A stretch of DNA of 64,000 nucleotides. Origin: an uncultured Pelagibacteraceae bacterium (lineage in GTDB: Bacteria; Pseudomonadota; Alphaproteobacteria; Pelagibacterales; Pelagibacteraceae). The stretch lies in contig CABYDT010000004.1 of the NCBI GenBank assembly GCA_902517865.1, positions 62,001-126,000 on the forward strand, read 5' to 3'. Below the pieces are notes generated by a model that had not been told where the DNA came from, ran no database searches, and saw only the letters and a list, made by a program, of their open reading frames with translations. Shown here piece after piece: positions 1 to 64,000 of the stretch (positions are counted from its first letter, which is position 1; every line of letters starts with the position of its first letter). Position numbers and translations under genes: made by a program.

Positions 1-45
1 TCATTACTTTAATTTAACCAATTCTTGCAATAATAAAATTAATAA

Positions 46-1422
46 TTATGACGCAAATTTAATTTTATTTTTTGAAAAATGCGAATTTTTCTTAATTTCT
101 TCAGATATTAAAAATGCTAACTCAATAGCCTGGTTTGCGTTAAGTCTTGGATCACAATGAGTATGATATCTATTCGAAAGATCTTTATCGGTTATATTTT
201 GTGCACCGCCGGTACACTCAGTTACGTTTTTTCCTGTCATTTCAATATGTAATCCACCTCCAAAAGTTCCTTCGGATTGATGTACATCAAAAAACTCTTT
301 CACCTCTTTTAAAATATTATCAAAAGGTCGCGTTTTAAATCCTGTAGATGATTTAACAGTATTACCATGCATTGGATCACATGACCATATTACATTTCGT
401 CCTGCTTTTTTAATCTCTTTAATTAATTTAGGTAATTTAATTTTAACTTTGTCATGACCTAATCTAATTATTAGAGTAATTTTTCCAGCATCATTATCTG
501 GATTTAAAATCTCTGTAAGTTTAATAATTTCTTTAGGATCTGAAGTTGGTCCACATTTTATACCTATTGGATTTTTTATACCTTTGCAATACTCAACGTG
601 CCCCCCGTCGAGTTGTCTAGTTCTATCTCCTATCCATAAAAAATGTGCAGAAGTATTATGGTATTCACCAGTTGTTGAATCTATTCGTGTCATAACTTCC
701 TCTACCGGTAATAATAAAGCTTCATGGCTAGTATAAAAATTCACTGTTCTTAATCTTCTATTAGTTTCTGATGTTATTCCGCAGGCTTCCATAAAAGATA
801 GTGAGTCGCTTACTTTTTCTTCAATTTCCTTAAATTTTGTTTTTGCGTTATCATTTATGAATGACATGTTCCACAGATGAACTTTATTTAAATCTGCGAA
901 ACCTCCTTGAGAAAATGCTCTTAAAAGATTTAATGTTGACGCAGATTGTGAATAAGCTTTCAATAATCGATTTGGATCGGGTTTCCTGCTTTCTTTCGTA
1001 AATTCTGACCCATTAATATTATCGCCAAGATAGCTGGGTAATTCTATTTTATCTTTTTTTTCAGTTGGCGAACTTCTAGGTTTTGAGAATTGTCCGGCAA
1101 TTCTGCCAACTTTTATAACTGGTAAATTTGATGATACAGTTAATACTAATGACATTTGTAATATTACTTTAAAAAAATCTCTAATATTATTTGGATGAAA
1201 TTCAGCAAAGCTTTCTGCGCAATCTCCACCTTGTAATAAAAAAGCTTTACCCTGAGAAACATCGGCTAAATTTTTAAGTAAAGAGCGAGTCTCGCCTGCA
1301 AATACTAATGGCGGAAAACTTGATAGTTCGTTTAAGATATTCCTAAGTTGTTCTTTATTTTCATACTCCGGAATATGCTTTACGGGTTTATCTTTCCAGC
1401 TATTTAATTTCCACTTGGCCAT
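46..1422 (-). CDS. aroG: Class II DAHP synthase (3-deoxy-7-phosphoheptulonate synthase)
   Basis: First enzyme of the shikimate pathway, condensing phosphoenolpyruvate and erythrose 4-phosphate in the cytoplasm. At 458 residues it has the usual length of the plant/actinobacterial-like class II family, unrelated in sequence to E. coli AroFGH. Visible family signatures in order are QGGDCAESFAEF (about residue 64), GRIAGQFSKPRS (about 106), LWIGDRTRQLDGGHVEY (about 262), GIKCGPTSDP, WSCDPMHGNT and GGLHIEMTGKNVTECTGG, which carry the metal-binding Cys, His, Glu and Asp positions. It lies 44 bp downstream of glmS on the same strand and may be read through from it. Identification is secure. Feedback specificity cannot be told from sequence. 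Confidence 0.95.
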   Translation of the reverse strand: MAKWKLNSWKDKPVKHIPEYENKEQLRNILNELSSFPPLVFAGETRSLLKNLADVSQGKAFLLQGGDCAESFAEFHPNNIRDFFKVILQMSLVLTVSSNLPVIKVGRIAGQFSKPRSSPTEKKDKIELPSYLGDNINGSEFTKESRKPDPNRLLKAYSQSASTLNLLRAFSQGGFADLNKVHLWNMSFINDNAKTKFKEIEEKVSDSLSFMEACGITSETNRRLRTVNFYTSHEALLLPVEEVMTRIDSTTGEYHNTSAHFLWIGDRTRQLDGGHVEYCKGIKNPIGIKCGPTSDPKEIIKLTEILNPDNDAGKITLIIRLGHDKVKIKLPKLIKEIKKAGRNVIWSCDPMHGNTVKSSTGFKTRPFDNILKEVKEFFDVHQSEGTFGGGLHIEMTGKNVTECTGGAQNITDKDLSNRYHTHCDPRLNANQAIELAFLISEEIKKNSHFSKNKIKFAS

Positions 1423-1466
1423 ACAACTTAAAGTATATAAACCTAGTTACAAATATGACAAGTAAT

Positions 1467-3287
1467 TTATTCTACAGTAACAGATTTCGCTAAATTTCTA
1501 GGCTTATCTATATCGTGGCCTAAAGACAAGGCTGTAAAATAAGCCAAGTTTTGTAAAGGCAGTGTCAAGAGGAATGGATTTAGATCATTTGATGATGTTT
1601 CAACCTCAATTTTTTCCCATAAGTTTTCAAATTTAATTTCATCAGAGCTTTTGTTGGTTATTAGTAACACCTTTGCTCCTCTTGCAATGACTTCTTGCAT
1701 ATTAGATAAGGTTTTCTCATAATGATCATCTCTTGGTGCGATAACAACAACTGGCATACCCTCCTCTATCAACGCCAATGGGCCGTGTTTCATCTCTCCC
1801 GCAGGATAACCCTCAGCATGGATGTAAGATAATTCCTTTAATTTTAATGCCCCTTCTAATGCAACAGGATAAGAGTGGCCCCTGCCCAAAAACATGGAAC
1901 CTTTGGCTTTTGTAAATGTATCACTCAAAGTGCTAATTTTTGTTTCGGTTTTAAGTGTTTTCGAAATTAAATTTGGAAGTAATTTTAATTCATTAATTTT
2001 ATCTGTATATTCATTATCTTTAATCTCACCTCTAATTTTTGATATTTTTAAGGTAATCAAATACAAAACTAACATTTGGCCTAAAAAAGCCTTAGTAGAG
2101 GCAACTCCAACTTCTTGACCACAATGTATAGGTAATACAAATTGTGCGTCTCTTGCAATAGAGCTTTCTACTACATTTACTACAGCGCAAGTTTTCATTT
2201 TGCGTTTATTGCACAAATCTAAGGCAGCATATGTATCAGCAGTTTCTCCAGATTGAGAAACAAATATATATAAATTTTGTTTTTTGAATCTGTTATTCCG
2301 ATACCTAAACTCAGAAGCAATATCCACATCTACTTCAAGGTTAGTTAATTTTTCCAGCCAATATTTAGCTATTACACATGCATGGTAAGCAGTACCACAA
2401 CCTATTAAAATAATTTTATTGAAGTCTTCCTTTTTCCATGGAAAATTAAAAATATTTAATTCATTATTTAATTTATTAATATACTCCTTAATACATGCGC
2501 TTATTGTATTTGGTTGTTCAGCAATCTCTTTGGCCATGAAATGTTTAAAGTCTCCTTTATTAATATCTAAATCTTCTTTTGACAATTCTAAAACTTTTTT
2601 ATTTATAACTAATCCACCTGTATTATAAAATTCAACCTTATCTTTTTTTATAATGCAAAACTCGCCATCATCTAAATAAGTGATTTTATTTGTCATAGAT
2701 TTTAAAGCGTAAGAATCTGAACCAAGGTAGTTCTCACTTGGCCCATATCCAACAGCTAGAGGAGACCCTCTCCTTGCTCCAACTAACAAGTCTGGGTAGT
2801 CGGTAAAAATTATACCTAAAGCAAAGCTACCGTGGAGTTTGCTTAAAACTTTTGTGATAGTATTTTTAATATTATTAGTTTTTAAATATTCTGTTATTAA
2901 ATGAACTATTACTTCTGTATCAGTTTGAGATTTAAATTTATGCCCATTTTTTACTAAATGTTTTTTTAATAAAGTCGCATTTTCTATTATGCCATTATGT
3001 ACCACTGATACTTTTTCTGATGAATGAGGATGCGCATTTATTGTATTTGGTAAACCATGCGTAGCCCATCTTACATGTCCAATTCCTGTTACACCATCAA
3101 GCTTAGACGACAGTACACTTTTTTCTAAATTATTAACTCTACCCTCGCATTTAATTTCATTTATAAAACCTTTGTCTATGGTAGCTAAACCTGCAGAATC
3201 GTATCCTCTATACTCTAATTTTTTTAAAGAATTCAGTATTATTGATGATACTGGTTTATTGCTAGATATTCCGATTATGCCACACAT
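1467..3287 (-). CDS. glmS: Glutamine--fructose-6-phosphate aminotransferase
   Basis: Makes glucosamine 6-phosphate from fructose 6-phosphate and glutamine for peptidoglycan and LPS. The 606 residues match the family length. The N-terminal nucleophile Cys sits directly after Met (MCGIIGIS) and begins the class II glutaminase domain, with YRGYDSAGLAT and GHVRWATHG motifs. Two SIS sugar-isomerase domains follow (about 285-420 and 455-590, with SQSGETADT and LGRGHSYPVALEGALKLKE), ending in the typical PRNLAKSVTVE. It starts 3 bp after the stop of the GlmU-like acetyltransferase, so the two are co-transcribed and act in consecutive amino-sugar steps. No glmS ribozyme-like leader is possible given that spacing. 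Confidence 0.97.
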   Translation of the reverse strand: MCGIIGISSNKPVSSIILNSLKKLEYRGYDSAGLATIDKGFINEIKCEGRVNNLEKSVLSSKLDGVTGIGHVRWATHGLPNTINAHPHSSEKVSVVHNGIIENATLLKKHLVKNGHKFKSQTDTEVIVHLITEYLKTNNIKNTITKVLSKLHGSFALGIIFTDYPDLLVGARRGSPLAVGYGPSENYLGSDSYALKSMTNKITYLDDGEFCIIKKDKVEFYNTGGLVINKKVLELSKEDLDINKGDFKHFMAKEIAEQPNTISACIKEYINKLNNELNIFNFPWKKEDFNKIILIGCGTAYHACVIAKYWLEKLTNLEVDVDIASEFRYRNNRFKKQNLYIFVSQSGETADTYAALDLCNKRKMKTCAVVNVVESSIARDAQFVLPIHCGQEVGVASTKAFLGQMLVLYLITLKISKIRGEIKDNEYTDKINELKLLPNLISKTLKTETKISTLSDTFTKAKGSMFLGRGHSYPVALEGALKLKELSYIHAEGYPAGEMKHGPLALIEEGMPVVVIAPRDDHYEKTLSNMQEVIARGAKVLLITNKSSDEIKFENLWEKIEVETSSNDLNPFLLTLPLQNLAYFTALSLGHDIDKPRNLAKSVTVE

Positions 3288-3290
3288 TAT

Positions 3291-3878
3291 TTATTTCCTA
3301 TTTTTAAAAATTTTTTGATTTGCTCTTGTAAGGGCAAGTTTATTCGAACCAACATTTTTTGTTATAGCTGATCCTGCTCCAATTATCGAATTAGATCCAA
3401 TTTTAATCGGAGCAACTAATGATGTATTTGACCCCACAAAAACATTATCCTCGATTATTGTTTTACTTTTCCTTTTTCCATCATAATTACATGTGATAGT
3501 ACCAGCTCCTAAATTTACTTTTTTACCGATTTTAGTGTCACCAACATATGACAGATGATTTATTTTACTATTTTTGCCAATATAGGATTTTTTAACCTCT
3601 ACAAAATTTCCAATTTTTGAATTATCATCAATTGTACTCTCTGGCCTAATTCTAGCAAATGGGCCAATTTCAATATTGTTTTTTATGATAGCTTTTTCGA
3701 TATGAGAAAAAGACTTAATAATTACATTGTTCCCTATAACAACATTTAATCCAATTACCACATATGGCTCAATAGTTACATTTTTACCAAATTTCGTATC
3801 TTTGCTTAAATAAACTGTTTCAATATCTACAAACTTTACACCAGCTTTTTTAGCCAAAGATCTTAATTTTTTTTGCAT
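3291..3878 (-). CDS. glmU: Stand-alone GlmU-type acetyltransferase domain (left-handed beta-helix)
   Basis: The 195 residues align only to the C-terminal half of GlmU, which acetylates glucosamine-1-phosphate. The start [14 protein letters not shown] resembles the linker helix preceding the beta-helix, followed by hexapeptide repeats and the conserved acetyltransferase segments [18 protein letters not shown] and [13 protein letters not shown], with the active-site His and Tyr/Asn region present. The N-terminal uridylyltransferase domain (about 230 residues with an LAAGxGTRM motif) is absent: only about 110 bp separate the start from the divergent gph gene. Uridylylation must be done by another protein or the gene has been trimmed. 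Position directly upstream of glmS supports the amino-sugar role. Confidence 0.88.
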
Positions 3879-3991
3879 AATATTTTATAGGCTATAAATG
3901 TATCTTTTAGTTAGATCAACATTTCAAATTTTAATTAAAACTATGTTAATTTTGTGATTACTGATAAAGATACAAATAATTAACAAAAAGC

Positions 3992-4672
3992 ATGGAAAAC
4001 TGTATAATTTTTGATTTAGATGGAACCTTGGTAGATACAGCTCCAGATTTAATGAAGGCTCATAATTATGTGATGAAAAAGTATGGATACCCTGAGCAGC
4101 CAGCAAGCTCAATAAGATTTTTAGCTGGACGAGGGGCGAAGCAGATGATCATAAAGTCAGTTAATACTCACGAAAAAAATCAAAAAGTTTCTAGCTCAAA
4201 AAAAATTGATAATATGACTGCAGATTTCATAAATTTTTATAAAAACAATATATCTACTAAGTCGAAACTAAACAAAAATGTAATTAATTTATTAAGCTGG
4301 TGTAAGAAAAAAAATATTCATCTTGCAATATGTACTAACAAGCCCGAATACTTAGCTGTAAAACTTCTAAAAGAATTAAATGTAGATAAATATTTTATTT
4401 TTGTAGCTGGCTCAGATACATTTGAATTTAAGAAACCAGACCCAAGACACTTAACAAATATAATAGAGATATTAAGCATAAAAAAAGAAAACACAATTAT
4501 GGTAGGTGATAGTGAAACAGACTCAGAAGCAGCGATTCAAGCAAAAATAAAATTTATATTAGTTGCTCACGGATATACAGAAAAAGATGAAAAAAATATA
4601 AAGCACGACTATTTAATAAATGATTTTAATATGATCAAGGGAATATCTGAAAAATTACTTAAAATTAAATAA
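3992..4672 (+). CDS. gph: HAD-family phosphoglycolate phosphatase
   Basis: HAD hydrolase subfamily IA, 226 residues, probably hydrolysing 2-phosphoglycolate. Motif I IFDLDGTLVDT (residues 6-16) holds the nucleophile Asp and general-acid Asp. Motif II is the CTNK segment (about 110), motif III includes KKPDP (about 147), and motif IV is MVGDSETDSEAA (about 168). The long helical cap between motifs I and II is typical of Gph. It is divergent from the glmU/glmS genes, a common alphaproteobacterial neighbourhood for gph. HAD substrate range is broad, so the exact substrate is an inference from similarity and context. Confidence 0.85.
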   Translation: MENCIIFDLDGTLVDTAPDLMKAHNYVMKKYGYPEQPASSIRFLAGRGAKQMIIKSVNTHEKNQKVSSSKKIDNMTADFINFYKNNISTKSKLNKNVINLLSWCKKKNIHLAICTNKPEYLAVKLLKELNVDKYFIFVAGSDTFEFKKPDPRHLTNIIEILSIKKENTIMVGDSETDSEAAIQAKIKFILVAHGYTEKDEKNIKHDYLINDFNMIKGISEKLLKIK

Positions 4673-4715
4673 TTTTTTGACTTTTTCAATTTAAAAATGA
4701 TAAATTGTATTGCCT

Positions 4716-5612
4716 ATGCATTTTGTAAATATTAATTCAAAAGAAAAAAGATCTAATTTATTTTCGAGTCTTAAGTCGGGAAAACTTTTAGTTTTTCCAG
4801 GGGCCTACAATGCATTAGTAGCTAAACTAATCAAAGATATTGGGTTCGACGGTATATATGTATCAGGAGGAGTTATGTCAAATGATCTGGGTCTTCCAGA
4901 TATTGGTTTAACAACATTAGAGCATGTTAGCAATCGTGCTAAGCAAATTTCTCAATGTACTTTATTACCAACGATTGTAGATGCTGACACTGGTTTCTCT
5001 GATTGCAAAAAAACTGTTGAGACTTTTGAAACATTTGGACTTAGTGGTTTACATATTGAGGACCAGATTCCAGAAAAGAGATGCGGGCATCTAGATAATA
5101 AAGAACTAATTTCTAAAGACGAAATGGTTAATAAAATCAAAGTAGCTGTTAAGGCAAAAAAAGATAAGAATTTTTTAATTATAGCAAGAACAGACGCCAA
5201 TTCTGTTGAAGGAATTGATAAAACAATTGAAAGAGTTAAGGCATATGAAGACGCAGGTGCTGATATGATTTTTCCAGAAGCAATGAAAGACGAAAAAGAA
5301 TTTGAGATTATTAGAAAAAATGCAAAAACATTTTTGTTAGCTAACATGACTGAATTTGGAAAATCTAAACTTTTAAGTAAGAAACAACTTATAAACCTAG
5401 GCTATAATATTGTAATTTACCCAGTTACAACTCAAAGATTAGCTCTAAAGAATGTGGAGGATGGATTAAATTCAATATTTAAAGATGGGCATCAGAATAA
5501 TGTGATAAAAAATATGCAGAGTAGAAAAAGGTTGTATGAATTAGTAGAGTATGAAAAGTATAACCAACCCGGTAAAAAAATTACTGATTTTAACACAGAT
5601 GGTCATGAATAA
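4716..5612 (+). CDS. prpB: 2-methylisocitrate lyase (PEP mutase/isocitrate lyase family)
   Basis: Cleaves 2-methylisocitrate to pyruvate and succinate in the methylcitrate cycle for propionyl-CoA disposal. About 298 residues, usual for PrpB. The barrel carries FPGAYNALVAKL (about 27), DADTGF (metal-binding), EDQIPEKRCGHL with the catalytic Cys of the KRCGH loop, and IARTDAN. A TTG codon at 4710 is in frame two codons earlier, but ATG at 4716 is the likelier start. No clear Shine-Dalgarno is visible. The stop overlaps the prpC start as TAATG, so the two are translationally coupled. The cycle's dehydratase (prpD or acnD) is not in this window. Confidence 0.9.
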   Translation: MHFVNINSKEKRSNLFSSLKSGKLLVFPGAYNALVAKLIKDIGFDGIYVSGGVMSNDLGLPDIGLTTLEHVSNRAKQISQCTLLPTIVDADTGFSDCKKTVETFETFGLSGLHIEDQIPEKRCGHLDNKELISKDEMVNKIKVAVKAKKDKNFLIIARTDANSVEGIDKTIERVKAYEDAGADMIFPEAMKDEKEFEIIRKNAKTFLLANMTEFGKSKLLSKKQLINLGYNIVIYPVTTQRLALKNVEDGLNSIFKDGHQNNVIKNMQSRKRLYELVEYEKYNQPGKKITDFNTDGHE

Positions 5613-6724
5613 TGAATAATGAGATTAAAAAAGGATTAATTGGTGTAATTAGCGATGAAACAAAAATATCTGAAGTAATGCCAGATATAAATTCTTTAAC
5701 TTATCGTGGATATACAGTTCAAGAACTTTGTGAAAAATGTAATTTTGAAGAAGTTGCTTATTTGATTCTTAATGATGACTTGCCTAATAAAAACCAATTA
5801 TCAGAATTTAAAAAGAATGAAAGAAATAATAGAGAGATTTCAGATAATTTAAAATCAATTATTAAAAACTATCCAAAAAAAGCTCATCCAATGGATACTA
5901 CTAGAACATCTATCAGCCACATGGGGTTAGAAGATCCAGATGCATCGAATAATTCAAAAGAAGCTAATATGAGAAAATCATTAAGATTACTTGCAAAAGT
6001 CTCTACTGCTGTAGCTGCGAACTTTAGAGTAAGAAAAGGGCAAGATATTATTGAACCTAACAATGATTTAGATTTTTGCGAAAATTTTTTTCATATGTGT
6101 TTTGGAAAAGTCCCCAGTAAAGAAGTTGTCAAAGCATTTGATGCATCGATGACATTATATGCTGAACATAGTTTTAATGCATCAACATTTACTTCAAGAG
6201 TGATTACTAGCAGCTTGTCAGATATGCATGGAGCAGTAACTGGAGCAGTAGCTAGTTTAAAAGGACCATTGCATGGAGGTGCAAACGAAGCAGTCGCACA
6301 TATGCTGAATGAAGTGGGCTCTTCAGATAAAGCTGAGGAATTTATTTTAAACAAAATTAAAAATAAAGAACTAATCATGGGGTTTGGTCATAGGGTTTAT
6401 CGTAATGGTGACTCAAGGGTTCCTACAATGACTGAATACTTCCATAAAACGGCTAAATATTATAAAAATTCTGAATTACCCAAGATTTCAAAAATTCTTG
6501 AAGATACAATGCTTAGAGAAAAGAATATTAAACCAAATTTAGACTTTCCAGCAGGTCCAACATATCTTTTGATGGGTTTTGATATTGATTTTTTTACACC
6601 TATTTTTATTGTATCAAGAATTACTGGTTGGTGTGCTCACATAATGGAACAATTTGAAAGCAATAAGTTGATTAGACCTCTTTCTAAATATACGGGCACT
6701 TCTCATAGAAAAATTTCAAAATAA
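5612..6724 (+). CDS. prpC: 2-methylcitrate synthase
   Basis: Condenses propionyl-CoA with oxaloacetate. Citrate synthase fold, 370 residues, the short length typical of methylcitrate synthases rather than the longer hexameric citrate synthases. Visible motifs: SLTYRGYTVQEL near the N-terminus, EHSFNASTF (about 187) with a substrate-binding His, GPLHGGANEAV (about 217) with the catalytic His, MGFGHRVYR (about 255), and LDFPAGP with the catalytic Asp (about 310). It starts within the stop of prpB and ends at a strong hairpin terminator shared with nrdB. Some activity with acetyl-CoA is possible. The pairing with prpB is the main reason for choosing the methylcitrate function. Confidence 0.9.
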   Translation: MNNEIKKGLIGVISDETKISEVMPDINSLTYRGYTVQELCEKCNFEEVAYLILNDDLPNKNQLSEFKKNERNNREISDNLKSIIKNYPKKAHPMDTTRTSISHMGLEDPDASNNSKEANMRKSLRLLAKVSTAVAANFRVRKGQDIIEPNNDLDFCENFFHMCFGKVPSKEVVKAFDASMTLYAEHSFNASTFTSRVITSSLSDMHGAVTGAVASLKGPLHGGANEAVAHMLNEVGSSDKAEEFILNKIKNKELIMGFGHRVYRNGDSRVPTMTEYFHKTAKYYKNSELPKISKILEDTMLREKNIKPNLDFPAGPTYLLMGFDIDFFTPIFIVSRITGWCAHIMEQFESNKLIRPLSKYTGTSHRKISK

Positions 6725-6728
6725 AAAA

Positions 6729-6748
6729 GGCGGTAAATTTATACCGCC
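6729..6748. terminator. Bidirectional rho-independent terminator between prpC and nrdB
   Basis: Perfect 7-bp GC-rich inverted repeat GGCGGTA / TACCGCC with a 6-base loop in an otherwise AT-rich gap between convergent genes. An A-tract precedes it on the plus strand, giving a U-tract for nrdB transcripts, and CTCTTT follows on the plus strand for prpC transcripts. Confidence 0.85.
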
Positions 6749-6771
6749 CTCTTTAAATTTATTAATATTAA

Positions 6772-7806
6772 TTATTTTGTAAAATCAAATGCTTCGACCC
6801 AAGATCCTCTTGTGGAAGCTTTAGAATATTCAGTGGCTCTTCCTTCAAAGAAATTCATGTGTTCAACTCCATTTAACATGGTATCTAACCACTCAAGAGG
6901 ATTCTCTTTTACATCGTAAATTTCATCCATTTTTAATTGTGCTAATCTTCTATTAGCAATCCAACGGATATAATCTTTAACTTGCTGAGCTGTTAAACCC
7001 TCAATCGGACCCATTTCAAAAGCTAAATCGATAAATGCATCTTCATGATCAACTATTGTCCTGCATGCATCTTCTATTTCCTTCTTTAGAGATTTATCTA
7101 GTAAACCTGGGTTTTCTTGGCAAAAGGTATTAAATATCTTTATCATTGAGTTACAATGCAAAGTTTCGTCCCTAACTGACCAAGTAACAATCTGGCCCAT
7201 GCCTTTCATTTTATTGAACCTAGGAAAGTTTAATAAAATTGCAAAACTCGCAAACAACTGTAAGCCTTCGGTAAAAGCAGAAAAAACAGCGACTGTTTTT
7301 GCAATTTCTCTTTTGTTGTTTGTATTAAAGTTTTGCATGTAATCGTACTTATCTTTCATTTCCTTGTACTTTAAAAACGCCGAATATTCTGTCTCTGGCA
7401 TCCCAATAGTATCAAGAAGATGTGAATAAGCTGCAACATGGATTGTTTCCATGGCCGCGAAAGCGGTCATCATCATTAAAACTTCTGTTGGTTTAAATAC
7501 AGTTGTATAATGTCTTAGATAACAATTATTAACCTCAACATCTGCTTGAGTAAAAAATCTAAAAATCTGTGTTAAAAGATTTTTTTCGTGAGCGGTTAGT
7601 TTTTTTTGCCAATCTCTTACATCTTCTGCCAGCGGTACCTCTTCTGGTAACCAATGGATTCTTTGTTGAGTTAGCCAAGCATCATAACACCATGGATATC
7701 TAAATGGCTTATAAACAATTTTTTCCTTAAGCAAACCGTGATCAACACAATAATTTTGATCTATAATTGGCTTTTGACTTTCGTTAATTTTTGGGGCTAC
7801 TGACAT
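6772..7806 (-). CDS. nrdB: Class I ribonucleotide reductase beta subunit
   Basis: Radical-generating small subunit supplying the tyrosyl radical for deoxynucleotide synthesis. Diiron ligands are visible in family order: DVEVNNCYLRHY (about 92), AAMETIHVAAYSHL (about 121), FTEGLQLFASFA (about 180) and WSVRDETLHCNSM (about 214). Length about 344 fits NrdB. An in-frame GTG lies at 7815, but a GAGGAG Shine-Dalgarno sits 8 bases before ATG 7806 and directly abuts the GTG, so 7806 is preferred. This ribosome site lies inside the last codons of nrdA, which overlaps nrdB by 10 bp and couples equimolar synthesis. Confidence 0.95.
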   Translation of the reverse strand: MSVAPKINESQKPIIDQNYCVDHGLLKEKIVYKPFRYPWCYDAWLTQQRIHWLPEEVPLAEDVRDWQKKLTAHEKNLLTQIFRFFTQADVEVNNCYLRHYTTVFKPTEVLMMMTAFAAMETIHVAAYSHLLDTIGMPETEYSAFLKYKEMKDKYDYMQNFNTNNKREIAKTVAVFSAFTEGLQLFASFAILLNFPRFNKMKGMGQIVTWSVRDETLHCNSMIKIFNTFCQENPGLLDKSLKKEIEDACRTIVDHEDAFIDLAFEMGPIEGLTAQQVKDYIRWIANRRLAQLKMDEIYDVKENPLEWLDTMLNGVEHMNFFEGRATEYSKASTRGSWVEAFDFTK

Positions 7807-9740
7807 GATAGACACTCCTCATAGTTATTATTTTCTTCATTATTATTATTTCCTTTTGTTTTTGTCGCCTTAGCAACAGTTGTATTTACCACCTCTGCAC
7901 GCTGTATTGATTTCGACCTACAGTAGTACAGACTTTTGAGACCCTTTTTCCACGCTTGATAATGGATCTGATGTAAATCTCTTTTATGAACGTCAGCTGG
8001 TAAAAATATATTAAGTGATTGAGCCTGAGTAATGTGTGGCGTTCTATCAGCTGAGTGATCAATTAACCATCTCTGATCTAATTCGAAAGCTGTTTTAAAT
8101 ACATCTTTTTCATTATCAGTTAAAAAATCTAGATGCATTATCGAGCCTTGATTAGTGGTAATTGAAGACCAAGTTTCATTATTATCTTTGTTATGTTTTT
8201 GCAATAATCTTTTTAAATACTTATTTTTAACGTTAAACGAACCTGACAAAGTTTTATGCGTATAACTATTGGCAGCGATAGGTTCGATACCTGGTGAGGC
8301 TCCCCCGCAAATAATTGAAATTGAAGCTGTTGGCGCTATTGCGGTTTTATTTGAAAACCTTTCCATTACTCCGTAATCTTTTGCATCAGGGCATGGACCT
8401 CTCTCCTCAGCGAGTTTTTTTGAAGCTTCAGTTGTTTGTTTGTCAATTTGTTTAAATATTTTATTATTCCATGCTTTTGCCATAACTGACTCAAATGGAA
8501 TGTTGTTTTTTTGTAAAAAAGAATGAAAACCCATGACTCCTAATCCCACGCTTCTTTCTCTCATTGCTGCGTAAGTTGCATCCTTAAAAGAATTAGGTGC
8601 ACGTGTTATGAAATCCGTTAAAACATTATCTAAAAATCTCATCACATCTTCAATAAAACCGTTTTGATCTTTCCATTCATCATACGTTTCGATATTAAGG
8701 GATGATAAGCAACAAACCGCTGTTCTCTCTTTTCCAAATTTATCAATTCCAGTCGGTAGTGTAATTTCACTACATAAATTAGAAGTTTTAACAGTTAGTC
8801 CTGCCATTTTATGATGTTGAGGTATCATCCTATTAACTGTATCTATATAGACAATGTATGGTTCGCCTGTTTCTACCCTCGCTGTTAATAATCTTATCCA
8901 AAGATTTCTAGCTTTTATTTTGTTTTGAACAGTTCCATCGTACGGACTCTTTAATGCCCAGTCGCCATCTGTTTCTACAGCCCTCATAAATTCATCAGTT
9001 ACCAAAACTCCATGATGTAAATTTAATGCTTTTCTATTTGGGTCTCCTCCTGTTGGTCTTCTCATCTCAATAAATTCTTCAATTTCGGGATGGTCGATCT
9101 GCAAATAGCAGGCTGCGGAACCCCTTCTTAGAGATCCCTGACTAATAGCTAAGGTTAGTGAGTCCATGACTTTTATAAACGGTACAATTCCAGAAGTTTT
9201 GCCAACCCTTCCAACTTTTTCGCCAATTGATCTAAGATTACCCCAATAACTACCTATTCCACCTCCTTTTGCGGCAAGCCAAACATTTTCACTCCATAAA
9301 TCTACTATTCCCTCAAGGGAATCTGAAGCTTCATTTAAAAAACAAGATATTGGCAATCCCCTCTCTGTTCCTGCGTTTGATAAAACCGGTGTTGCTGGCA
9401 TAAACCATAAATTGGAAATGTAGTGATACAATCTTTGAGCATGCAAGTTGTCATCTGCATAAGTTGCAGCAACTCTAGCAAATAAATCTTGATAGGACTC
9501 TCCCTCGCTTAAGTATCTATCGGTTAAAGTAGCTTTTCCAAAGTCAGTAAGCTTTGAGTCCTTTTCTCTATCAATCTTTATTGTTATTCCTTTTTCATTT
9601 TGAAAAAGTTCTGTTGAATTAGTAAGTGAAAATAAATCAGGTTTTTTTATCTCTTTTAAATTCTTGGTAGAATCTTTAATGATGTCTGATTGGTTTTTTT
9701 CGACAGCATTTTTTATTGCCAGAGCTATGTTTTCTTGCAT
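7797..9740 (-). CDS. nrdA: Class I ribonucleotide reductase alpha subunit
   Basis: Catalytic large subunit, 647 residues. Motifs: PATPVLSNAG (about 124) and LPISCFLNEA with the first redox Cys, KGGGIGSYWG, the finger-loop NLCSEITLP with the radical Cys (about 333), CCLSSLNIE, and the C-terminal swinging pair Cys-Leu-Ser-Cys at the very end (ECLSCQ). The N-terminus lacks a recognisable ATP-cone, so dATP overall-activity inhibition may be absent. A GGGA Shine-Dalgarno lies about 8 bases before ATG. Upstream is a pair of inverted repeats spaced like NrdR boxes. Confidence 0.95.
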   Translation of the reverse strand: MQENIALAIKNAVEKNQSDIIKDSTKNLKEIKKPDLFSLTNSTELFQNEKGITIKIDREKDSKLTDFGKATLTDRYLSEGESYQDLFARVAATYADDNLHAQRLYHYISNLWFMPATPVLSNAGTERGLPISCFLNEASDSLEGIVDLWSENVWLAAKGGGIGSYWGNLRSIGEKVGRVGKTSGIVPFIKVMDSLTLAISQGSLRRGSAACYLQIDHPEIEEFIEMRRPTGGDPNRKALNLHHGVLVTDEFMRAVETDGDWALKSPYDGTVQNKIKARNLWIRLLTARVETGEPYIVYIDTVNRMIPQHHKMAGLTVKTSNLCSEITLPTGIDKFGKERTAVCCLSSLNIETYDEWKDQNGFIEDVMRFLDNVLTDFITRAPNSFKDATYAAMRERSVGLGVMGFHSFLQKNNIPFESVMAKAWNNKIFKQIDKQTTEASKKLAEERGPCPDAKDYGVMERFSNKTAIAPTASISIICGGASPGIEPIAANSYTHKTLSGSFNVKNKYLKRLLQKHNKDNNETWSSITTNQGSIMHLDFLTDNEKDVFKTAFELDQRWLIDHSADRTPHITQAQSLNIFLPADVHKRDLHQIHYQAWKKGLKSLYYCRSKSIQRAEVVNTTVAKATKTKGNNNNEENNNYEECLSCQ

Positions 9741-9773
9741 TTTATTCCCTTTTTTAGTGCTTTTTTAAGTAAA

Positions 9774-9818
9774 ACAACTAGATGTTGTGTATTAATATTC
9801 TTAATATACTATAAGTAT
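9774..9818 (-). promoter_or_regulatory. Candidate tandem NrdR boxes upstream of nrdA
   Basis: Two short inverted repeats lie 34-78 bp upstream of the nrdA start: ACAAC-n5-GTTGT (9774-9788) and ATACT-n3-AGTAT (9806-9818). Their centres (9781 and 9812) are 31 bp apart, three helical turns, the arrangement known for cooperative NrdR binding to paired boxes. The first resembles the ACACAAnATnTAGTnGT style of NrdR sites. The second is a weaker match in AT-rich DNA. No nrdR gene is in this window. Confidence 0.45.
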
Positions 9819-9912
9819 AAGTAATACAATAGAACATAACATGAACATTTAAAAAAAACAAGCTGTTAATTATTATCTTTTATTAAGTTATTAATTTTAT
9901 TATTAAATTTTT

Positions 9913-11370
9913 GTGAACAAAATTGATATCCACATAAATCACAATGGCTTTAGAGAATATGATGCAAGGTGGCTTTATCCTGATGAAATAAATCTTGCTG
10001 GTTTGGAGCATTTGGGACTTGGATTAGGTACTCAAATCTTAAATAAAACAGGCAAAGTATCACCTCGAGTTGTAGTAGGTTATGATTATAGATCTTACAG
10101 TGAAGAGGTGAAAAATTCTCTAGTTAAAGGTCTCTTAAATTCAGGATGTAATGTTGAGGATGTAGGTTTGTCATTATCTCCAATGGCATATTTTGCACAA
10201 TTTGAATTAAATGCAGATGGTGTTGCGATGGTTACTGCCAGCCATAATGAAAACGGTTGGACTGGAGTCAAAATGGGTATTGAGAAAGGCCTTACTCATG
10301 CACCTGAAGAAATGAAAGAACTAAAAGATATAGTAATCAATCATAAGTTTATTAAAAAACAAGGTAAATATAAAAAAATAGAAAATTTTAGTCAAATTTA
10401 TAAAAATAATTTAATTAATAATAATAAAATAAATAAAAAAATTAAAGCCGTGGTAGCATGTGGAAATGGCACAGCAGGAATATTTGCGCCAGAAATAATT
10501 AAAGGTATCGGTTGTGAAGTTGTTGAAATGGATTGTGATCTAGATTTTTCCTTTCCAAAATATAACCCAAATCCTGAAGATTTGAAAATGCTACACGAAA
10601 TTTCAATGAAAGTAAAAGACACCAATGCAGATATAGGATTTGGATTTGATGGAGATGGAGATAGGGTTGGAGTAATCGATAATAATGGGAATGAGATATT
10701 TTCAGATAAGATTGGCCTTCTTATTGCGAGAAACTTAGCGCCCCAATTTCCAAATTCAAAATTTGTAATTGATGTTAAATCGACGGGTTTGTTTTCAAAA
10801 GATGAAATATTGGAAAAATATAATTGCAAAACAATTTATTGGAAAACTGGTCACTCTCATATTAAGAGGAAAGTAAATAAAGAAAAAGCACTGGCAGGTT
10901 TTGAAAAAAGTGGACACTTTTTTTTTAATAAACCATTAGGGCTTGGTTACGACGATGGGATAAATTCAGCTATACAAGTCTGTCATTTGCTAGATAATAA
11001 TAAAAATAAAATGAGTGATATAATTAAAAATCTTCCAACTACTTATCAAACACCAACAATGGCTCCTTACTGCAAAGATGAAGAAAAGTATAAAATAGTA
11101 GATGATATGACTCAAAAATTTATCAAATTCAAGGATGACAATATCAAAATTGATGGGGAAGAAATAAAAGAAATATTGACTGTCAATGGTATTAGATTTT
11201 CACTTGGTGATGGCTCGTGGGGATTAATTAGAGCATCATCAAATAAGCCTTCATTAGTCGTTGTAACCGAAAGTCCGACATCCGATAATAGAAAAAAAGC
11301 AATTTTTGATTTTATTGATGAGCAATTACAAAAAACTAATAAAGTAGGAAAGTACGATCAAAAAATATAA
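9913..11370 (+). CDS. Phosphomannomutase/phosphoglucomutase
   Basis: Alpha-D-phosphohexomutase, 485 residues, interconverting hexose 1- and 6-phosphates for nucleotide-sugar and envelope polysaccharide synthesis. Four-domain family signatures: NGFREYDARWLYPDE at the N-terminus, phosphoserine loop VTASHNENGWTG (about 109), metal loop GFDGDGDRVG (about 248), sugar-binding loop GFEKSGHFFF (about 327), and phosphate-binding loop VTESPTSDNR near the C-terminus (RASSNKP before it). Start is GTG. It stands alone between the nrd promoter region and a convergent CoA-transferase gene. Sequence does not settle mannose versus glucose preference (ManB/AlgC type). Confidence 0.9.
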   Translation: MNKIDIHINHNGFREYDARWLYPDEINLAGLEHLGLGLGTQILNKTGKVSPRVVVGYDYRSYSEEVKNSLVKGLLNSGCNVEDVGLSLSPMAYFAQFELNADGVAMVTASHNENGWTGVKMGIEKGLTHAPEEMKELKDIVINHKFIKKQGKYKKIENFSQIYKNNLINNNKINKKIKAVVACGNGTAGIFAPEIIKGIGCEVVEMDCDLDFSFPKYNPNPEDLKMLHEISMKVKDTNADIGFGFDGDGDRVGVIDNNGNEIFSDKIGLLIARNLAPQFPNSKFVIDVKSTGLFSKDEILEKYNCKTIYWKTGHSHIKRKVNKEKALAGFEKSGHFFFNKPLGLGYDDGINSAIQVCHLLDNNKNKMSDIIKNLPTTYQTPTMAPYCKDEEKYKIVDDMTQKFIKFKDDNIKIDGEEIKEILTVNGIRFSLGDGSWGLIRASSNKPSLVVVTESPTSDNRKKAIFDFIDEQLQKTNKVGKYDQKI

Positions 11371-11379
11371 CAAACGAAT

Positions 11380-12573
11380 TTATATAATTACTCTATTTTT
11401 TCTAAATTTATCTATATCCTTTGTGCTAAAGCCAAATTCTTCTAAAATTTGATTAGTATGCTCCCCAAGTGTTGGTGATCCAATAAACTTTTCATTATTG
11501 GTATTAGAAAATTTAATTGGCATTCCAATTGCCTTGCTTTTACCAGCTTTTTTATTTTCAACTTCAATTATCATTTTTCTATGAATTGTTTGACTATCAA
11601 TATGCATATCTAAAATTGAATTTATAGGCCCGCATGGTAAACCTTCTTTGTCAAAAATTGCTAACCATTCTTGTGAGGTTTTTTTTGTAAGTTCAGTATT
11701 TAATATTTCTACAAGAGCATTTAGATTCTTCATTCTATTTTTGTTATCGCAAAATCTTTCATCTTTGTTTAAATCTTCTCTTTTTAATGCTTTGATTAAA
11801 TTCATCCAACTATTTTGATTTGATGCTCCAATAGTTATCCATTTATCTTTTGTTTTAAATGCTTGATAAGGTGCTGTTAGAGGGTGCGCAGATCCTAATG
11901 GACCGGGAGAACTACCAGTTGCTCCAGCTATAGCTGACTGCCAATAAGTGTGGATGATTCCAGCTTCATACAATGAAGTATCTACTTTTTGACCTTTGCC
12001 AGTTTTTTCTCTATTTATCAATGCCGCTAAAACGCCTGTTGCACCAAGGATTCCTGCGGTTATATCAGTTAATGGTGCACCAACTTTCATTGGTGGTTTT
12101 TCTTTGCTTTCACCAGTTATACTCATTAAACCACTAGCGCCTTGTGCAACTAAGTCAAATCCTCCTTTATTTGCATATGGTCCAGTTCTGCCATATCCAG
12201 AAATTTCACAAAGAATTATTTTTGGATTAATTTTCTTTAATTCTTCGTAACCTATGCCAAGCCTCTCTAAAGTCCCTTTTCTAAAATTTTCTACTACAAC
12301 ATCTGATTTGGCTACCATTTTTTTAAAAATATCAATACCCATTTTATCTTTTAGATTTAAACCCAGTCCTCTTTTGCCACGATTCATAATCATAAAAGCA
12401 GCAGACTCGCCTTTGACATCTGGTGGTAAAAATTTTCTTGAGTCATCCCCTTCAGGAATTTTTTCTATCTTGATAACGTCTGCACCTAAATCTGCCAGCA
12501 TTAAACCACAAGCTGGTCCTGCCATAATTTGCGCTACCTCTAAAACTTTTGTTCCTTTCAAAGGACCTGGCAT
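11380..12573 (-). CDS. Family III CoA transferase (CaiB/BaiF)
   Basis: Transfers CoA between organic acids, 397 residues. Begins with the typical PGPLKGTKVLEVAQIMAGP segment, then ADLGADVIKIE, MNRGKRGLGLNLK, VVENFRKGTLERLG, and the catalytic Asp in GAPLTDITAG (about residue 170). It is the last gene of a minus-strand series (aminotransferase, TRAP dctPQM, enoyl-CoA hydratase, this gene), one base after the hydratase stop. The arrangement suggests it activates the acid imported by the TRAP system so that the hydratase can act on the CoA ester. The acid is not identifiable from sequence. Confidence 0.88.
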   Translation of the reverse strand: MPGPLKGTKVLEVAQIMAGPACGLMLADLGADVIKIEKIPEGDDSRKFLPPDVKGESAAFMIMNRGKRGLGLNLKDKMGIDIFKKMVAKSDVVVENFRKGTLERLGIGYEELKKINPKIILCEISGYGRTGPYANKGGFDLVAQGASGLMSITGESKEKPPMKVGAPLTDITAGILGATGVLAALINREKTGKGQKVDTSLYEAGIIHTYWQSAIAGATGSSPGPLGSAHPLTAPYQAFKTKDKWITIGASNQNSWMNLIKALKREDLNKDERFCDNKNRMKNLNALVEILNTELTKKTSQEWLAIFDKEGLPCGPINSILDMHIDSQTIHRKMIIEVENKKAGKSKAIGMPIKFSNTNNEKFIGSPTLGEHTNQILEEFGFSTKDIDKFRKNRVII

Positions 12574-12574
12574 G

Positions 12575-13357
12575 TCATTTATTTTTAAACTTTGGTTTAA
12601 TTTTATTTAAGAAAGATTTGTATCCTATTTTGAAATCTTCCGTGTCATAACATTTATAACCAATATTATTCAATTTTTCTGAGACTTTCCCAGTCTTGAT
12701 TATTTCTTTTGCGAACAGTTTATGCCATCTTGCCACTTTTGGTGCACCCTCACAAATTAATTCTGCTGTTTTTAATGTTTCATTTTCAACTTCATCATCG
12801 TCAACGACTTTATTAACAAGTAATTTTTCATAGGCTTCATCAGCATTATAAATTTTACCTTCTAATAAAATTTCCATAGCGATTGAATAATTTGTAATCT
12901 TCAGTAGAGCTTGAAGTTCATTTGCTGCCATAGTTAATCCCAATCTCTTTATTGGCACTCCAAATCTTGAATTTTTTCCACAAATCCTTATGTCACAACA
13001 TGCTGCTATTTCAAGACCACCTCCAACACAAATGCCCTCAATCAGAGCAATGGTCGGGATTGGACAATCTTGAATGCTCTTTAGTGTTCCATGCAAAAAT
13101 TTGCCATAAGCTTTGGCAAGCTTACTAGTCGATCTTTGTTTTTCAAATTCTCCAATATCGTTCCCAGGTGAAAAAGACTTTCCTCCCTCTCCTCTGATAA
13201 TGATACATCTTAAGTTTTTATTTTTGCTAAGTTTTTGAAATACACTTCCTAACTCTTTCCACATGGGTTTTGTTAATGCATTTAACTTTTCAGGCCTATT
13301 CAAAGAAACCTGCACGCAATAATTATTTATGTCTTTTAATTTTATTAAAGAGCTCAT
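12575..13357 (-). CDS. Enoyl-CoA hydratase/isomerase (crotonase family)
   Basis: 260-residue crotonase-fold protein. Oxyanion-hole segments are KSFSPGNDIGEF (about 64) and IEGICVGGGLEIAACCDIRI (about 105). The region corresponding to the catalytic glutamates reads KRLGLTMAANELQAL, where the second Glu of classical hydratases is not obviously present, so hydrolase, lyase or isomerase activity is also possible. It overlaps the dctM stop by 4 bp (ATGA) and is followed after one base by the CoA transferase, marking it as part of the same uptake-and-activation operon. Confidence 0.85.
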   Translation of the reverse strand: MSSLIKLKDINNYCVQVSLNRPEKLNALTKPMWKELGSVFQKLSKNKNLRCIIIRGEGGKSFSPGNDIGEFEKQRSTSKLAKAYGKFLHGTLKSIQDCPIPTIALIEGICVGGGLEIAACCDIRICGKNSRFGVPIKRLGLTMAANELQALLKITNYSIAMEILLEGKIYNADEAYEKLLVNKVVDDDEVENETLKTAELICEGAPKVARWHKLFAKEIIKTGKVSEKLNNIGYKCYDTEDFKIGYKSFLNKIKPKFKNK

Positions 13358-14637
13358 GATCTATAAAAAAATTCAACCAAAGTCATTGGTACCGCAGGAA
13401 CATATGTTACTAGCATTAATAAAAATAATAATACGCAAATAAACATTATATTTGCCCTTGTCACATCCCAAATATCTGCTTTTGCAACTGAGCAGGCAGT
13501 TACTAACACGCTTGCAACTGGTGGTGTTTGCTGCCCTATCGCAAGATTTAAAGTTACAATAATTCCAAAATGAACTGGATCAATGCCGACTGCATTTACA
13601 AGCGGCATTACAATTGGAACTGTTAAAATTATTGCAGCAACTGAATGTAAGAAAAAGCCAATAACAAGTAAAAATACATTTAATATCGCAAGAACCGCAT
13701 ACTTGTTTTGTGTCATATCAATAATTGACTCAGCTACTTTTTGAGGGATTTGTTCTACAGTTAAAAATTCGCCAAGCAATACTGATGCCGCAACTAATAA
13801 CATTACTGCAGCTGTTTGAATCGCTCCTTCTGTTGCAGCTTGATATAATCTTTTAAAATCAAATTCTCGATAGATAAGACCTATAATCAAAGCTGCTACA
13901 ACTGCTAAACCAGCGCCCTCTGTAGCTGTTACGACTCCTCCGAAAATACCGCCTAAAATAATAATAGGTAGCAAAAATGCTAATGCCGCTTCTTTCGCTG
14001 TCTTTCTTAAATTTACTAAATTAAAATTTTCTTCGATTGGTAAATTTTTTCTCCTAGCATAAATATATGCTGCAAACATCATTAAAAAGCCTCCAATAAT
14101 TCCGGGAACAACGCCTGCAACAAATAATTGAACAACTGAACTCTGTGCCATTACAGCATAAACAATCATTGGAATTGAGGGTGGTATAATAATTGCTAAT
14201 GATGCAGATGAAGATGTAACTGCAGCTGCAAATGGTCCTGGATATCCTTTTTTCTTCATTGCAGGAATTAATATTGACCCTAGAGCTGCTACGTCGGCAA
14301 CTGCTGACCCCGATATCTCAGCAAAAAACATAGAGGTAGCAATATTAATCATACTTAAACCACCCTTTATAAATCCTACTAAAGCAGATGCGAAAGCTAT
14401 TAGCCTTCTAGATATTCCTGAACTATTCATTATTGAGCCTGCAAGTATAAATAATGGAATTGCTATTAATGGAAACTTCATAGAACCATCAAACATAACA
14501 ATTGCAGTATCAATTAAAAAACTAGTACCAGTTTTCATTACCATGGCTATAATTGTCGTAACTGCTAAACCTATTGCAATTGGAACATTGATACTCAATA
14601 AAAATAGAAGAACCACAAACATGGTCAAAATAATCAT
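13354..14637 (-). CDS. dctM: TRAP transporter large permease, DctM
   Basis: Large membrane subunit (427 residues, about 12-13 hydrophobic segments) of a sodium-driven tripartite ATP-independent periplasmic transporter. Family features: NVPIAIGLAV near the N-terminus, FILAGSIMNSSGISRRL, AEISGSAVADVAALGSILIP, SSSASLAIIIPPSIPMIVY and NLAIGQQTPPVASVL, the repeated helical-hairpin motifs. Translation overlaps DctQ by 4 bp. It belongs with the DctP and DctQ genes immediately upstream. Confidence 0.95.
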   Translation of the reverse strand: MIILTMFVVLLFLLSINVPIAIGLAVTTIIAMVMKTGTSFLIDTAIVMFDGSMKFPLIAIPLFILAGSIMNSSGISRRLIAFASALVGFIKGGLSMINIATSMFFAEISGSAVADVAALGSILIPAMKKKGYPGPFAAAVTSSSASLAIIIPPSIPMIVYAVMAQSSVVQLFVAGVVPGIIGGFLMMFAAYIYARRKNLPIEENFNLVNLRKTAKEAALAFLLPIIILGGIFGGVVTATEGAGLAVVAALIIGLIYREFDFKRLYQAATEGAIQTAAVMLLVAASVLLGEFLTVEQIPQKVAESIIDMTQNKYAVLAILNVFLLVIGFFLHSVAAIILTVPIVMPLVNAVGIDPVHFGIIVTLNLAIGQQTPPVASVLVTACSVAKADIWDVTRANIMFICVLLFLLMLVTYVPAVPMTLVEFFYRS

Positions 14638-15149
14638 GTCAAATCTCCTGTGGACTCTTCTTCATCGCCAACTTGTAAGACTAAATTGCTATAGTCTTTT
14701 GGAATCCTTAAGGTTTCGGACAAAATAAATAATAATGATGATATTGGTATGACTGATTGAACTAGAGTTTGCGGTACCCATTCTAATGTGACTAGCGTCT
14801 CACCTTTTATCAGCGTTAAAACTAAATACCCATAATAAGCTAATAATATTAAAAAACAGTATATTACTAATTTTGAAAATACAAAAAATACTTTTCTTAG
14901 AGTTAATGGAAAGGATTTCAGTATACTAGGAACTCCAATATGTGCTCCTTTTAACGAAGCGTATGCAGATCCGTAGTAAGTTAGCCATGCAAGTTGAACT
15001 GAAGCAACTTCATCGTACCAGGCTAAAGCGTGACCACTGAATCTAAAAGTAACACCAACTAATACATTGATAGCTAAAGCTATCATCATAATGAATAATA
15101 TTACTTGTAAAAATTTTTCGTAACCTTTTTCAAAACCTTGCAATGTCAT
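14634..15149 (-). CDS. dctQ: TRAP transporter small permease, DctQ
   Basis: Small membrane subunit, 171 residues, four predicted transmembrane helices: residues about 15-35, 48-65, 87-108 and 128-148. The motif ALAWYDEVASVQLAWLTYYGSA is characteristic of DctQ (quoted segment spans about residues 37-58; key residues Trp, Asp-Glu and Trp-Leu). It stabilises and links the large permease. Separated from dctP by a strong hairpin and coupled to dctM by a 4-bp overlap. The tail after the last helix is acidic (DEEEST). Confidence 0.9.
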   Translation of the reverse strand: MTLQGFEKGYEKFLQVILFIMMIALAINVLVGVTFRFSGHALAWYDEVASVQLAWLTYYGSAYASLKGAHIGVPSILKSFPLTLRKVFFVFSKLVIYCFLILLAYYGYLVLTLIKGETLVTLEWVPQTLVQSVIPISSLLFILSETLRIPKDYSNLVLQVGDEEESTGDLT

Positions 15150-15157
15150 AAATTAAA

Positions 15158-15182
15158 CCAACCCACTTGTTTAGTGGGTTGG
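15158..15182 (-). terminator. Intra-operon hairpin between dctP and dctQ
   Basis: Perfect 10-bp inverted repeat (CCAACCCACT / AGTGGGTTGG, 5-base loop) just after the dctP stop. On the minus strand it is followed by TTTAATTT. Placed between the binding-protein gene and the permease genes, it probably attenuates read-through and protects the dctP message, keeping DctP in excess. Confidence 0.75.
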
Positions 15183-15194
15183 TAATATATTTAA

Positions 15195-16169
15195 TTATTT
15201 CGCTAAAGATGATACTTTTTTAATTAAAGAACCGCCAGTAGATACCTCTGATGCAAATTGATCGTAGATACCTTTGCTTGCTTTAATGAAAGCATCCTTA
15301 TTAGCTGTGTTTACCTTAACTCCAGCACCTTTAATTACTCCTAATAAAGATTTTTCTAAACTTGCCGCTTCTTTGTAAACAAATTTTTGAGTATCTTTAG
15401 CTGATTTCTCTAAAATTTTTCTTACATCTGCAGGAAGTTTATTCCAATGATCTTTGTGCACAGTTACATATGCAGGCGTATAAACGTGTCCAGTAATTGA
15501 TAAATATTTTTGGACTTCTTGAAATTTAGCACTTGCTATTTGAGCGTATGGATTTTCTTGACCATCCATTGTCCCTGTTTTTAAAGCAGTGAATACCTCG
15601 GAAAAAGCCATTGGCGTTGGGTTTGCTCCGTAAGATTGAAACATCTTAACTCGCCATTTAGATTTTGGAGTTCTTAGCTTAATACCTTTTAAGTCTCCAG
15701 GAGAATTAATTGCTCTTACATTGTTTGTAATATGTCTAAAACCATTCTCCCAAACAGCTATAACTTTATAACCAGTTTTTGCTTCAAGATTTTTAAACAT
15801 TCCTGGTAGAACTTGTTTTTCAACTTTGTTCATGTGTGATCTATTTTTGATAATAAATGGCATATCAAATACACCGAATTCATCATGAATAGATGCCATG
15901 ACTGATGATGGCAACCACATATTAACAGTTCCAAGTTTTAATTTCTGCATTCCTTGTTTGTCTTTTCCTAATTGAGAAGACCCAAATACAGATACTTTAC
16001 CTTTGCTACCTAATCTTTTATTAGCTAATTTTGCAAAATGGTCTACTGAAGCTGAAAATAATGAACCAGGTTTTCCTACATGTCCAAATTTTACTTCAAC
16101 CGAGTTTGCTGAAAAAGTTACTAATAAAGTAGATAGAAAAATAGCAAATAATTTGTTTATTTTGCTCAT
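15195..16169 (-). CDS. dctP: TRAP transporter substrate-binding protein, DctP family
   Basis: Periplasmic solute receptor, about 324 residues, with an N-terminal signal peptide (MSKINKLFAIFLSTLLV, cleavage near Ala-Asn-Ser). DctP signatures: KFGHVGKPGS after the signal, LRTPKSKWRVKMFQSYGA with the carboxylate-binding Arg (about 165), PMAFSEVFTALKTGTMDGQ (about 186-204) and NPYAQI. An upstream ATG at 16223 is in frame, but GGGGAG 7 bases before ATG 16169 and the signal peptide favour 16169. The ligand is likely a carboxylate, since the binding Arg is kept. Its identity is unknown. Confidence 0.92.
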   Translation of the reverse strand: MSKINKLFAIFLSTLLVTFSANSVEVKFGHVGKPGSLFSASVDHFAKLANKRLGSKGKVSVFGSSQLGKDKQGMQKLKLGTVNMWLPSSVMASIHDEFGVFDMPFIIKNRSHMNKVEKQVLPGMFKNLEAKTGYKVIAVWENGFRHITNNVRAINSPGDLKGIKLRTPKSKWRVKMFQSYGANPTPMAFSEVFTALKTGTMDGQENPYAQIASAKFQEVQKYLSITGHVYTPAYVTVHKDHWNKLPADVRKILEKSAKDTQKFVYKEAASLEKSLLGVIKGAGVKVNTANKDAFIKASKGIYDQFASEVSTGGSLIKKVSSLAK

Positions 16170-16254
16170 TATACTTCTCCCCTTATTGTTAATTATTAAT
16201 AATCTATTAAATAACTGAGCCATAATCTAGATATTTTGTTAATTTTTAAAAAAA

Positions 16255-17430
16255 TTACTTCGACAAGTGATCAATTGCGGCCATAAGACCGCCTTGTTTA
16301 AATGGAATTTTGGATTTTCTTAAACCCATTTCAACGCCTGCTAGAGTTCCTGCTAACATTAGATCATTAAAATCTCCTAAATGACCTATTCTAAAAATTT
16401 TACTTTTTACTTTTGCTAATCCCATGCCTAAAGCCATATTGTAATCATCAAGTATTATTTTCCTTAGAGCATCAGCGTCATGCCCATCTGGTACCATGAC
16501 TGCAGTTAAAGAGTTAGAGTACTCTTCTGGTTTTTTACATAGTATTTCAAGACCCCAGTCTTTGACCGCTGCTCTTGTTGCTTCTCCGTGACGTGTATGT
16601 CTATCTAGAACGTTTTCTAATCCTTCCTCCATTAACATGTTTAAAGCTTCATCAAGACCATAAAACATTTGTGTTACAGGAGTATAAGGAAAAAACCCAT
16701 CTTTGTTCATTTCTAACATTGGTTTCCAATCCCAAAAAGATTTTGGTAAATTAGATTTTTTATACGCTTCTAATGCCTTTGAACTAATAGCATTAAAGGA
16801 CAAGCCAGGTGGTAACAATAATCCTTTTTGAGAACCACAAACAGTAACATCTACTTTCCACTCTTTGTGTTTAAAATCGATAGATGCTAATGAGGAAATT
16901 GTATCTACTAACAATAAAGCTGGATGCTTTGCTGCATCCATTGCTTTTCTAATATCAGCTAGTCTACTACAAACACCTGTTGATGTTTCATTATGGACGA
17001 CAAAAAGAGCTTTTATTTTATGCTCCTTGTCTTTTGATAATTTTTCTTCTACAATTTTTGGATCAACACCAGTTCTCCAATCTCCAGCTACAAAATCCAC
17101 ATCTAGTTTAAAGCGTTTAGCTTGCTCGTACCATAAAGATGAAAATTGGCCAGTTTCAAACATCAAAACTTTATCCCCTTCGCTTAAAGTATTTACAATT
17201 GCAGCTTCCCATGCACCTGTTCCTGAAGAAGGAAAAATAATTACTGGTTCATCCGTTTTAAAAATTAATTTTACTCTTTCCAACACTCTTTTAGCAATAT
17301 CGGCAAATACAGGTCCTCTGTGATCAATCACGGGATAATCCATTGCTCTTAAGACTCTATCAGGTACATTTGTAGGACCAGGAATTTGTAGAAAATGCTT
17401 TCCAGGTTTAAAAGAATTAGATTTCGCCAT
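16255..17430 (-). CDS. Class V aminotransferase, serine-glyoxylate/alanine-glyoxylate type
   Basis: PLP-dependent fold-type I enzyme, 391 residues. Motifs: FLQIPGPTNVPDRVL at the start, DHRGPVFADIAKRV, SSGTGAWEAAIVNTL (about 67), LLVDTISSLASIDF with the PLP-binding Asp (about 175), and the Schiff-base Lys in VCGSQKGLLLPPG (about 200), a segment characteristic of serine-glyoxylate aminotransferases. Probably donates an amino group to glyoxylate. It is first in the minus-strand gene series with the TRAP transporter (86 bp to dctP) and diverges from the enolase-superfamily gene, so it may serve the same pathway. Amino donor is not determinable. Confidence 0.88.
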   Translation of the reverse strand: MAKSNSFKPGKHFLQIPGPTNVPDRVLRAMDYPVIDHRGPVFADIAKRVLERVKLIFKTDEPVIIFPSSGTGAWEAAIVNTLSEGDKVLMFETGQFSSLWYEQAKRFKLDVDFVAGDWRTGVDPKIVEEKLSKDKEHKIKALFVVHNETSTGVCSRLADIRKAMDAAKHPALLLVDTISSLASIDFKHKEWKVDVTVCGSQKGLLLPPGLSFNAISSKALEAYKKSNLPKSFWDWKPMLEMNKDGFFPYTPVTQMFYGLDEALNMLMEEGLENVLDRHTRHGEATRAAVKDWGLEILCKKPEEYSNSLTAVMVPDGHDADALRKIILDDYNMALGMGLAKVKSKIFRIGHLGDFNDLMLAGTLAGVEMGLRKSKIPFKQGGLMAAIDHLSK

Positions 17431-17432
17431 AT

Positions 17433-17458
17433 ACTTGTATATACTTTTATATATAAGT
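17433..17458. promoter_or_regulatory. Candidate operator in the divergent promoter region
   Basis: Imperfect inverted repeat ACTTGTATAT-n6-ATATATAAGT (9 of 10 arm positions pair), also containing the palindrome GTATATAC, within the 59-bp gap between divergent starts at 17430 and 17490. GTATATAC-type cores occur in GntR-family operators. AT-richness makes chance symmetry plausible and no local regulator gene is nearby. Confidence 0.3.
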
Positions 17459-17489
17459 TAACTCATATTTTATATTTTGTACATAGTTT

Positions 17490-18641
17490 ATGAAAGAAGA
17501 CATTATTGATTTTATTGAGGTTTTGATTTTGAAAAGCCCGCCTGAAGAGAGGCCCCATTGGGTCAGTCACTTTGTGGTTCCTAATGCGAATGAGTTGATG
17601 ATTAGAATTAAAACTAAAGATGGGCTAGAGGGCTTTGGTCTTGCAACAAGTTATACTGATATTGAGCCTATTGTAAGACCGTTTAAAAATCATTTAGCAG
17701 AAGAAATTATTGGAATGAATCCTTTTTACCCAGAATTGTTATATGAGAAAATTTTTAATTTAACAGATACAAAAAAAGCAAGTGAAAATAAATGGTCAAG
17801 AGAGGCAATAATACGTATATCGGCTGCACTTGATATTGCTTGTTGGGATTTAATAGGTAAGAAAGCAAAGCTCCCCTTGTACAAAGTATTTGGAGGATAC
17901 AGAAATAAAGTGCCATGCTACATTACTTGCGCTTACTATAGAGTTAATAAAAGTAATTCAGAACTAGAAGATGAAATCTTAAAACTTGTCGATCAAGGAC
18001 ATAAGGCATTTAAAATTAAAGTTGGGGCATTAAGTCTTGCTGAAGATATGAAACGTGTAGAGATAGTTAGAGATGCTATAGGATATGATAGAGAGTTAAT
18101 GATTGATGTAAATCGAGGATGGAATTTAAAAACGGCAATTGAGGGATGTAAATTACTAAAACAATTTAAACCTACTTGGATAGAAGAGCCTGTTAGATGG
18201 GCTGATGATAGAAGAGAATTAAAAATATTATCAAGAAAAACTAATATACCAATTTCTGGTGGTGAAAGCGAAAATACTATTTTTGGCTGTAGATCATTAA
18301 TTGAAGAGAATGCAATTCAAATATTACAATTTGATTGCACAATGTTTGGTGGTTTTACAAATGGGAAAAAATTGGCTGCTCTTTGCGAATTAAATCACGT
18401 TGAAGTTGCTCCACATCATGATTGCAATATTCATGCCCATTTAGTTGCTTCAACACCTATGGGTAAAACAGTCGAATCCTTTGACTCCATAAGAGATCCA
18501 CTTCAATCTGGCTTGTTTGAAAATCCACCAGAAATTAAGGATGGTTGGATAAAATTGAATGATCAACCAGGATTAGGTTTAACTGTGTCAGATAAGTGTA
18601 TAAAAAAAATTGGAAAACTCGTATATAAAAGTAAAAAATAA
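17490..18641 (+). CDS. Mandelate racemase/enolase-superfamily dehydratase or racemase
   Basis: 383 residues: N-terminal capping domain (1-130) and a barrel. Catalytic features of the mandelate racemase subgroup are visible: KxK motif in HKAFKIKVG (about 171-175), metal ligands in IDVNRGW (Asp about 205), WIEEPVRW (Glu about 231) and SGGESEN (Glu about 257), an Asp in FDCTMFGG, and His in EVAPHHDCNIHAH (about 308). Such enzymes abstract the alpha proton of a carboxylate, usually dehydrating sugar acids or racemising. It overlaps the following dehydrogenase by one base (TAATG), so they form one operon opposite the aminotransferase-TRAP operon. Confidence 0.87.
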   Translation: MKEDIIDFIEVLILKSPPEERPHWVSHFVVPNANELMIRIKTKDGLEGFGLATSYTDIEPIVRPFKNHLAEEIIGMNPFYPELLYEKIFNLTDTKKASENKWSREAIIRISAALDIACWDLIGKKAKLPLYKVFGGYRNKVPCYITCAYYRVNKSNSELEDEILKLVDQGHKAFKIKVGALSLAEDMKRVEIVRDAIGYDRELMIDVNRGWNLKTAIEGCKLLKQFKPTWIEEPVRWADDRRELKILSRKTNIPISGGESENTIFGCRSLIEENAIQILQFDCTMFGGFTNGKKLAALCELNHVEVAPHHDCNIHAHLVASTPMGKTVESFDSIRDPLQSGLFENPPEIKDGWIKLNDQPGLGLTVSDKCIKKIGKLVYKSKK

Positions 18642-21541
18642 TGAAAACAGAATTTAACTCAATCACATTAAGTAATGATTTAAAGAAAAAAATTAAAGGC
18701 AAAGTACTTTTCGATGAATTTTCTAGAGGCAGATATAGTACTGATGCATCCCTTTATCAGATTAAACCGATAGGTGTTGTATTGCCCAAAGATCAATTTG
18801 ATGTTTTAAATATAATAGAATATTCTCAAAAAAATTCTATTCCATTACTTGCGAGAGGCGGTGGAAGCTCCCAATGTGGTCAAACAGTTGGTGAATGTAT
18901 TGTCTTAGATTATTCAAAGTATCAAAACAAAATTTTAGAATTCAATGCGAAAGAAAAATTTGTTTGGGTTGAACCTGGTATAGTACTAGATCAGCTGAAT
19001 GAATATTTAAAACCACATGGTTTGTGGTTTCCAGTAGACGTTTCTACAAGCAGCAGAGCAACGATCGGTGGTATGACAGGTAATAATAGTTGTGGTTCCA
19101 GATCTCTTTATTACGGCAATATGGTTAATAACGTTTTAGCAGTTGAGTCTATTCTAGACGATGGATCAATTCACACCTTTGAAAATATAGATAAAAATTA
19201 TCTTTCAAAAACAAATGATCAAAATAGAAAATTTCAAATAATTAAAAAATGTATAGACATACGAAAACAAGTTGAAAATGAAATTAATGAACACTGGCCA
19301 AAAACACAAAGGAGAGTTGGAGGTTATAATATTGACTTAATAAACCCAAATGGATTTAATTCATCGAATATACTAGTGGGATCTGAAGGAACTCTATCAT
19401 TGTTTAACAAAATTAAACTCAAATTATCTGGAATTCCAAAAAAGAAAATTTTGGGAGTTTGCTACTTTGAAAAATTTCACGAAGCTATGACCTTAACAAG
19501 AGAAATGGTTAAATTGAAACCTACAACTGTTGAGTTGATGGACAAAAATCTTCTAGACTTAGCCAAAGAAATTCCAATTTATGCAGATGGTATTAAAAAG
19601 TATGTTATTGGTGATCCAAAGGCTGTTTTAATGGTTGAATTTATTGATAATGATTTAAATCTTATTAATAAAAAAATCAAAGATTTAGAAAATCTTGTGA
19701 AATCTCAAAATAAAAATAATAATTTTTCGTATTTTAAAGAAATTAAAGATCAAAAAGAGATATTTGAAATAAGAAAAGCGGGTCTAAATATTTTAATGTC
19801 GATGAAAGGTGACAAAAAACCTGTAGCCTTTATAGAGGATTGTGCCGTTACCCTAGATCATTTAGCCGAATACACCACAAAGTTAAAAGAAATTTTTAAA
19901 AAATACGACACAAGTGGAATGTTTTATGCGCATGCTTCTGTTGGAACATTACACGTTCGACCTGTGCTCAATATGAAATCGGATAAAGATATCAAAAACA
20001 TGAAAAAGATTGCCGAAGAGGCGTTTGAGATGGTTAAACAATACAAGGGTTCACACTCAGGCGAGCATGGTGATGGCATTGTTAGATCAGAATTCCATGA
20101 AAAAATGTTTGGAAAAAAAATTATAAATGCATTTGAAGATGTTAAAGACACATTTGATCATAAAAATCTTTTAAATCCAAATAAAATAGTAAGACCTTAT
20201 AAATCTAATGATAGGTCATTGATGCGTTATAAGGCTGACTATAAAACTGAAAAAATTTCTACTCATTATGACTGGTCAGAGTGGGGTCAATTTTCCGATG
20301 CGGTAGAAATGTGTAATAATAATGGTGCATGCCGTAAATTAGATTCAGGAGTTATGTGTCCATCGTATCGAGTTACTAAAGAAGAGAAAGATCTAGTTAG
20401 AGGTAGAGCAAATACACTAAGGCTTGCGCTTTCCAATCAACTTCCCAAAGGCTCATTTGTATCAAAAGAAATGTATGAGAGCATGGAACTTTGTGTAAGT
20501 TGTAAGGCGTGTCAAAGAGAATGTCCAATGTCAGTCGATATTGCAAAAATGAAAAGTGAATTTTTATCTCATTATTATAAAAAATTTAACATGAGCATCA
20601 AAGATAAAATTATCTGTAGTATGCCAAAAAACATTCGTTTCTTAAAAATAATAGCTCCAATTTTTAATAAAATAAAAAATTTCCCAATAATAGAAAGTAT
20701 AATTAATTGGTATGGCTTTGCTACGCAAAGAGAAATGCCGGTTGTGCAAAATCAATCTGAATTAAAAGTTATTTATAAATCTCAATCAAAATCTGATAAA
20801 AAAGTTATATTATTTGCTGATACCTTTAATATTAATTTTGAAGTGAAAAATGTTCTTTATGCAATTAGAATATTGAACAAATTTGGATACCAAGCAATTA
20901 TTCCAAGTTTTGACAATGACAATTTAGATAGACCACTTTGTTGCGGAAGAACCTATATTTCTTTTGGACAATTAGATAAAGCAAAGGAAGAATTAAACCG
21001 CTTTATCAAATATATTATGAAAAGTGGAAACTTTGAAACACCAATTGTAGGTTTAGAGCCTTCTTGCTTATTAACATTTAGTGATGAATTTAAAACATTA
21101 AAAGGGTTGACCAACAGAGAGCAATTAAAAAATAAATTTTTCTTGCTTGAAGAATTTATTTTAGATCAAATAAAAATTAAAAATAAAATAAATCATATTA
21201 ATTTTGATAAAGAGGTTATTATTCACGGACATTGTCACCAAAAATCACAGAATAGAATGAAAGGTCTATTTAAATTATTAGATACGTTTAATATCAAATA
21301 TAAAATGATAGATAGTAGTTGTTGTGGTATGGCAGGTTCATTTGGGTATAACAGTAAAAATTATGATATTTCAAAAAAAATGGCTTTTTTAAGTTTGATT
21401 CCAGAAATCAACAAAACAGATAAAAATGCTTTTATTCTTGCTAACGGTACAAGCTGTAGACACCAAATTTCAGATTTTTCTGAAAGAAAACCTAAACATA
21501 TCGCTGAGTTGTTATTTAATTTATTCGAAAGAATAAATTAA
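18641..21541 (+). CDS. Fused FAD-linked and iron-sulfur 2-hydroxyacid dehydrogenase (GlcD/GlcF- or D-2-hydroxyglutarate dehydrogenase-like)
   Basis: 966 residues combining a GlcD-like flavoprotein with a GlcF-like Fe-S module. FAD-binding type 4 domain (about 45-270): LARGGGSSQCGQTVG and VSTSSRATIGGMTGNNSCGS. FAD-oxidase C-terminal domain follows (HSGEHGDGIVRSEFHEKMFG, about 470). Two cluster motifs: CNNNGACRKLDSGVMCPSYR (about 557) and CVSCKACQRECP (about 622). C-terminal CCG domains: PLCCGRTY (about 765) and HGHCHQKS plus SSCCGMAGSFGY (about 865-905). It would oxidise a D-2-hydroxyacid and pass electrons to the quinone pool. Substrate not assignable. Co-transcribed with the enolase-superfamily enzyme. 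Confidence 0.9.
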   Translation: MKTEFNSITLSNDLKKKIKGKVLFDEFSRGRYSTDASLYQIKPIGVVLPKDQFDVLNIIEYSQKNSIPLLARGGGSSQCGQTVGECIVLDYSKYQNKILEFNAKEKFVWVEPGIVLDQLNEYLKPHGLWFPVDVSTSSRATIGGMTGNNSCGSRSLYYGNMVNNVLAVESILDDGSIHTFENIDKNYLSKTNDQNRKFQIIKKCIDIRKQVENEINEHWPKTQRRVGGYNIDLINPNGFNSSNILVGSEGTLSLFNKIKLKLSGIPKKKILGVCYFEKFHEAMTLTREMVKLKPTTVELMDKNLLDLAKEIPIYADGIKKYVIGDPKAVLMVEFIDNDLNLINKKIKDLENLVKSQNKNNNFSYFKEIKDQKEIFEIRKAGLNILMSMKGDKKPVAFIEDCAVTLDHLAEYTTKLKEIFKKYDTSGMFYAHASVGTLHVRPVLNMKSDKDIKNMKKIAEEAFEMVKQYKGSHSGEHGDGIVRSEFHEKMFGKKIINAFEDVKDTFDHKNLLNPNKIVRPYKSNDRSLMRYKADYKTEKISTHYDWSEWGQFSDAVEMCNNNGACRKLDSGVMCPSYRVTKEEKDLVRGRANTLRLALSNQLPKGSFVSKEMYESMELCVSCKACQRECPMSVDIAKMKSEFLSHYYKKFNMSIKDKIICSMPKNIRFLKIIAPIFNKIKNFPIIESIINWYGFATQREMPVVQNQSELKVIYKSQSKSDKKVILFADTFNINFEVKNVLYAIRILNKFGYQAIIPSFDNDNLDRPLCCGRTYISFGQLDKAKEELNRFIKYIMKSGNFETPIVGLEPSCLLTFSDEFKTLKGLTNREQLKNKFFLLEEFILDQIKIKNKINHINFDKEVIIHGHCHQKSQNRMKGLFKLLDTFNIKYKMIDSSCCGMAGSFGYNSKNYDISKKMAFLSLIPEINKTDKNAFILANGTSCRHQISDFSERKPKHIAELLFNLFERIN

Positions 21542-21543
21542 AT

Positions 21544-21870
21544 CTATTTGCCAACAGCTTTATAAGATGATGCTCCTTTTGAGGCTGAGCCAGCAATTCC
21601 ATTTATATCAACGGGTTCCAATATGTGCATTTCTGTAAAAGCACCTGATGACATAGTAACCATTTTGATACTAGCTGCCGCTTCAAAATTTGGTAAATCA
21701 AATTCTGCGATAAAATCATATACACCCCTGGTAAATGTAAGTTTTTCGCATTTGCCACCAAACTGACTGGCAAGCGAGTTGGCTGCTGCCATTCTATCTG
21801 AGGATGGATCTTTTAAAAATCCTCCCATTGCTTGTTGCGAGTAAGAAGCTGCGAAGATATATTTTGCCAC
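21544..21870 (-). CDS. GYD-domain protein
   Basis: 108-residue small alpha/beta protein of the GYD family, named after a Gly-Tyr-Asp motif, seen here as GVYDFIAEFDLP (about 48-59). N-terminal IFAASYSQQAMGGFLKDP and TFTRGVYD fit the family. Function of GYD proteins is not established. Encoded convergently with the 966-residue dehydrogenase, 2 bp apart, and preceded by an AAGGATATTTAAGTGG-like leader containing AAGGAT. No signal peptide or membrane segment. Confidence 0.75.
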   Translation of the reverse strand: MAKYIFAASYSQQAMGGFLKDPSSDRMAAANSLASQFGGKCEKLTFTRGVYDFIAEFDLPNFEAAASIKMVTMSSGAFTEMHILEPVDINGIAGSASKGASSYKAVGK

Positions 21871-21953
21871 TTAAATATCCTTTCTAAATTATTTTATTTT
21901 TAAAACATTAAATATAAGTTAAATAGAACAAATATTTTTCACTTTATAATTGA

Positions 21954-22889
21954 ATGAATAATTTTTTTAAAAACGTTTTACAGGATATTAAAGATATATC
22001 GATACCTCTATATAAAATTCTAATTCCATTCGTATTTATTTTAAAAATTTTAGAAGTTTCTGGATTAATTGAAATTATAGCCAGAATTCTTGAGCCGTTC
22101 ATGGTACTTGTTGGACTAGAACCTGAATTAGGCCTTGTTTTTGTTACTGGATTATTTGTAAATATTTATGCCGCCATAGTAGTTTTTGCAAACACTGTTC
22201 CCAGTCTAGACTTGAACGTTGCTCAAATAACAGTTTTAGCGACGATGATATTAATAGCGCATGGCATACCTGTTGAGTCAACTATATCGAAGGCTACAGG
22301 TGTTGGATTTACATACACTATATGTTTGCGTCTAATATCTGCATTTGTATTAGGATACATATTAAATCAAATATACTCAAGTTTTGGTATTCACCAGCAG
22401 CAGTTTAGTACTTTTATTGATTTGCAACCTCCACCATCAGAAGTTATTCCGTGGTTTATAAATCAATTTATAAATCTAATTTATATATTCTTTATAGTAT
22501 GTTTATTGGTTACATCTCTAGAAATTCTTAAACTTGTAGGTATTGAAAAGTTATTTTTAAAAGTTTTTACTGTTCCCTTAAAATTCTTTGGGATTCAAAA
22601 AGAGGCTATGAATATAATAATAGTAGGCATGACATTGGGTATACAATTTGGAGGAGGATTGTTAATAAAAGAGGTCAAATCTGGAAAAATTGATAAGCAA
22701 AGTGCATTTTTATCGGTTTCGATGTTAAATCTTATACATGCTATGATAGAAGATACATTGCTGATGTTAATGATCGGCGCTCATATAAGCGGTGTGTTTT
22801 TTGCAAGATTAATTTTTGGTTTTATCTTGTGTTATTTTATATTCAAAATATATGTTAAATTTCAAACTAAACTTTCCAAATCATTATAA
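21954..22889 (+). CDS. Nucleoside-recognition (gate) domain membrane protein
   Basis: 311-residue integral membrane protein with about 8 hydrophobic segments. Two similar halves each contain a gate-domain helix pair: LYKILIPFVFILKILEVSGL (about 19-38) and FGIQKEAMNIIIVGMTLGIQ (about 213-232), plus FVNIYAAIVVF and LLIKEVKSGKIDKQSAF. The family is related to nucleoside transporter gates and SpmA/YjiH-like proteins. Substrate unknown. Its last 23 bp overlap the convergent LysE-family gene. Confidence 0.7.
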   Translation: MNNFFKNVLQDIKDISIPLYKILIPFVFILKILEVSGLIEIIARILEPFMVLVGLEPELGLVFVTGLFVNIYAAIVVFANTVPSLDLNVAQITVLATMILIAHGIPVESTISKATGVGFTYTICLRLISAFVLGYILNQIYSSFGIHQQQFSTFIDLQPPPSEVIPWFINQFINLIYIFFIVCLLVTSLEILKLVGIEKLFLKVFTVPLKFFGIQKEAMNIIIVGMTLGIQFGGGLLIKEVKSGKIDKQSAFLSVSMLNLIHAMIEDTLLMLMIGAHISGVFFARLIFGFILCYFIFKIYVKFQTKLSKSL

Positions 22890-23454
22890 CACAGCCTGCT
22901 AAAGCGAGTGACATGCAATAATTAAAAATTTTAATTTTATTTTTATTATTTAAAAATTTTCTTATTAAGGAACCAAATAAACACCAGCTAATGATTGAAG
23001 AATAAGCAAAAAGGATTCCTAATAAAATCAATATAATAGCATCATAGAGATAGTTTGAATTTATATCAATAAAGGACGAAATTATTACAACAGACATTAA
23101 AACGCCTTTTGGATTGATATACTGAAAAAAAAACATTTTTGTAAAAGTAATTGGGTTTGTTGATTTTTGGTTATCTAAACTTGAATTAATTGCAATTTTG
23201 TAAGACATATACAATAAAAAAATAGATCCAAAAATTTTTAAGTATAATTGTAGAAAATTATACTTTTGGAATATAATTATTAAACCAGCACATAATAAAA
23301 TTAAAAGCGAACCCCAACCTAAAGCAACACCATGAATTAAAGGCAAAGTTCTTTTAAATCCAAAATTTAAACCTGAATACGAAGCTAAAAGATTATTGGG
23401 TCCTGGAGTGAAACTTGCAATAGTAAGTAGAAAGATTAAAGAATATAAATTCAT
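22867..23454 (-). CDS. LysE-family amino-acid exporter
   Basis: 195 residues, six hydrophobic helices. Family motif FTPGPNNLLASYSGLNFGFK (about 16-35) is intact, followed by GVALGWGS and, mid-protein, FFQYINPKGVLMSV (about 108-121). Members (LysE, RhtB, CysAP) export amino acids or small metabolites. Substrate cannot be read from sequence. Convergent overlap with the preceding gate-domain gene. A second member of the family lies at 61776. Confidence 0.85.
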   Translation of the reverse strand: MNLYSLIFLLTIASFTPGPNNLLASYSGLNFGFKRTLPLIHGVALGWGSLLILLCAGLIIIFQKYNFLQLYLKIFGSIFLLYMSYKIAINSSLDNQKSTNPITFTKMFFFQYINPKGVLMSVVIISSFIDINSNYLYDAIILILLGILFAYSSIISWCLFGSLIRKFLNNKNKIKIFNYCMSLALAGCVIMIWKV

Positions 23455-23495
23455 AAATAGCTTGAGATAATTTTATTTTTTATTTATATAATATT

Positions 23496-24470
23496 GTGTC
23501 TAAAGCAATACAAATTAGTAAATTTGGCGGTCCAGAAGTACTTGAATTAAAAGAAATAAATTTGCCTAAACTAGGACCCAAAGAAGTGCTGTTGAAAAAT
23601 AGTTCTATTGGACTAAATTTTATTGATACATATCATCGTTCTGGACTATATCCACTAAATTTGCCTTCGGGTATTGGAGTTGAAGGTTCTGGAGTAGTAG
23701 TTGAGAAAGGAAGCGACGTTAAGCTTTTTAAAATTGGTGATAGAGTTGCTTATAGTTCAATGCCAATAGGAGCTTATTCTGAGATACATATAATGCCAGA
23801 AGAAAAGCTCGTAAGTGTACCAAATGACATTAGTCATGAAATTGCAAGTTCAATGTTATTAAAAGGTATGACTTGTGAATACCTTCTACATAGAACATAT
23901 AAGGTTACAAGCAAAGATACTATTCTATTTCATGCTGCAGCAGGAGGCGTAGGGCAAATATTTTGCCAATGGGCTAAAAAAATTGGTTGCAAATTAATTG
24001 GAACAGTTGGTTCTGAAGAAAAAATTGAGATTGCAAAAAAAAATGGTTGTGATCATGTTATTAATTACACTACAGACAATTTTGCTAAAAAAACATTGGA
24101 AATAACGGATGGCAAAGGAGTTGATGTTGTTTACGATGGAGTGGGAGAAAAAACATTTGAGGGATCTATTGAAACTTTAAAAGTCAGGGGGATGTTTGTA
24201 ACATTTGGAAATGCATCTGGGCCGATTAAAACAATCGAATTAAAAAAACATATAGCCCCAAAAGCAATTTTTATTACACGTCCATCAGTATTTCCATATA
24301 CTTCAACCAGAGAAGAGTTGGAGATGTCAGCTAAAATGGTTTTTGAAGCATTTAAAGAAAAGAAAATTAAAATGGAAATTGTAAAAAAGTATTCTTTGAG
24401 TGAAGCTAGAAAGGCGCATGAGGATTTAGAAGCTAGAAAACTCAAAGGTCCAGCAATTATATTAACTTAA
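23496..24470 (+). CDS. qor: NADPH:quinone oxidoreductase (zinc-independent MDR)
   Basis: 324-residue medium-chain dehydrogenase of the quinone oxidoreductase group, lacking the zinc-binding cysteines of alcohol dehydrogenases. N-terminal MSKAIQISKFGGPEVLEL, GLNFIDTYHRSGLYP (about 38-52), nucleotide-binding HAAAGGVGQIFCQWAKKIG (about 149) and VYDGVGEKTFEGS. GTG start 41 bp from the divergent LysE gene. Reduces quinones or unsaturated carbonyls with NADPH. Its stop overlaps the rhodopsin stop by 4 bp on the opposite strand. Confidence 0.9.
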   Translation: MSKAIQISKFGGPEVLELKEINLPKLGPKEVLLKNSSIGLNFIDTYHRSGLYPLNLPSGIGVEGSGVVVEKGSDVKLFKIGDRVAYSSMPIGAYSEIHIMPEEKLVSVPNDISHEIASSMLLKGMTCEYLLHRTYKVTSKDTILFHAAAGGVGQIFCQWAKKIGCKLIGTVGSEEKIEIAKKNGCDHVINYTTDNFAKKTLEITDGKGVDVVYDGVGEKTFEGSIETLKVRGMFVTFGNASGPIKTIELKKHIAPKAIFITRPSVFPYTSTREELEMSAKMVFEAFKEKKIKMEIVKKYSLSEARKAHEDLEARKLKGPAIILT

Positions 24471-25198
24471 GTATTTCTTGACAATCTAGCGGCACAAAGA
24501 AAACAAGTAAGAGAGAACCCTACTTTATTGAATAAATCTCCGAAATTATAAATAATTTCTCTTGTCAAAGCTGTTTCAACTGAGGAGTCATAAAAGGAAA
24601 TTGCTAAGCCCAAAGGATATATTGCCCAACCGTACACAATAAATTTATTTACTATACTTAAACAATTTTGAATATGCATCATTCCATTTACGTTATTTGC
24701 CTGAATTACTTTTGGTAATATAAAATTAAATATGTATAAAATTCCTAACCAACTTCCAAATCCAATAATAAACATCATATAAGAGAAATATAATGGCATT
24801 GTACTATTAGAGAATGAGCTCTCAGAAAAGTAACCAGAAACTATCATTAGAAAATTTAAACTTAGCGCAATACTTACAATTATTTTGTTTGTTTTATAAA
24901 TTTTAGAAATTACAAAAAATGTATATAACATTATTGGTGTAGCAATAAACCAAGTAATGTAACGGTATTCAGTTGGATAATTTATATTAGGATTATTTAA
25001 ATTAGATAAAGAAAAAAATTCCCTCATATTGTAATATTCAATAACCGCTAAGAAAGTTGTCAAAAAAGCCAAAGTTGATATTGATTTATACTCATTGCTT
25101 AATTTATACCTTTCAAGAATGAAATAAGCGCTGGCTGCGAGCATAGCAATTAAAGTAAATTCAAAAGTATATGATGTTGTTAATGTAAATATATTCAT
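24467..25198 (-). CDS. TAT-motif microbial rhodopsin (non-canonical type 1 rhodopsin)
   Basis: 243 residues, seven transmembrane helices. Helix G NFGDLFNKVGF keeps the retinal Lys (K225) and counterion Asp (D221). Helix F has GWAIYPLGLAI. Helix C reads YRYITWFIATPIMLYTFF: Arg79 is kept, but the proton acceptor Asp97 of proteorhodopsin is Thr82, its Thr101 is Ala86, and the donor Glu108 is Thr93, so the motif is Thr-Ala-Thr instead of Asp-Thr-Glu. Position 105 is Met90 (green-type tuning). Proteorhodopsin His75 aligns with Glu54 (EYYNMR). This matches the TAT rhodopsin known from SAR11 HIMB114, reported as having unusual photochemistry and calcium binding rather than pumping. It begins 2 bp after a 57-residue membrane gene, at the end of a long catabolic gene train. 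A sensory or switch role is inference. Confidence 0.93.
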   Translation of the reverse strand: MNIFTLTTSYTFEFTLIAMLAASAYFILERYKLSNEYKSISTLAFLTTFLAVIEYYNMREFFSLSNLNNPNINYPTEYRYITWFIATPIMLYTFFVISKIYKTNKIIVSIALSLNFLMIVSGYFSESSFSNSTMPLYFSYMMFIIGFGSWLGILYIFNFILPKVIQANNVNGMMHIQNCLSIVNKFIVYGWAIYPLGLAISFYDSSVETALTREIIYNFGDLFNKVGFSLTCFLCAARLSRNT

Positions 25199-25200
25199 TA

Positions 25201-25374
25201 TTATTTTTTGTCCCTTTCGTCATCATCAAATACGTCAATGTTTGTATATATTGCTATTGTTCCACTTAATATCATTAAAAAAATCAATATTGCAGTAAAA
25301 ATATCTTTTGGCAAAATAATTGCAACTATTGCTAAAATTAAAAATCCAATAGGAGCATAAGCTTTTAAATTCAT
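25201..25374 (-). CDS. 57-residue two-helix membrane protein upstream of the rhodopsin
   Basis: Unrecognised small gene. ATG at 25374, TAA at 25201-25203. Two hydrophobic stretches, APIGFLILAIVAIIL (about 7-21) and FTAILIFLMILSGTIAIYT (about 26-44), are joined by a short PKD turn, then a charged tail DVFDDDERDKK. It lies 3 bp after the dehydratase gene and its stop is 2 bp before the rhodopsin ATG, so it should be co-translated with the rhodopsin. No signal or enzyme motif. The hairpin shape and acidic cytoplasmic or periplasmic tail would suit an accessory or partner of a membrane protein. That role is inference from position only. Confidence 0.7.
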   Translation of the reverse strand: MNLKAYAPIGFLILAIVAIILPKDIFTAILIFLMILSGTIAIYTNIDVFDDDERDKK

Positions 25375-25377
25375 TAA

Positions 25378-27090
25378 TTACTTCTTATATTGTAAAAAAT
25401 CAAAATCACAACCTTCATGTGCTTGTAATACAGAGTCATAATAAAGTTTTAAATAACCTCTTTTAATATTTGGTATTTTTTTACTAATTTGTTTATTTAA
25501 TCTATTTTTTAACTCATTTTTAGAGATGATTAGATCTAATCTTTTATTTTTTACACTTAATTTTATTTTGTCTCCATTTTTAATTATTGAAAATGGTCCA
25601 CCAACAGATGACTCTGGTGAAACATGCAAAATAATTGTACCAAAAGCTGTGCCGCTCATCCTTCCATCTGAAATTCTAATCATATCTTTAACTCCAGATT
25701 TTAAAAGTTTCTTTGGTATTGGCAGATATCCTGCTTCTGGCATTCCATAAACTGTTTTTGGCCCTATATTTTTAAGTATGAGAAAATCGTTCTTTGAAAT
25801 TTTTAAACTTTTGTTATCAATTAATTTTGACATTGATTTAATATCTTCAAAAACAACTGCTTTACCAGTTTTTTCAAATAATTTTTTGTCCGCAGCTGAT
25901 CTTTTTAATATCGCACCACTTGGGCAAATATTTCCAAAAAGACTAATTAAACCACCATGTTTTTCAAAGGGTTTTTTTCTAGATCTGATTACATTCTGAT
26001 CATGAAAACTTTTTGAATTACTATTTATTATTGTGGATAGACTTTTACCTTCTATATTGCTCGTACCTAGTTTTAACAGTGGTTTAAGTTCTTTGAGTAG
26101 TGCCTTCATTCCTCCTGCATGATAAAAGTCCTCCATATAAAATTTACCTGTTGGTTTCAAATCAACTAATACCGGAGTTTTATTGCTTATTTTATTAAAT
26201 TCTCTTAAGTCAACTTTAATTCCCAGTCTGCCTGCAATAGCTGTTAAATGTATAATAGCATTTGTTGATCCTCCTAGTGACAAAAGGCATACTAAAGCGT
26301 TGTAAATATCTTGCTTATTAATTTTTTTTATTTTCTTAATTTTTTTTCTAGCGATCTTTGCGCAAATAATGCCTGTTTTCTCTGCAATGTTTAATCTTTC
26401 AGAATAAACAGCTGGTACACATGAAGAGTCTGTCAAACATAAACCCATCACTTCAGAGATACACGCCATTGTACTTGCTGTTCCCATAACTGAACATGTT
26501 CCAGCGCTTGATGCTAGTTTGTTTTCAACCTCACTAATTTTATGACGAGATATTTTTCCCTCTCTATAATTAGACCAGTATCTCCTACAATCGGTACAAG
26601 CTCCCAGCCTATTATTTTCAAACTTACTAGTAATCATTGGTCCGGCAGGCAAAACTACGAATGGTTTTTGTGCAGATATCGCGCCCATAATCATTGCAGG
26701 TAATGTTTTGTCACAACCTCCTAATAAAACAACTGCATCTAATGGCTGGGCCCTTATCATCTCTTCAACGTCCATTGACATCAAATTTCTAAACATCATG
26801 CTAGTGGGATGTAAATATACTTCACCTAATGAAATCACCGGAAATTCAACAGGTAGACAACCATTAGAATTAATTCCTCTTTTTAATGCGTCAATCATTT
26901 CTGGAAAATGGCGATGACAACTATTGAAACCGCTAGATGTGTTGATAATTCCAACTATTGGTTTATTGAGGGATTCATCTGTGTAACCCATTGATTTAGC
27001 AAAAGATCTTCTTAAATAAGATGAAAATTCAATATCCCCGTAATTTGTTAAATTATTATCAAATCCTGATTTTTTTATTTTTTTTTTCAT
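25378..27090 (-). CDS. IlvD/Edd-family dehydratase (probable sugar-acid dehydratase)
   Basis: 570 residues, Fe-S dehydratase family (dihydroxyacid, phosphogluconate, arabinonate and xylonate dehydratases). Cluster cysteines appear in LLGGCDKTLPAMIMG (about 124), GACTDCRRYW (about 163-166) and SAGTCSVMGTASTM (about 197). C-terminal RISDGRMSGTAFGTIILHVSPE is conserved. The GACTDCRRYW segment and the sugar-catabolic context suggest an L-arabinonate/xylonate-type dehydratase rather than valine-pathway IlvD. The gene is one base after the aldehyde dehydrogenase, as in 2-keto-3-deoxy sugar-acid routes ending in 2-oxoglutarate semialdehyde oxidation. Confidence 0.85.
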   Translation of the reverse strand: MKKKIKKSGFDNNLTNYGDIEFSSYLRRSFAKSMGYTDESLNKPIVGIINTSSGFNSCHRHFPEMIDALKRGINSNGCLPVEFPVISLGEVYLHPTSMMFRNLMSMDVEEMIRAQPLDAVVLLGGCDKTLPAMIMGAISAQKPFVVLPAGPMITSKFENNRLGACTDCRRYWSNYREGKISRHKISEVENKLASSAGTCSVMGTASTMACISEVMGLCLTDSSCVPAVYSERLNIAEKTGIICAKIARKKIKKIKKINKQDIYNALVCLLSLGGSTNAIIHLTAIAGRLGIKVDLREFNKISNKTPVLVDLKPTGKFYMEDFYHAGGMKALLKELKPLLKLGTSNIEGKSLSTIINSNSKSFHDQNVIRSRKKPFEKHGGLISLFGNICPSGAILKRSAADKKLFEKTGKAVVFEDIKSMSKLIDNKSLKISKNDFLILKNIGPKTVYGMPEAGYLPIPKKLLKSGVKDMIRISDGRMSGTAFGTIILHVSPESSVGGPFSIIKNGDKIKLSVKNKRLDLIISKNELKNRLNKQISKKIPNIKRGYLKLYYDSVLQAHEGCDFDFLQYKK

Positions 27091-28527
27091 CTAAGAAATT
27101 TTGAACTTTGTATATTTTGGAACTAAATAATCAAAAATGCCTAATGATCCACCTTCTCTACCAAATCCTGACTCTTTTACGCCACCAAAAGGAATTTCTG
27201 CAGATGCTAGCATCATATCATTAACGCCGACCATTCCAACTTCAAGTTTCTCAGAAGCGATATGTGCATTTTGCAATGATGAAGTAAAAACATATCCTGC
27301 TAATCCAAAATTAGTATTATTTGCTATCTCGTAAGCATCATTTGGATCCTTAAACTTAATTATTGGAGCAACTGGCCCAAAAGGTTCTACTGTCATGATA
27401 TCTGCTTTACTAGATACATTATTTAAAACTGTAGGCTCATAAAAGAAACCTTTATTAAATTTTTTGCTTTGAGATCCTCCTGTTAAAACTTTTGCTCCCT
27501 TAACTTTTGCATCTTCCACTAATTCAATAATATGCTCTAGACCTCTTTTATTTGCAAGCGGACCTACATTCGTATCTTTGTCCAACCCATTTCCAAGTTT
27601 TAACCCTTTGGTATTTTTTGTGAAAATTTCACAAAATTTTTCATAAGAATTTTCCTGAACAAAAAAACGTGTTGGAGATATACATACTTGACCGGCATTC
27701 CTAAATTTAAAATTTGAGCATGTAACAGCAGCTTCATCAATATTTGCATCATCAAAGATTAAAACTGGCGCATGTCCTCCTAGTTCCATTGAAACTTTTT
27801 TAATTCCCTCTGCCGCTAATTTAAGAATTTGTTTTCCAACTTCTACAGATCCTGTTAATGAAACTTTTTTTATTATAGGTGAATCTAAAAGATATTTTGA
27901 TATAAAAGATGATTTTCCTGTCACAAAATTTACAACTCCATTAGGTAATCCTGCTTTTTTACAAGCCTCTATCATATGCATACATGTTCCGGGTGTTTCG
28001 CTAGCTGGCTTTAAAATAACACTGCAACCTGCTGCAATTGATGCAGCAACTTTTCTAGCTGGTAACAAAATTGGAAAGTTCCATGCACTAAAAGCTGCTA
28101 CAACTCCAACTGGCTCATATCTAACTTGCAACCTAACATCACTTGATCTTGACTCTATTAGTTGTCCATAAATTCGTTTTGTCTCTTCTGCAAACCAATC
28201 AAATTGCTCTGCAGAAGCCAATGTTTCGCCTCTAGATTCTGCAAGTGGTTTGCCTGTTTCTAATGTCATGGTGTTTGCAATTGTATCAACGTTTTCCCTT
28301 ATATTATCTGCAATTTTTTTGATTATTTTTGACCTCTCCCAAGGAGAAGTTTTTCTCCAGCTCTCCATTGATTTTTTTGCAGATTGTAAAGCTTGGTCAA
28401 GGTCTTTCTCTTTCGAGGATGGTATAGTACCTAACAATTCCTCGTTACATGGATTAACAACACTAATTTTTTCTTTTGTGTTGTTCGACCATTTCCCATC
28501 TATAAAATTTCCTAAATTTTGATACAT
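27091..28527 (-). CDS. NAD(P)-dependent aldehyde dehydrogenase (succinate/2-oxoglutarate semialdehyde type)
   Basis: 478 residues, GabD/KGSADH-like. Signatures: AFSAWNFPILLPARKVA (about 142, Asn of the oxyanion hole), SLTGSVEVGKQIL (about 226), catalytic Glu in SMELGGHAPVLIFDDA (about 250) and catalytic Cys in FRNAGQVCISPTRFFV (about 284). C-terminal PFGGVKESGFGREGG is the usual semialdehyde dehydrogenase ending. Sits between a ThDP enzyme and the IlvD/Edd dehydratase (0-6 bp gaps), which supports oxidation of a semialdehyde such as 2-oxoglutarate semialdehyde in sugar-acid breakdown. Exact substrate is inferred from context. Confidence 0.87.
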   Translation of the reverse strand: MYQNLGNFIDGKWSNNTKEKISVVNPCNEELLGTIPSSKEKDLDQALQSAKKSMESWRKTSPWERSKIIKKIADNIRENVDTIANTMTLETGKPLAESRGETLASAEQFDWFAEETKRIYGQLIESRSSDVRLQVRYEPVGVVAAFSAWNFPILLPARKVAASIAAGCSVILKPASETPGTCMHMIEACKKAGLPNGVVNFVTGKSSFISKYLLDSPIIKKVSLTGSVEVGKQILKLAAEGIKKVSMELGGHAPVLIFDDANIDEAAVTCSNFKFRNAGQVCISPTRFFVQENSYEKFCEIFTKNTKGLKLGNGLDKDTNVGPLANKRGLEHIIELVEDAKVKGAKVLTGGSQSKKFNKGFFYEPTVLNNVSSKADIMTVEPFGPVAPIIKFKDPNDAYEIANNTNFGLAGYVFTSSLQNAHIASEKLEVGMVGVNDMMLASAEIPFGGVKESGFGREGGSLGIFDYLVPKYTKFKIS

Positions 28528-28533
28528 TTTAAT

Positions 28534-30414
28534 TTAAATTTTTTGCTTAGAATATTCTATTTGTACATCTTCGCACCAATTACCTACATTCCAAGATCCA
28601 TATGCACCCATTCCTCCAAGCTCATCGGTGCCACTATATACTGGCACATGTATTACAGATAAACCATTAAAATTAAAAGCCTCTTTCAATATTTTTTGTA
28701 ATTCTTTAATTGAGTAACCTCCAAAAAACCCTTTTACTCCCTTAACAGACTCTGCCATTTTTACATAATCGACTTCAACACTGTCATTAGTTTTAAATTC
28801 CTTGTCGTATTGTGCATATTGTAAACCTGTAATCGCAGACATTCTTCTATTATCAAATATTACAATCATACCTTTAAGTTTAATATGAACAGCATCGATT
28901 AATACCTGAGGATTCATCATAAAAGATCCATCACCTGTAAAACTAATTGGGTATCTTGGTTTATTAGCTATTGCAGATGCTAAAATGGCGCTCGGTGAAA
29001 AACCCATATATGAAGCTCCTGTATCTGTATAAGTTTGAAAAGGATTTTTGTCTTCTGCAATTTGAAATCCATTTGCCTGCACATCTCCAGCGTCAAAAAA
29101 TTTAACGCAATTGTTAGAATTTGAGAAATCAATAACGGTTTTGATAGCTGCAGGTTGCGTCAATACCGATTTTTTAAAAGCATCATCTTTTAATGTTTCG
29201 TTTTTATAAATTCTAGATTTAAATTCTGTCCACTCCTTTTTCTTACTCACGCAAGTTTCTATCCAATCATTTTTAGTATTAGATTTTTTAATTTTATTAT
29301 TTTGCAAAGAGTCATTAATTTGATTTAAAATATTTCCAATGTCACCATTTAATCCCAAAGTATTATTATAATGCATCATATCTGAAAGATCTGCATTGAT
29401 ATTAATTACAGCTTCTGCTTTTGGATATCCAATGCCTGAACAATCGGATTGACAAACTGATCTTGATCCAATTGATATGAGTAGGTTAGCATTTTGCATT
29501 GCGTAATTTCCTGAAATTGATCCTTTGCTACCACCAACGTGCATATTGTTTTTATGTTCATCACTTAAAACTCCCAGAGATCCAGGTGCAAGAACAACAG
29601 GAACATTTAAAATTTCTGAAAATCTCGTAAGTTCCTTAGAAAAATTTCTAGAGCCGCCTCCTGCCTTAATTACAATTTTATTAAATTTATTTATGGAATT
29701 TTCAAATTCTTTTATTTTGTCTTCACTTAATTTATTATGATTTTCTAATTTATCTTTTCCTGGCAAAGTGTCTAAGTTTAAATTTTTAATTATTTTCGGC
29801 TGTGTATTTATTGGCAACATAAAATAAAAAGGGCCGGCTTTATAGGGGTGTTTAGTTTTTAAATACCCTTTTCTTAATCCATCTCTTATTGACTCGGGTG
29901 TATGAAATACATGAGACTCTGACATTAATGCAGTAATTTTTCCATACAAATCTTGTTCGCGTTTAGGAATCTGCTGCATGTTATATCCTTCGCCATGTGT
30001 TGTTTCATCACCATAAATATGATAAACGCCAACACCATTGGATGATGAAGCTAATGATCCAGCCATTGCTTGAAGTGCACCAGGTCCTATTGAGGTAACT
30101 ACTGCAGGTATTTCATTATATTGCCAGCTCAGTGCAGTTGCGGCATGTGTCATTTCAATCTCATTTCTAAAATTGAAAGTTTTAGTTACACCGAATTTTT
30201 CATAAATTCTTAAAATTTCAGCAAAGTCTGTAGAGCCATGGCCAAAAATTGCGAAATATTTTTTTACATTTTGTTTTAATAACCCTAAAATAATTCCCTC
30301 TGATAAAGTGACATCTACATTTCGAGGTAGCAATTTCTTATCAATACAATCTAAAATGTTTCCATTATTTTTTGCTAAAATTGATGCCCTTTGTTCTATA
30401 GCTTTTAGATTCAT
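28534..30414 (-). CDS. Thiamine-diphosphate-dependent enzyme, acetolactate synthase/IolD-like
   Basis: 626 residues with three ThDP-enzyme domains. Catalytic Glu in FRNEIEMTHAATALS (about 103), Pyr domain TSIGPGALQAMAGS, central domain about 240-380 (VVLAPGSLGVLSDEH), PP domain with SFTGDGSFMMNPQVL (about 493) and diphosphate-binding Asn in FDNRRMSAITGLQY. Extra N-terminal length and the HIYGDETTHGEGYNMQQIP insert resemble IolD (trihydroxycyclohexanedione hydrolase) and related decarboxylases more than biosynthetic IlvB. ATGA overlap with tctA. Likely a carboligase, decarboxylase or ring-diketone hydrolase in the operon's pathway. Reaction undetermined. Confidence 0.78.
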   Translation of the reverse strand: MNLKAIEQRASILAKNNGNILDCIDKKLLPRNVDVTLSEGIILGLLKQNVKKYFAIFGHGSTDFAEILRIYEKFGVTKTFNFRNEIEMTHAATALSWQYNEIPAVVTSIGPGALQAMAGSLASSSNGVGVYHIYGDETTHGEGYNMQQIPKREQDLYGKITALMSESHVFHTPESIRDGLRKGYLKTKHPYKAGPFYFMLPINTQPKIIKNLNLDTLPGKDKLENHNKLSEDKIKEFENSINKFNKIVIKAGGGSRNFSKELTRFSEILNVPVVLAPGSLGVLSDEHKNNMHVGGSKGSISGNYAMQNANLLISIGSRSVCQSDCSGIGYPKAEAVININADLSDMMHYNNTLGLNGDIGNILNQINDSLQNNKIKKSNTKNDWIETCVSKKKEWTEFKSRIYKNETLKDDAFKKSVLTQPAAIKTVIDFSNSNNCVKFFDAGDVQANGFQIAEDKNPFQTYTDTGASYMGFSPSAILASAIANKPRYPISFTGDGSFMMNPQVLIDAVHIKLKGMIVIFDNRRMSAITGLQYAQYDKEFKTNDSVEVDYVKMAESVKGVKGFFGGYSIKELQKILKEAFNFNGLSVIHVPVYSGTDELGGMGAYGSWNVGNWCEDVQIEYSKQKI

Positions 30415-31937
30415 GCTTGATTAACCTCTTTTAATTTTTTTTGATTTCTGACATCTATTACTCTTTTTCTAACTTGAAGAGCAATTGTTAAAATTATTAA
30501 CATGAAGAATAACACACAAACTATAGAACCAAAAAAAATAGAAGGATCTCCTGCTGACAATGACATAGCTGTGCGATATTCTTGCTCAATAGTTCTACCA
30601 AGCACTAAACCAAGAACAATTGGTGTTACTGGCAGTCTAATTCTATTAAAAAAATAACCTATTAAACCCATAATAATCATTACATTTACATCTAAAAAAG
30701 AGTTTCTTATTGCATAAGAGCCGACAACAACCATTATAAGTATTCCAACTGCTAAATGGTGCGGTTTAACCCTTAATATTTTAACAATATGTTTGATAAA
30801 ATTTACCTGGAATAAAAATACAACTATATAAGCTAATAATATTGCTAGATATATAGAGTATACTTGAGGTGCATTTTCTATGAATAACATTGGTCCAGGA
30901 ACTAAGCCATGTATCAAGAGACCACCAAGAATAATAGCAGTTGCAGGGTCTCCAGGTATGCCAAGTGAAAGTAAAGGAACCATTGCGCCTCCAGTGACTG
31001 CATTATTTGCTGTCTCAGGAGCTATCACTCCTCCTAAATGTCCTTTTCCATAAAGTTCTTTTTCTTTTAAATCTTTTTCAGAATTTTTAGCATGAGAATA
31101 TGCTAAAAAGGCAGCAATTGGACCACCTGATCCAGGTATAGCACCTATAGATGTACCTAATCCTACACACCTAAGCATTAAATTGAAATATTTTTTTAAT
31201 AAAGCAAAACTTGGTAATTTTGTTTTTACTACATCAATATCATAATTTTTTTGATCCTCATCACAAATTCTGCTGTTAAAAACTTCAAGTATATGTGGGA
31301 CTGCAAATAATCCTATCATTGCTACAAGCAAGTTTACTCCTTGTAACATTTGAACATTTCCAAAAGTAAATCTTTGGACGCCCTCAATTTCATCGGTTCC
31401 TATTGTCATCAACATCAGTCCAAGCAACCCTGCAACAAGGCCTCTAAATAATGATTTTTCAGCTAATCCACAAATTGTAGAAAATCCAAAAAGCACTAAC
31501 ATAAATATTTCCGCTGGACCAAATTTAATCGCAAACTTTGATATAAAATCTACCATAACTATCATTAAAGATAGACTGATAAGACCTCCGATTGTGGAAA
31601 CGATTACAGCCGTACCTAATGCAATACTTGCATCACCTTTCTTTGATAGAGAATATCCATCTGAGACCGTTGCAGCAGCTGATGGTGTCCCTGGTATTCC
31701 TATCAAAATTGCTGAAATAGAACCACCTGTCATTCCACCTATATAAGTTGCTAACAAGAGAGAAATTCCTGTAACTGGTTGCATTGTAAAAGTAAAAGGT
31801 AACATCAAAGCAAGTGCCATAGAATAAGTTAATCCAGGTATTGCGCCAAAAATAATTCCAGCAAATGATCCGATACAAATAGCAATAAATACTTCGTAAT
31901 TATTTATTAATCCTAAAGCTGTTATTAAATTTTCCAT
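30411..31937 (-). CDS. tctA: Tripartite tricarboxylate transporter, large permease TctA
   Basis: 508 residues, about 10-12 transmembrane helices in two homologous halves. Diagnostic motifs are FGAIPGLTYSMALALMLPF (about 31-49) and SIGAIPGSGGPIAAFLAYSHAK (centred near 265; key residues Gly-Ala-Ile-Pro-Gly), plus GIPGTPSAAATVSDGYSLSK and SLGIPGDPATAIILGG. Works with TctB and periplasmic TctC to import carboxylates using an ion gradient. Starts directly after the tctB stop and shares an ATGA overlap with the ThDP enzyme gene. Confidence 0.93.
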   Translation of the reverse strand: MENLITALGLINNYEVFIAICIGSFAGIIFGAIPGLTYSMALALMLPFTFTMQPVTGISLLLATYIGGMTGGSISAILIGIPGTPSAAATVSDGYSLSKKGDASIALGTAVIVSTIGGLISLSLMIVMVDFISKFAIKFGPAEIFMLVLFGFSTICGLAEKSLFRGLVAGLLGLMLMTIGTDEIEGVQRFTFGNVQMLQGVNLLVAMIGLFAVPHILEVFNSRICDEDQKNYDIDVVKTKLPSFALLKKYFNLMLRCVGLGTSIGAIPGSGGPIAAFLAYSHAKNSEKDLKEKELYGKGHLGGVIAPETANNAVTGGAMVPLLSLGIPGDPATAIILGGLLIHGLVPGPMLFIENAPQVYSIYLAILLAYIVVFLFQVNFIKHIVKILRVKPHHLAVGILIMVVVGSYAIRNSFLDVNVMIIMGLIGYFFNRIRLPVTPIVLGLVLGRTIEQEYRTAMSLSAGDPSIFFGSIVCVLFFMLIILTIALQVRKRVIDVRNQKKLKEVNQA

Positions 31938-32414
31938 TTATATTATCTGTATTAATGTTCCTCTTGGTAAACTTGATTTTAATAAAATTATAAAAATAAA
32001 ATAAATTAAAGCTGTCATTAAAATTGGAAATGCAAAGTTTAATTTCCAATTCTTTTCTTTTAGCAAAAATCTTGTAATAAAATAAATAACAATTGGTGTT
32101 GATAATATGAAGCCAAATAACTCTAATACATAAGCATAGATTAAAAATAATATAACACAGATAATTATATTTCTAATTTCATTTTTTTTTAATGGCTCCA
32201 CACTTTGTTTTGGTCTGAACCCTAATTTATATTGATACAAAAAAACTAAACCTAAAATTGACATACATATTCCTAAAAAAAATGGAATAGTACGAGGGGT
32301 ATTCGCGTATTCTCCAAGATCACCCTCTATTTGAAAAAAAACTAATATTAACCAAATAATGGAAAAAGCAAGAACACCCAACCCTAAGTATAAGTAGAAC
32401 TTGCTTTTTTCCAT
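31938..32414 (-). CDS. tctB: Tripartite tricarboxylate transporter, small permease TctB
   Basis: About 158 residues, four hydrophobic helices (residues about 8-27, 40-58, 80-105, 115-150), the size and topology of TctB. Motif ANTPRTIPFFLGICM after helix 1 is typical. A GTG at 32426 is in frame four codons earlier. Neither start has a clear Shine-Dalgarno, and ATG 32414 is chosen because helix 1 begins soon after it. Directly abuts tctA and follows tctC by a short gap, confirming the transporter set. Confidence 0.82.
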   Translation of the reverse strand: MEKSKFYLYLGLGVLAFSIIWLILVFFQIEGDLGEYANTPRTIPFFLGICMSILGLVFLYQYKLGFRPKQSVEPLKKNEIRNIIICVILFLIYAYVLELFGFILSTPIVIYFITRFLLKEKNWKLNFAFPILMTALIYFIFIILLKSSLPRGTLIQII

Positions 32415-32431
32415 AACGAAATACACTTGTT

Positions 32432-33391
32432 TTATTTTTTAGCTAAACCAAGTTTATTCATTAGCTTTTTGATTTTTTTATCGTCTTTAGCGATTTTCTT
32501 ACCAAAATCTTTAGCATTTAAGTAATTAATCGTAAAACCGATTTTTTTAGATGCAGCTTTAAACTCAGAGCTGTTTGCATACGCTGCAGCAGCTTTTTCA
32601 AGAGCTTTAATTTGAGCTTTTGGAGTTCCTTTTTTTGCAGCTAAGCCTCTCCACATAACAACATCAACTTTTTTATATCCAAGTTCTTGCATGGTTGGGA
32701 TATTTGAGTCTGATGGTATTCTGTTTGGACTAGTTACTGCTAACATCTTTAATTGACCAGCTTTATGAAAAGATCTGAACTGACCTGGCCACTGTACAGC
32801 AGCGTCAATTCTTCCCGCTAGTAACTCAGCAGGTGCCTTACCTTTTCCATATGGAATATATGTAACCTTTCCACCAAGTGCATCAAAAACAATTGCTGAT
32901 GTTAAATGAGTGAAAGAGCCTTTACCACTAATTCCAACTTTTAGTTTACCAGGATTTTTTTTAACATATGCTGCAAGTTCTTTTACAGAGTTAAAAGTAC
33001 CTGATTTAACTGCCAAAACTGGGACTTCAGTAGTCATCGCTGATATAGGTTCAAAAGCTTTGTAATTAAACTTTGTTTTCCCTTTATAGTGTGAGGTGCT
33101 TACAGAGTTTGAATTCCAAACTATGTCGTGACCTGAAGCAGGCCTTGATTGGATATACTTATATCCTACTGCTCCTCCACCGCCAGTTCTAGATACTGGT
33201 ACAACTGTGCCTCCAAGGTTTTTTTCCAAACCTTTTGCAACAAGTTGTCCAACGCTTTTAGCTGTTCCACCAAACAAAATTGTCATTTCGACAGTTTTTT
33301 CAGGAAACTTAGCAAAAGCATGAGTTGAGATAGTCATAGCAAATAAAGAAATACCTGCTATTAAACTACCTATTTTTTTTACTATTTTCAT
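32432..33391 (-). CDS. tctC: Tripartite tricarboxylate transporter, substrate-binding protein TctC
   Basis: Periplasmic receptor of the Bug/TctC family, about 319 residues. Signal peptide MKIVKKIGSLIAGISLFAM, cleavage near THAFA, then FPEKTVEMTILFGGTAKSVGQ, the family's first ligand loop. VSRTGGGGAVGYKYI and GISGKGSFTHLTS follow the usual pattern. GGGGGC lies 5-9 bases before ATG 33391, so this start is preferred over an in-frame start at 33415. Unlike dctPQM here, no hairpin separates it from the permeases. Likely ligand a carboxylate or sugar acid. Confidence 0.9.
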   Translation of the reverse strand: MKIVKKIGSLIAGISLFAMTISTHAFAKFPEKTVEMTILFGGTAKSVGQLVAKGLEKNLGGTVVPVSRTGGGGAVGYKYIQSRPASGHDIVWNSNSVSTSHYKGKTKFNYKAFEPISAMTTEVPVLAVKSGTFNSVKELAAYVKKNPGKLKVGISGKGSFTHLTSAIVFDALGGKVTYIPYGKGKAPAELLAGRIDAAVQWPGQFRSFHKAGQLKMLAVTSPNRIPSDSNIPTMQELGYKKVDVVMWRGLAAKKGTPKAQIKALEKAAAAYANSSEFKAASKKIGFTINYLNAKDFGKKIAKDDKKIKKLMNKLGLAKK

Positions 33392-33419
33392 TTTGCCCCC
33401 TTTTATTAGTGCCAATAAA

Positions 33420-34439
33420 TCAATTTAACGATTTATTTAGCGACTTCCTTTGTTTTTCTCTAAGCGCACTTAATATTTTTTCAGGTGTTGCAGGTAATGA
33501 TTTTATTCTAACACCTACGGCATCATAAATTGCATTCATGATTGCAGGTGCTGTTGGAACCATTGCAGGCTCACCTATACCTTTTGCGCCTAAAGGACTA
33601 AGAGGATCTGGATCCTCTACAATTTTTGTTTTAACTTTTGGAACATCAAGAGAAGTTGGTAAAATATATTTAGCTAAATTGCCAGATGATGTTTTTCCAT
33701 TATCCAACTCAAAATTTTCCATTAATGCTTGACCTACAGCTTGAACAACGCCACCTTCTACTTGTCCTTCAACTCCTTTAGGATTGATTGCTCTTCCAAC
33801 ATCGTGACAAGCCCAGATACCTAATAATTGTACTTCACCTGTAGCTGTGTCCACTTCAACTTCAGCAACTTGACCACCAAATACATACGCTTGCCAAGGT
33901 TTTCCTGAACCGTCCTCGGGGTGTAGCCCAGTATGATGGGAAGTGTAATTTTCGCCACCTACCGGCACTACCCCATATTTTTTTTTGCAGATTTTTATTG
34001 CTTCACTCATTGGAATTCGGTAATTAGTTCCTTCACTCCAAATTTCACCATCGTGAGCTTTTAATGTTTGAATATCTACATTCCATTCCTTGGCTATTTG
34101 CGCAAATAATTTATTTTTTGCTTGTCTACAAGCTAATGCAACTGCATTACCTATCATGTAAGTTTGTCTTGTAGCGCCTGCGTGTGCAGCTTCAGGACTC
34201 CTAGATGTATCATTTTCACCAATCATTACATTTTCTGGTTTAACACCAAGCTCTTCAGCAGCGACTTGAGCTAAAACAGTTAATATACCCTCACCTATTT
34301 CGGTTACTCCTGTAACAATTTTGGCAGTTCCACCGTCATCAATCTCAGCCCATGCGCCTGCTTGATCCATTGCTGCAGTTCTAGCTATACCGTACCATGC
34401 AGCTGCCATACCTCGACCACGTTTTTTTGTTAAACTCAT
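33420..34439 (-). CDS. Molybdopterin-binding C-terminal half of a xanthine dehydrogenase-type oxidoreductase
   Basis: 339 residues corresponding to the last third of a normal large (Mo) subunit. Starts MSLTKKRGRGMAAAWYGI, the point where the second Mo-binding domain begins in intact homologues, and contains HAGATRQTY and the catalytic Glu in GAKGIGEPAMVPTAP (about 290). The preceding gene supplies the first half. They overlap by 4 bp (ATGA), and the upstream frame of this gene is closed by an adjacent TAA, so it is an independently initiated chain. Together with the FAD gene it should form one oxidising complex acting on an aldehyde, aldose or heterocycle. Confidence 0.85.
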   Translation of the reverse strand: MSLTKKRGRGMAAAWYGIARTAAMDQAGAWAEIDDGGTAKIVTGVTEIGEGILTVLAQVAAEELGVKPENVMIGENDTSRSPEAAHAGATRQTYMIGNAVALACRQAKNKLFAQIAKEWNVDIQTLKAHDGEIWSEGTNYRIPMSEAIKICKKKYGVVPVGGENYTSHHTGLHPEDGSGKPWQAYVFGGQVAEVEVDTATGEVQLLGIWACHDVGRAINPKGVEGQVEGGVVQAVGQALMENFELDNGKTSSGNLAKYILPTSLDVPKVKTKIVEDPDPLSPLGAKGIGEPAMVPTAPAIMNAIYDAVGVRIKSLPATPEKILSALREKQRKSLNKSLN

Positions 34440-36307
34440 TTACTTACTCTGCTCCTGTTTGTTTCAAGTCTAGCTCCTAAAGTGCAGGATTCTCTATTGT
34501 CTGAACTATTTAAATCTTTTCTTTCTTCTCCTCTGTGATTTGAAGATCCTTTATCCCATTTACATAATTTTTCTAATTCGTCCAAAACGTTATTTATACT
34601 TGCAGAATTAAGTTTTTGTTTTGTATGTGTCAGATCTCCTTTTTTAAAAGCATTAACTCGTCTAATCTCAAAAGGATCAAGATTTAATTTTTCTGATGCT
34701 AAATCCATCATTGATTCAGTTGCAAATTCTGTTTGTAATGCTCCAAAACTTCTAAAAGCCCCACTTGGTGTGTTATTTGTGTAAACCCCAATTGTATCCA
34801 TTTTTAAATTTTCAATGTGATACGGCCCTGCACCAAGAATAGCTGCTTTTCTCATTACTCCCTCTGTTGAACAACCATAAGCGCCACCATCGGATAATGT
34901 TTTAATCTCTACTGCAGTTATTTTTCCATTGTTAAGCAATCCCATTTTATAATGAGTTTTTGTTGGGTGTCTTTTTGCGGTTGAAACAATATCTTCTTCT
35001 CGTGACATTACATATTTGATAGGTAAACGAGTTTTCATTGCTAATAAAGCTAACATTCCCTGATAAATCATATCCTCTTTGCCTCCAAATCCTCCTCCAA
35101 CTGGTGACATAATAAATCGAACTTTATGAATTGGTAAATTCATTATCTTTGCCATCATATGACGATGATGAGTAATGTTCTGGCTAGGTGATACAATTGT
35201 TAGCACACCGTCTTGGTCTACGTAAGAAATTCCTGCCATTGGTTCGAGATATGCATGATCAACTGGTTGAGTGGAAAAGTCATCTTCAATAATCACATCC
35301 GCTTTAGCAAAACCTTCATCAATATTTCCTTTTCTGATAGGAATATGTTTTACTACATTTGTTTTGTAGTCTTCATGAATTAAAATTTTATTTTTTAAAG
35401 CTTCCTCTGACTTAAATAAACACGGTAAATCTTCATATATAATTTTAATTTTACTTAGTGCCTCCTTGGCAATTTCAACACTTTCAGCAGCAACAGCAAC
35501 AATAGCTTCGCCAACATATCTCACTTTGTTTTTAGCTAAAACAGGCTGATCTTCGACAAAAACACCAAAATTATCAATTCCAGGAACATCATCTGATGTA
35601 ACAGCTGTAACAACCCCTTTTAACTTTAAAGCTTTGGATAAATCTATTTTTTTAATCTTTGCATGAGGTCTGTCACTTCTAAGAACTTGCATGTGTAGCA
35701 TATTCTGCATTTTCATGTCAGCAGCGTACTTCAAATTTCCAGTAACTTTGCTTGGTGCATCAATCCTTTTAACATTTGCACCAATAAAAGAGTTTTCTGG
35801 TTTATAATATTTATCAAATACGTTTTTATTTTGTTTTTTATTTATTACATCTCTAGCAATTTCTACTGCTTCAAAAATCTTTTGATAACCAGTGCATCTA
35901 CATATATTGCCACCCATCTCTTCTTTTATTTCTTCTAATGATGATTTCGGATTATTTCTAAGAGTAGATGTGGCTGCCATCACCATTCCTGGTATACAAA
36001 ATCCACATTGACTTGCTCCAGTTAAACAGAATGCTTTTTGTACTTCTGACATTTTATCTGGAGTTCCTAATGACTCAACTGTTTCAATTTTCGAACCATT
36101 TACTTTAGCTACCGGCATTAAGCAACTTTTTATAAGTTTGCCATTAACAAATACTGAACAGGTACCGCATTCGCCAGCTCCGCACCCTTCCTTGGTACCA
36201 GTAAGATCCAAATCTTCTCTCAAAAAATCCAATAATCTATAATGAGATTTAGTACTTCTCTTAATATTTTTACCATTGATTGATAAGTTTAATTTAATTT
36301 CTGACAT
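34436..36307 (-). CDS. Fused [2Fe-2S] subunit and N-terminal half of the molybdenum subunit, xanthine dehydrogenase family
   Basis: About 623 residues. Residues 1-160 are the two-domain Fe-S subunit: GCGAGECGTCSVFVNGKLIKSC for the plant-type cluster (key Cys spacing CxxxxCxxC) and QCGFCIPGM with ICRCTGY for the second. Residues about 175 onward are the large-subunit start (VKRIDAPSKVTGNLKYAAD, VRYVGEAIVAVAAE, GGGFGGKEDMIYQG, GAFRSFGALQ). It ends in a charged, dissimilar tail (HRGEERKDLNSSDN and so on). ATG 36307 with AAGGA 8 bases upstream is preferred to a TTG at 36325. Small-large fusion with a C-terminal split is unusual. Confidence 0.85.
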   Translation of the reverse strand: MSEIKLNLSINGKNIKRSTKSHYRLLDFLREDLDLTGTKEGCGAGECGTCSVFVNGKLIKSCLMPVAKVNGSKIETVESLGTPDKMSEVQKAFCLTGASQCGFCIPGMVMAATSTLRNNPKSSLEEIKEEMGGNICRCTGYQKIFEAVEIARDVINKKQNKNVFDKYYKPENSFIGANVKRIDAPSKVTGNLKYAADMKMQNMLHMQVLRSDRPHAKIKKIDLSKALKLKGVVTAVTSDDVPGIDNFGVFVEDQPVLAKNKVRYVGEAIVAVAAESVEIAKEALSKIKIIYEDLPCLFKSEEALKNKILIHEDYKTNVVKHIPIRKGNIDEGFAKADVIIEDDFSTQPVDHAYLEPMAGISYVDQDGVLTIVSPSQNITHHRHMMAKIMNLPIHKVRFIMSPVGGGFGGKEDMIYQGMLALLAMKTRLPIKYVMSREEDIVSTAKRHPTKTHYKMGLLNNGKITAVEIKTLSDGGAYGCSTEGVMRKAAILGAGPYHIENLKMDTIGVYTNNTPSGAFRSFGALQTEFATESMMDLASEKLNLDPFEIRRVNAFKKGDLTHTKQKLNSASINNVLDELEKLCKWDKGSSNHRGEERKDLNSSDNRESCTLGARLETNRSRVSK

Positions 36308-37226
36308 GCAAATATTCCTTTTCAAGGTTATCTTTAATAAAATTTAAATTTAAATTTTTCGATGTATTTTTTTCTAATGATTTTAAAATTGATCTTACGA
36401 TAAAATTTTGCAAAACTTGTTTTCTATAATCTTTTCTTGTTCTTGAATTTATAACATTTAACTCTAATAGCGAAGCTTCAAAAATATTTTTATGAGAAAC
36501 TTGCTTACCAATTAAAAATTTTTCTACCTTTAATAATCTTTGAGGAATTTCACACACTCCTGAGACAGATATCCTTATGTCTTCAAATTTATTGTTTTTT
36601 ACTTTTAAAACACAAGCTACACATACGGTTGAAATTACTAAAGATCTTCTATGACCAACTTTTTCGAAACACGCTTGGTAGTCATTTAAATTATCCATAT
36701 CAAAACCAATAACTAAATCTTTTTTTCCCAAGGCTACTTTATTTCTTCCCCTAACAAATTCTTTCAATGTAAGTGTTTTTTTTATAATTTTGTCGCCTTT
36801 AATAACTCCAATAATCACTTTAGCATTAAGTGATAACAAAGCGGGAGTACTATCTGCTGCTGGCGATGCATTAACAATATTTCCTCCTAATGTTGCTTGC
36901 TCTCTAATTTGATCATCAGCAAACCATACTGAGATTTGTGGCAAAATTTTAAGGTTTTTTCTTATTTTCTTATCTAAAAAAATATCTTGGAAAGAAGTTG
37001 CTGCACCTAAACTTATATTTTTTTTTGCAAACTTCATATAATTAAGTTCTTTAATTTTAGATACATCAATTATATTTTTGAAATAAACATCTCCAGCTCT
37101 TCCTTCTCTAGCCCAAGGCATTGTATCTGTACAACCTGCTACAATACGATAATTTCCAATACTATTACACATCTTTGCATACTCTTTTAATGTTTTGGGT
37201 ATGTAGTAATTATCGTATTTTAACAT
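36294..37226 (-). CDS. FAD-binding subunit of the molybdenum oxidoreductase (CoxM/XdhB type)
   Basis: 310 residues. FAD-binding motifs YRIVAGCTDTMPWAREG (about 27-43) and QATLGGNIVNASPAADSTPA (about 112-131) are intact, followed by the CO dehydrogenase flavoprotein C-terminal domain (about 185-290). Transfers electrons from the Fe-S clusters to an acceptor. Lies 4 bp after the alcohol dehydrogenase and overlaps the fused Fe-S/Mo gene by 14 bp, giving FAD, Fe-S/Mo-N and Mo-C in consecutive cistrons. Confidence 0.9.
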   Translation of the reverse strand: MLKYDNYYIPKTLKEYAKMCNSIGNYRIVAGCTDTMPWAREGRAGDVYFKNIIDVSKIKELNYMKFAKKNISLGAATSFQDIFLDKKIRKNLKILPQISVWFADDQIREQATLGGNIVNASPAADSTPALLSLNAKVIIGVIKGDKIIKKTLTLKEFVRGRNKVALGKKDLVIGFDMDNLNDYQACFEKVGHRRSLVISTVCVACVLKVKNNKFEDIRISVSGVCEIPQRLLKVEKFLIGKQVSHKNIFEASLLELNVINSRTRKDYRKQVLQNFIVRSILKSLEKNTSKNLNLNFIKDNLEKEYLHVRN

Positions 37227-37230
37227 TAAT

Positions 37231-38364
37231 CTAAATTAACCTTTCGTCATTTCGAACTACTACTTTTATTGCGTCTTCAATTCTCTCTCTTGTATACTTA
37301 AGTCCAGTCTGAAGATCCTTCATTGGAAATGTATGAGTATGAATTAATTTTGCATCAAATCTTTTTTGCGCCATTAAAGCCATTGCTCTGTGGCATGCAG
37401 ATTTACCCTCTCCTCTTGTCGCGTAAATATAAGCATTATTTCTAACAAGATTTGCAATATCAACCTCAACAGGTTTTGAAGGGAACGCTGCCAAACCGAT
37501 TTTACCTCCACGTCTAATCATTGCAGAAGCATCATTAATTGCATTAGCAGCACCAGAACACTCTAATACGTAGTGTGCTCCAATCCCACCGGTTAGATCT
37601 CTAACAAACTCAACAGGATTCTGTTTTTTTACATTAACTACATGATTAGCACCTAATTTTTTTCCTATCTCAAGTCTATTATCTCTAGTTCCTGTTAATA
37701 CAACTTCTGCTCCCAGAGCACTAGCTACTCCAACCGCACACAGACCAATTGGACCAGGTCCAGTAACGACCATAGTTTGTCCTGCAAACAATCCTCCCAT
37801 AACATCTAGAGTATACATACTAGTTCCAGCTGTAACTGCTAAAGTTGCTTCTTCATCTGACATGTCATCAGGAACATGCACAAGAGTTTGCGTTCTATTT
37901 GTCATATATTCTGCAAAAGCGCCGTCAGTTGTAAAACCGTTGGCTTTATGACCTTTAGATGCAAAACCATAGTTTAAACATGAAGTATACCAACCTTTTC
38001 TGCACATTTCGCATCTTCCACATCCAGCGTGGATTTCTACTGCAACCCTATCTCCCAACTTAAATTCAGTAACTCCCTCACCCAATTTTACAACTCTTCC
38101 CATTGCCTCGTGACCTGGGGAATAATTTTTATTGAAAGGTAATTCACCTTCAATTCTGGCAGGGTTACCGTGACTAATAATTTCCAAGTCAGTTGCACAA
38201 ATTGCAACTGCATCAATTTTAAGTAAAACTTCGCCTTCTTTTGGTTGTGGAACAGGTTTTTTGACAATATTGATATTGTCTGGATCGTTTAAAACCCAGG
38301 CTCCCATTTCTTTTGGAATATCAAAATTCTTATTGTGTCCCATCATATTATTATTACGCGGCAT
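37231..38364 (-). CDS. Zinc-dependent medium-chain alcohol/polyol dehydrogenase
   Basis: 377 residues. Catalytic zinc ligands in AICATDLEI (Cys) and SPGHEAMGRVV (His-Glu), structural zinc site CGRCEMCRKGWYTSC (about 116-130), and NAD-binding VTGPGPIGLCAVGVASALGA (about 197-216). Related to sorbitol/threonine dehydrogenases, which oxidise polyols or hydroxyacids. It overlaps the IclR regulator gene by 11 bp and starts the enzymatic part of the operon, consistent with oxidising an imported or derived hydroxy compound before the molybdo-enzyme step. Substrate unknown. Confidence 0.87.
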   Translation of the reverse strand: MPRNNNMMGHNKNFDIPKEMGAWVLNDPDNINIVKKPVPQPKEGEVLLKIDAVAICATDLEIISHGNPARIEGELPFNKNYSPGHEAMGRVVKLGEGVTEFKLGDRVAVEIHAGCGRCEMCRKGWYTSCLNYGFASKGHKANGFTTDGAFAEYMTNRTQTLVHVPDDMSDEEATLAVTAGTSMYTLDVMGGLFAGQTMVVTGPGPIGLCAVGVASALGAEVVLTGTRDNRLEIGKKLGANHVVNVKKQNPVEFVRDLTGGIGAHYVLECSGAANAINDASAMIRRGGKIGLAAFPSKPVEVDIANLVRNNAYIYATRGEGKSACHRAMALMAQKRFDAKLIHTHTFPMKDLQTGLKYTRERIEDAIKVVVRNDERLI

Positions 38365-39148
38365 GTTTTTCTCCTTTTTTTTTGGTTTGTTTAAAATATT
38401 TACTTATTTCGTTTGCAGATGCGGCAACAGAAACTCTAATTTTTTCAATATAATTTTTATTATCTCTAATTTTAAATTTTGGTGATGAACAACTAACTGA
38501 TGCATAAGGATTACCATTATTATCAAAAATAGGAAAACCTATACAAAATACGCCTTCTTGAAATTCTTCGTCATCATATGCAAATCCATTTTTTTTTATT
38601 CTATGAAGTTCTTGCTCTAATGAGTTGAAGCTAACATGTGTTTTATCAGTAAATTTATATAACCCGTTCTTCAAAATTTTTTTTCTTTTTTCTTTGTCTA
38701 AAAATGCCAAAATGGCTTTTCCTGATGCTGTCGCATGAAAAGCATTGTCTTTATTTAAAAAACCTTGATCGACCCTTACAGGATGTTTAGATTCTATCAT
38801 TTTTAAAGTAATTAATTTTGAACCTTCAAAAGTAGCTAAATGGACGGCCTCGCCAGTTTTGTCATTAATTTTCTTGAGATGAGAAAACGAAAAATTCGTA
38901 AATGCAGATTTGCTGTGAGGCATTAACTTAGTAAATTTAAAAAACTTTGAGCCTAGTAAATATTTTTTTGTTTTTAAGTCTTGATACAAGTAACCTTTAT
39001 CGCAAATTGTTGATAGCATATGATGAGCTGCCGATTTTTTGTAACCTAACTCGTCACATATCTCTTTTAATGCGATTCCGTTCCTGGCATCTTTGCGAAG
39101 AAAATAATCTAAAGTGTCTAAAGTTTTTTCTATTGATCTAACAGACAT
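38354..39148 (-). CDS. IclR-family transcriptional regulator
   Basis: 264 residues: N-terminal winged helix-turn-helix (about 1-65; ALKEICDELGYKKSAAHHMLS contains the recognition helix, key residues Lys-Ser-Ala-His) and C-terminal effector-binding domain (about 85-250) with ATASGKAILAFL and FAYDDEEFQEGVFCIGFPIF. It is the promoter-proximal gene of the large minus-strand train and so probably autoregulates and controls catabolism of the compound taken up by TctABC. No second copy of an operator could be pinned down in the 80 bp upstream, which is AT-rich. Confidence 0.9.
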   Translation of the reverse strand: MSVRSIEKTLDTLDYFLRKDARNGIALKEICDELGYKKSAAHHMLSTICDKGYLYQDLKTKKYLLGSKFFKFTKLMPHSKSAFTNFSFSHLKKINDKTGEAVHLATFEGSKLITLKMIESKHPVRVDQGFLNKDNAFHATASGKAILAFLDKEKRKKILKNGLYKFTDKTHVSFNSLEQELHRIKKNGFAYDDEEFQEGVFCIGFPIFDNNGNPYASVSCSSPKFKIRDNKNYIEKIRVSVAASANEISKYFKQTKKKGEKHAA

Positions 39149-39229
39149 AGTTAAAAATATTTAATTTAGCAAAGTTTGTCAATAATGAATATAAGTTTAT
39201 TATTATTAAACTAATTAATTTTTCTACTT

Positions 39230-39598
39230 TTAATTGAAATTTAAATATTCTACGAAAGATCTAACGGATATCAATAGTAAAAAAATACCAAACATTTTAG
39301 ATATTACCTCTTTGTCAATAGAATGTACTATTTTAGCACCTAAAGGTGCTAATAACATTGTGACAGGTACAAAAATTATAAATCCAGGTAAATTTACAAA
39401 ACCAATGCTAAATGGAACTTGAACATTTGAAAAAAACGTTCCACTAATTGCCATACTTACTGCACCACAGACTGCATTTACTATGCCTATTGTGGCAGAG
39501 GTACCGATCGCTATATTAATTGAATATCCCAAAACTTTTATAAATGGCACTCCAAGTGAACCTGCTCCAATGCCCAGCGGGACTGACATAAAACCCAT
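39230..39598 (-). CDS. C-terminal half of a TauE/SafE-type permease (split gene)
   Basis: 122 residues matching the second repeat of the TauE/SafE sulfite-exporter/anion permease family: GFMSVPLGIGAGSLGVPFI (about 2-20) and AIGTSATIGIVNAVCGA, with three to four helices. The reading frame is open upstream of the ATG back to a TAG that lies about 15 bp before the stop of the N-terminal half, so the two halves look like one gene broken by a -1 frame change. No Shine-Dalgarno precedes the ATG. Either a recent frameshift, a sequencing error, or two separately made halves. Confidence 0.65.
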   Translation of the reverse strand: MGFMSVPLGIGAGSLGVPFIKVLGYSINIAIGTSATIGIVNAVCGAVSMAISGTFFSNVQVPFSIGFVNLPGFIIFVPVTMLLAPLGAKIVHSIDKEVISKMFGIFLLLISVRSFVEYLNFN

Positions 39599-39646
39599 GA
39601 AAATCCCATAAGTATTTTTAACAAAATTTGGTATATTTTTTTTTTT

Positions 39647-40069
39647 TTATCCAACTTTGTTTCTAAAAAAAATAAAAAAAATTGCTACACAAAATGCAAA
39701 AAATGAAAACATTAATAAAAGCTGGGGAGTTTTTAGATTTGTTGCAATGAATGTTCCTATTAAAATTCCAATAGCTACAGCAATACCAAAGGATTTGACT
39801 AATTCGAAATTGACTGCTTTGTATTTCATATGAGATAATGCAGATACTATTGATGTAGGAATTATTATTGCAAGCGAGGTGCCTAAAGCCATGTGCATCT
39901 TTACAGTTTCATCATAACCTAATTGAGAAAAGGCGTAATATAATGCAGGAACCATTATAATACCTCCTCCAACACCTAATAGTCCAGCAATAAAACCTGA
40001 TACAGCAGCAGAGACAGCTAAAACAGTAACAAGAATAATAATTTGATTTAGATCTAAACTTTCAATCAA
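39647..40069 (-). CDS. N-terminal half of a TauE/SafE-type permease (split gene)
   Basis: 140 residues, four hydrophobic helices, first repeat of the family: GFIAGLLGVGGGIIMVPALY (about 25-44) and HMALGTSLAIIIPTSIVSAL. Ends FFRNKVG then TAA immediately before a run of 12 A on the coding strand. Intact family members are about 250-270 residues, the sum of this and the next ORF. One base follows the dusA stop, so it is read with dusA and the malonyl-CoA decarboxylase genes. Possible role: sulfite, sulfonate or organic-acid anion export. Confidence 0.7.
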   Translation of the reverse strand: MIESLDLNQIIILVTVLAVSAAVSGFIAGLLGVGGGIIMVPALYYAFSQLGYDETVKMHMALGTSLAIIIPTSIVSALSHMKYKAVNFELVKSFGIAVAIGILIGTFIATNLKTPQLLLMFSFFAFCVAIFFIFFRNKVG

Positions 40070-40070
40070 T

Positions 40071-41063
40071 TTAACTTACCATTTGTATTTTTTCGTTGTT
40101 TTGAACGACAGTTAAAATATGTTCGACTTTTTTGAAATCAGAGTCTCTAGCCATCATATTATCTGATAAGTACCTTTTCCATTTTGATGACCCCTTTTGA
40201 CCATGATATAACCCTACTGTATGGCGCATAATTTGGTTAACTCTTGTACCTTTTTTAACTTCAGATTTAACATAATTTATCAAATTCTGTATTACTTCTT
40301 CTCTTGATAAAACTTCTTGATTTTGAAAAATTATTTTTTCAATATCTGCTAATAAATACGGGTTTTGATAGATTGCCCTCCCAATCATTACTCCGTCAAC
40401 ATAATCTAATTGTTTTTTTATATCTTCTATTGATGTTATTCCGCCATTTATAATTATTTCTAGCTCGGGATTACTCTTTTTGATTTCGTATACCATTTGA
40501 TAATTTAGTTTGGGAATTTTTAAATTTTCTTTTGGAGACAGTCCCTTAAGTATAGCTTTTCTAGCATGTAAAATTATCGTTTTCACATTTGCTAATTTTA
40601 TTTTTTCTATAAAATTATTTAAATAATCAAAATCCTCTGTATCATCAAAACCTATCCTTGTTTTCGCGGTTATAGGTAAACATGTATTTCTTTTCATTGT
40701 GTCTAAGCACTCGTGTACTAAATCCGGCTCTTTAATTAAGCATGCTCCGAATTTATTTTTCTGAACTTTTTTACTTGGACATCCTAAATTTAAATTAATT
40801 TCGTCGTAACCATAATCCTCTGCAATTTTTACACATTCTGCCAACTCCTTTTTGTTTGATCCACCAAGTTGCAAGGCTAAAGGTTTTTCAAAATTATCAA
40901 AACCAAGAATTTTCTTTCTATCCCCATTGATTACTGATCCTGTCGCTACCATCTCAGTATATAACATTACGTTCTTACTTATTAACCTAAGAAAATACCT
41001 GTCGTGTCGATCAGTGCAATCCATCATAGGTGCAACTGAAATTTTTCGATTTAGATTAGACAT
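40071..41063 (-). CDS. dusA: tRNA-dihydrouridine synthase A
   Basis: 330 residues, FMN-dependent reductase that modifies uridines in the tRNA D-loop. Signatures: ISVAPMMDCTDRHDRYFLR at the N-terminus (key Asp and Arg), MVATGSVINGDR, LQLGGSNKKELAECVKIAE, INLNLGCPSKKVQKNKFGAC with the catalytic Cys (about 106), AKTRIGFDD, and IINGGITS with GVMIGRAIYQNP at the FMN phosphate site. RHTVGLYHGQKGSSKWKRYL is typical of DusA. Overlaps the decarboxylase stop by 8 bp. Confidence 0.95.
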   Translation of the reverse strand: MSNLNRKISVAPMMDCTDRHDRYFLRLISKNVMLYTEMVATGSVINGDRKKILGFDNFEKPLALQLGGSNKKELAECVKIAEDYGYDEINLNLGCPSKKVQKNKFGACLIKEPDLVHECLDTMKRNTCLPITAKTRIGFDDTEDFDYLNNFIEKIKLANVKTIILHARKAILKGLSPKENLKIPKLNYQMVYEIKKSNPELEIIINGGITSIEDIKKQLDYVDGVMIGRAIYQNPYLLADIEKIIFQNQEVLSREEVIQNLINYVKSEVKKGTRVNQIMRHTVGLYHGQKGSSKWKRYLSDNMMARDSDFKKVEHILTVVQNNEKIQMVS

Positions 41064-42357
41064 ATTTTTTTATTTTATCAGAATAAGATATTTTTTTATG
41101 ATTGATATAATCTTCATGTATTTTTTCTAATTTATCTAGATTGTATATATAATTTACCATGATTCCGAACGACTCCTTATAACCATAATCGGTAGTATTT
41201 CCGTTAATTATAACATCTTCAATGCTTGCACCATTACCCAAATGAAATCTTGAAACTTGATTAAGAGGTTTCTTATTTATTTTTTCTTTTAGTAAATAAT
41301 GTACAACAAGTTTTTTTATAGAATTTTTTTGTTCCTCTATTTTTTCACTCAAATTATTAAAATTGTCATTTTTTAAAAATTCTAATTTTTTTGTATCAAA
41401 ATCATTCAATATACTTTTTAATTTTTCTTCAGTTAAAGCGAGGCACCACTTTCTAAATCCAGGCAAAGGAGATAAGGTACCAAAACATTTTATGTTTGGG
41501 CAGTCATTTTGTATTTCATATACAACGCGTTTAATTAAAAAGTTACCTAGTGTGACTCTCATTAATCCCTCTTGACAATTGCTTATTGAGTAAAAAGTTG
41601 CTGTATTAGATGTTGACATAGTGCCACTCGATGGTTTCAATAATTCTTGAATAGATCTTCCTAAACCTTTCCCAAAAGCTACTTGTACAAAAATTAATGG
41701 CTCATTAGTCAAAACTGGATGAAAATAGGCATAAAATCTTCTATCTTCATCTAGGCGTCTTTTTAAATCATTCATATCACGTATTTTATGAACTTTTTCA
41801 TATTTAATTATTTTCTCCAGTACGGCAGCTTTTGTATTCCACGTAATTCTTTCAAGCCTCAAAAATCCAGGGTTAAACCAAGATTTAAATAAATGCCTTA
41901 TATCTTGATCAAAATCTTTAAGATCTGGATTCTGTTTTATAAAATTTAATAAATCCTCTCGCATTGAAACAAGAATAGAGGTTCCATTTGGAGCCATATT
42001 AAGTCTTCTAATTAACTCCTGTCTTCTTCCCTCAATTTCGTCGCCCAATCTGTCTAAATTATTTTTTGATTTTTCAATTGTGAATTTCTTTATTGCATTA
42101 TCAATGTTGTTTAAATTTGGTTTATATTTTTTATTAATTTCTTTAAAAAAACTTAGCTTTTGATCCGTATCTAAAATTTTATATATTTCACTTATTTCCC
42201 GTGCGATTGCAATTCCTGATGCAGTTCCTTTGTAAGATATTAAATCGTCACAAAGTGAAAGTAATGACTTAAGATCTCTATTCTTAGAAAACTTTTTGCC
42301 TAAAAGAGACTGACCTATGTCAGCGATAGATGATAAAATCTTTTTAAAATCCAGCAT
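41056..42357 (-). CDS. Malonyl-CoA decarboxylase
   Basis: 433 residues, MLYCD/MatA family, converting malonyl-CoA to acetyl-CoA and CO2. An N-terminal four-helix region (about 1-130) precedes the GNAT-like catalytic domain. Diagnostic segments: NGTSILVSMREDL, RRFYAYFHPVLTNEPLIFVQ (about 210-229), ATFYSISNCQEGL, FGTLSPLPGFRKW (Ser of the SPLPGF loop, about 300) and SRFHLGNGASIEDV (His of the HLGNGA motif, about 380). Neighbouring TRAP genes and a divergent CoA transferase point to malonate catabolism. Overlaps dctM by 14 bp. Confidence 0.92.
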   Translation of the reverse strand: MLDFKKILSSIADIGQSLLGKKFSKNRDLKSLLSLCDDLISYKGTASGIAIAREISEIYKILDTDQKLSFFKEINKKYKPNLNNIDNAIKKFTIEKSKNNLDRLGDEIEGRRQELIRRLNMAPNGTSILVSMREDLLNFIKQNPDLKDFDQDIRHLFKSWFNPGFLRLERITWNTKAAVLEKIIKYEKVHKIRDMNDLKRRLDEDRRFYAYFHPVLTNEPLIFVQVAFGKGLGRSIQELLKPSSGTMSTSNTATFYSISNCQEGLMRVTLGNFLIKRVVYEIQNDCPNIKCFGTLSPLPGFRKWCLALTEEKLKSILNDFDTKKLEFLKNDNFNNLSEKIEEQKNSIKKLVVHYLLKEKINKKPLNQVSRFHLGNGASIEDVIINGNTTDYGYKESFGIMVNYIYNLDKLEKIHEDYINHKKISYSDKIKKYV

Positions 42358-43675
42358 CTTTACCCATTAATTTATCAGGTAACCATGTAACCAATTCAGG
42401 GAATATGCATAATATTACAATACTTAAAGCCATCATAAACATGAAAGGTATAGAACCTTTTAATATCTCCGACAAACTAACATCTGGAGTAATTCCTTTT
42501 ATTATATAAAGATTTAAACCCACGGGTGGAGTAATTAAACCAATTTCCATATTAATGGTAAAAACTATTGCAAACCAATAAGGATCAAAACCAAACTCAG
42601 TAATTATCGGCAACAAAATTGCTGATGTCATAACTATTACTGCAACTGGAGGTAAAAAGAAACCTGCTATTAACAAGAATATATTTATGTAAAAAAATAA
42701 TACCCACTTATTTAAACTTAAATCAACAATTAACTGAGCAATTGATTGAGTTACATATAAGGTCGATAAACTAAATGCAAAAAAATATGAAGCGCAGATT
42801 ATAAACATAATCATCACACTTTCTTTCATTGATACTTTTACAATGTCCCAAATTTTTCTAGGTTGATATATTTTGTAAACAACTGCTATCATGACAAATA
42901 CTAAAAATGCGCCTACACCTGAAGCTTCTGATGGCGTTGCTATTCCTCCATACAAAACATAAAGGACACCAACTACAATTGCTAAGAATGGAAATATTCT
43001 AGGAATAACTTCAAGTTTTTCTTTTAAAGTTGGTGGTTGTCTATTTCTTAAAATTGCTGCTGAATCCTTATCAATGAAATAGGAATAAATATATGCCCAA
43101 ACCATAAATAAAAAAGCAAGAAGCAAACCTGGAATTACTCCACATAAAAACAACCTACCTATTGAAGTTCCTGTGGCTAAACCATACACAATTAAAACAA
43201 TGCTTGGTGGAATTAATACACCTAAAGTCCCACCTGCTGCAATGGTTCCTGTCGCCAGGCGAGCAGCATAACCTCTTTTTCTCATTTCAGGTATACCCAT
43301 CGTACCAATTGCTGCACAAGTTGCCGGACTTGATCCGCTTAATGCAGCGAAAATTGAGCATGCTCCGATATTTGAAATTACCAACCCGCCAGGCAATCTC
43401 CACAACCACCTGTCTAGCCCAGTATATAAATCTTTTCCAGCTGGAGAATTTGCAACAGCCATTCCCATTAATATAAACATTGGAATTGATAATAAAACAA
43501 ATGAGTTAATTCCTGAGAAAAATGTTTCTGCAACAACCCCAAGTATTTGAAAACCTTCAGCGATTATTAAGAAAGTAAGTGCAATAGCACTTAAACCAAA
43601 GGCAATTGGAATACCCGATAATAAAACTATTAATGTCGATGCTCCAACTATTATTCCTAATGTTATTGGATCCAT
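42344..43675 (-). CDS. dctM: TRAP transporter large permease, DctM
   Basis: 443 residues, about 12 transmembrane helices. Motifs: SGIPIAFGLSA near the N-terminus, FVLLSIPMFILMGMAVANS, CSIFAALSGSSPATCAAIG, TIAAGGTLGVLIPPSIVLIV (about 147-166) and INMEIGLITPPVGLNLYII (about 376-394). This is a larger, distinct paralogue of the DctM at 13354, belonging to the branch seen with TRAP systems for mono- and dicarboxylates. It abuts dctQ and overlaps the malonyl-CoA decarboxylase gene. Confidence 0.93.
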   Translation of the reverse strand: MDPITLGIIVGASTLIVLLSGIPIAFGLSAIALTFLIIAEGFQILGVVAETFFSGINSFVLLSIPMFILMGMAVANSPAGKDLYTGLDRWLWRLPGGLVISNIGACSIFAALSGSSPATCAAIGTMGIPEMRKRGYAARLATGTIAAGGTLGVLIPPSIVLIVYGLATGTSIGRLFLCGVIPGLLLAFLFMVWAYIYSYFIDKDSAAILRNRQPPTLKEKLEVIPRIFPFLAIVVGVLYVLYGGIATPSEASGVGAFLVFVMIAVVYKIYQPRKIWDIVKVSMKESVMIMFIICASYFFAFSLSTLYVTQSIAQLIVDLSLNKWVLFFYINIFLLIAGFFLPPVAVIVMTSAILLPIITEFGFDPYWFAIVFTINMEIGLITPPVGLNLYIIKGITPDVSLSEILKGSIPFMFMMALSIVILCIFPELVTWLPDKLMGKDAGF

Positions 43676-44172
43676 TATTGAAATCCTTTGTACTTAACTA
43701 TTAATCTTAATACCTCTCCTATGTATTGCAATGTCATTAACGTTGCTCCAATTAACATAGATGAATAAGGGATCCAAAGTGGAGGATCCCAAATAGAATT
43801 TGTTGTGTATTTTTTTACCCAGGCTTCATAAGTGATTTCCCAAGCCAAATAAAATAATACCATAAAGAATAACAAACAAATTATTGAAGTAAAAATTTGT
43901 AGAAAAGTTTTCTTTTTTTCGTCAATTAAAGTGTAAACATACTCCATATTTACATGGCCACCTTCTTTTAAAACATATGGTGAGCCAATGAAAGTAGATG
44001 CAACTAACATCATTGTTACAAGCTCAGGCTGCCATGTTATTGCATTTTGAAAAAGATATCTTTCAAATACTAATTCTGTAATTAAAACTATTGATGCTAA
44101 TAAGCACCCTGCAGCAAATATACCGCATATTTGTGCAAGTTTGTTTGTGAAATTTAAATATTTTTCTAACAT
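43675..44172 (-). CDS. dctQ: TRAP transporter small permease, DctQ
   Basis: 165 residues, four hydrophobic helices. Contains ERYLFQNAITWQPELVTMML (about 38-57), where Trp-x-Glu and the following helix are the DctQ signature, then PYVLKEGGHVNMEYVYTLI. Starts directly after the inter-cistronic hairpin following dctP, and its stop shares one base with the dctM start. Confidence 0.9.
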   Translation of the reverse strand: MLEKYLNFTNKLAQICGIFAAGCLLASIVLITELVFERYLFQNAITWQPELVTMMLVASTFIGSPYVLKEGGHVNMEYVYTLIDEKKKTFLQIFTSIICLLFFMVLFYLAWEITYEAWVKKYTTNSIWDPPLWIPYSSMLIGATLMTLQYIGEVLRLIVKYKGFQ

Positions 44173-44180
44173 AATAAAAA

Positions 44181-44204
44181 CCCCTGCTTCTTATAAAGCA
44201 GGGG
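44181..44204 (-). terminator. Intra-operon hairpin between dctP and dctQ (second TRAP system)
   Basis: Perfect 9-bp inverted repeat CCCCTGCTT / AAGCAGGGG with a 6-base loop, followed on the minus strand by TTTTT. Same placement as the hairpin in the first TRAP operon, suggesting partial termination or mRNA stabilisation favouring DctP over the permeases. Confidence 0.8.
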
Positions 44205-44217
44205 ATTTATTTAATTA

Positions 44218-45231
44218 TTATTTAACAGCTAAAGCTTGGTCAATCAATTTCTGACCGCCAGGGACTTTTTCTGCAAAATTTTTATATGAAGATTTTTTTG
44301 CGATAGCTAACCACGCATCAAAATCTTTTTGAGTCATGTATGCAAGTTTAACACCAGCTTTTTTATATGCTTTTTCCATTGTAGTGTCTAAACCAGCCGC
44401 TTCTCTAGTCATATACTCTTCTGCAACTTTTCCAGCAGCCATAAGTGCTTTTTGTTGCTTCTTATTTAAAGAGTCAAAAGATTTTTTTGACATTAGAATT
44501 GGCTCGTACATAAACCATAATCCAAATTTTCCTGGAGGTGTAGCACATTTTACTTGTTCATAAATTCTGTATGAAACAAAACTTCCTGAACTAGTATTTG
44601 CACCAGTTAATACTCCAGTTTGTAGTCCATTGTAAATCTCAGAAGATGGCATTTTTTGAATACCTGCTCCAGCTGCTGCTAACATTTGGTTAAATGCTTT
44701 ACCAGCTGCTCTGAATACTTGACCTTTTACTGTGTCAGGACTTGTAATGCAATTTTTTTTAGAAACAAAGCCACCTGCTAACCATGCATCTGAAAGCACG
44801 ATAACTCCTGCATCATTGATTATTTTTCTTATTTTTTTCATCATTGGAGATTTGTTTACTCTTAGTGCATGTTGATGGTTTTTAACCATACCAGGCATCA
44901 AAGTAATATCAAATTCTGGATGAAATTTTGCAGCATATGCTAATGGGAAAGCAGAAATATCTAGCTGTCCAGTAGTCATTGGTTTCCACTGCTCTTTTGG
45001 TTTGTAAAGTGATTTTGCTGGGTAGATTCTAATATCTATACCAACATTTGCTTTTTTGATTTCATCAGCAATGATTTGAACCATTTCATGACGAACATCA
45101 AATTTACCATCTTTTCTCTTTGTACCAGGCCATTGGTGACTTGCTTTTAATGTTTTAGCAAATGACTCTCCAACTGCTGTAAAAAGAAAGACAGTAGTTA
45201 GTGCGTAAATGAATGTTTTTTTTATATTCAT
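44218..45231 (-). CDS. dctP: TRAP transporter substrate-binding protein, DctP family
   Basis: 337 residues with an N-terminal signal peptide (MNIKKTFIYALTTVFLFTAV, cleavage near ESFA). Mature start KTLKASHQWPGTKRKDGKFD. VKGQVFRAAGKAFNQMLAAAG (ends about 192) contains the ligand-carboxylate Arg, and MPSSEIYNGLQTGVLTGANT is the usual specificity segment. AGGGGA precedes ATG. The sequence is quite different from the DctP at 15195. Genomic linkage to malonyl-CoA decarboxylase and a CoA transferase makes malonate the leading ligand, by inference. Confidence 0.92.
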   Translation of the reverse strand: MNIKKTFIYALTTVFLFTAVGESFAKTLKASHQWPGTKRKDGKFDVRHEMVQIIADEIKKANVGIDIRIYPAKSLYKPKEQWKPMTTGQLDISAFPLAYAAKFHPEFDITLMPGMVKNHQHALRVNKSPMMKKIRKIINDAGVIVLSDAWLAGGFVSKKNCITSPDTVKGQVFRAAGKAFNQMLAAAGAGIQKMPSSEIYNGLQTGVLTGANTSSGSFVSYRIYEQVKCATPPGKFGLWFMYEPILMSKKSFDSLNKKQQKALMAAGKVAEEYMTREAAGLDTTMEKAYKKAGVKLAYMTQKDFDAWLAIAKKSSYKNFAEKVPGGQKLIDQALAVK

Positions 45232-45305
45232 TTCTATCCCCTTCTTTAGTTAAATTGTTTGTTGGTTATTGAACTATATTTTGATATTAAATTCAACTCT
45301 ATATA

Positions 45306-46451
45306 ATGAATAAAAATGGCCCACTATCTGGATTATTAGTATTAGATCTTACTAGAGTTTTGGTAGGACCATATTGCACAATGATATTATCTGATTTAGG
45401 AGCAAGAGTGATAAAAGTCGAGGCCCCTGAAGTAGGTGATGACTCTAGAAGCTTTGGACCATTTATTGATGACCAATCTGCATATTTTATGTCACTAAAT
45501 AGAGGAAAAGAAAGTATTGCATTAAATCTTAAAAATGAAAATGATAAGAAAATTTTTGAAAAAATTTTAAGTAAATCCGATATATTAGTTGAGAATTTTA
45601 AACCTGGCACACTAGAGAAATGGGGCTTTGGATATAAAAAAGTAAGTAAAAAATATCCAAAATTAATTTATGCATCTGCGTCTGGTTTTGGACAAACAGG
45701 GCCTTTTAAATCTTTACCAGCCTATGATATGGTAGTGCAAGGAATGGGAGGGCTTATGAGTGTGACTGGTCACCCAAACTCAGAACCAACCAGAGTTGGT
45801 ACTTCAATTGGTGATATTACTGCTGGATTGTTTACTACAATCGCTATTAACGCGGCACTATATGACAGAAAACAAACTGGTAAAGGTATGCATATTGATG
45901 TCTCAATGCTTGATTGCCAAATTGCTATTTTAGAAAATGCGATTGCGAGATATTTATCTAAAGGTGAAATACCTGGTCCTTTAGGATCAAGGCATCCTTC
46001 TATAGCCCCCTTTGAAGCTTTTAAGACAAAAGATAGTTATATAATTATTGCTGCCGGTAATGACAAGCTTTTTGAAAATATGTGTAAAGTTTTAAAAATT
46101 AATCTTCATACACATGAAAAATTTAAAAATAATGGAAATAGAAGTAAAAATATTGATGATTTAAAAAAAATTTTAGAATTAAAATTACAAACTAAATCTA
46201 CATCAGAATGGTGTAAAATTTTTGAAGAAAATAAAATTCCTTGTGGACCAATTAATAATATAAAGAACGCTGTTGAAAGTCCTCAAGTAGCTGAAAGAAA
46301 TATGATTGTTTCAGCCAATCATAATAAGATTGGAAATTTTAAAATGGCAGGAAATCCAATTAAAATGTCTCCTTACAAAGACCCTTCAACTAGAGGTGAA
46401 ATTCCTGATTTGGATCAACACAGAAAAAAAATTTTAGACGAATTTAATTAA
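45306..46451 (+). CDS. Family III CoA transferase (CaiB/BaiF), possible malonate CoA-transferase
   Basis: 381 residues. PLSGLLVLDLTRVLVGPYC at the N-terminus, SDLGARVIKVEAPEVGDDSR, LNRGKESIALNLKNEND, VENFKPGTLEKWG, and the catalytic Asp in GTSIGDITAGLF (about 165). Diverges from dctP across a 74-bp gap that should hold both promoters. In this context it is the best candidate to convert imported malonate to malonyl-CoA for the decarboxylase. Oxalate, succinate or other acid specificity cannot be excluded. Its end overlaps rpoZ by 4 bp on the opposite strand. Confidence 0.88.
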   Translation: MNKNGPLSGLLVLDLTRVLVGPYCTMILSDLGARVIKVEAPEVGDDSRSFGPFIDDQSAYFMSLNRGKESIALNLKNENDKKIFEKILSKSDILVENFKPGTLEKWGFGYKKVSKKYPKLIYASASGFGQTGPFKSLPAYDMVVQGMGGLMSVTGHPNSEPTRVGTSIGDITAGLFTTIAINAALYDRKQTGKGMHIDVSMLDCQIAILENAIARYLSKGEIPGPLGSRHPSIAPFEAFKTKDSYIIIAAGNDKLFENMCKVLKINLHTHEKFKNNGNRSKNIDDLKKILELKLQTKSTSEWCKIFEENKIPCGPINNIKNAVESPQVAERNMIVSANHNKIGNFKMAGNPIKMSPYKDPSTRGEIPDLDQHRKKILDEFN

Positions 46452-46897
46452 TCTTTTTGCTCTTCAGTATTTTCTACGGGATTTTCATCTAACGAGTCGT
46501 CATCGTCATCATCGTTAACTTGATCTTCATTTGAGCTTGAAGCCTGAGGAACTTTTCTAGATCTTTTTGAAGGCAATATAGGTTGTCCAGATTTTGAAAC
46601 TTCGCCTTTGTAAATCTCTTCAAACGCATCACCCTCTGGAGCATCAAAATCTTCTTTCTCAACAGCATCTTCTGGGTGATCTCTTGCCCTATCAATTGTA
46701 GCGTCTTCTAAAGCTTTTCTCTCAATTAATTTATCACCAATTTCTCTGAGTGATATCACAGTTTTTTTATCATTATCTTCAGGTACTAATGGTTTATCCC
46801 CAGCACCTAATTGCAAAGTTCTCTCTTTTGCTAAGATAACCAAATCATACTGATTGTCGACTTGCTCTAAACAATCTTCAACTGTAACTCTTGCCAT
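46448..46897 (-). CDS. rpoZ: RNA polymerase omega subunit with extended acidic tail
   Basis: The first 65 residues are canonical omega: MARVTVEDCLEQVDNQYDLV, ILAKERTLQLGAG, TVISLREIGDKLI. The total of 149 is longer than most alphaproteobacterial omegas. The extension is strongly acidic and Ser/Asp-rich with a run of six Asp near residue 131 and an EEQKD end, and a short basic patch SKRSRK around 109-114. Omega assists core assembly and ppGpp response. The tail's role is unknown and probably disordered. Transcribed towards the CoA transferase gene, 32 bp after the MFS gene stop region. Confidence 0.93.
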   Translation of the reverse strand: MARVTVEDCLEQVDNQYDLVILAKERTLQLGAGDKPLVPEDNDKKTVISLREIGDKLIERKALEDATIDRARDHPEDAVEKEDFDAPEGDAFEEIYKGEVSKSGQPILPSKRSRKVPQASSSNEDQVNDDDDDDSLDENPVENTEEQKD

Positions 46898-46929
46898 GGA
46901 CGTGCTTATAAAGACTTAATAAAAAAATA

Positions 46930-48144
46930 TCAAGTAATTAAAGTTGGTTTATAGGACTTAAATTTAATTAATAATAAAATGATAGAAGAAATCAAGTAAA
47001 CTAGCATTAATTTAAATATACTGTTTACTGACATGCCAATATCTATCAAATAGCCAAAAATTACCGGTGCAAGAGCTGTCGAAAAAACCATTAAGCTAAC
47101 AGTTAATGCCCTTATCGATCCAAGGTATTTTGTACCATAAATTTCAGACCAGGTAGAAGTAATTAAAACGTTTGAGGCTCCATTTGTGATTGAAAGCATT
47201 ATCATAAACAATATGGGCGAAAAAATTAAATTAGAATTAATTATAATTAAAAAAGATAGTATCATAGGTGTTAAGTAAAATGGCAAAATTTTTCTTGCGC
47301 TAAATTTATCAATTAAAATACCAAATATACCTAATGATATAACACTAAAAATTGTGTAAAAAACGAAACCTCTGGCAAGATAAAACATATCCCAACCTTT
47401 ACTTTCAAAAATAAAAGATTGATTTAAAAATATCCCTGTAATTAAAAATGGGGGAGCCAATATTGCAGGTAATAGAAAATAAAATTTAATATCTCTAATA
47501 ACCTCGCCTCTTTTCCAATTTTTGATTTGCTGTACTTGTTTTTCTTGAAAAATTGTATCTGATACTCTCTCTTTTTTTATTAGAAATAATAATAGTGGAA
47601 TTACAATTATAAATAAAAAAATCGAGATACCTATCCAAATGTTTTTCCAATAAAAAGTACTTAATAGAAAGATCACAAAACCTGGCAAAATTCCTTCTCC
47701 TAATGATAAGCCCAACCATGAAAATCCTAGAGCTTTTCCTCTATTCAAATTAAAAAATTTAGCCATAGAAGTGCTTGATATGTGGCACATCAATCCCTGT
47801 CCAAATAATCTTAAAAAAAATAAACCAAAGAAAAGCATTACAATAGAATTCAAAATCCCAATAAATAAACATGTGCTAGCTAGTGAAAAACCTACAAATA
47901 AAGTAAATTTACGCAAAGACGTTTCGTCAATCAATTTGCCCGCCCAAATCAAAATTAAGCTACTTAGCAAAGTAGCTGAAGAATATAGTGTGCCAAACTC
48001 TGTATTTGTTAAATTTATTTCTTCTCTAAAAAAAGGATTAAATATTCCAATAAAAAATGTTTGCCCAAAACTAGAGCAGAATGTTAGAATAAAACCAAAG
48101 AATAAGTATTTAAAATTAAGTCTAATAAAACTATAATTATTCAT
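46930..48144 (-). CDS. Major facilitator superfamily transporter
   Basis: 404 residues, 12 predicted transmembrane helices in two halves, N-terminus MNNYSFIRLNFKYLFFG. GTLYSSATLLSSLILIWAGK (about 47-66) followed by LIDETSLRKF is the MFS loop 2-3 region. GLSLGEGILPGFVIFLL and GILIDKFSARKILPFYL are the equivalents in helix 5 and loop 8-9. Resembles oxalate/formate- or monocarboxylate-type MFS carriers. Substrate unknown. Only 18 bp separate it from the divergent hydroxyacid dehydrogenase, so the promoters must overlap the genes or be very compact. Confidence 0.85.
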   Translation of the reverse strand: MNNYSFIRLNFKYLFFGFILTFCSSFGQTFFIGIFNPFFREEINLTNTEFGTLYSSATLLSSLILIWAGKLIDETSLRKFTLFVGFSLASTCLFIGILNSIVMLFFGLFFLRLFGQGLMCHISSTSMAKFFNLNRGKALGFSWLGLSLGEGILPGFVIFLLSTFYWKNIWIGISIFLFIIVIPLLLFLIKKERVSDTIFQEKQVQQIKNWKRGEVIRDIKFYFLLPAILAPPFLITGIFLNQSFIFESKGWDMFYLARGFVFYTIFSVISLGIFGILIDKFSARKILPFYLTPMILSFLIIINSNLIFSPILFMIMLSITNGASNVLITSTWSEIYGTKYLGSIRALTVSLMVFSTALAPVIFGYLIDIGMSVNSIFKLMLVYLISSIILLLIKFKSYKPTLIT

Positions 48145-48162
48145 GAAAAAAAGGAGTTTTTA

Positions 48163-49035
48163 ATGCCAAAAGTATCATTTATAGGCTTGGGTGTCATGGG
48201 ATATCCTATGGCAGGTTATATAGCAAAAGCTGGCCATGATGTAACTGTTTATAACAGAACTAAATCCAAAGCCGAAAAGTGGATAAAGGAATTTAATGGT
48301 AAATTAGCTGAGACACCGAAAGAATGTGCAAGCAATAGTGAATTTATATTTTCATGTGTTGGAAATGATGATGATTTACGTGAAGTAACAACGGGTGTAA
48401 ATGGCGCATTTCAAAATATAAAGCCAGGTGGCGTATTTGTTGATAATACGACTGCATCAGCAAAAGTTGCAAGAGAACTATTCAATATTGCTAAAGAAAA
48501 GAAATTTGGTTTTTTAGATGCGCCTGTCTCAGGTGGTCAAGCGGGAGCAGAAAATGGGGCATTAACAGTAATGATAGGCGGAAATGAAAATGATTTTTTG
48601 AAAGCCCAGCCGATTATCGATTGTTATAGCAAAAAAATGAAATTACTTGGTCCGTCAGGTAGTGGTCAGCTTGCTAAAATGGTCAATCAAATTTGTATTG
48701 CGGGACTTGTTCAGGGTTTATCAGAGGGACTAAGATTTGGCCAAAACGCAGGTTTAAATGTTGAAGACGTTGTTGAAGTTATTTCTAAAGGTGCCGCACA
48801 ATCCTGGCAAATGGAAAATAGGTTTAATACAATGCTTGATAACAAATTTGATTTTGGTTTTGCAGTTGATTGGATGAGAAAAGATTTGGCAATTGCTTTA
48901 GAAGAGGCAAATTCAAATGGTTCAAAATTACCAGTAACAGAAATTGTTGATAAATTTTACAAGCAAATACAGAAAGATGGCGGAAATAGATTTGATACCT
49001 CGAGTTTAATAACCCTATTACCAAAAAAATCATAG
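48163..49035 (+). CDS. 3-hydroxyisobutyrate/tartronate-semialdehyde-type beta-hydroxyacid dehydrogenase
   Basis: 290 residues. N-terminal NAD(P)-binding FIGLGVMGYPMAGYIAKAGH (about 5-24) with NRTKSKAEKW after it (the Arg suggests NADP preference), substrate loop DAPVSGGQAGAENGALTVMIGG (about 119-140; key Ser-Gly-Gly), and catalytic Lys in GQLAKMVNQI (about 170). C-terminal all-helical domain. AAAGGAG-like Shine-Dalgarno (AAAAAAAGGAG) sits 8 bases before ATG. The family covers 3-hydroxyisobutyrate, tartronate semialdehyde and gamma-hydroxybutyrate, so specificity is open. Overlaps the next gene by one base. Confidence 0.88.
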   Translation: MPKVSFIGLGVMGYPMAGYIAKAGHDVTVYNRTKSKAEKWIKEFNGKLAETPKECASNSEFIFSCVGNDDDLREVTTGVNGAFQNIKPGGVFVDNTTASAKVARELFNIAKEKKFGFLDAPVSGGQAGAENGALTVMIGGNENDFLKAQPIIDCYSKKMKLLGPSGSGQLAKMVNQICIAGLVQGLSEGLRFGQNAGLNVEDVVEVISKGAAQSWQMENRFNTMLDNKFDFGFAVDWMRKDLAIALEEANSNGSKLPVTEIVDKFYKQIQKDGGNRFDTSSLITLLPKKS

Positions 49036-49652
49036 TGAATACACAAATACCTAAATTTTATGATAACAAAGATTTAATCTACGATGAAATATGGAACCTT
49101 TTGTCAAGAGGTGTTGTAGATAGAGGTGAAGACTTTAGATTACCAACTGTAATTCTTAATGACGGTAAACTTTCTGATGGGAGAGTTGTTGTTTTGCGTG
49201 GAGCATTTAAAGACACAAATACAATAAGGTTTCATACTGATTATCGATCAGACAAAATCAGAATATTAAAAATTAATAATAATATTTATTTTGTTTTTTA
49301 TAATAAAAAAAGAAAAATCCAGGTTAGAGTTAAAGGAACAGCTATAATCAATTATAAAAATGATATTGCTCAAAAAGCCTGGGAAAAAACTCAAGTAATT
49401 AGTAGAAAATGTTATTTAGCTACTAACCCGCCAGGCACAGCATCAGCTAATCCAACTTCTGGTTTATCAAAAGAGCTTGAAGGAAAAAATCCAAAACTTG
49501 ACAGTACTGAAATTGGTTATAACAATTTTTGTGTAATCGATACTAAAATAAGTGAGTTTGAGTGGTTATACTTAGCTTCCCAGGGCCATAGAAGAGCTAA
49601 AATATCCTTAGTGAGTGAAAATAAATTTACTTCTGAATGGGTAACGCCTTAA
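49035..49652 (+). CDS. Pyridoxamine 5'-phosphate oxidase-like flavin split-barrel protein
   Basis: 205 residues, GTG start overlapping the upstream TAG. RVVVLRGAFKDTNTIRFHTDYRS (residues about 50-72, Arg and His-Thr-Asp as FMN contacts) and a C-terminal FEWLYLASQGHRRAKISL resemble the FMN-binding PNPOx-like fold. Lacks the strict RxxxLK and WSxQSS-type pattern of true PdxH, so it is a family relative, possibly a flavin reductase or PLP-related oxidase. Co-transcribed with the hydroxyacid dehydrogenase. Confidence 0.72.
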   Translation: MNTQIPKFYDNKDLIYDEIWNLLSRGVVDRGEDFRLPTVILNDGKLSDGRVVVLRGAFKDTNTIRFHTDYRSDKIRILKINNNIYFVFYNKKRKIQVRVKGTAIINYKNDIAQKAWEKTQVISRKCYLATNPPGTASANPTSGLSKELEGKNPKLDSTEIGYNNFCVIDTKISEFEWLYLASQGHRRAKISLVSENKFTSEWVTP

Positions 49653-49664
49653 TATCAGTTTAAA

Positions 49665-50186
49665 TTAATTATTTTTTAAATTTTGTTTAAAGTTTTTCCA
49701 ATTATTGACGTATCTAAGTGCATTTTCTTTTATAGCAACGATATCATCATCTGTGACTTGTCTAATAACTTTACCTGGTGAACCAACAACTAGAGACCTA
49801 TCAGGAATATTTTTATTTTCTGCAATTAATGAATTTGCGCCTATTATGCAATTTTTTCCTATCTTAGATCCATTTAGTATAGTAGCGCCAATTCCAACTA
49901 AACTATCGTCACCAATCGAGCATCCATGAAGCATAGCCAAGTGTCCAACAGTAACTCCTTTGCCTATGGTTAGAGGAAAACCAGCATCTGTATGCAAAAC
50001 ACAATTGTCCTGTATATTTGATCCATCTCCAACTTCAATATTTTCAATGTCACCTCTTAAAACGGCTCCATACCAAACACTGGAATTTTCTTTTAAAGTT
50101 ATATCTCCTATAACTATAGCGTTATTAGCTATCCAAGTTTCAACATGTCTTTGAATTTTTTTATTACCTAATTGATAAATTGTCAT
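49665..50186 (-). CDS. Gamma-carbonic-anhydrase-like hexapeptide protein
   Basis: 173 residues forming a left-handed beta-helix of hexapeptide repeats (about 20-145) with a C-terminal helix. Family motifs: NSSVWYGAVLRGDIENIEVG (about 35-54), NIQDNCVLHTDAGFP and GVTVGHLAMLHGCSIGDDSL, which contain the three zinc/iron-binding His positions of the gamma class (YrdA/PaaY/CaiE relatives). May hydrate CO2 or act as an acyl transferase or thioesterase. The His pattern favours metal binding. Convergent with the flavin protein gene, 12 bp apart. Confidence 0.85.
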   Translation of the reverse strand: MTIYQLGNKKIQRHVETWIANNAIVIGDITLKENSSVWYGAVLRGDIENIEVGDGSNIQDNCVLHTDAGFPLTIGKGVTVGHLAMLHGCSIGDDSLVGIGATILNGSKIGKNCIIGANSLIAENKNIPDRSLVVGSPGKVIRQVTDDDIVAIKENALRYVNNWKNFKQNLKNN

Positions 50187-50222
50187 TTAATATATAAATT
50201 AATTATATAAAATATTTTTAAA

Positions 50223-50774
50223 ATGTCTTTAACTAAAACGCCTATATGTAAGTTTGGAGAAAAAATTATAAATTTTTCTTTAAAATCTACTGAAAATAAG
50301 AATATCAAATTATCTGATATTAAAGGCTCAGCAGGGACATTGATAATTTTTATCTGCAATCACTGTCCATACGTTAAGGCAGTAATTTCGGAGATAGTAG
50401 AGACATCTAAAGAATTGCAGAAAGTCGGAATTTCAACAGTAGCTATTATGTCTAACGACACGGTAAATTATAAAGAAGACAGCTTCGAAAATATGAAAGT
50501 ATTTGCAAAAGATAACTCCTTCAATTTTCCATACGTAATTGATGAGAGCCAAGTTATAGCGAAAGAATTTGGTGCTGTATGTACTCCTGATTTTTTTGGT
50601 TATAATAATAAAGACGAACTACAATATCGTGGCCGACTTCGTGAAATGAAAGAATTAAAACCAGTACCAAATAAACCAAACGAATTATTAGACGCCATGA
50701 TACAAATATCAAAAACTGGTTTGGGGCCAGAAATACAATTCCCGAGTATGGGATGCAATATAAAGTGGAAATAA
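50223..50774 (+). CDS. Thioredoxin-fold (AhpC/TSA-like) redoxin
   Basis: 183 residues. Redox motif CNHCPYVKAVISEI (about 41-54) is a CxxC variant typical of a bacterial redoxin subgroup with CNHCP. KLSDIKGSAGTLIIFICNHC precedes it, and AVCTPDFFGYN (about 118) is the cis-Pro-containing segment. No signal peptide, so probably cytoplasmic. Likely a thiol oxidoreductase or peroxiredoxin-like protein. One base before the following glycosyltransferase gene. Confidence 0.8.
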   Translation: MSLTKTPICKFGEKIINFSLKSTENKNIKLSDIKGSAGTLIIFICNHCPYVKAVISEIVETSKELQKVGISTVAIMSNDTVNYKEDSFENMKVFAKDNSFNFPYVIDESQVIAKEFGAVCTPDFFGYNNKDELQYRGRLREMKELKPVPNKPNELLDAMIQISKTGLGPEIQFPSMGCNIKWK

Positions 50775-50775
50775 T

Positions 50776-51882
50776 ATGTTTGTAATTACAACTAGGAATT
50801 TTCCCCCGGACGTGGGCGGTATGCAATTTTTAATGTTTGGTATTGCTAAAAATCTTGTTAGACACGGACCTGTTCAGGTATTTGCCGATGATTTTAAAAA
50901 TTCTAACGATTTCGATAATTCACTAGATTTCGCAGTTAAGAGAATTAAAGGAATTAAATTTTTGGCAAAATATAGGAAGGTTTCGCAAATCCAAAATTTT
51001 GTATCCTCAAAAAATAATCCAAGAGCAATAATTTCAGACCATTGGAAAAGTATTGAAAAACTACCTTTAAATTTTTGCAATAAACAAAAAATTTTGTGTT
51101 TAATTCACGGAAAGGAAATTAATCATCCTATAGGTTCTCCTATACATACTAGAATGATAAGTTCATTAAATAAGTCATTTAAAATAATTGCAAATTCTAA
51201 TTTTACAAAAAATTTAGCTATAGAAAAAAAAATCGCCTCTAACAAAATTGAGGTAATAAATCCAGGTATTGATTTAAACCACAGTATTCATGACTCAGAT
51301 TTACAAAATGCAAAAAAAATAATTAAAAATAATTCACCGATAATAGTAACTATAGCTCGTTTGGAACAAAGAAAATCTATTGATAAGGTTTTGTTATCTA
51401 TTAAAAATTTAAAATCTAAATATGAAAGTTTAAAATATATTATTTTAGGCGATGGTGATGAATATAAAAATCTAAATAAAATTGTCAGCAATTTGAAACT
51501 TAATGACACTGTAGATTTTATACAAGATGCTTCTCAAGGTTTAAAAAATGCTATTTTAAAATCCTCAAATATTTTTGTAATGCCCTCTATACAACAGGGG
51601 CGCTCTGTAGAAGGTTTTGGAATAGTTTTTTTAGAAGCTGCAAAATATGGTGTACCATCAATTGGGGGAATAAAAGGAGGGGCGGCTGATATAATTAAAA
51701 ATGGCGAAACTGGTCTCTTATGCGACGGCGAACAACAATCTGAAATTTACAATGCTTTATTGAAGATGCTTGATGGCGACAAATATATTGAGATGGGCAA
51801 ATCAGCCGAAATTTATTCAAAAGAATTTTCATGGGAAAAACAAATAAAAAAAATAATAAATCTTATTAATGAAAGGAAATAG
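50776..51882 (+). CDS. Family 4 glycosyltransferase (GT-B)
   Basis: 368 residues. N-terminal MFVITTRNFPPDVGGMQFLM is the GT4 opening with the Gly-Gly acceptor loop. IANSNFTKNLAIEK and VINPGIDLN mark the inter-domain region (about 135-175), TIARLEQRKSIDKVL starts the C-terminal domain, and EGFGIVFLEAAKYGVPSIGG (about 276-295) is the nucleotide-sugar-binding Glu-x7-Glu motif. Transfers a sugar to an envelope glycan or lipid. Followed by a small membrane protein gene and, convergent, a GT9 enzyme, suggesting an outer-envelope glycan locus. Confidence 0.88.
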   Translation: MFVITTRNFPPDVGGMQFLMFGIAKNLVRHGPVQVFADDFKNSNDFDNSLDFAVKRIKGIKFLAKYRKVSQIQNFVSSKNNPRAIISDHWKSIEKLPLNFCNKQKILCLIHGKEINHPIGSPIHTRMISSLNKSFKIIANSNFTKNLAIEKKIASNKIEVINPGIDLNHSIHDSDLQNAKKIIKNNSPIIVTIARLEQRKSIDKVLLSIKNLKSKYESLKYIILGDGDEYKNLNKIVSNLKLNDTVDFIQDASQGLKNAILKSSNIFVMPSIQQGRSVEGFGIVFLEAAKYGVPSIGGIKGGAADIIKNGETGLLCDGEQQSEIYNALLKMLDGDKYIEMGKSAEIYSKEFSWEKQIKKIINLINERK

Positions 51883-51884
51883 AT

Positions 51885-52103
51885 ATGAATATAAAAACTC
51901 TTAAATGGCTAGGGACATTTTTCGTACTAGTTGGAATACTTTTAACAAATTTAAATTTTTATCCTATAAATATTTTTTTTCATGGATTTGGGGTTTGTGT
52001 TTGGACTTTAGCTGGTTACTTATCTAAAGATAAAGCGGTATTGACAAACTTTGGGCTTCAAATACCTCTTTTTGGGATAGGATTTTTTAATTTAATCATT
52101 TGA
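51885..52103 (+). CDS. Small two-helix membrane protein
   Basis: 72 residues, not recognised. Two or three hydrophobic stretches: WLGTFFVLVGILLTNLNFYP (about 9-28), FHGFGVCVWTLAGYL (about 33-47) and IPLFGIGFFNLII at the C-terminus. AAAGGA lies about 9 bases before ATG and the gene is 2 bp after the GT4 stop, so it is translated from the same message. Its end overlaps the convergent GT9 gene by 12 bp. No catalytic motif. Confidence 0.7.
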   Translation: MNIKTLKWLGTFFVLVGILLTNLNFYPINIFFHGFGVCVWTLAGYLSKDKAVLTNFGLQIPLFGIGFFNLII

Positions 52104-53024
52104 GATATTAATCAATTTTTCTGAAATTTTTTTATAAACATCCTCTGCACTTAGATCTTTTAAGTGAGAAGTGGATATGGATTTAAAATTACTTCTTTCA
52201 ATACTAACTTTTTTTGGAGTTGTGTGAGTTCCAAAAATTACAATACCATCACAATTTAAATGTGCAGCAATATGTGCAGGTCCTGTATCATTCGAAATTA
52301 CGAACTTTGAGTTTTTAATGATACTGGCAAGATTTTGAATTGATGTTGGATTATTATTGTTTAATATAATCTCGAGACCAAGTTTTTTTGCTAATGTAAT
52401 TTCATCATAATTTCCAGGAGCTGTTACCAAATTTAAATTATGATGCTCTTTTTTTATAATATTTATTAATTCTTTAAAATACGGCCACCTTTTATGAACT
52501 AAATTTTTTGATGAAAATGGAGCAATATAAATATAATTTTGAAATTTAATTCTATAATTCTTGTCAACTGCCCAATTAAAATCTGGGTAAAGAGTATTTT
52601 CGCATTTTTGAATTCCTGATCGCTTTAATTGTATTTGAAATCTTTCTAAAACACCCTCTTTATCAAATGTTTCTTTAGTTTCATCAGATGTAAGTATATT
52701 TCTAGTAGAAGACCAAGAAGATCTTAAAAATCTTTGATAGAAATATGTTCTTGAAGAGTTTTGAAGATCATAAACTTTCGAAAATTTAAGGTAGTTTAGT
52801 TTTCTAAATAAACCAAAATAATAAAAAAAATTTATCCTGGCTTTTCTTTCATCTAAAATTATATTGTCAATATGTGGACAATTTTTAAAAAGGTTTGAAA
52901 ATTTATTAGTTGTCATGAAATAAATCTTATCTGATTTATGATGTTCTCTTATATCTTTTAAAACACCAGAAATTTGTACTATATCACCCAAAGAGCCATG
53001 TTTGATTATGAGAATATTTGACAT
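52092..53024 (-). CDS. Family 9 glycosyltransferase (ADP-heptose:LPS heptosyltransferase-like)
   Basis: 310 residues, GT-B fold. N-terminal IIKHGSLGDIVQISGVLKDI (about 5-24) is the GT9 acceptor loop with Gly-Asp, and FVISNDTGPAHIAAHLNC (about 238-255) is the conserved ADP-sugar-binding DTGxxH motif. KRWPYFKELINII precedes it. Resembles heptosyltransferases of LPS core assembly. The actual sugar is uncertain because many marine bacteria with reduced LPS pathways keep GT9 relatives. Divergent from a DUF6165-like gene 28 bp away. Confidence 0.85.
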   Translation of the reverse strand: MSNILIIKHGSLGDIVQISGVLKDIREHHKSDKIYFMTTNKFSNLFKNCPHIDNIILDERKARINFFYYFGLFRKLNYLKFSKVYDLQNSSRTYFYQRFLRSSWSSTRNILTSDETKETFDKEGVLERFQIQLKRSGIQKCENTLYPDFNWAVDKNYRIKFQNYIYIAPFSSKNLVHKRWPYFKELINIIKKEHHNLNLVTAPGNYDEITLAKKLGLEIILNNNNPTSIQNLASIIKNSKFVISNDTGPAHIAAHLNCDGIVIFGTHTTPKKVSIERSNFKSISTSHLKDLSAEDVYKKISEKLINISND

Positions 53025-53052
53025 ATTAAAATATATTAAATATCAGCAAGTT

Positions 53053-53460
53053 ATGAATTCTTCTAATAAAATTTTAGCGCCAATTTCAACAGGCGAATTA
53101 ATTGATAAAATAACAATTTTAGAGATTAAGATAGAAAAAATACAGGATAATAATAAACAAAAATTTATAAAACATGAGTTAGAAAGTCTTAACAAATTAC
53201 TTGCAGATATAAATTTTTCCGAGGATCAAAAAAAAACTGTAAATTCCTTAAAAGAAGAACTAAATACTGCAAATCGTAAATTGTGGAAAATTGAAGATGA
53301 TATCAGGCATCTTGAATCTATTAAAAAATTTAACGAAGAATTCATTGAATTGGCGCGAAATGTTTATTTAACAAATGATAAACGGGCTTCTCTTAAACAA
53401 AAACTAAATCAAATTACTAATTCTGATATTGTTGAAGTCAAAAGTTATAAAAAATATTAA
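53053..53460 (+). CDS. DUF6165-like coiled-coil protein
   Basis: About 135 residues from ATG 53053. An in-frame start at 53002 lies inside the opposite GT9 gene and is rejected. Opens NKILAPISTGELIDKITILE (about 5-24), a conserved stretch of the DUF6165 family, then a mostly helical, Lys/Glu-rich region (about 25-115) with heptad-like leucines. Function unknown. Members are often encoded beside GT9 glycosyltransferases, as here. Its last 4 bp overlap the convergent nitrilase gene. Confidence 0.65.
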   Translation: MNSSNKILAPISTGELIDKITILEIKIEKIQDNNKQKFIKHELESLNKLLADINFSEDQKKTVNSLKEELNTANRKLWKIEDDIRHLESIKKFNEEFIELARNVYLTNDKRASLKQKLNQITNSDIVEVKSYKKY

Positions 53461-54257
53461 TCTATATCTAGACTTGGTATTTGAGCTCTAAGTCTTGTAA
53501 CAAGGTCTGTATCGACATCAGCCAAAAGTATTCCTTCGCCATCTTTTTTTTCGGCCAGCACTTCTCCATCCGGTGAAATAATAAGTGAGTGACCATAAGT
53601 TTCTCTTTGGTTTGGGTGAATTCCAGTTTGTGCTGGCGCAAAAATATAACACATATTTTCTATTGCACGTGCTTTTAACAAAATATGCCAGTGTCTTTCT
53701 CCTGTATTTTTAGTAAATGCAGATGGAACTGAAATGAAAATTGCACCATCTTTAGTAAGTTTTCGATACATTAACGGAAATCTTAAATCATAGCATATTG
53801 TTAAGCCAATTTTACCCCATGGCAAGTTGTGAATTTTCAAACTGTTACCAGCTTGAAATTTTTTTGACTCTTCATATGTCTCGCCATTTGGTAGTTTTAC
53901 ATCGAACATGTGTATCTTATCATAATAATTAACAACTTTTCCACTCTGATCTATTAAAATAGATCTATTAAATAATTTATTATTTTTATCTTTGACTGGC
54001 ATTCCACCAATCAAAAACCATATTTTATTTTTTTTTACAAACTCACAAATCGCTTTTATAAAATTATTATTTTCAAAACCCTCCGCCTTTAAGAGAAGTT
54101 CTTGTTTATCTAAAGAAAATAATGAGGAATTTTCAGGCGTTGTAATAAATTCAGCATTATTCTCGATTGCTTGTTTTGAATAATTTAAAATTTTAGAGAG
54201 GTTTTCATCTACATTATCTGATGAACATAATTGGATACATGCTACTTTAAATTTCAA
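53457..54257 (-). CDS. Carbon-nitrogen hydrolase (NIT/deaminated glutathione amidase-like)
   Basis: 266 residues, nitrilase superfamily. Catalytic triad visible: Glu in TTPENSSLF (about 42), Lys in YYDKIHMFDVKLPNGETYEES (Lys about 113) and Cys in LTICYDLRFPLMYRKL (about 153). HWHILLKARAIENMCYIFAP and YGHSLIISPDGEVLAE are typical of the Nit1/Nit2 group, which repairs deaminated glutathione or acts as omega-amidase. Last gene of the mtnP-mtnA-aldolase-speDE series (2-bp gap after speDE), so an omega-amidase role in a methylthio-related path is possible but unproven. Confidence 0.85.
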   Translation of the reverse strand: MKFKVACIQLCSSDNVDENLSKILNYSKQAIENNAEFITTPENSSLFSLDKQELLLKAEGFENNNFIKAICEFVKKNKIWFLIGGMPVKDKNNKLFNRSILIDQSGKVVNYYDKIHMFDVKLPNGETYEESKKFQAGNSLKIHNLPWGKIGLTICYDLRFPLMYRKLTKDGAIFISVPSAFTKNTGERHWHILLKARAIENMCYIFAPAQTGIHPNQRETYGHSLIISPDGEVLAEKKDGEGILLADVDTDLVTRLRAQIPSLDID

Positions 54258-54259
54258 AA

Positions 54260-55300
54260 TTACCTATTTATCGAGCTTATAAAATTCCAACTACAATCAA
54301 AACTTGGAATAAAGATTTCAGATATTTCGCAATTACCACATGCTTTATCAAATGTTTTTAACCAACTATCAACTTGACGCGGTTTTTTATTTTTAGAGCC
54401 AACTTGAGCTGTTATAACTCCATTAGATTTTACAATTCTTTTAATCTCAGAAATATTTTTTTCAGCAAGGTTTATACAATACTGATCATCATTTAAATCT
54501 ATGAACAAATGATCGTATTTTTCATTTTCACATTTTTTAATGTTTTTAAATGCATCACCCCAAATACAATTAACTTTATTACTTTTATTAACATTTTTAA
54601 AAACAGTGGGTAAATACATTTGGCATGCTTTCACTACCTCTTCATCTAATTCAAACCAGTCAATATAATTAAAGTTATTATTGATACATTCTCTTGCGAC
54701 TCCGCCATCTCCTCCTCCTATAATTGCAGCGGAATTATTTTTTTTTGAAAGCTTTAAACCAGAATTAACAAATGTCGACGAATAAAGCTTTTCATCTTTT
54801 TCAGCAACCTGTATTTCGTTGTCAATAAATAATGCATTTCCAAACTCTTTGAGTTTTAAGATTTCAATATGCTGGCCCATTTTAGATTTAAAATCTTTAA
54901 TTATTTTTTCAACTACATAGGATTTCTTGTACCCATCAGAACTATAAATATCATGATAATGATGTATCGTATCTCTTGAAAACTCTTTTTTAACAACACA
55001 AGAATGATTTATTTCTTTTTTAAGAATATTTAAAGAAACATTTGGATTAATTCTTCCGCATGTAAAGAAATCAAAACTTATAATGCCGTGTTCAGGAAAA
55101 GTGTGAAAGCTCATATGGCTTTCTTTTAGTAATGCTACCATTGTAAGTCCTTGGGGTGAAAACTCGTATTTTGATATATTGATAATTCCTACTTTTGCTG
55201 CTTTTGCAATTTTATTTATTACTTTTTCGTAAAATTCTGGTGTGTAATCTTCTTTAACTCCTAAAAAATCTAAAGTTATATGATCTCCAACTTTAACCAT
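54260..55300 (-). CDS. speD/speE: Fused S-adenosylmethionine decarboxylase and spermidine synthase
   Basis: 346 residues joining two spermidine-pathway enzymes. Residues 1-115 are a bacterial class 1b AdoMet decarboxylase: LLKESHMSFHTFPEHGIISF contains the self-cleaving Ser61 (future pyruvoyl), His66, and FTCG the catalytic Cys81. Residues about 125-346 are an aminopropyltransferase: AIIGGGDGGVARECI (about 193-207) binds decarboxylated AdoMet, WFELDEEVVKACQMYLP follows, and FIDLND replaces the usual DSTDP loop. The fusion channels decarboxylated AdoMet directly into spermidine synthesis, with methylthioadenosine as by-product, salvaged by the adjacent mtnP and mtnA. Confidence 0.9.
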   Translation of the reverse strand: MVKVGDHITLDFLGVKEDYTPEFYEKVINKIAKAAKVGIINISKYEFSPQGLTMVALLKESHMSFHTFPEHGIISFDFFTCGRINPNVSLNILKKEINHSCVVKKEFSRDTIHHYHDIYSSDGYKKSYVVEKIIKDFKSKMGQHIEILKLKEFGNALFIDNEIQVAEKDEKLYSSTFVNSGLKLSKKNNSAAIIGGGDGGVARECINNNFNYIDWFELDEEVVKACQMYLPTVFKNVNKSNKVNCIWGDAFKNIKKCENEKYDHLFIDLNDDQYCINLAEKNISEIKRIVKSNGVITAQVGSKNKKPRQVDSWLKTFDKACGNCEISEIFIPSFDCSWNFISSINR

Positions 55301-55942
55301 TTAGGTATCTCCCTTTTTATAGTTTTTAACCTTTTTTAATACTTTTCTCATTAAACTATATGACAAAAGTTTTGGTTTTCCAACTCTTAGACAATCTATA
55401 TACTGACTCGCAAGATACTCAACCTCTTGTGCTAGCTCAAAGGCTGTTGATAAATTAATATCAAATGCCACTTGCCCGTGGTTCTCTATTAGACAAGCCT
55501 TACGATCTTTTAACGATATAATAATATTTTTAGATAATTTTGAGGTACCGAAGGTATCGTATTTTGCGCATCTAATATCCTCACCTCCTGCCACTGCAAC
55601 CATATAGTGAAAGGGCGGAATTTTTTTTCTTAAACATGATAATATTAAGGCATTATGTGAGTGACAATGAACAATTGATCCTGAGTATTTTTTTGCCTTA
55701 TATATATCTCTGTGGAACCTCCATTCCGATGAAGGGTTATGTTTTTTTATGTGGCGTCCTTCTAAAGAAACAAAAACAATATCACTAGATCTTAAACTTG
55801 AATATTTTTTACCACTAGGAGTAATAAAAAAACCATTTTTATATCTAACTGAAATATTGCCTGATCTAAGAGGGGAAAGATTTGTGGTATTAAGTAATTT
55901 TGAATATCTTATAATTTCCTTTTTAATTTTTAGTGAATTCAT
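55301..55942 (-). CDS. Class II aldolase, candidate methylthioribulose-1-phosphate aldolase (or MtnB-type dehydratase)
   Basis: 213 residues, AraD/FucA fold. Motifs: RSGNISVRYKNGFFITPSG (about 26-44), catalytic Glu in PSSEWRFHRDIY (about 73), zinc His pair in SIVHCHSHNALIL (about 92-94), and third His in LIENHGQVAF (about 151). Such proteins next to mtnA and mtnP cleave 5-methylthioribulose-1-phosphate to dihydroxyacetone phosphate and methylthioacetaldehyde (DHAP shunt). Alternatives are MtnB dehydratase or fuculose-phosphate aldolase. Ends flush with speDE and shares one base with mtnA. Confidence 0.82.
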   Translation of the reverse strand: MNSLKIKKEIIRYSKLLNTTNLSPLRSGNISVRYKNGFFITPSGKKYSSLRSSDIVFVSLEGRHIKKHNPSSEWRFHRDIYKAKKYSGSIVHCHSHNALILSCLRKKIPPFHYMVAVAGGEDIRCAKYDTFGTSKLSKNIIISLKDRKACLIENHGQVAFDINLSTAFELAQEVEYLASQYIDCLRVGKPKLLSYSLMRKVLKKVKNYKKGDT

Positions 55943-56991
55943 TATAATATTTTTTTTATATCCTCGGGCTTAAAGACTCCTTTTTCAGTTATAAATCCAC
56001 TAATTAAATTTGCTGGGGTAATATCAAACCCCAAATTAAGACCTTTTGTATTTTTTGGGTAAATATTTACTTTTCTAATAGTATTATCTTCGTCTACACC
56101 AACGACTTGCTTTAGCTCATCATCAGATCTTTCTTCAATTGGAATGAGTCCTCCATTCTCTAAATTTGGATCATAAGTTGTGCTAGGAAGAGCTACATAA
56201 AACGGGATATTGTTATCTTTGGCTGCTAAAGCTTTTAAATAAGTTCCGATTTTATTTGCAACATCACCATTTTTGCTAACTCTGTCTGTACCAACTATAC
56301 ATAAATCCACTTCACCTCTTTGCATTAATAAACCTCCTGTATTATCTGCTATCACTTTATGATTTATTTTTTCGTGAATTAGTTCGTAAGATGTTAGAGA
56401 TGAACCCTGGTTTCTGGGTCTGGTCTCATCTACCCAAATATTAAGATTAATCCCCTCGTCTCTTGCTTTATAAATAGGCGCCGTAGCAGTTCCCCAATCA
56501 ATCGTAGCTAACCATCCTGCATTACAATGCGTAAGGATATTAATTTGTTTCTTTTTAATTTTTTGCAATATTTGTAGTCCATGTTCTCCAATTTTTTCAC
56601 AGATCTTTATATCTTCGTCACATATTTTAATACACTCTTCCAGTATAGATTGCGTAATGTTTTGAGTATTCACTTTATTTAAAATTCTATTAACAGCCCA
56701 AGATAAATTTACAGCCGTCGGTCTTGCTTTTTTTATCTCTTCGGCTTTTTTCTTCACAAAATTAATATCTTCTTTTTCTTTGGAAGCTAAATATAAAGCA
56801 TAAGCAGCTGTCGCTCCAATAAGTGGCGCTCCTCTTACTCTCATTTCCTTAATAGCATTAAATGCATCAATAAAATTATTTAGAGAAATAATTTCGAAAT
56901 TGAAAGGTAATTTTGTTTGATCAATAATTTTGACTACTTTTTTTGCAGGTTCAAACCATATAGTTCTATAATTCTCACCTGCAATTTTCAT
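55942..56991 (-). CDS. mtnA: 5-Methylthioribose-1-phosphate isomerase
   Basis: 349 residues, eIF2B-alpha-like fold. Signatures: MRVRGAPLIGATAAYALYLA (about 49-68), HCNAGWLATIDWGTATAPIY with the catalytic Cys (about 156), VDETRPRNQGSSLTSYEL (about 190-207), CIVGTDRVSKNGDVANKIG with the catalytic Asp (about 234), and PFYVALPSTTYD. Converts methylthioribose-1-phosphate to methylthioribulose-1-phosphate. Overlaps mtnP by 4 bp and the class II aldolase by one base, completing a three-step MTA branch. Confidence 0.95.
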   Translation of the reverse strand: MKIAGENYRTIWFEPAKKVVKIIDQTKLPFNFEIISLNNFIDAFNAIKEMRVRGAPLIGATAAYALYLASKEKEDINFVKKKAEEIKKARPTAVNLSWAVNRILNKVNTQNITQSILEECIKICDEDIKICEKIGEHGLQILQKIKKKQINILTHCNAGWLATIDWGTATAPIYKARDEGINLNIWVDETRPRNQGSSLTSYELIHEKINHKVIADNTGGLLMQRGEVDLCIVGTDRVSKNGDVANKIGTYLKALAAKDNNIPFYVALPSTTYDPNLENGGLIPIEERSDDELKQVVGVDEDNTIRKVNIYPKNTKGLNLGFDITPANLISGFITEKGVFKPEDIKKIL

Positions 56992-57854
56992 TTTTTTAAA
57001 ACCCTACCTGCAATAGTTGCTAACTTTTTTATTGTTTTTTTTGTTCTTTTTTTTGGATCCGTGATGATTGCAATATCTAAGCATTTTGTTGCAGGATCTT
57101 TGTCATCAACATATTTTGTGTAATTTTCTATAATATCTTTTATCATTTCTTTTGCTTTCGATGCGTTTTCTAACAATACTTTAATAACTTGTTGAACATC
57201 TACATTCTCGTGGTCAGGATGCCAGCAATCGTAATCTGTTACCATTGATATAGAGGCATAACGAATTTCTGCCTCTCTTGCTAGTTTTGCCTCTGGCATA
57301 TTTGTCATGCCTATAACGTCAGCTTTCCATGATCTATATAATTGCGACTCAGCTAATGAGGAAAATTGCGGTCCCTCCATAGCTACATATGTACCTCCTC
57401 GTTGAAAGGGAATTTTTAATTTTTTAATAGATGACTCGCATGCGTCCATCAAAGATTTCGACGTTGGATGAGCCATTGAAACATGGGCAACTATTTCATT
57501 ATCAAAAAAAGTTTTCTTTCTCGCGAAAGTTCTGTCAATAAATTGATCAATTATAACAAATTTACCAGGTTCAAGTTCCTCTTTCAAAGAGCCAACTGCA
57601 GATACTGAAATTATATCGGTCACTCCCCTTTGTTTCAGCGCATCTATATTAGCTCGGAAGTTTATATTAGATGGGGATATCAAATGTCCCCTTCCATGTC
57701 TTGGAATAAAACAAAAGCTTTGTTTTGCAAATTTTGCTTCTAGAATTTGGTCAGATGGTTCGCCCCATGGAGTTTTAACTTTTATCCACTTTTCGTTAGA
57801 TAAACCCTCTATATTATATAACCCACTGCCACCAATTATTCCTAATTTACTCAT
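56988..57854 (-). CDS. mtnP: 5'-Methylthioadenosine phosphorylase
   Basis: 288 residues, PNP/UDP family 2. GIIGGSGLYNIEGL at the start, phosphate-binding RHGRGHLISPSNINFRANID (about 53-72), VSAVGSLKEELEPGKFVIID (about 88-107), ERGGTY-like QRGGTYVAMEGPQFSS and the purine/ribose site VIGMTNMPEAKLAREAEI (about 189-206). Splits methylthioadenosine into adenine and methylthioribose-1-phosphate, which feeds mtnA, while adenine goes to the divergent apt. First gene of the minus-strand polyamine/MTA operon. Confidence 0.95.
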   Translation of the reverse strand: MSKLGIIGGSGLYNIEGLSNEKWIKVKTPWGEPSDQILEAKFAKQSFCFIPRHGRGHLISPSNINFRANIDALKQRGVTDIISVSAVGSLKEELEPGKFVIIDQFIDRTFARKKTFFDNEIVAHVSMAHPTSKSLMDACESSIKKLKIPFQRGGTYVAMEGPQFSSLAESQLYRSWKADVIGMTNMPEAKLAREAEIRYASISMVTDYDCWHPDHENVDVQQVIKVLLENASKAKEMIKDIIENYTKYVDDKDPATKCLDIAIITDPKKRTKKTIKKLATIAGRVLKK

Positions 57855-57889
57855 GACTAATTAACTTAATTATATTAATTATTCTTATA

Positions 57890-58417
57890 ATGAAATTAGA
57901 AAAAACAATTAAATCAATTCCTGATTATCCTAAAAAAGGTATTCTTTTTAGAGATATCACATCTCTATTAGAAAATAAGAAAGCTTTTAATACAACTATT
58001 AAAAGAATGTATAAAATTACAAAAAAAATACCCCATAATAAGCTTGCGGCTATTGAGTCTAGAGGTTTTATTTTTGCTTCTGTCCTCGCGTATTTAGAAA
58101 AAAAACCTTTAATATTGCTAAGAAAGAAAAATAAACTTCCAGATAAAAGAATTTCACAAAAATTTACCCTAGAATATGGAAAGGCAACAATTGAGGTACA
58201 TAAAAGATCAGTCAAAAAAAATGATAAAATATTAATTGTTGATGACTTGATCGCAACAGGAGGTACAGCTCTTGCTGCTGCGAAACTAATTGAAAAATGC
58301 AAAGGGAAAGTCGCGGGATATATATTTTTAATTAATTTATTCGATTTACCTGGTAATGAAAAATTAGAGAAAAAAGATTATAAGTCTTTTAGTTTAATAA
58401 AGTTTCCAGGACATTAA
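57890..58417 (+). CDS. apt: Adenine phosphoribosyltransferase
   Basis: 175 residues, the standard Apt length. KSIPDYPKKGILFRDITSLL at the N-terminus is characteristic, with ESRGFIFASVLAYL (about 60) and the PRPP-binding ILIVDDLIATGGTALAAAKL (about 115-134). Converts adenine and PRPP to AMP. It diverges from mtnP across 35 bp, matching its role in taking the adenine released by MtnP (spermidine by-product). Confidence 0.95.
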   Translation: MKLEKTIKSIPDYPKKGILFRDITSLLENKKAFNTTIKRMYKITKKIPHNKLAAIESRGFIFASVLAYLEKKPLILLRKKNKLPDKRISQKFTLEYGKATIEVHKRSVKKNDKILIVDDLIATGGTALAAAKLIEKCKGKVAGYIFLINLFDLPGNEKLEKKDYKSFSLIKFPGH

Positions 58418-58423
58418 ATATTT

Positions 58424-58867
58424 TTAATGACAAGACTCATTAAATTTTTTTAATCTCCAATAATTATATGGCCAAGGTGTTAAAAAACCTACTAATAACA
58501 TGATAGGTATCACCCACCATGTCAAAATTGCTCCTCCAGTTAAGAGATAGTCAGTCAAATTCATCGCGATTTCCATTGATAACATAGATATAAAACTCAT
58601 TCCAAATGCAGTTTTAATTGCATCTTTAAGACTAAAATTTTGTTTTAAAAGAATAAAAGTTTCTAATAAGATGCTAGTAATTAACCCATTAATTATAGCC
58701 AATGTCATAATACCGAGTATAGGGAAAGGTATTTTTGTGAGTTGGAAAAAAAGAATTGTTCCAAAATCGCCTATTGAACATCCAAAAACGCACCAAAGTG
58801 TATTCTTCGCACTTTTAATCCAAGTATTTTTACATTTCCAGTGAAAGTTTTTTAGTGCTAAATCCAT
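58424..58867 (-). CDS. DUF4396-type four-helix membrane protein
   Basis: 147 residues with about four transmembrane helices (about 25-45, 48-70, 85-105, 112-135). CVFGCSIGDFGTILFFQL (about 26-43), LSMEIAMNLTDYLL and TPWPYNYWRLKKF near the end follow the DUF4396 pattern. Function unknown, often near copper or redox proteins. It is the last of three closely spaced genes with a cupredoxin and a cytochrome c (3-bp gap). The His/Cys-poor helices give no direct sign of metal binding. Confidence 0.7.
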   Translation of the reverse strand: MDLALKNFHWKCKNTWIKSAKNTLWCVFGCSIGDFGTILFFQLTKIPFPILGIMTLAIINGLITSILLETFILLKQNFSLKDAIKTAFGMSFISMLSMEIAMNLTDYLLTGGAILTWWVIPIMLLVGFLTPWPYNYWRLKKFNESCH

Positions 58868-58870
58868 TAT

Positions 58871-59374
58871 TTAGTTAATATTAATTTTTGAAATCATCCC
58901 AGCCTCTAAATGACCTGGTACATTACATCCTACGTATAACTCGGCGCTTGTTGAGAATTTCCAGATTAACTCTCCAGATTTATTTGGTTCAAGCAAAACG
59001 CTATTCGAATGACTATGTGCCATTTTTTTATCATGCTTAGACATTTCTTTCATTTTTATTTTATTAATTTTAGTGGGAAGCAAAATACCTTTTTTCATCA
59101 TTTCAAGCATTTCTGGACCATGTTTTTTATGCATTTTCATTGTAGCGATATTGAATTCATGCACTAGCATACCTTTATTTTCTACAATAAATTTTATGGT
59201 TTCATTTTTCTTAACGTTAATAATTTTGGGTTCGTAATAGTTATCGTACATTGAAATTTTAATCGTTTTATTTACTTCAGAAACTTTACCTTTTGTACCA
59301 ATCATTTTCATTGGTGCTGCAAATACATTAAAAGATATCTGCATAAATATAGTTAGTAAAATTAATTTATTCAT
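58871..59374 (-). CDS. Periplasmic cupredoxin with a Met/His-rich insert
   Basis: About 167 residues from ATG 59374, preceded by AAAGG. An in-frame ATG at 59389 overlaps cytochrome c and is less likely. Signal peptide MNKLILLTIFMQISFNVFA, cleaved before APMKM. Type 1 copper ligands: His in GMLVHEFNI, then Cys, His and Met in YVGCNVPGHLEAGM. Between strands is an unusual insert rich in Met, His and Lys (MHKKHGPEMLEMMKK and MSKHDKKMAHSHS), which may bind extra copper. Likely carries electrons with the adjacent cytochrome c, or traffics copper. Confidence 0.85.
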   Translation of the reverse strand: MNKLILLTIFMQISFNVFAAPMKMIGTKGKVSEVNKTIKISMYDNYYEPKIINVKKNETIKFIVENKGMLVHEFNIATMKMHKKHGPEMLEMMKKGILLPTKINKIKMKEMSKHDKKMAHSHSNSVLLEPNKSGELIWKFSTSAELYVGCNVPGHLEAGMISKININ

Positions 59375-59378
59375 TATA

Positions 59379-59822
59379 TTACCTTTCATTCAGTTTGAGT
59401 TGATATCGATATTTTTTTTCTGGCCAGTACGATTTAACATAAGCTAAAACATTCTTAATTTGGTTATCAGTCAGCTTATCTGAAAACCCCCCCATTTTAC
59501 CTTTGTAATTTTTTACATATCTACCTAATCCATATTTTGTGATGTAAAAAAGTGTACTATCGTCATGATGCCAGGTGTGTCCATCTCCATTCATTGGAGG
59601 AGCAAGTCTGTGACCATCTTTATCTAGTTTCGCATCCCAATTTATTTGACCTGATAAATTTTTTTTATGACAGGACGCGCAGTTCTTTAAATAAAGAGCT
59701 TTACCTTCGTTAAATTGTGTTGTTTTAATCGATGATTTTTTAATTGTTCCTACAATATTATGATTTAATGACAAACTATCAGTTGTAAAAAAAATTATAG
59801 TTAAAAATATATACTTTCGCAT
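59379..59822 (-). CDS. Periplasmic class I cytochrome c
   Basis: 147 residues with N-terminal signal peptide (MRKYIFLTIIFFTTDSLS). Single heme site CASCHKK (about 48-54). Probable axial Met in KGKMGGFSDKLTDNQIKNVL (about 108-127). The insert APPMNGDGHTWHHDDSTLFY with Trp-His-His is typical of a marine cytochrome c subset that precedes cupredoxin genes. Its coding end overlaps the first ATG of the cupredoxin gene region, so the two are co-translated. Confidence 0.88.
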   Translation of the reverse strand: MRKYIFLTIIFFTTDSLSLNHNIVGTIKKSSIKTTQFNEGKALYLKNCASCHKKNLSGQINWDAKLDKDGHRLAPPMNGDGHTWHHDDSTLFYITKYGLGRYVKNYKGKMGGFSDKLTDNQIKNVLAYVKSYWPEKKYRYQLKLNER

Positions 59823-59865
59823 TCTTTATTTATAATTTTCGAAAATTTTACCGCTATTAGTCAAA

Positions 59866-59942
59866 TGGTAGCGGGAGGCAGAGTTGAACTGCCGACCCCG
59901 GGCTTATGAGTCCCGTGCTCTAACCAACTGAGCTATCCCGCC
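59866..59942 (-). tRNA. tRNA-Met(CAT) (or tRNA-Ile2(CAT)), CCA encoded
   Basis: 77 bases. Acceptor stem GGCGGGA pairs with TCCCGCT (one G-U), D-loop region AGCTCAGTTGGTTAGAGC, anticodon loop ACTCATAAG with CAT, TpsiC arm GTCGGCAGTTCAACTCTGCC type, encoded 3' CCA at 59866-59868. CAT could be elongator Met or lysidine-modified Ile2. Its 5' half (anticodon loop to acceptor) is duplicated 918 bp upstream at 60819, so it appears to be an integration target. Confidence 0.93.
59901..59942 (-). repeat. Direct repeat 1 (5' half of tRNA-Met), putative att end
   Basis: 42-bp stretch running from the anticodon stem-loop to the 5' end of the tRNA. 41 of 42 positions are identical to 60819-60860 (G at 59930 versus A at 60848). 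Intact tRNA side. Confidence 0.9.
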
Positions 59943-60024
59943 GTTAAATTCGTATTGATATATACTACTTTTATTTTTTGTTGCAAACAAGATATTAGAC
60001 AATTCTATTATTTAGGATTTTTAA

Positions 60025-60066
60025 GTGAGTCCTATGTGAGTCCGTTGAGTCCTAAAATTGAGTCCT
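60025..60066 (+). repeat. Four TGAGTCC repeats inside the left end of the insert
   Basis: The heptamer TGAGTCC occurs at 60026, 60037, 60046 and 60059 (spacings 11, 9 and 13 bp), three copies followed by T. It is unrelated to coding sequence and resembles clustered arm-type sites of tyrosine recombinases near attachment sites. The first two copies recur imperfectly at 60741-60759. Confidence 0.6.
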
Positions 60067-60090
60067 ATTCCCTTGGGGTATAAATTAATA

Positions 60091-60405
60091 TTAAATGAAA
60101 TTTTGTAATATTTCTTTTTCGATTGTCCAAATCGATTTAAAACTATAATTGAAGATTCCTTCTGTAACTACTAATGTGGCATGTGTATCACAAACTAATA
60201 TAAAACCTTTTCCAATCCCAGAGTGAGCAACACTTCTACCCCTGCAAGCTGCTGCTATAGGAGTGCTATCAACAGGATGCCAACTTCCACATCCACAATT
60301 ATATGTCTTGTCTTTGTTTAGGGTGCTTAAAGACTCATGAGGTGGATGTAGCTCCTCATTAGCAAGTTCTTCTCGTAATTCTTTTAAGTTTTTTAAATAT
60401 TTCAT
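60091..60405 (-). CDS. Unknown small protein A with CGCG motif
   Basis: 104 residues, not recognised. N-terminal charged helix (LKNLKELREELANEEL), then YNCGCGSWHPVDS (about 36-48) with paired Cys and a His, a further Cys in AAACRGRS, a basic or glycine loop, GFILVCDTHATLV and EGIFNYSFKSIWTIE at the C-terminus. Possibly a small metal-binding (zinc ribbon-like) domain. It is paralogous to the next gene, which it overlaps by 4 bp (ATGA): both share YxCGCGxxH, a GF/AF-x-L strand and EGxGIFxxxxKS/T ending. Located on the tRNA-bounded insert. Confidence 0.65.
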   Translation of the reverse strand: MKYLKNLKELREELANEELHPPHESLSTLNKDKTYNCGCGSWHPVDSTPIAAACRGRSVAHSGIGKGFILVCDTHATLVVTEGIFNYSFKSIWTIEKEILQNFI

Positions 60406-60725
60406 TTATTATTTTTTTTCCATAGTTCATATGATTTCTTTACATTCGAGCTATAGACTGTTTTTAAACCTAATTTAAATATTCCAGTCCCTTCAACATA
60501 ATTTGCAAAATCACAATTCTTATCTATTAAAACAAATGCTCCACTAAGTTTTCGCCTCCAAAGTATACCAGTTTTTTCAGAAAAAATATGTTTTTTACCG
60601 CATCCACAAATATATTTTTTACCAAAAAAATCTTTTGTACGTGAGTCTGCATCGGAATTTTTTGCTTCTAAAATTGATAATCTCTCCAAGTATTCAATAA
60701 ATTCTTCAGCCTCAATTATTTTCAT
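60402..60725 (-). CDS. Unknown small protein B with CGCG motif (paralogue of A)
   Basis: 107 residues, not recognised. N-terminal acidic helix (EAEEFIEYLERLSILEAK), YICGCGKKHIFSEKTGILWR (about 38-57), then AFVLIDKNCDFANYVEGTGI and FKLGLKTVYSS. Aligns with protein A across the central domain but lacks the AAACRGR segment and ends in Lys-rich KSYELWKKNNK. Tandem duplication followed by divergence is likely. No signal peptide, membrane helix or known enzyme motif. Confidence 0.65.
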   Translation of the reverse strand: MKIIEAEEFIEYLERLSILEAKNSDADSRTKDFFGKKYICGCGKKHIFSEKTGILWRRKLSGAFVLIDKNCDFANYVEGTGIFKLGLKTVYSSNVKKSYELWKKNNK

Positions 60726-60740
60726 ACTTAAATATTATCA

Positions 60741-60759
60741 GTGTGTCCTATGTGTGACC
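60741..60759 (+). repeat. Imperfect copy of the GTGnGTCCTATGTGnG repeat inside the right end
   Basis: 19 bp matching 60025-60043 at 16 positions, lying between the paralogue pair and the displaced half-tRNA. Its symmetric placement suggests a recombinase arm site or a remnant of an element end. Confidence 0.5.
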
Positions 60760-60818
60760 AGATTTAAGTTGATATTGAATTAAGATTGTATTTCAAAGCT
60801 CTTGAACAATAGGCAAAA

Positions 60819-60860
60819 GGCTTATGAGTCCCGTGCTCTAACCAACTAAGCTATCCCGCC
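60819..60860 (-). repeat. Direct repeat 2: displaced 5' half of tRNA-Met
   Basis: 42 bp identical at 41 positions to 59901-59942, but with no 3' half, so it cannot fold into a tRNA. Marks the distal boundary of the insert. It is probably the original 5' end of the target tRNA gene. Confidence 0.88.
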
Positions 60861-60904
60861 ACAAAAATTTAATTTACAATAGTTTAGATATTAAAACAAC
60901 TTGG

Positions 60905-61318
60905 TTATCTTGTTCTGTAAGCTTTATATTCTTTGTAACTTATAGATCCAGATTTATCTTTATCGATAATTTTAAATTGTTTTTTTCCAGTCGATTTATC
61001 TTTGAAGTAATATAAATACTCTGATTTAGAAACTAGTTTATTACTGTTCCAGTCAAGCTCGGCAAATCTAATCATCAATTCTCTCTCGTTTATGCTTTTT
61101 TTATTTATTGCCTTTTCTTTTTTCGGTATATTTAGTGGCTTAGATGACTCTTTGGTTTTCTTAATATCAGATACATTGCTGTCCTTAACTTTGACAACTG
61201 GTCCTGTATTAATTTGAGATAATGCAACAACAGCCAATAGTACTGCTGCACCACCAATTAATAACATATTATTAGATTTACTTTTTTTTGTTCTACGAAT
61301 CTTTCTTTTTTTTGCCAT
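60905..61318 (-). CDS. Membrane-anchored EF-hand protein
   Basis: 137 residues. Very basic N-terminus (MAKKRKIRRTKKSK), one transmembrane helix (about 18-36), a Lys/Ser-rich linker, then two EF-hand-type calcium loops: DWNSNKLVSKSE (about 89-100) and DKDKSGSISYKE (about 120-131), each with D, N/D, N/S and the bidentate Glu at positions 1, 3, 5 and 12. Topology suggests the calcium domain is outside the inner membrane. Role unknown, perhaps calcium or envelope sensing. Confidence 0.75.
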   Translation of the reverse strand: MAKKRKIRRTKKSKSNNMLLIGGAAVLLAVVALSQINTGPVVKVKDSNVSDIKKTKESSKPLNIPKKEKAINKKSINERELMIRFAELDWNSNKLVSKSEYLYYFKDKSTGKKQFKIIDKDKSGSISYKEYKAYRTR

Positions 61319-61359
61319 AAGTAATTAGCTTTTAATTTAAAGTTTTTTTTTTGTCAAAG

Positions 61360-61779
61360 CTATTCGCCAATCAAATGTACTAAAACTGTTCTTTTTTGAG
61401 GCTTTATTCTGTGTTCGAACAAATAAATACCCTGCCAAGTGCCCAATTTTAACTTTTTATTTCCAAAACTAAGCGATAGATTTGTTTGTGTAAGAGCTGA
61501 TTTAATATGGGCGGGCATATCATCTTTTCCTTCATCATTATGTATATACAAATTCTCATTCATTGGAGCGATTTTGTCAAAAAAGTTTAATAGATCTTTT
61601 TGTACATTTGTATCTGCATTTTCTTGAATTAGTAATGAAGCGCTAGTATGCAGTATGCTTATATTTATTAATCCTGTGTTTAATTTTGATAGTGTAATAA
61701 CGTTTTCAATTAAATTTGTAATATTAAAAAGTCTCTGTCCTTTTGTCTCTAGGGATATTTCATTTGTTTCTTGAATCAT
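61360..61779 (-). CDS. YjbQ/UPF0047 family protein (secondary thiamine-phosphate synthase-like)
   Basis: 139 residues, standard family length. HTSASLLIQENADTNVQKDL (about 45-64), HNDEGKDDMPAHIKSALTQ (about 80-98, with the conserved His and Asp) and LGTWQGIYLFEHR (about 117-129) are the hallmark segments. E. coli YjbQ can couple HMP-diphosphate to thiazole phosphate in vitro, though its real role is unsettled. Overlaps the LysE-family gene by 4 bp. Confidence 0.88.
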   Translation of the reverse strand: MIQETNEISLETKGQRLFNITNLIENVITLSKLNTGLINISILHTSASLLIQENADTNVQKDLLNFFDKIAPMNENLYIHNDEGKDDMPAHIKSALTQTNLSLSFGNKKLKLGTWQGIYLFEHRIKPQKRTVLVHLIGE

Positions 61780-62375
61780 ACCAATATTAATAATCCTGTT
61801 ATTACTAATGAAATTGCCAAAATTATTTCAATTATTTTTTTTATTTTATAATTTGATATAAAGTTTTTAATAGTACTACCAAATACAGCCCAAATAGTTA
61901 TTGATGGTAAACAAACAATTGGTGCTAGAAACACAATAAAAATTAATCCAGTTATGAAATTAATATTTTCTGGAAAAAAAACAGATGCTGCCGTAGTTGC
62001 TACTAACCATGCTTTTGGATTTAAAAATTGAAAAAGAGACGCTTCATAAAATTTTAATGGTCTTCCTGAATTTTTAATGCTCTTAATATCTAGTGAGCCA
62101 AACATTTTATAAGCTAAAAAAAACAGATAAGCACATCCTAAAAATTTTAGTACGATTTGTATTGAAGGATATTTCTCAAAAATTACACCTAGACCAAGAG
62201 TGACTAGGGTAATTTGAATAGTATGGCCTAATGGTATTCCAAGTAAATGGGGAATTGTTCTTTTAAACCCAAACTTTATACCAGAAGCTGTTAACATCAC
62301 GTTGTTTGGCCCTGGGGTTACAAACATAATAAAATAGAAAGTAATTAACCCAATAGTTAATTCAACATCTATCAT
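61776..62375 (-). CDS. LysE-family amino-acid/metabolite exporter
   Basis: 199 residues, six helices. FVTPGPNNVMLTASGIKFGF (about 18-37), HLLGIPLGHTIQI and FLNPKAWLVATTAASVFF (about 112-129) follow the family. Shares the FTPGPNN-type motif with the LysE at 22867 but is otherwise distinct. Probably translated with yjbQ, which starts within its stop (ATGA). Substrate unknown. Confidence 0.87.
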   Translation of the reverse strand: MIDVELTIGLITFYFIMFVTPGPNNVMLTASGIKFGFKRTIPHLLGIPLGHTIQITLVTLGLGVIFEKYPSIQIVLKFLGCAYLFFLAYKMFGSLDIKSIKNSGRPLKFYEASLFQFLNPKAWLVATTAASVFFPENINFITGLIFIVFLAPIVCLPSITIWAVFGSTIKNFISNYKIKKIIEIILAISLVITGLLILV

Positions 62376-62383
62376 TTAGATAA

Positions 62384-62566
62384 TTAAATATATACGAGTG
62401 AAATGATACAAACTACTATAATTGCAACAGAAACTACGTAAATTGTATTAGATTTTTTTTCTTTTTTTTCCTCTAATTTTCTTTCTGATTGTAATTTAAA
62501 AATATCTATTGATCTGCTGTCCTCGCTGGTTTCAGATACAAAATTCATGTTTTTTTTTGGTGGCAT
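62384..62566 (-). CDS. Small single-pass membrane protein
   Basis: 60 residues, not recognised. Charged cytoplasmic part (SEDSRSIDIFKLQSERKLEE, about 14-33, then KKEKKS) and one C-terminal helix (IYVVSVAIIVVCIISLVYI, about 42-60). Lies 8 bp before the LysE gene on the same strand. Plausible as a real gene from spacing and tail-anchored topology, but without homology evidence. Confidence 0.5.
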   Translation of the reverse strand: MPPKKNMNFVSETSEDSRSIDIFKLQSERKLEEKKEKKSNTIYVVSVAIIVVCIISLVYI

Positions 62567-62629
62567 ATTTTAAAAATTAATTGATTAAACAGTAAATTTT
62601 GGTATTTTTCAACTAACAATTTTAAAAAA

Positions 62630-62713
62630 ATGGGATACCCAAAGAAACATAGAGGAAGAAGAAAAATCGGATCAAAGAGAAGAAGAAACAGAAGAAAAAA
62701 TAAAAAGAAATAA
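62630..62713 (+). CDS. 27-residue highly basic microprotein
   Basis: ATG 62630 to TAA 62711-62713. Of 27 residues, about 18 are Arg, Lys or His (opens MGYPKKHRGRRKIGSKRRR) with no acidic residue. The only other ORFs here are shadows. Size and composition resemble small ribosome-associated basic peptides such as Thx, though no diagnostic identity can be claimed. It ends directly against the convergent mnmA stop. Purine-rich DNA could produce such an ORF by chance, so confidence is moderate. Confidence 0.5.
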   Translation: MGYPKKHRGRRKIGSKRRRNRRKNKKK

Positions 62714-63850
62714 TTAATTCTCTGTTTTTTTAATCCACCCGCCTCCTAAGACGCGTGTCCCGTCACTATCTTTTTTGTAAAATACACAAGCTTGACCCGG
62801 AGATACACCCTCCTCTCCTTTATCTAATAATATTTCATTTCCGGCATAGTTAAACTTACAATTTAATAATTTGCCAGTAGAACGAACTTTTACCATTATA
62901 TCATTATTCAAATCTTTTTTATTATGTGTCAAAAAGTTTAAATCTCTTAAAAATATTTTATTTACTAATAAATCTTTTTTATTACCTACTACAACCTCGT
63001 TTTTGATAGTATCTAACTTCATTACAAATAATGGCTCTGAATTAGAAATTTTAATACCTTTTCTTTGTCCAATTGTGTAATTGACTATTCCATTATGATA
63101 CCCGAGAACTTTTCCATTTTTGTCTACGATATTTCCCTTTTTAAAAGACTCTGGTCTTAATTTTTCTATAATTTTTTTGTAATTTCCACTTGGTACAAAA
63201 CAAATATCTTGACTGTCTGGTTTGTTGGCAACTATTAAGTTCATTTTTTTTGCAATTTCCCTAGTCTCTTTTTTAGATAGATTAGCTAATGGAAATCTTA
63301 AATATTCAAGTTGTTCCTGAGTAGTCGAGAATAAAAAATAACTTTGATCTCTATCCAAATCATTTGGACGATACATTTTTGGATATTCTTTATCAATACG
63401 TTTAACATAATGACCGGTTACAAGAGCATCTGCATTTAATTTTTTTGCAAATTTAAAAAGGTCTCTAAATTTTACTGTTTGATTACAGTCAATACATGGA
63501 ATTGGAGTTTCGCCTTTGATATAACTATCTGCAAATTTTTCAATGACCTCATCATTAAAAATATCTTCGTAATTCATTACTTGGTGTTCTATTTTAATTT
63601 TATCGCACACCTTTTTTGCATCATAAATGTCTTTACCAGCACAGCACGTACCTTTTGTTTTGCCAATTTTGCCATAATCAAATAATTGAAGTGTTATTCC
63701 AACGACATCATAACCATGTTCTTTAATAATTGATGCAGCGACAGAAGAGTCCACTCCACCTGACATAGCTACTACAACCTTTGTTTTTTCATTTGACTTT
63801 CCAGAGCCAATCAAATCTGTTTCATTTTTTTCTAATATTGGTGTAAACAT
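62714..63850 (-). CDS. mnmA: tRNA-specific 2-thiouridylase
   Basis: 378 residues. PP-loop VVAMSGGVDSSVAASII (about 26-42) binds ATP, first catalytic Cys in PCIDCNQTVKFRDL (about 118), GHYVKR, PNDLDRDQSYFLF (about 162), and second Cys in PDSQDICFVPSGNY (about 216). YTIGQRKGI and SPGQACVFY are typical of the C-terminal domain. Adds sulfur to U34 of Lys, Glu and Gln tRNAs. The N-terminus is about 20 residues longer than in E. coli, and an internal start is possible. Confidence 0.95.
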   Translation of the reverse strand: MFTPILEKNETDLIGSGKSNEKTKVVVAMSGGVDSSVAASIIKEHGYDVVGITLQLFDYGKIGKTKGTCCAGKDIYDAKKVCDKIKIEHQVMNYEDIFNDEVIEKFADSYIKGETPIPCIDCNQTVKFRDLFKFAKKLNADALVTGHYVKRIDKEYPKMYRPNDLDRDQSYFLFSTTQEQLEYLRFPLANLSKKETREIAKKMNLIVANKPDSQDICFVPSGNYKKIIEKLRPESFKKGNIVDKNGKVLGYHNGIVNYTIGQRKGIKISNSEPLFVMKLDTIKNEVVVGNKKDLLVNKIFLRDLNFLTHNKKDLNNDIMVKVRSTGKLLNCKFNYAGNEILLDKGEEGVSPGQACVFYKKDSDGTRVLGGGWIKKTEN

Positions 63851-63887
63851 ATATTTTTTATAGCACGTTATTATTAATTATTAAATT

Positions 63888-64000
63888 ATGATTTATGACT
63901 TTGACCCTGGAGATTTTGTTATTAACCCGAATAAAAAGGAATGGGGTATAGGGCAAGTTCAATCAGTCATAAAAAACAAGGTAACAGTTAATTTTGAAAA
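63888..64000 (+). CDS. DUF3553-domain protein (5' partial fragment, runs off the window)
   Basis: The first 37 codons of an open frame beginning ATG 63888: starts MIYDFDPGDFVINPNKKEWG, continues with GIGQVQSV and VTVNFE. The PGDFV-(x)-P-(x)-EWGxGQVQS pattern is that of the small DUF3553 family common in alphaproteobacteria. Diverges from mnmA across 37 bp. C-terminus not seen. Confidence 0.8.
   Translation, partial: MIYDFDPGDFVINPNKKEWGIGQVQSVIKNKVTVNFE

Follow-up and report, generated by a model that had tools for sequence, protein, structure and literature searches.

The class of rhodopsin closest to the protein described here is known from the SAR11 strain HIMB114, whose TAT rhodopsin, going by the titles of its authors' papers, binds calcium and senses environmental pH in a UV-dependent manner. 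The residues involved in Ca2+ binding are E54 and D227 (PMC11931529), and T82D of the same protein is named in a reference title. HIMB114 carries two rhodopsin clusters, and according to a 2023 survey the meaning of the second cluster, in this and in two other genomes, is unclear (PMC10030771). In the literature searched, of which the original TAT papers were not part, TAT rhodopsin was studied in vitro and no physiological role was found for it. The title of Mannen et al. 2024 (J Mol Biol 436:168331) announces a further, newly recognised group of TAT rhodopsin homologues with a conserved glutamate, to which our protein may be related.

The rhodopsin analysed here is encoded in a 64,000-nucleotide stretch of DNA of an uncultured Pelagibacteraceae bacterium, hereafter the window. 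It is 61% identical to the orthologue of a genome taken to be HIMB114 (see below), with which it shares E54, T82, A86, T93 and the helix-G Asp and Lys, as well as the operon, the small upstream gene and the chromosomal site. On the other hand, it is six residues shorter (the Asp being residue 221 instead of 227), differs in 39% of its residues and comes from a different genus by the grouping used. The rhodopsin of Exiguobacterium sibiricum (4hyj, 35% identity) has the same entry into helix G, Arg-Glu-(Leu/Ile)-Ile-Tyr-Asn-Phe, but is a proton pump with an Asp acceptor, a His partner, a helix-A Trp and a Lys donor. The DTE proteorhodopsins of SAR11 (30–32% identity) belong to the same superfamily and have the same fold, but keep the equivalents of W34, H75, D97, T101 and E108. 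Finally, the flotillin-associated rhodopsins (FArhodopsins), whose motif is DTT, DTL or DNI and whose genes lie next to one for flotillin (PMC10308929), are likewise second rhodopsins of SAR11 with a conserved gene neighbour, but differ from our protein in their DTT-type motif, in the flotillin neighbour and in context and sequence.

Identification of the rhodopsin and its orthologues

The rhodopsin gene reads from ATG to TAA on the minus strand, the plus strand being full of stops there, and residues 8–237 of its product match Pfam Bac_rhodopsin (E = 1.5e-30). The best solved relative by sequence in the PDB search was 4hyj (1.9e-41), which was also the closest fold (TM 0.88) to the AlphaFold2 model (pLDDT 83). 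Judged from its sequence, the protein is a type-1 rhodopsin. An assignment to the FArhodopsins, the other known second rhodopsin type of SAR11, would agree with its being the second rhodopsin of a SAR11 genome that also encodes an ordinary proteorhodopsin. However, the solved FArhodopsin scored 1.7e-12 in the same comparison, and the assignment, to which we attach next to no probability, was refuted by a motif that is TAT rather than DTT, DTL or DNI and by neighbours that include no flotillin.

Some rhodopsin match was present in 230 of 297 Pelagibacteraceae genomes, and only four had a match of more than 60% identity to the window protein. Its three SAR11 orthologues are 61–66% identical to it, and the orthologue pairs computed range from 57 to 69%. 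No further TAT orthologue turned up among 297 genomes sampled from the order. Among 398 genomes sampled from the phylum, only the window's own protein scored better than 1e-27, and the viral contigs searched contained neither TAT rhodopsin nor the 57-aa protein encoded next to it (see below). One orthologue belongs to a complete SAR11 genome of 1,237,371 bp (G022) that also has a second rhodopsin, of proteorhodopsin type. In its own numbering this protein (L005) carries E54, T82, D227 and K231, the last two aligning to D221 and K225 of the window protein. With two rhodopsins and a helix-G Asp at the published position 227, G022 is taken to be HIMB114. Another orthologue is found in the metagenome-assembled genome (MAG) CPC289 1679 (G059).

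In a maximum-likelihood tree the four TAT proteins formed one clade with 100/99 support; 4hyj was placed beside it, apart from the proteorhodopsins, although long branches make this wider placement unsure. The sequence-only reading, which had matched the residue pattern to the TAT rhodopsin of HIMB114 and had asked for a tree with that protein and proteorhodopsins, is borne out by the grouping with the G022 protein. With T82/A86/T93, E54, D221 and K225 in place and this monophyly, the window protein is almost certainly an orthologue of the SAR11 TAT rhodopsin; the class is already known, and the protein is a new orthologue in it, not a new class.

Key residues

The alignment set the window protein against the sequences of three PDB rhodopsins and 15 proteorhodopsins from SAR11, proteorhodopsin numbers being assigned by alignment and general knowledge. 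Proteorhodopsin D97, T101 and E108 correspond to T82, A86 and T93, H75 to E54 and R94 to R79, while the helix-G Asp and the retinal Lys are D221 and K225. At the places where a pump has its Asp acceptor (D97) with His75 and its carboxylate donor (E108), the window protein has therefore T82, E54 and T93. The substitutions in helix C, the Glu54 in place of His75 and the retention of the retinal Lys, the helix-G Asp and Arg79 had all been read from the sequence beforehand, and the alignment agrees with each of them; the acceptor position, checked for an Asp or Glu, is occupied by Thr82. The helix F aromatics, said to be kept as well, are so at W191 and Y194 but not at the next position, where proteorhodopsins carry Tyr and the window protein has Leu198. 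Beyond those already named, the kept residues are W83, P88, E126, P195 and N224.

A further difference was found in helix A, where Glu13 stands at the position of a Trp (proteorhodopsin Trp34) in SAR11 proteorhodopsins and 4hyj. In blue proteorhodopsin, Trp34 forms a hydrogen bond across the subunit boundary with His75, which in turn is bonded to Asp97 (PMC4374980). As aligned, this cross-protomer triad W34-H75-D97 is replaced by E13-E54-T82 in all four TAT proteins, which suggests where an inter-subunit Ca2+ or proton site might lie; E13 may take part in Ca2+ binding or in subunit contact. E13, E54, T82 and A86 are invariant across the four orthologues, and T93 is present in three of them. 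The last motif position can vary: L004 (1501–2235), with Ile there, is a Thr-Ala-Ile orthologue and represents a natural variant of Thr-Ala-Thr.

Loss of the pump residues, and the absence of the gene from most relatives, could also be seen in a degenerate proteorhodopsin duplicate without function. Nevertheless, the gene is conserved in four genomes at 57–69% identity with its frame intact and its lysine kept, it shows only 28–32% identity, hence no close kinship, to SAR11 proteorhodopsins, and with pN/pS of 0.28–0.38 among the TAT orthologues compared it is under purifying selection. These ratios, together with the conservation of the five positions, argue against chance or decay as the origin of the residue pattern, and degeneration is very improbable.

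As equivalents of Asp97 and Glu108 are lacking, a classic proton cycle is unlikely, in line with what had been expected from the sequence, and the window protein is probably a non-pumping photoreceptor. By orthology, it is reasonable to assume for it both the lack of such a cycle and the binding of calcium. Halorhodopsins, too, have Thr at the first motif position, and a weak or conditional ion pump might be conceived in which E54, E13 or D221 accepts the Schiff-base proton, or Thr82 forms a halorhodopsin-like anion site. Two extra carboxylates, E13 and E54, indeed lie near the usual acceptor, invariant in the four orthologues, and the fold is close to that of the pump 4hyj. Against this, helix C has no donor carboxylate (T93, or I93 in L004), the motif begins with Thr-Ala and not with the Thr-Ser of halorhodopsins, the title on the orthologue calls it a UV-dependent pH sensor, and a DTE pump is already present in the genome, so that pumping of this kind appears improbable.

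Gene block ending with the rhodopsin

The rhodopsin gene is the last in a row of 13 same-strand genes (39148 to 24467; Table 1), in which neighbours either overlap or are no more than 6 bp apart. From this spacing we infer that the block is co-transcribed; promoter and terminator scans of the block returned sites no more frequently than in shuffled sequences. Its enzymes suggest the oxidation and dehydration of a polyol, an aldose or a sugar acid. The Mo subunit of the hydroxylase is split in two genes (33420–36325, minus strand), a split conserved in L054 and L056. Close to the block, on the plus strand (17490–21541), an enolase-superfamily sugar-acid dehydratase is followed by a D-2-hydroxyglutarate-dehydrogenase-like FAD/Fe-S protein, a pair possibly belonging to a related metabolism.

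Table 1. Genes of the block and of its flanks, in window coordinates
Feature	Coordinates	Strand	Remarks
Quinone-oxidoreductase-like gene	23496..24470	+	Convergent flank, outside block
TAT-type rhodopsin, 243 aa	24467..25198	-	E13, E54, R79, T82, W83, A86, T93, W191, Y194, D221, K225
Two-helix membrane protein, 57 aa	25201..25374	-	Directly upstream of rhodopsin in 4/4 TAT genomes
IlvD/EDD-type (sugar-)acid dehydratase	25378..27090	-	NCBIfam PRK06131 subfamily
Aldehyde (semialdehyde-type) dehydrogenase (ALDH)	27091..28527	-
Thiamine-pyrophosphate (TPP) enzyme	28534..30414	-	Distantly IolD-like
TctA transporter subunit	30411..31937	-	Family match
TctB-like transporter subunit	31938..32426	-	Named by position and length only
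TctC solute-binding receptor	32432..33415	-	Family match
Molybdenum hydroxylase, C-terminal part of Mo subunit	33420..34439	-	MoCoBD_2
Molybdenum hydroxylase, 2Fe-2S domains fused to N-terminal part of Mo subunit	34436..36325	-
Molybdenum hydroxylase, FAD subunit	36294..37226	-	Family match
Zinc alcohol/polyol dehydrogenase	37231..38364	-	Family match
IclR-family regulator	38354..39148	-	First gene of block; family match
TauE/SafE-like permease	39230..40069	-	Other flank, outside block; named by sight

Neither the operon context nor Glu13 is discussed in the literature searched, again with the original TAT rhodopsin papers outside its scope; both are possibly undescribed, which is no proof of novelty.

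Distribution and history of the block

The gene order was the same in G022 and in G059, both of another genus by the grouping used, and also in G012, of a third genus, as far as its short contig reaches. The rhodopsin, the 57-aa protein and the TPP enzyme each occurred in exactly the same four of the 297 family genomes, although these are not independent events, the genes being linked. The three other TAT genomes all had a close orthologue of the dehydratase, whereas a search of 16 genomes lacking TAT rhodopsin gave no such orthologue and at best a 34%-identical homologue.

The quinone-oxidoreductase and TauE genes flanking the block directly adjoin each other in four relatives, 49 bp apart in G065 and with a 4-bp overlap in G030, G031 and G047; the block is thus either there or missing in its entirety. 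Flanks and block are similarly diverged (about 60–87% identity), and this, with the use of the same site in two genera, favours old inheritance with repeated loss; alternatively, the block may have been acquired by transfer. G012 has a different site: there, the contig with the TauE-dusA flank is not the one that carries the block.

Two interruptions were noted in this region. The TauE/SafE-like gene of the window has an in-frame stop at 39647–39649 (minus strand), whereas the ORF is uninterrupted, with 277 aa, in L054 and L056; the IclR gene of the CPC289 MAG (L056, 6226–7021) is broken into two ORFs by assembly error or decay.

The 57-aa protein and the proposed role

The 57-aa protein is modelled (pLDDT 85) with helices at residues 3–20 and 23–56 and an acidic tail. 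It is more conserved than its neighbour, with 77–82% identity to the window copy against 61–66% for the rhodopsin, and its pN/pS of 0.08–0.23 indicates a real coding gene under purifying selection. Searches against Pfam, NCBIfam and PDB folds gave nothing significant, a match to PTPS_related (15.6 bits) falling under that family's cut-off of 26.4, and in 349 phylum genomes the sole matches were two of 19 bits, which lay within far longer ORFs and were taken as chance. At all four loci the rhodopsin start codon overlaps the end of the 57-aa gene or follows it within 3 bp, which suggests translational coupling.

The gene of the transducer HtrII lies directly upstream of that of sensory rhodopsin II. 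Here, too, the gene of a two-helix membrane protein immediately precedes that of a rhodopsin of non-pumping type. The resemblance to that pair is one of analogy only, and we do not claim membership: two helices with a short acidic tail make up the whole 57-aa protein, without HAMP or signalling domains. That the 57-aa protein is a partner of the TAT rhodopsin is a tentative proposal. As it was never seen without the operon, an association with the rhodopsin cannot be told apart from one with the transporter or enzymes.

A possible though doubtful alternative is that the TAT protein is a non-pumping photoreceptor which only shares the promoter and would thus be produced in the presence of the substrate, the 57-aa protein serving TctCBA or the enzymes. 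The 57-aa gene also lies only 3 bp from the dehydratase gene, and inheritance is of the entire block rather than of the rhodopsin alone; conversely, its place immediately before the rhodopsin gene is constant at the four loci, and to our knowledge tripartite Tct systems do not require a fourth subunit.

The explanation we prefer as a whole, with a probability of roughly 0.55, is a non-pumping UV/pH/Ca2+ photoreceptor that serves the operon, and service to this operon, taken by itself, is slightly favoured. According to this proposal, a retinal-binding seven-helix photoreceptor would not complete a normal pumping cycle, since Thr82 takes the place of the Asp that accepts the Schiff-base proton and Thr93 that of the Glu serving as internal donor. 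Its absorption would be set by Schiff-base protonation and by Ca2+ near E54 and D221, perhaps together with E13, and it might report UV/visible light jointly with external pH or Ca2+. The output would act on the membrane components of the operon, most likely through contact with the 57-aa protein; we infer this from the position of the rhodopsin gene, last in an IclR-headed uptake-and-oxidation operon and always behind the two-helix protein. More speculative still, and rather unlikely, is that the TAT rhodopsin and the 57-aa protein form a two-part photoreceptor coupling UV/pH/Ca2+ sensing to a polyol/sugar-acid uptake-oxidation operon; if true, the two would be a pared-down bacterial equivalent of a sensory rhodopsin with its transducer. 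The constant operon, the block-wise presence or absence and the conserved tiny neighbour offer a concrete, testable lead to the role of TAT rhodopsin.

With a canonical DTE proteorhodopsin elsewhere in the genome, the TAT copy would be free for another role. This other rhodopsin of the host (L002, 618–1433) is an ordinary one, with Gln at the spectral-tuning position.
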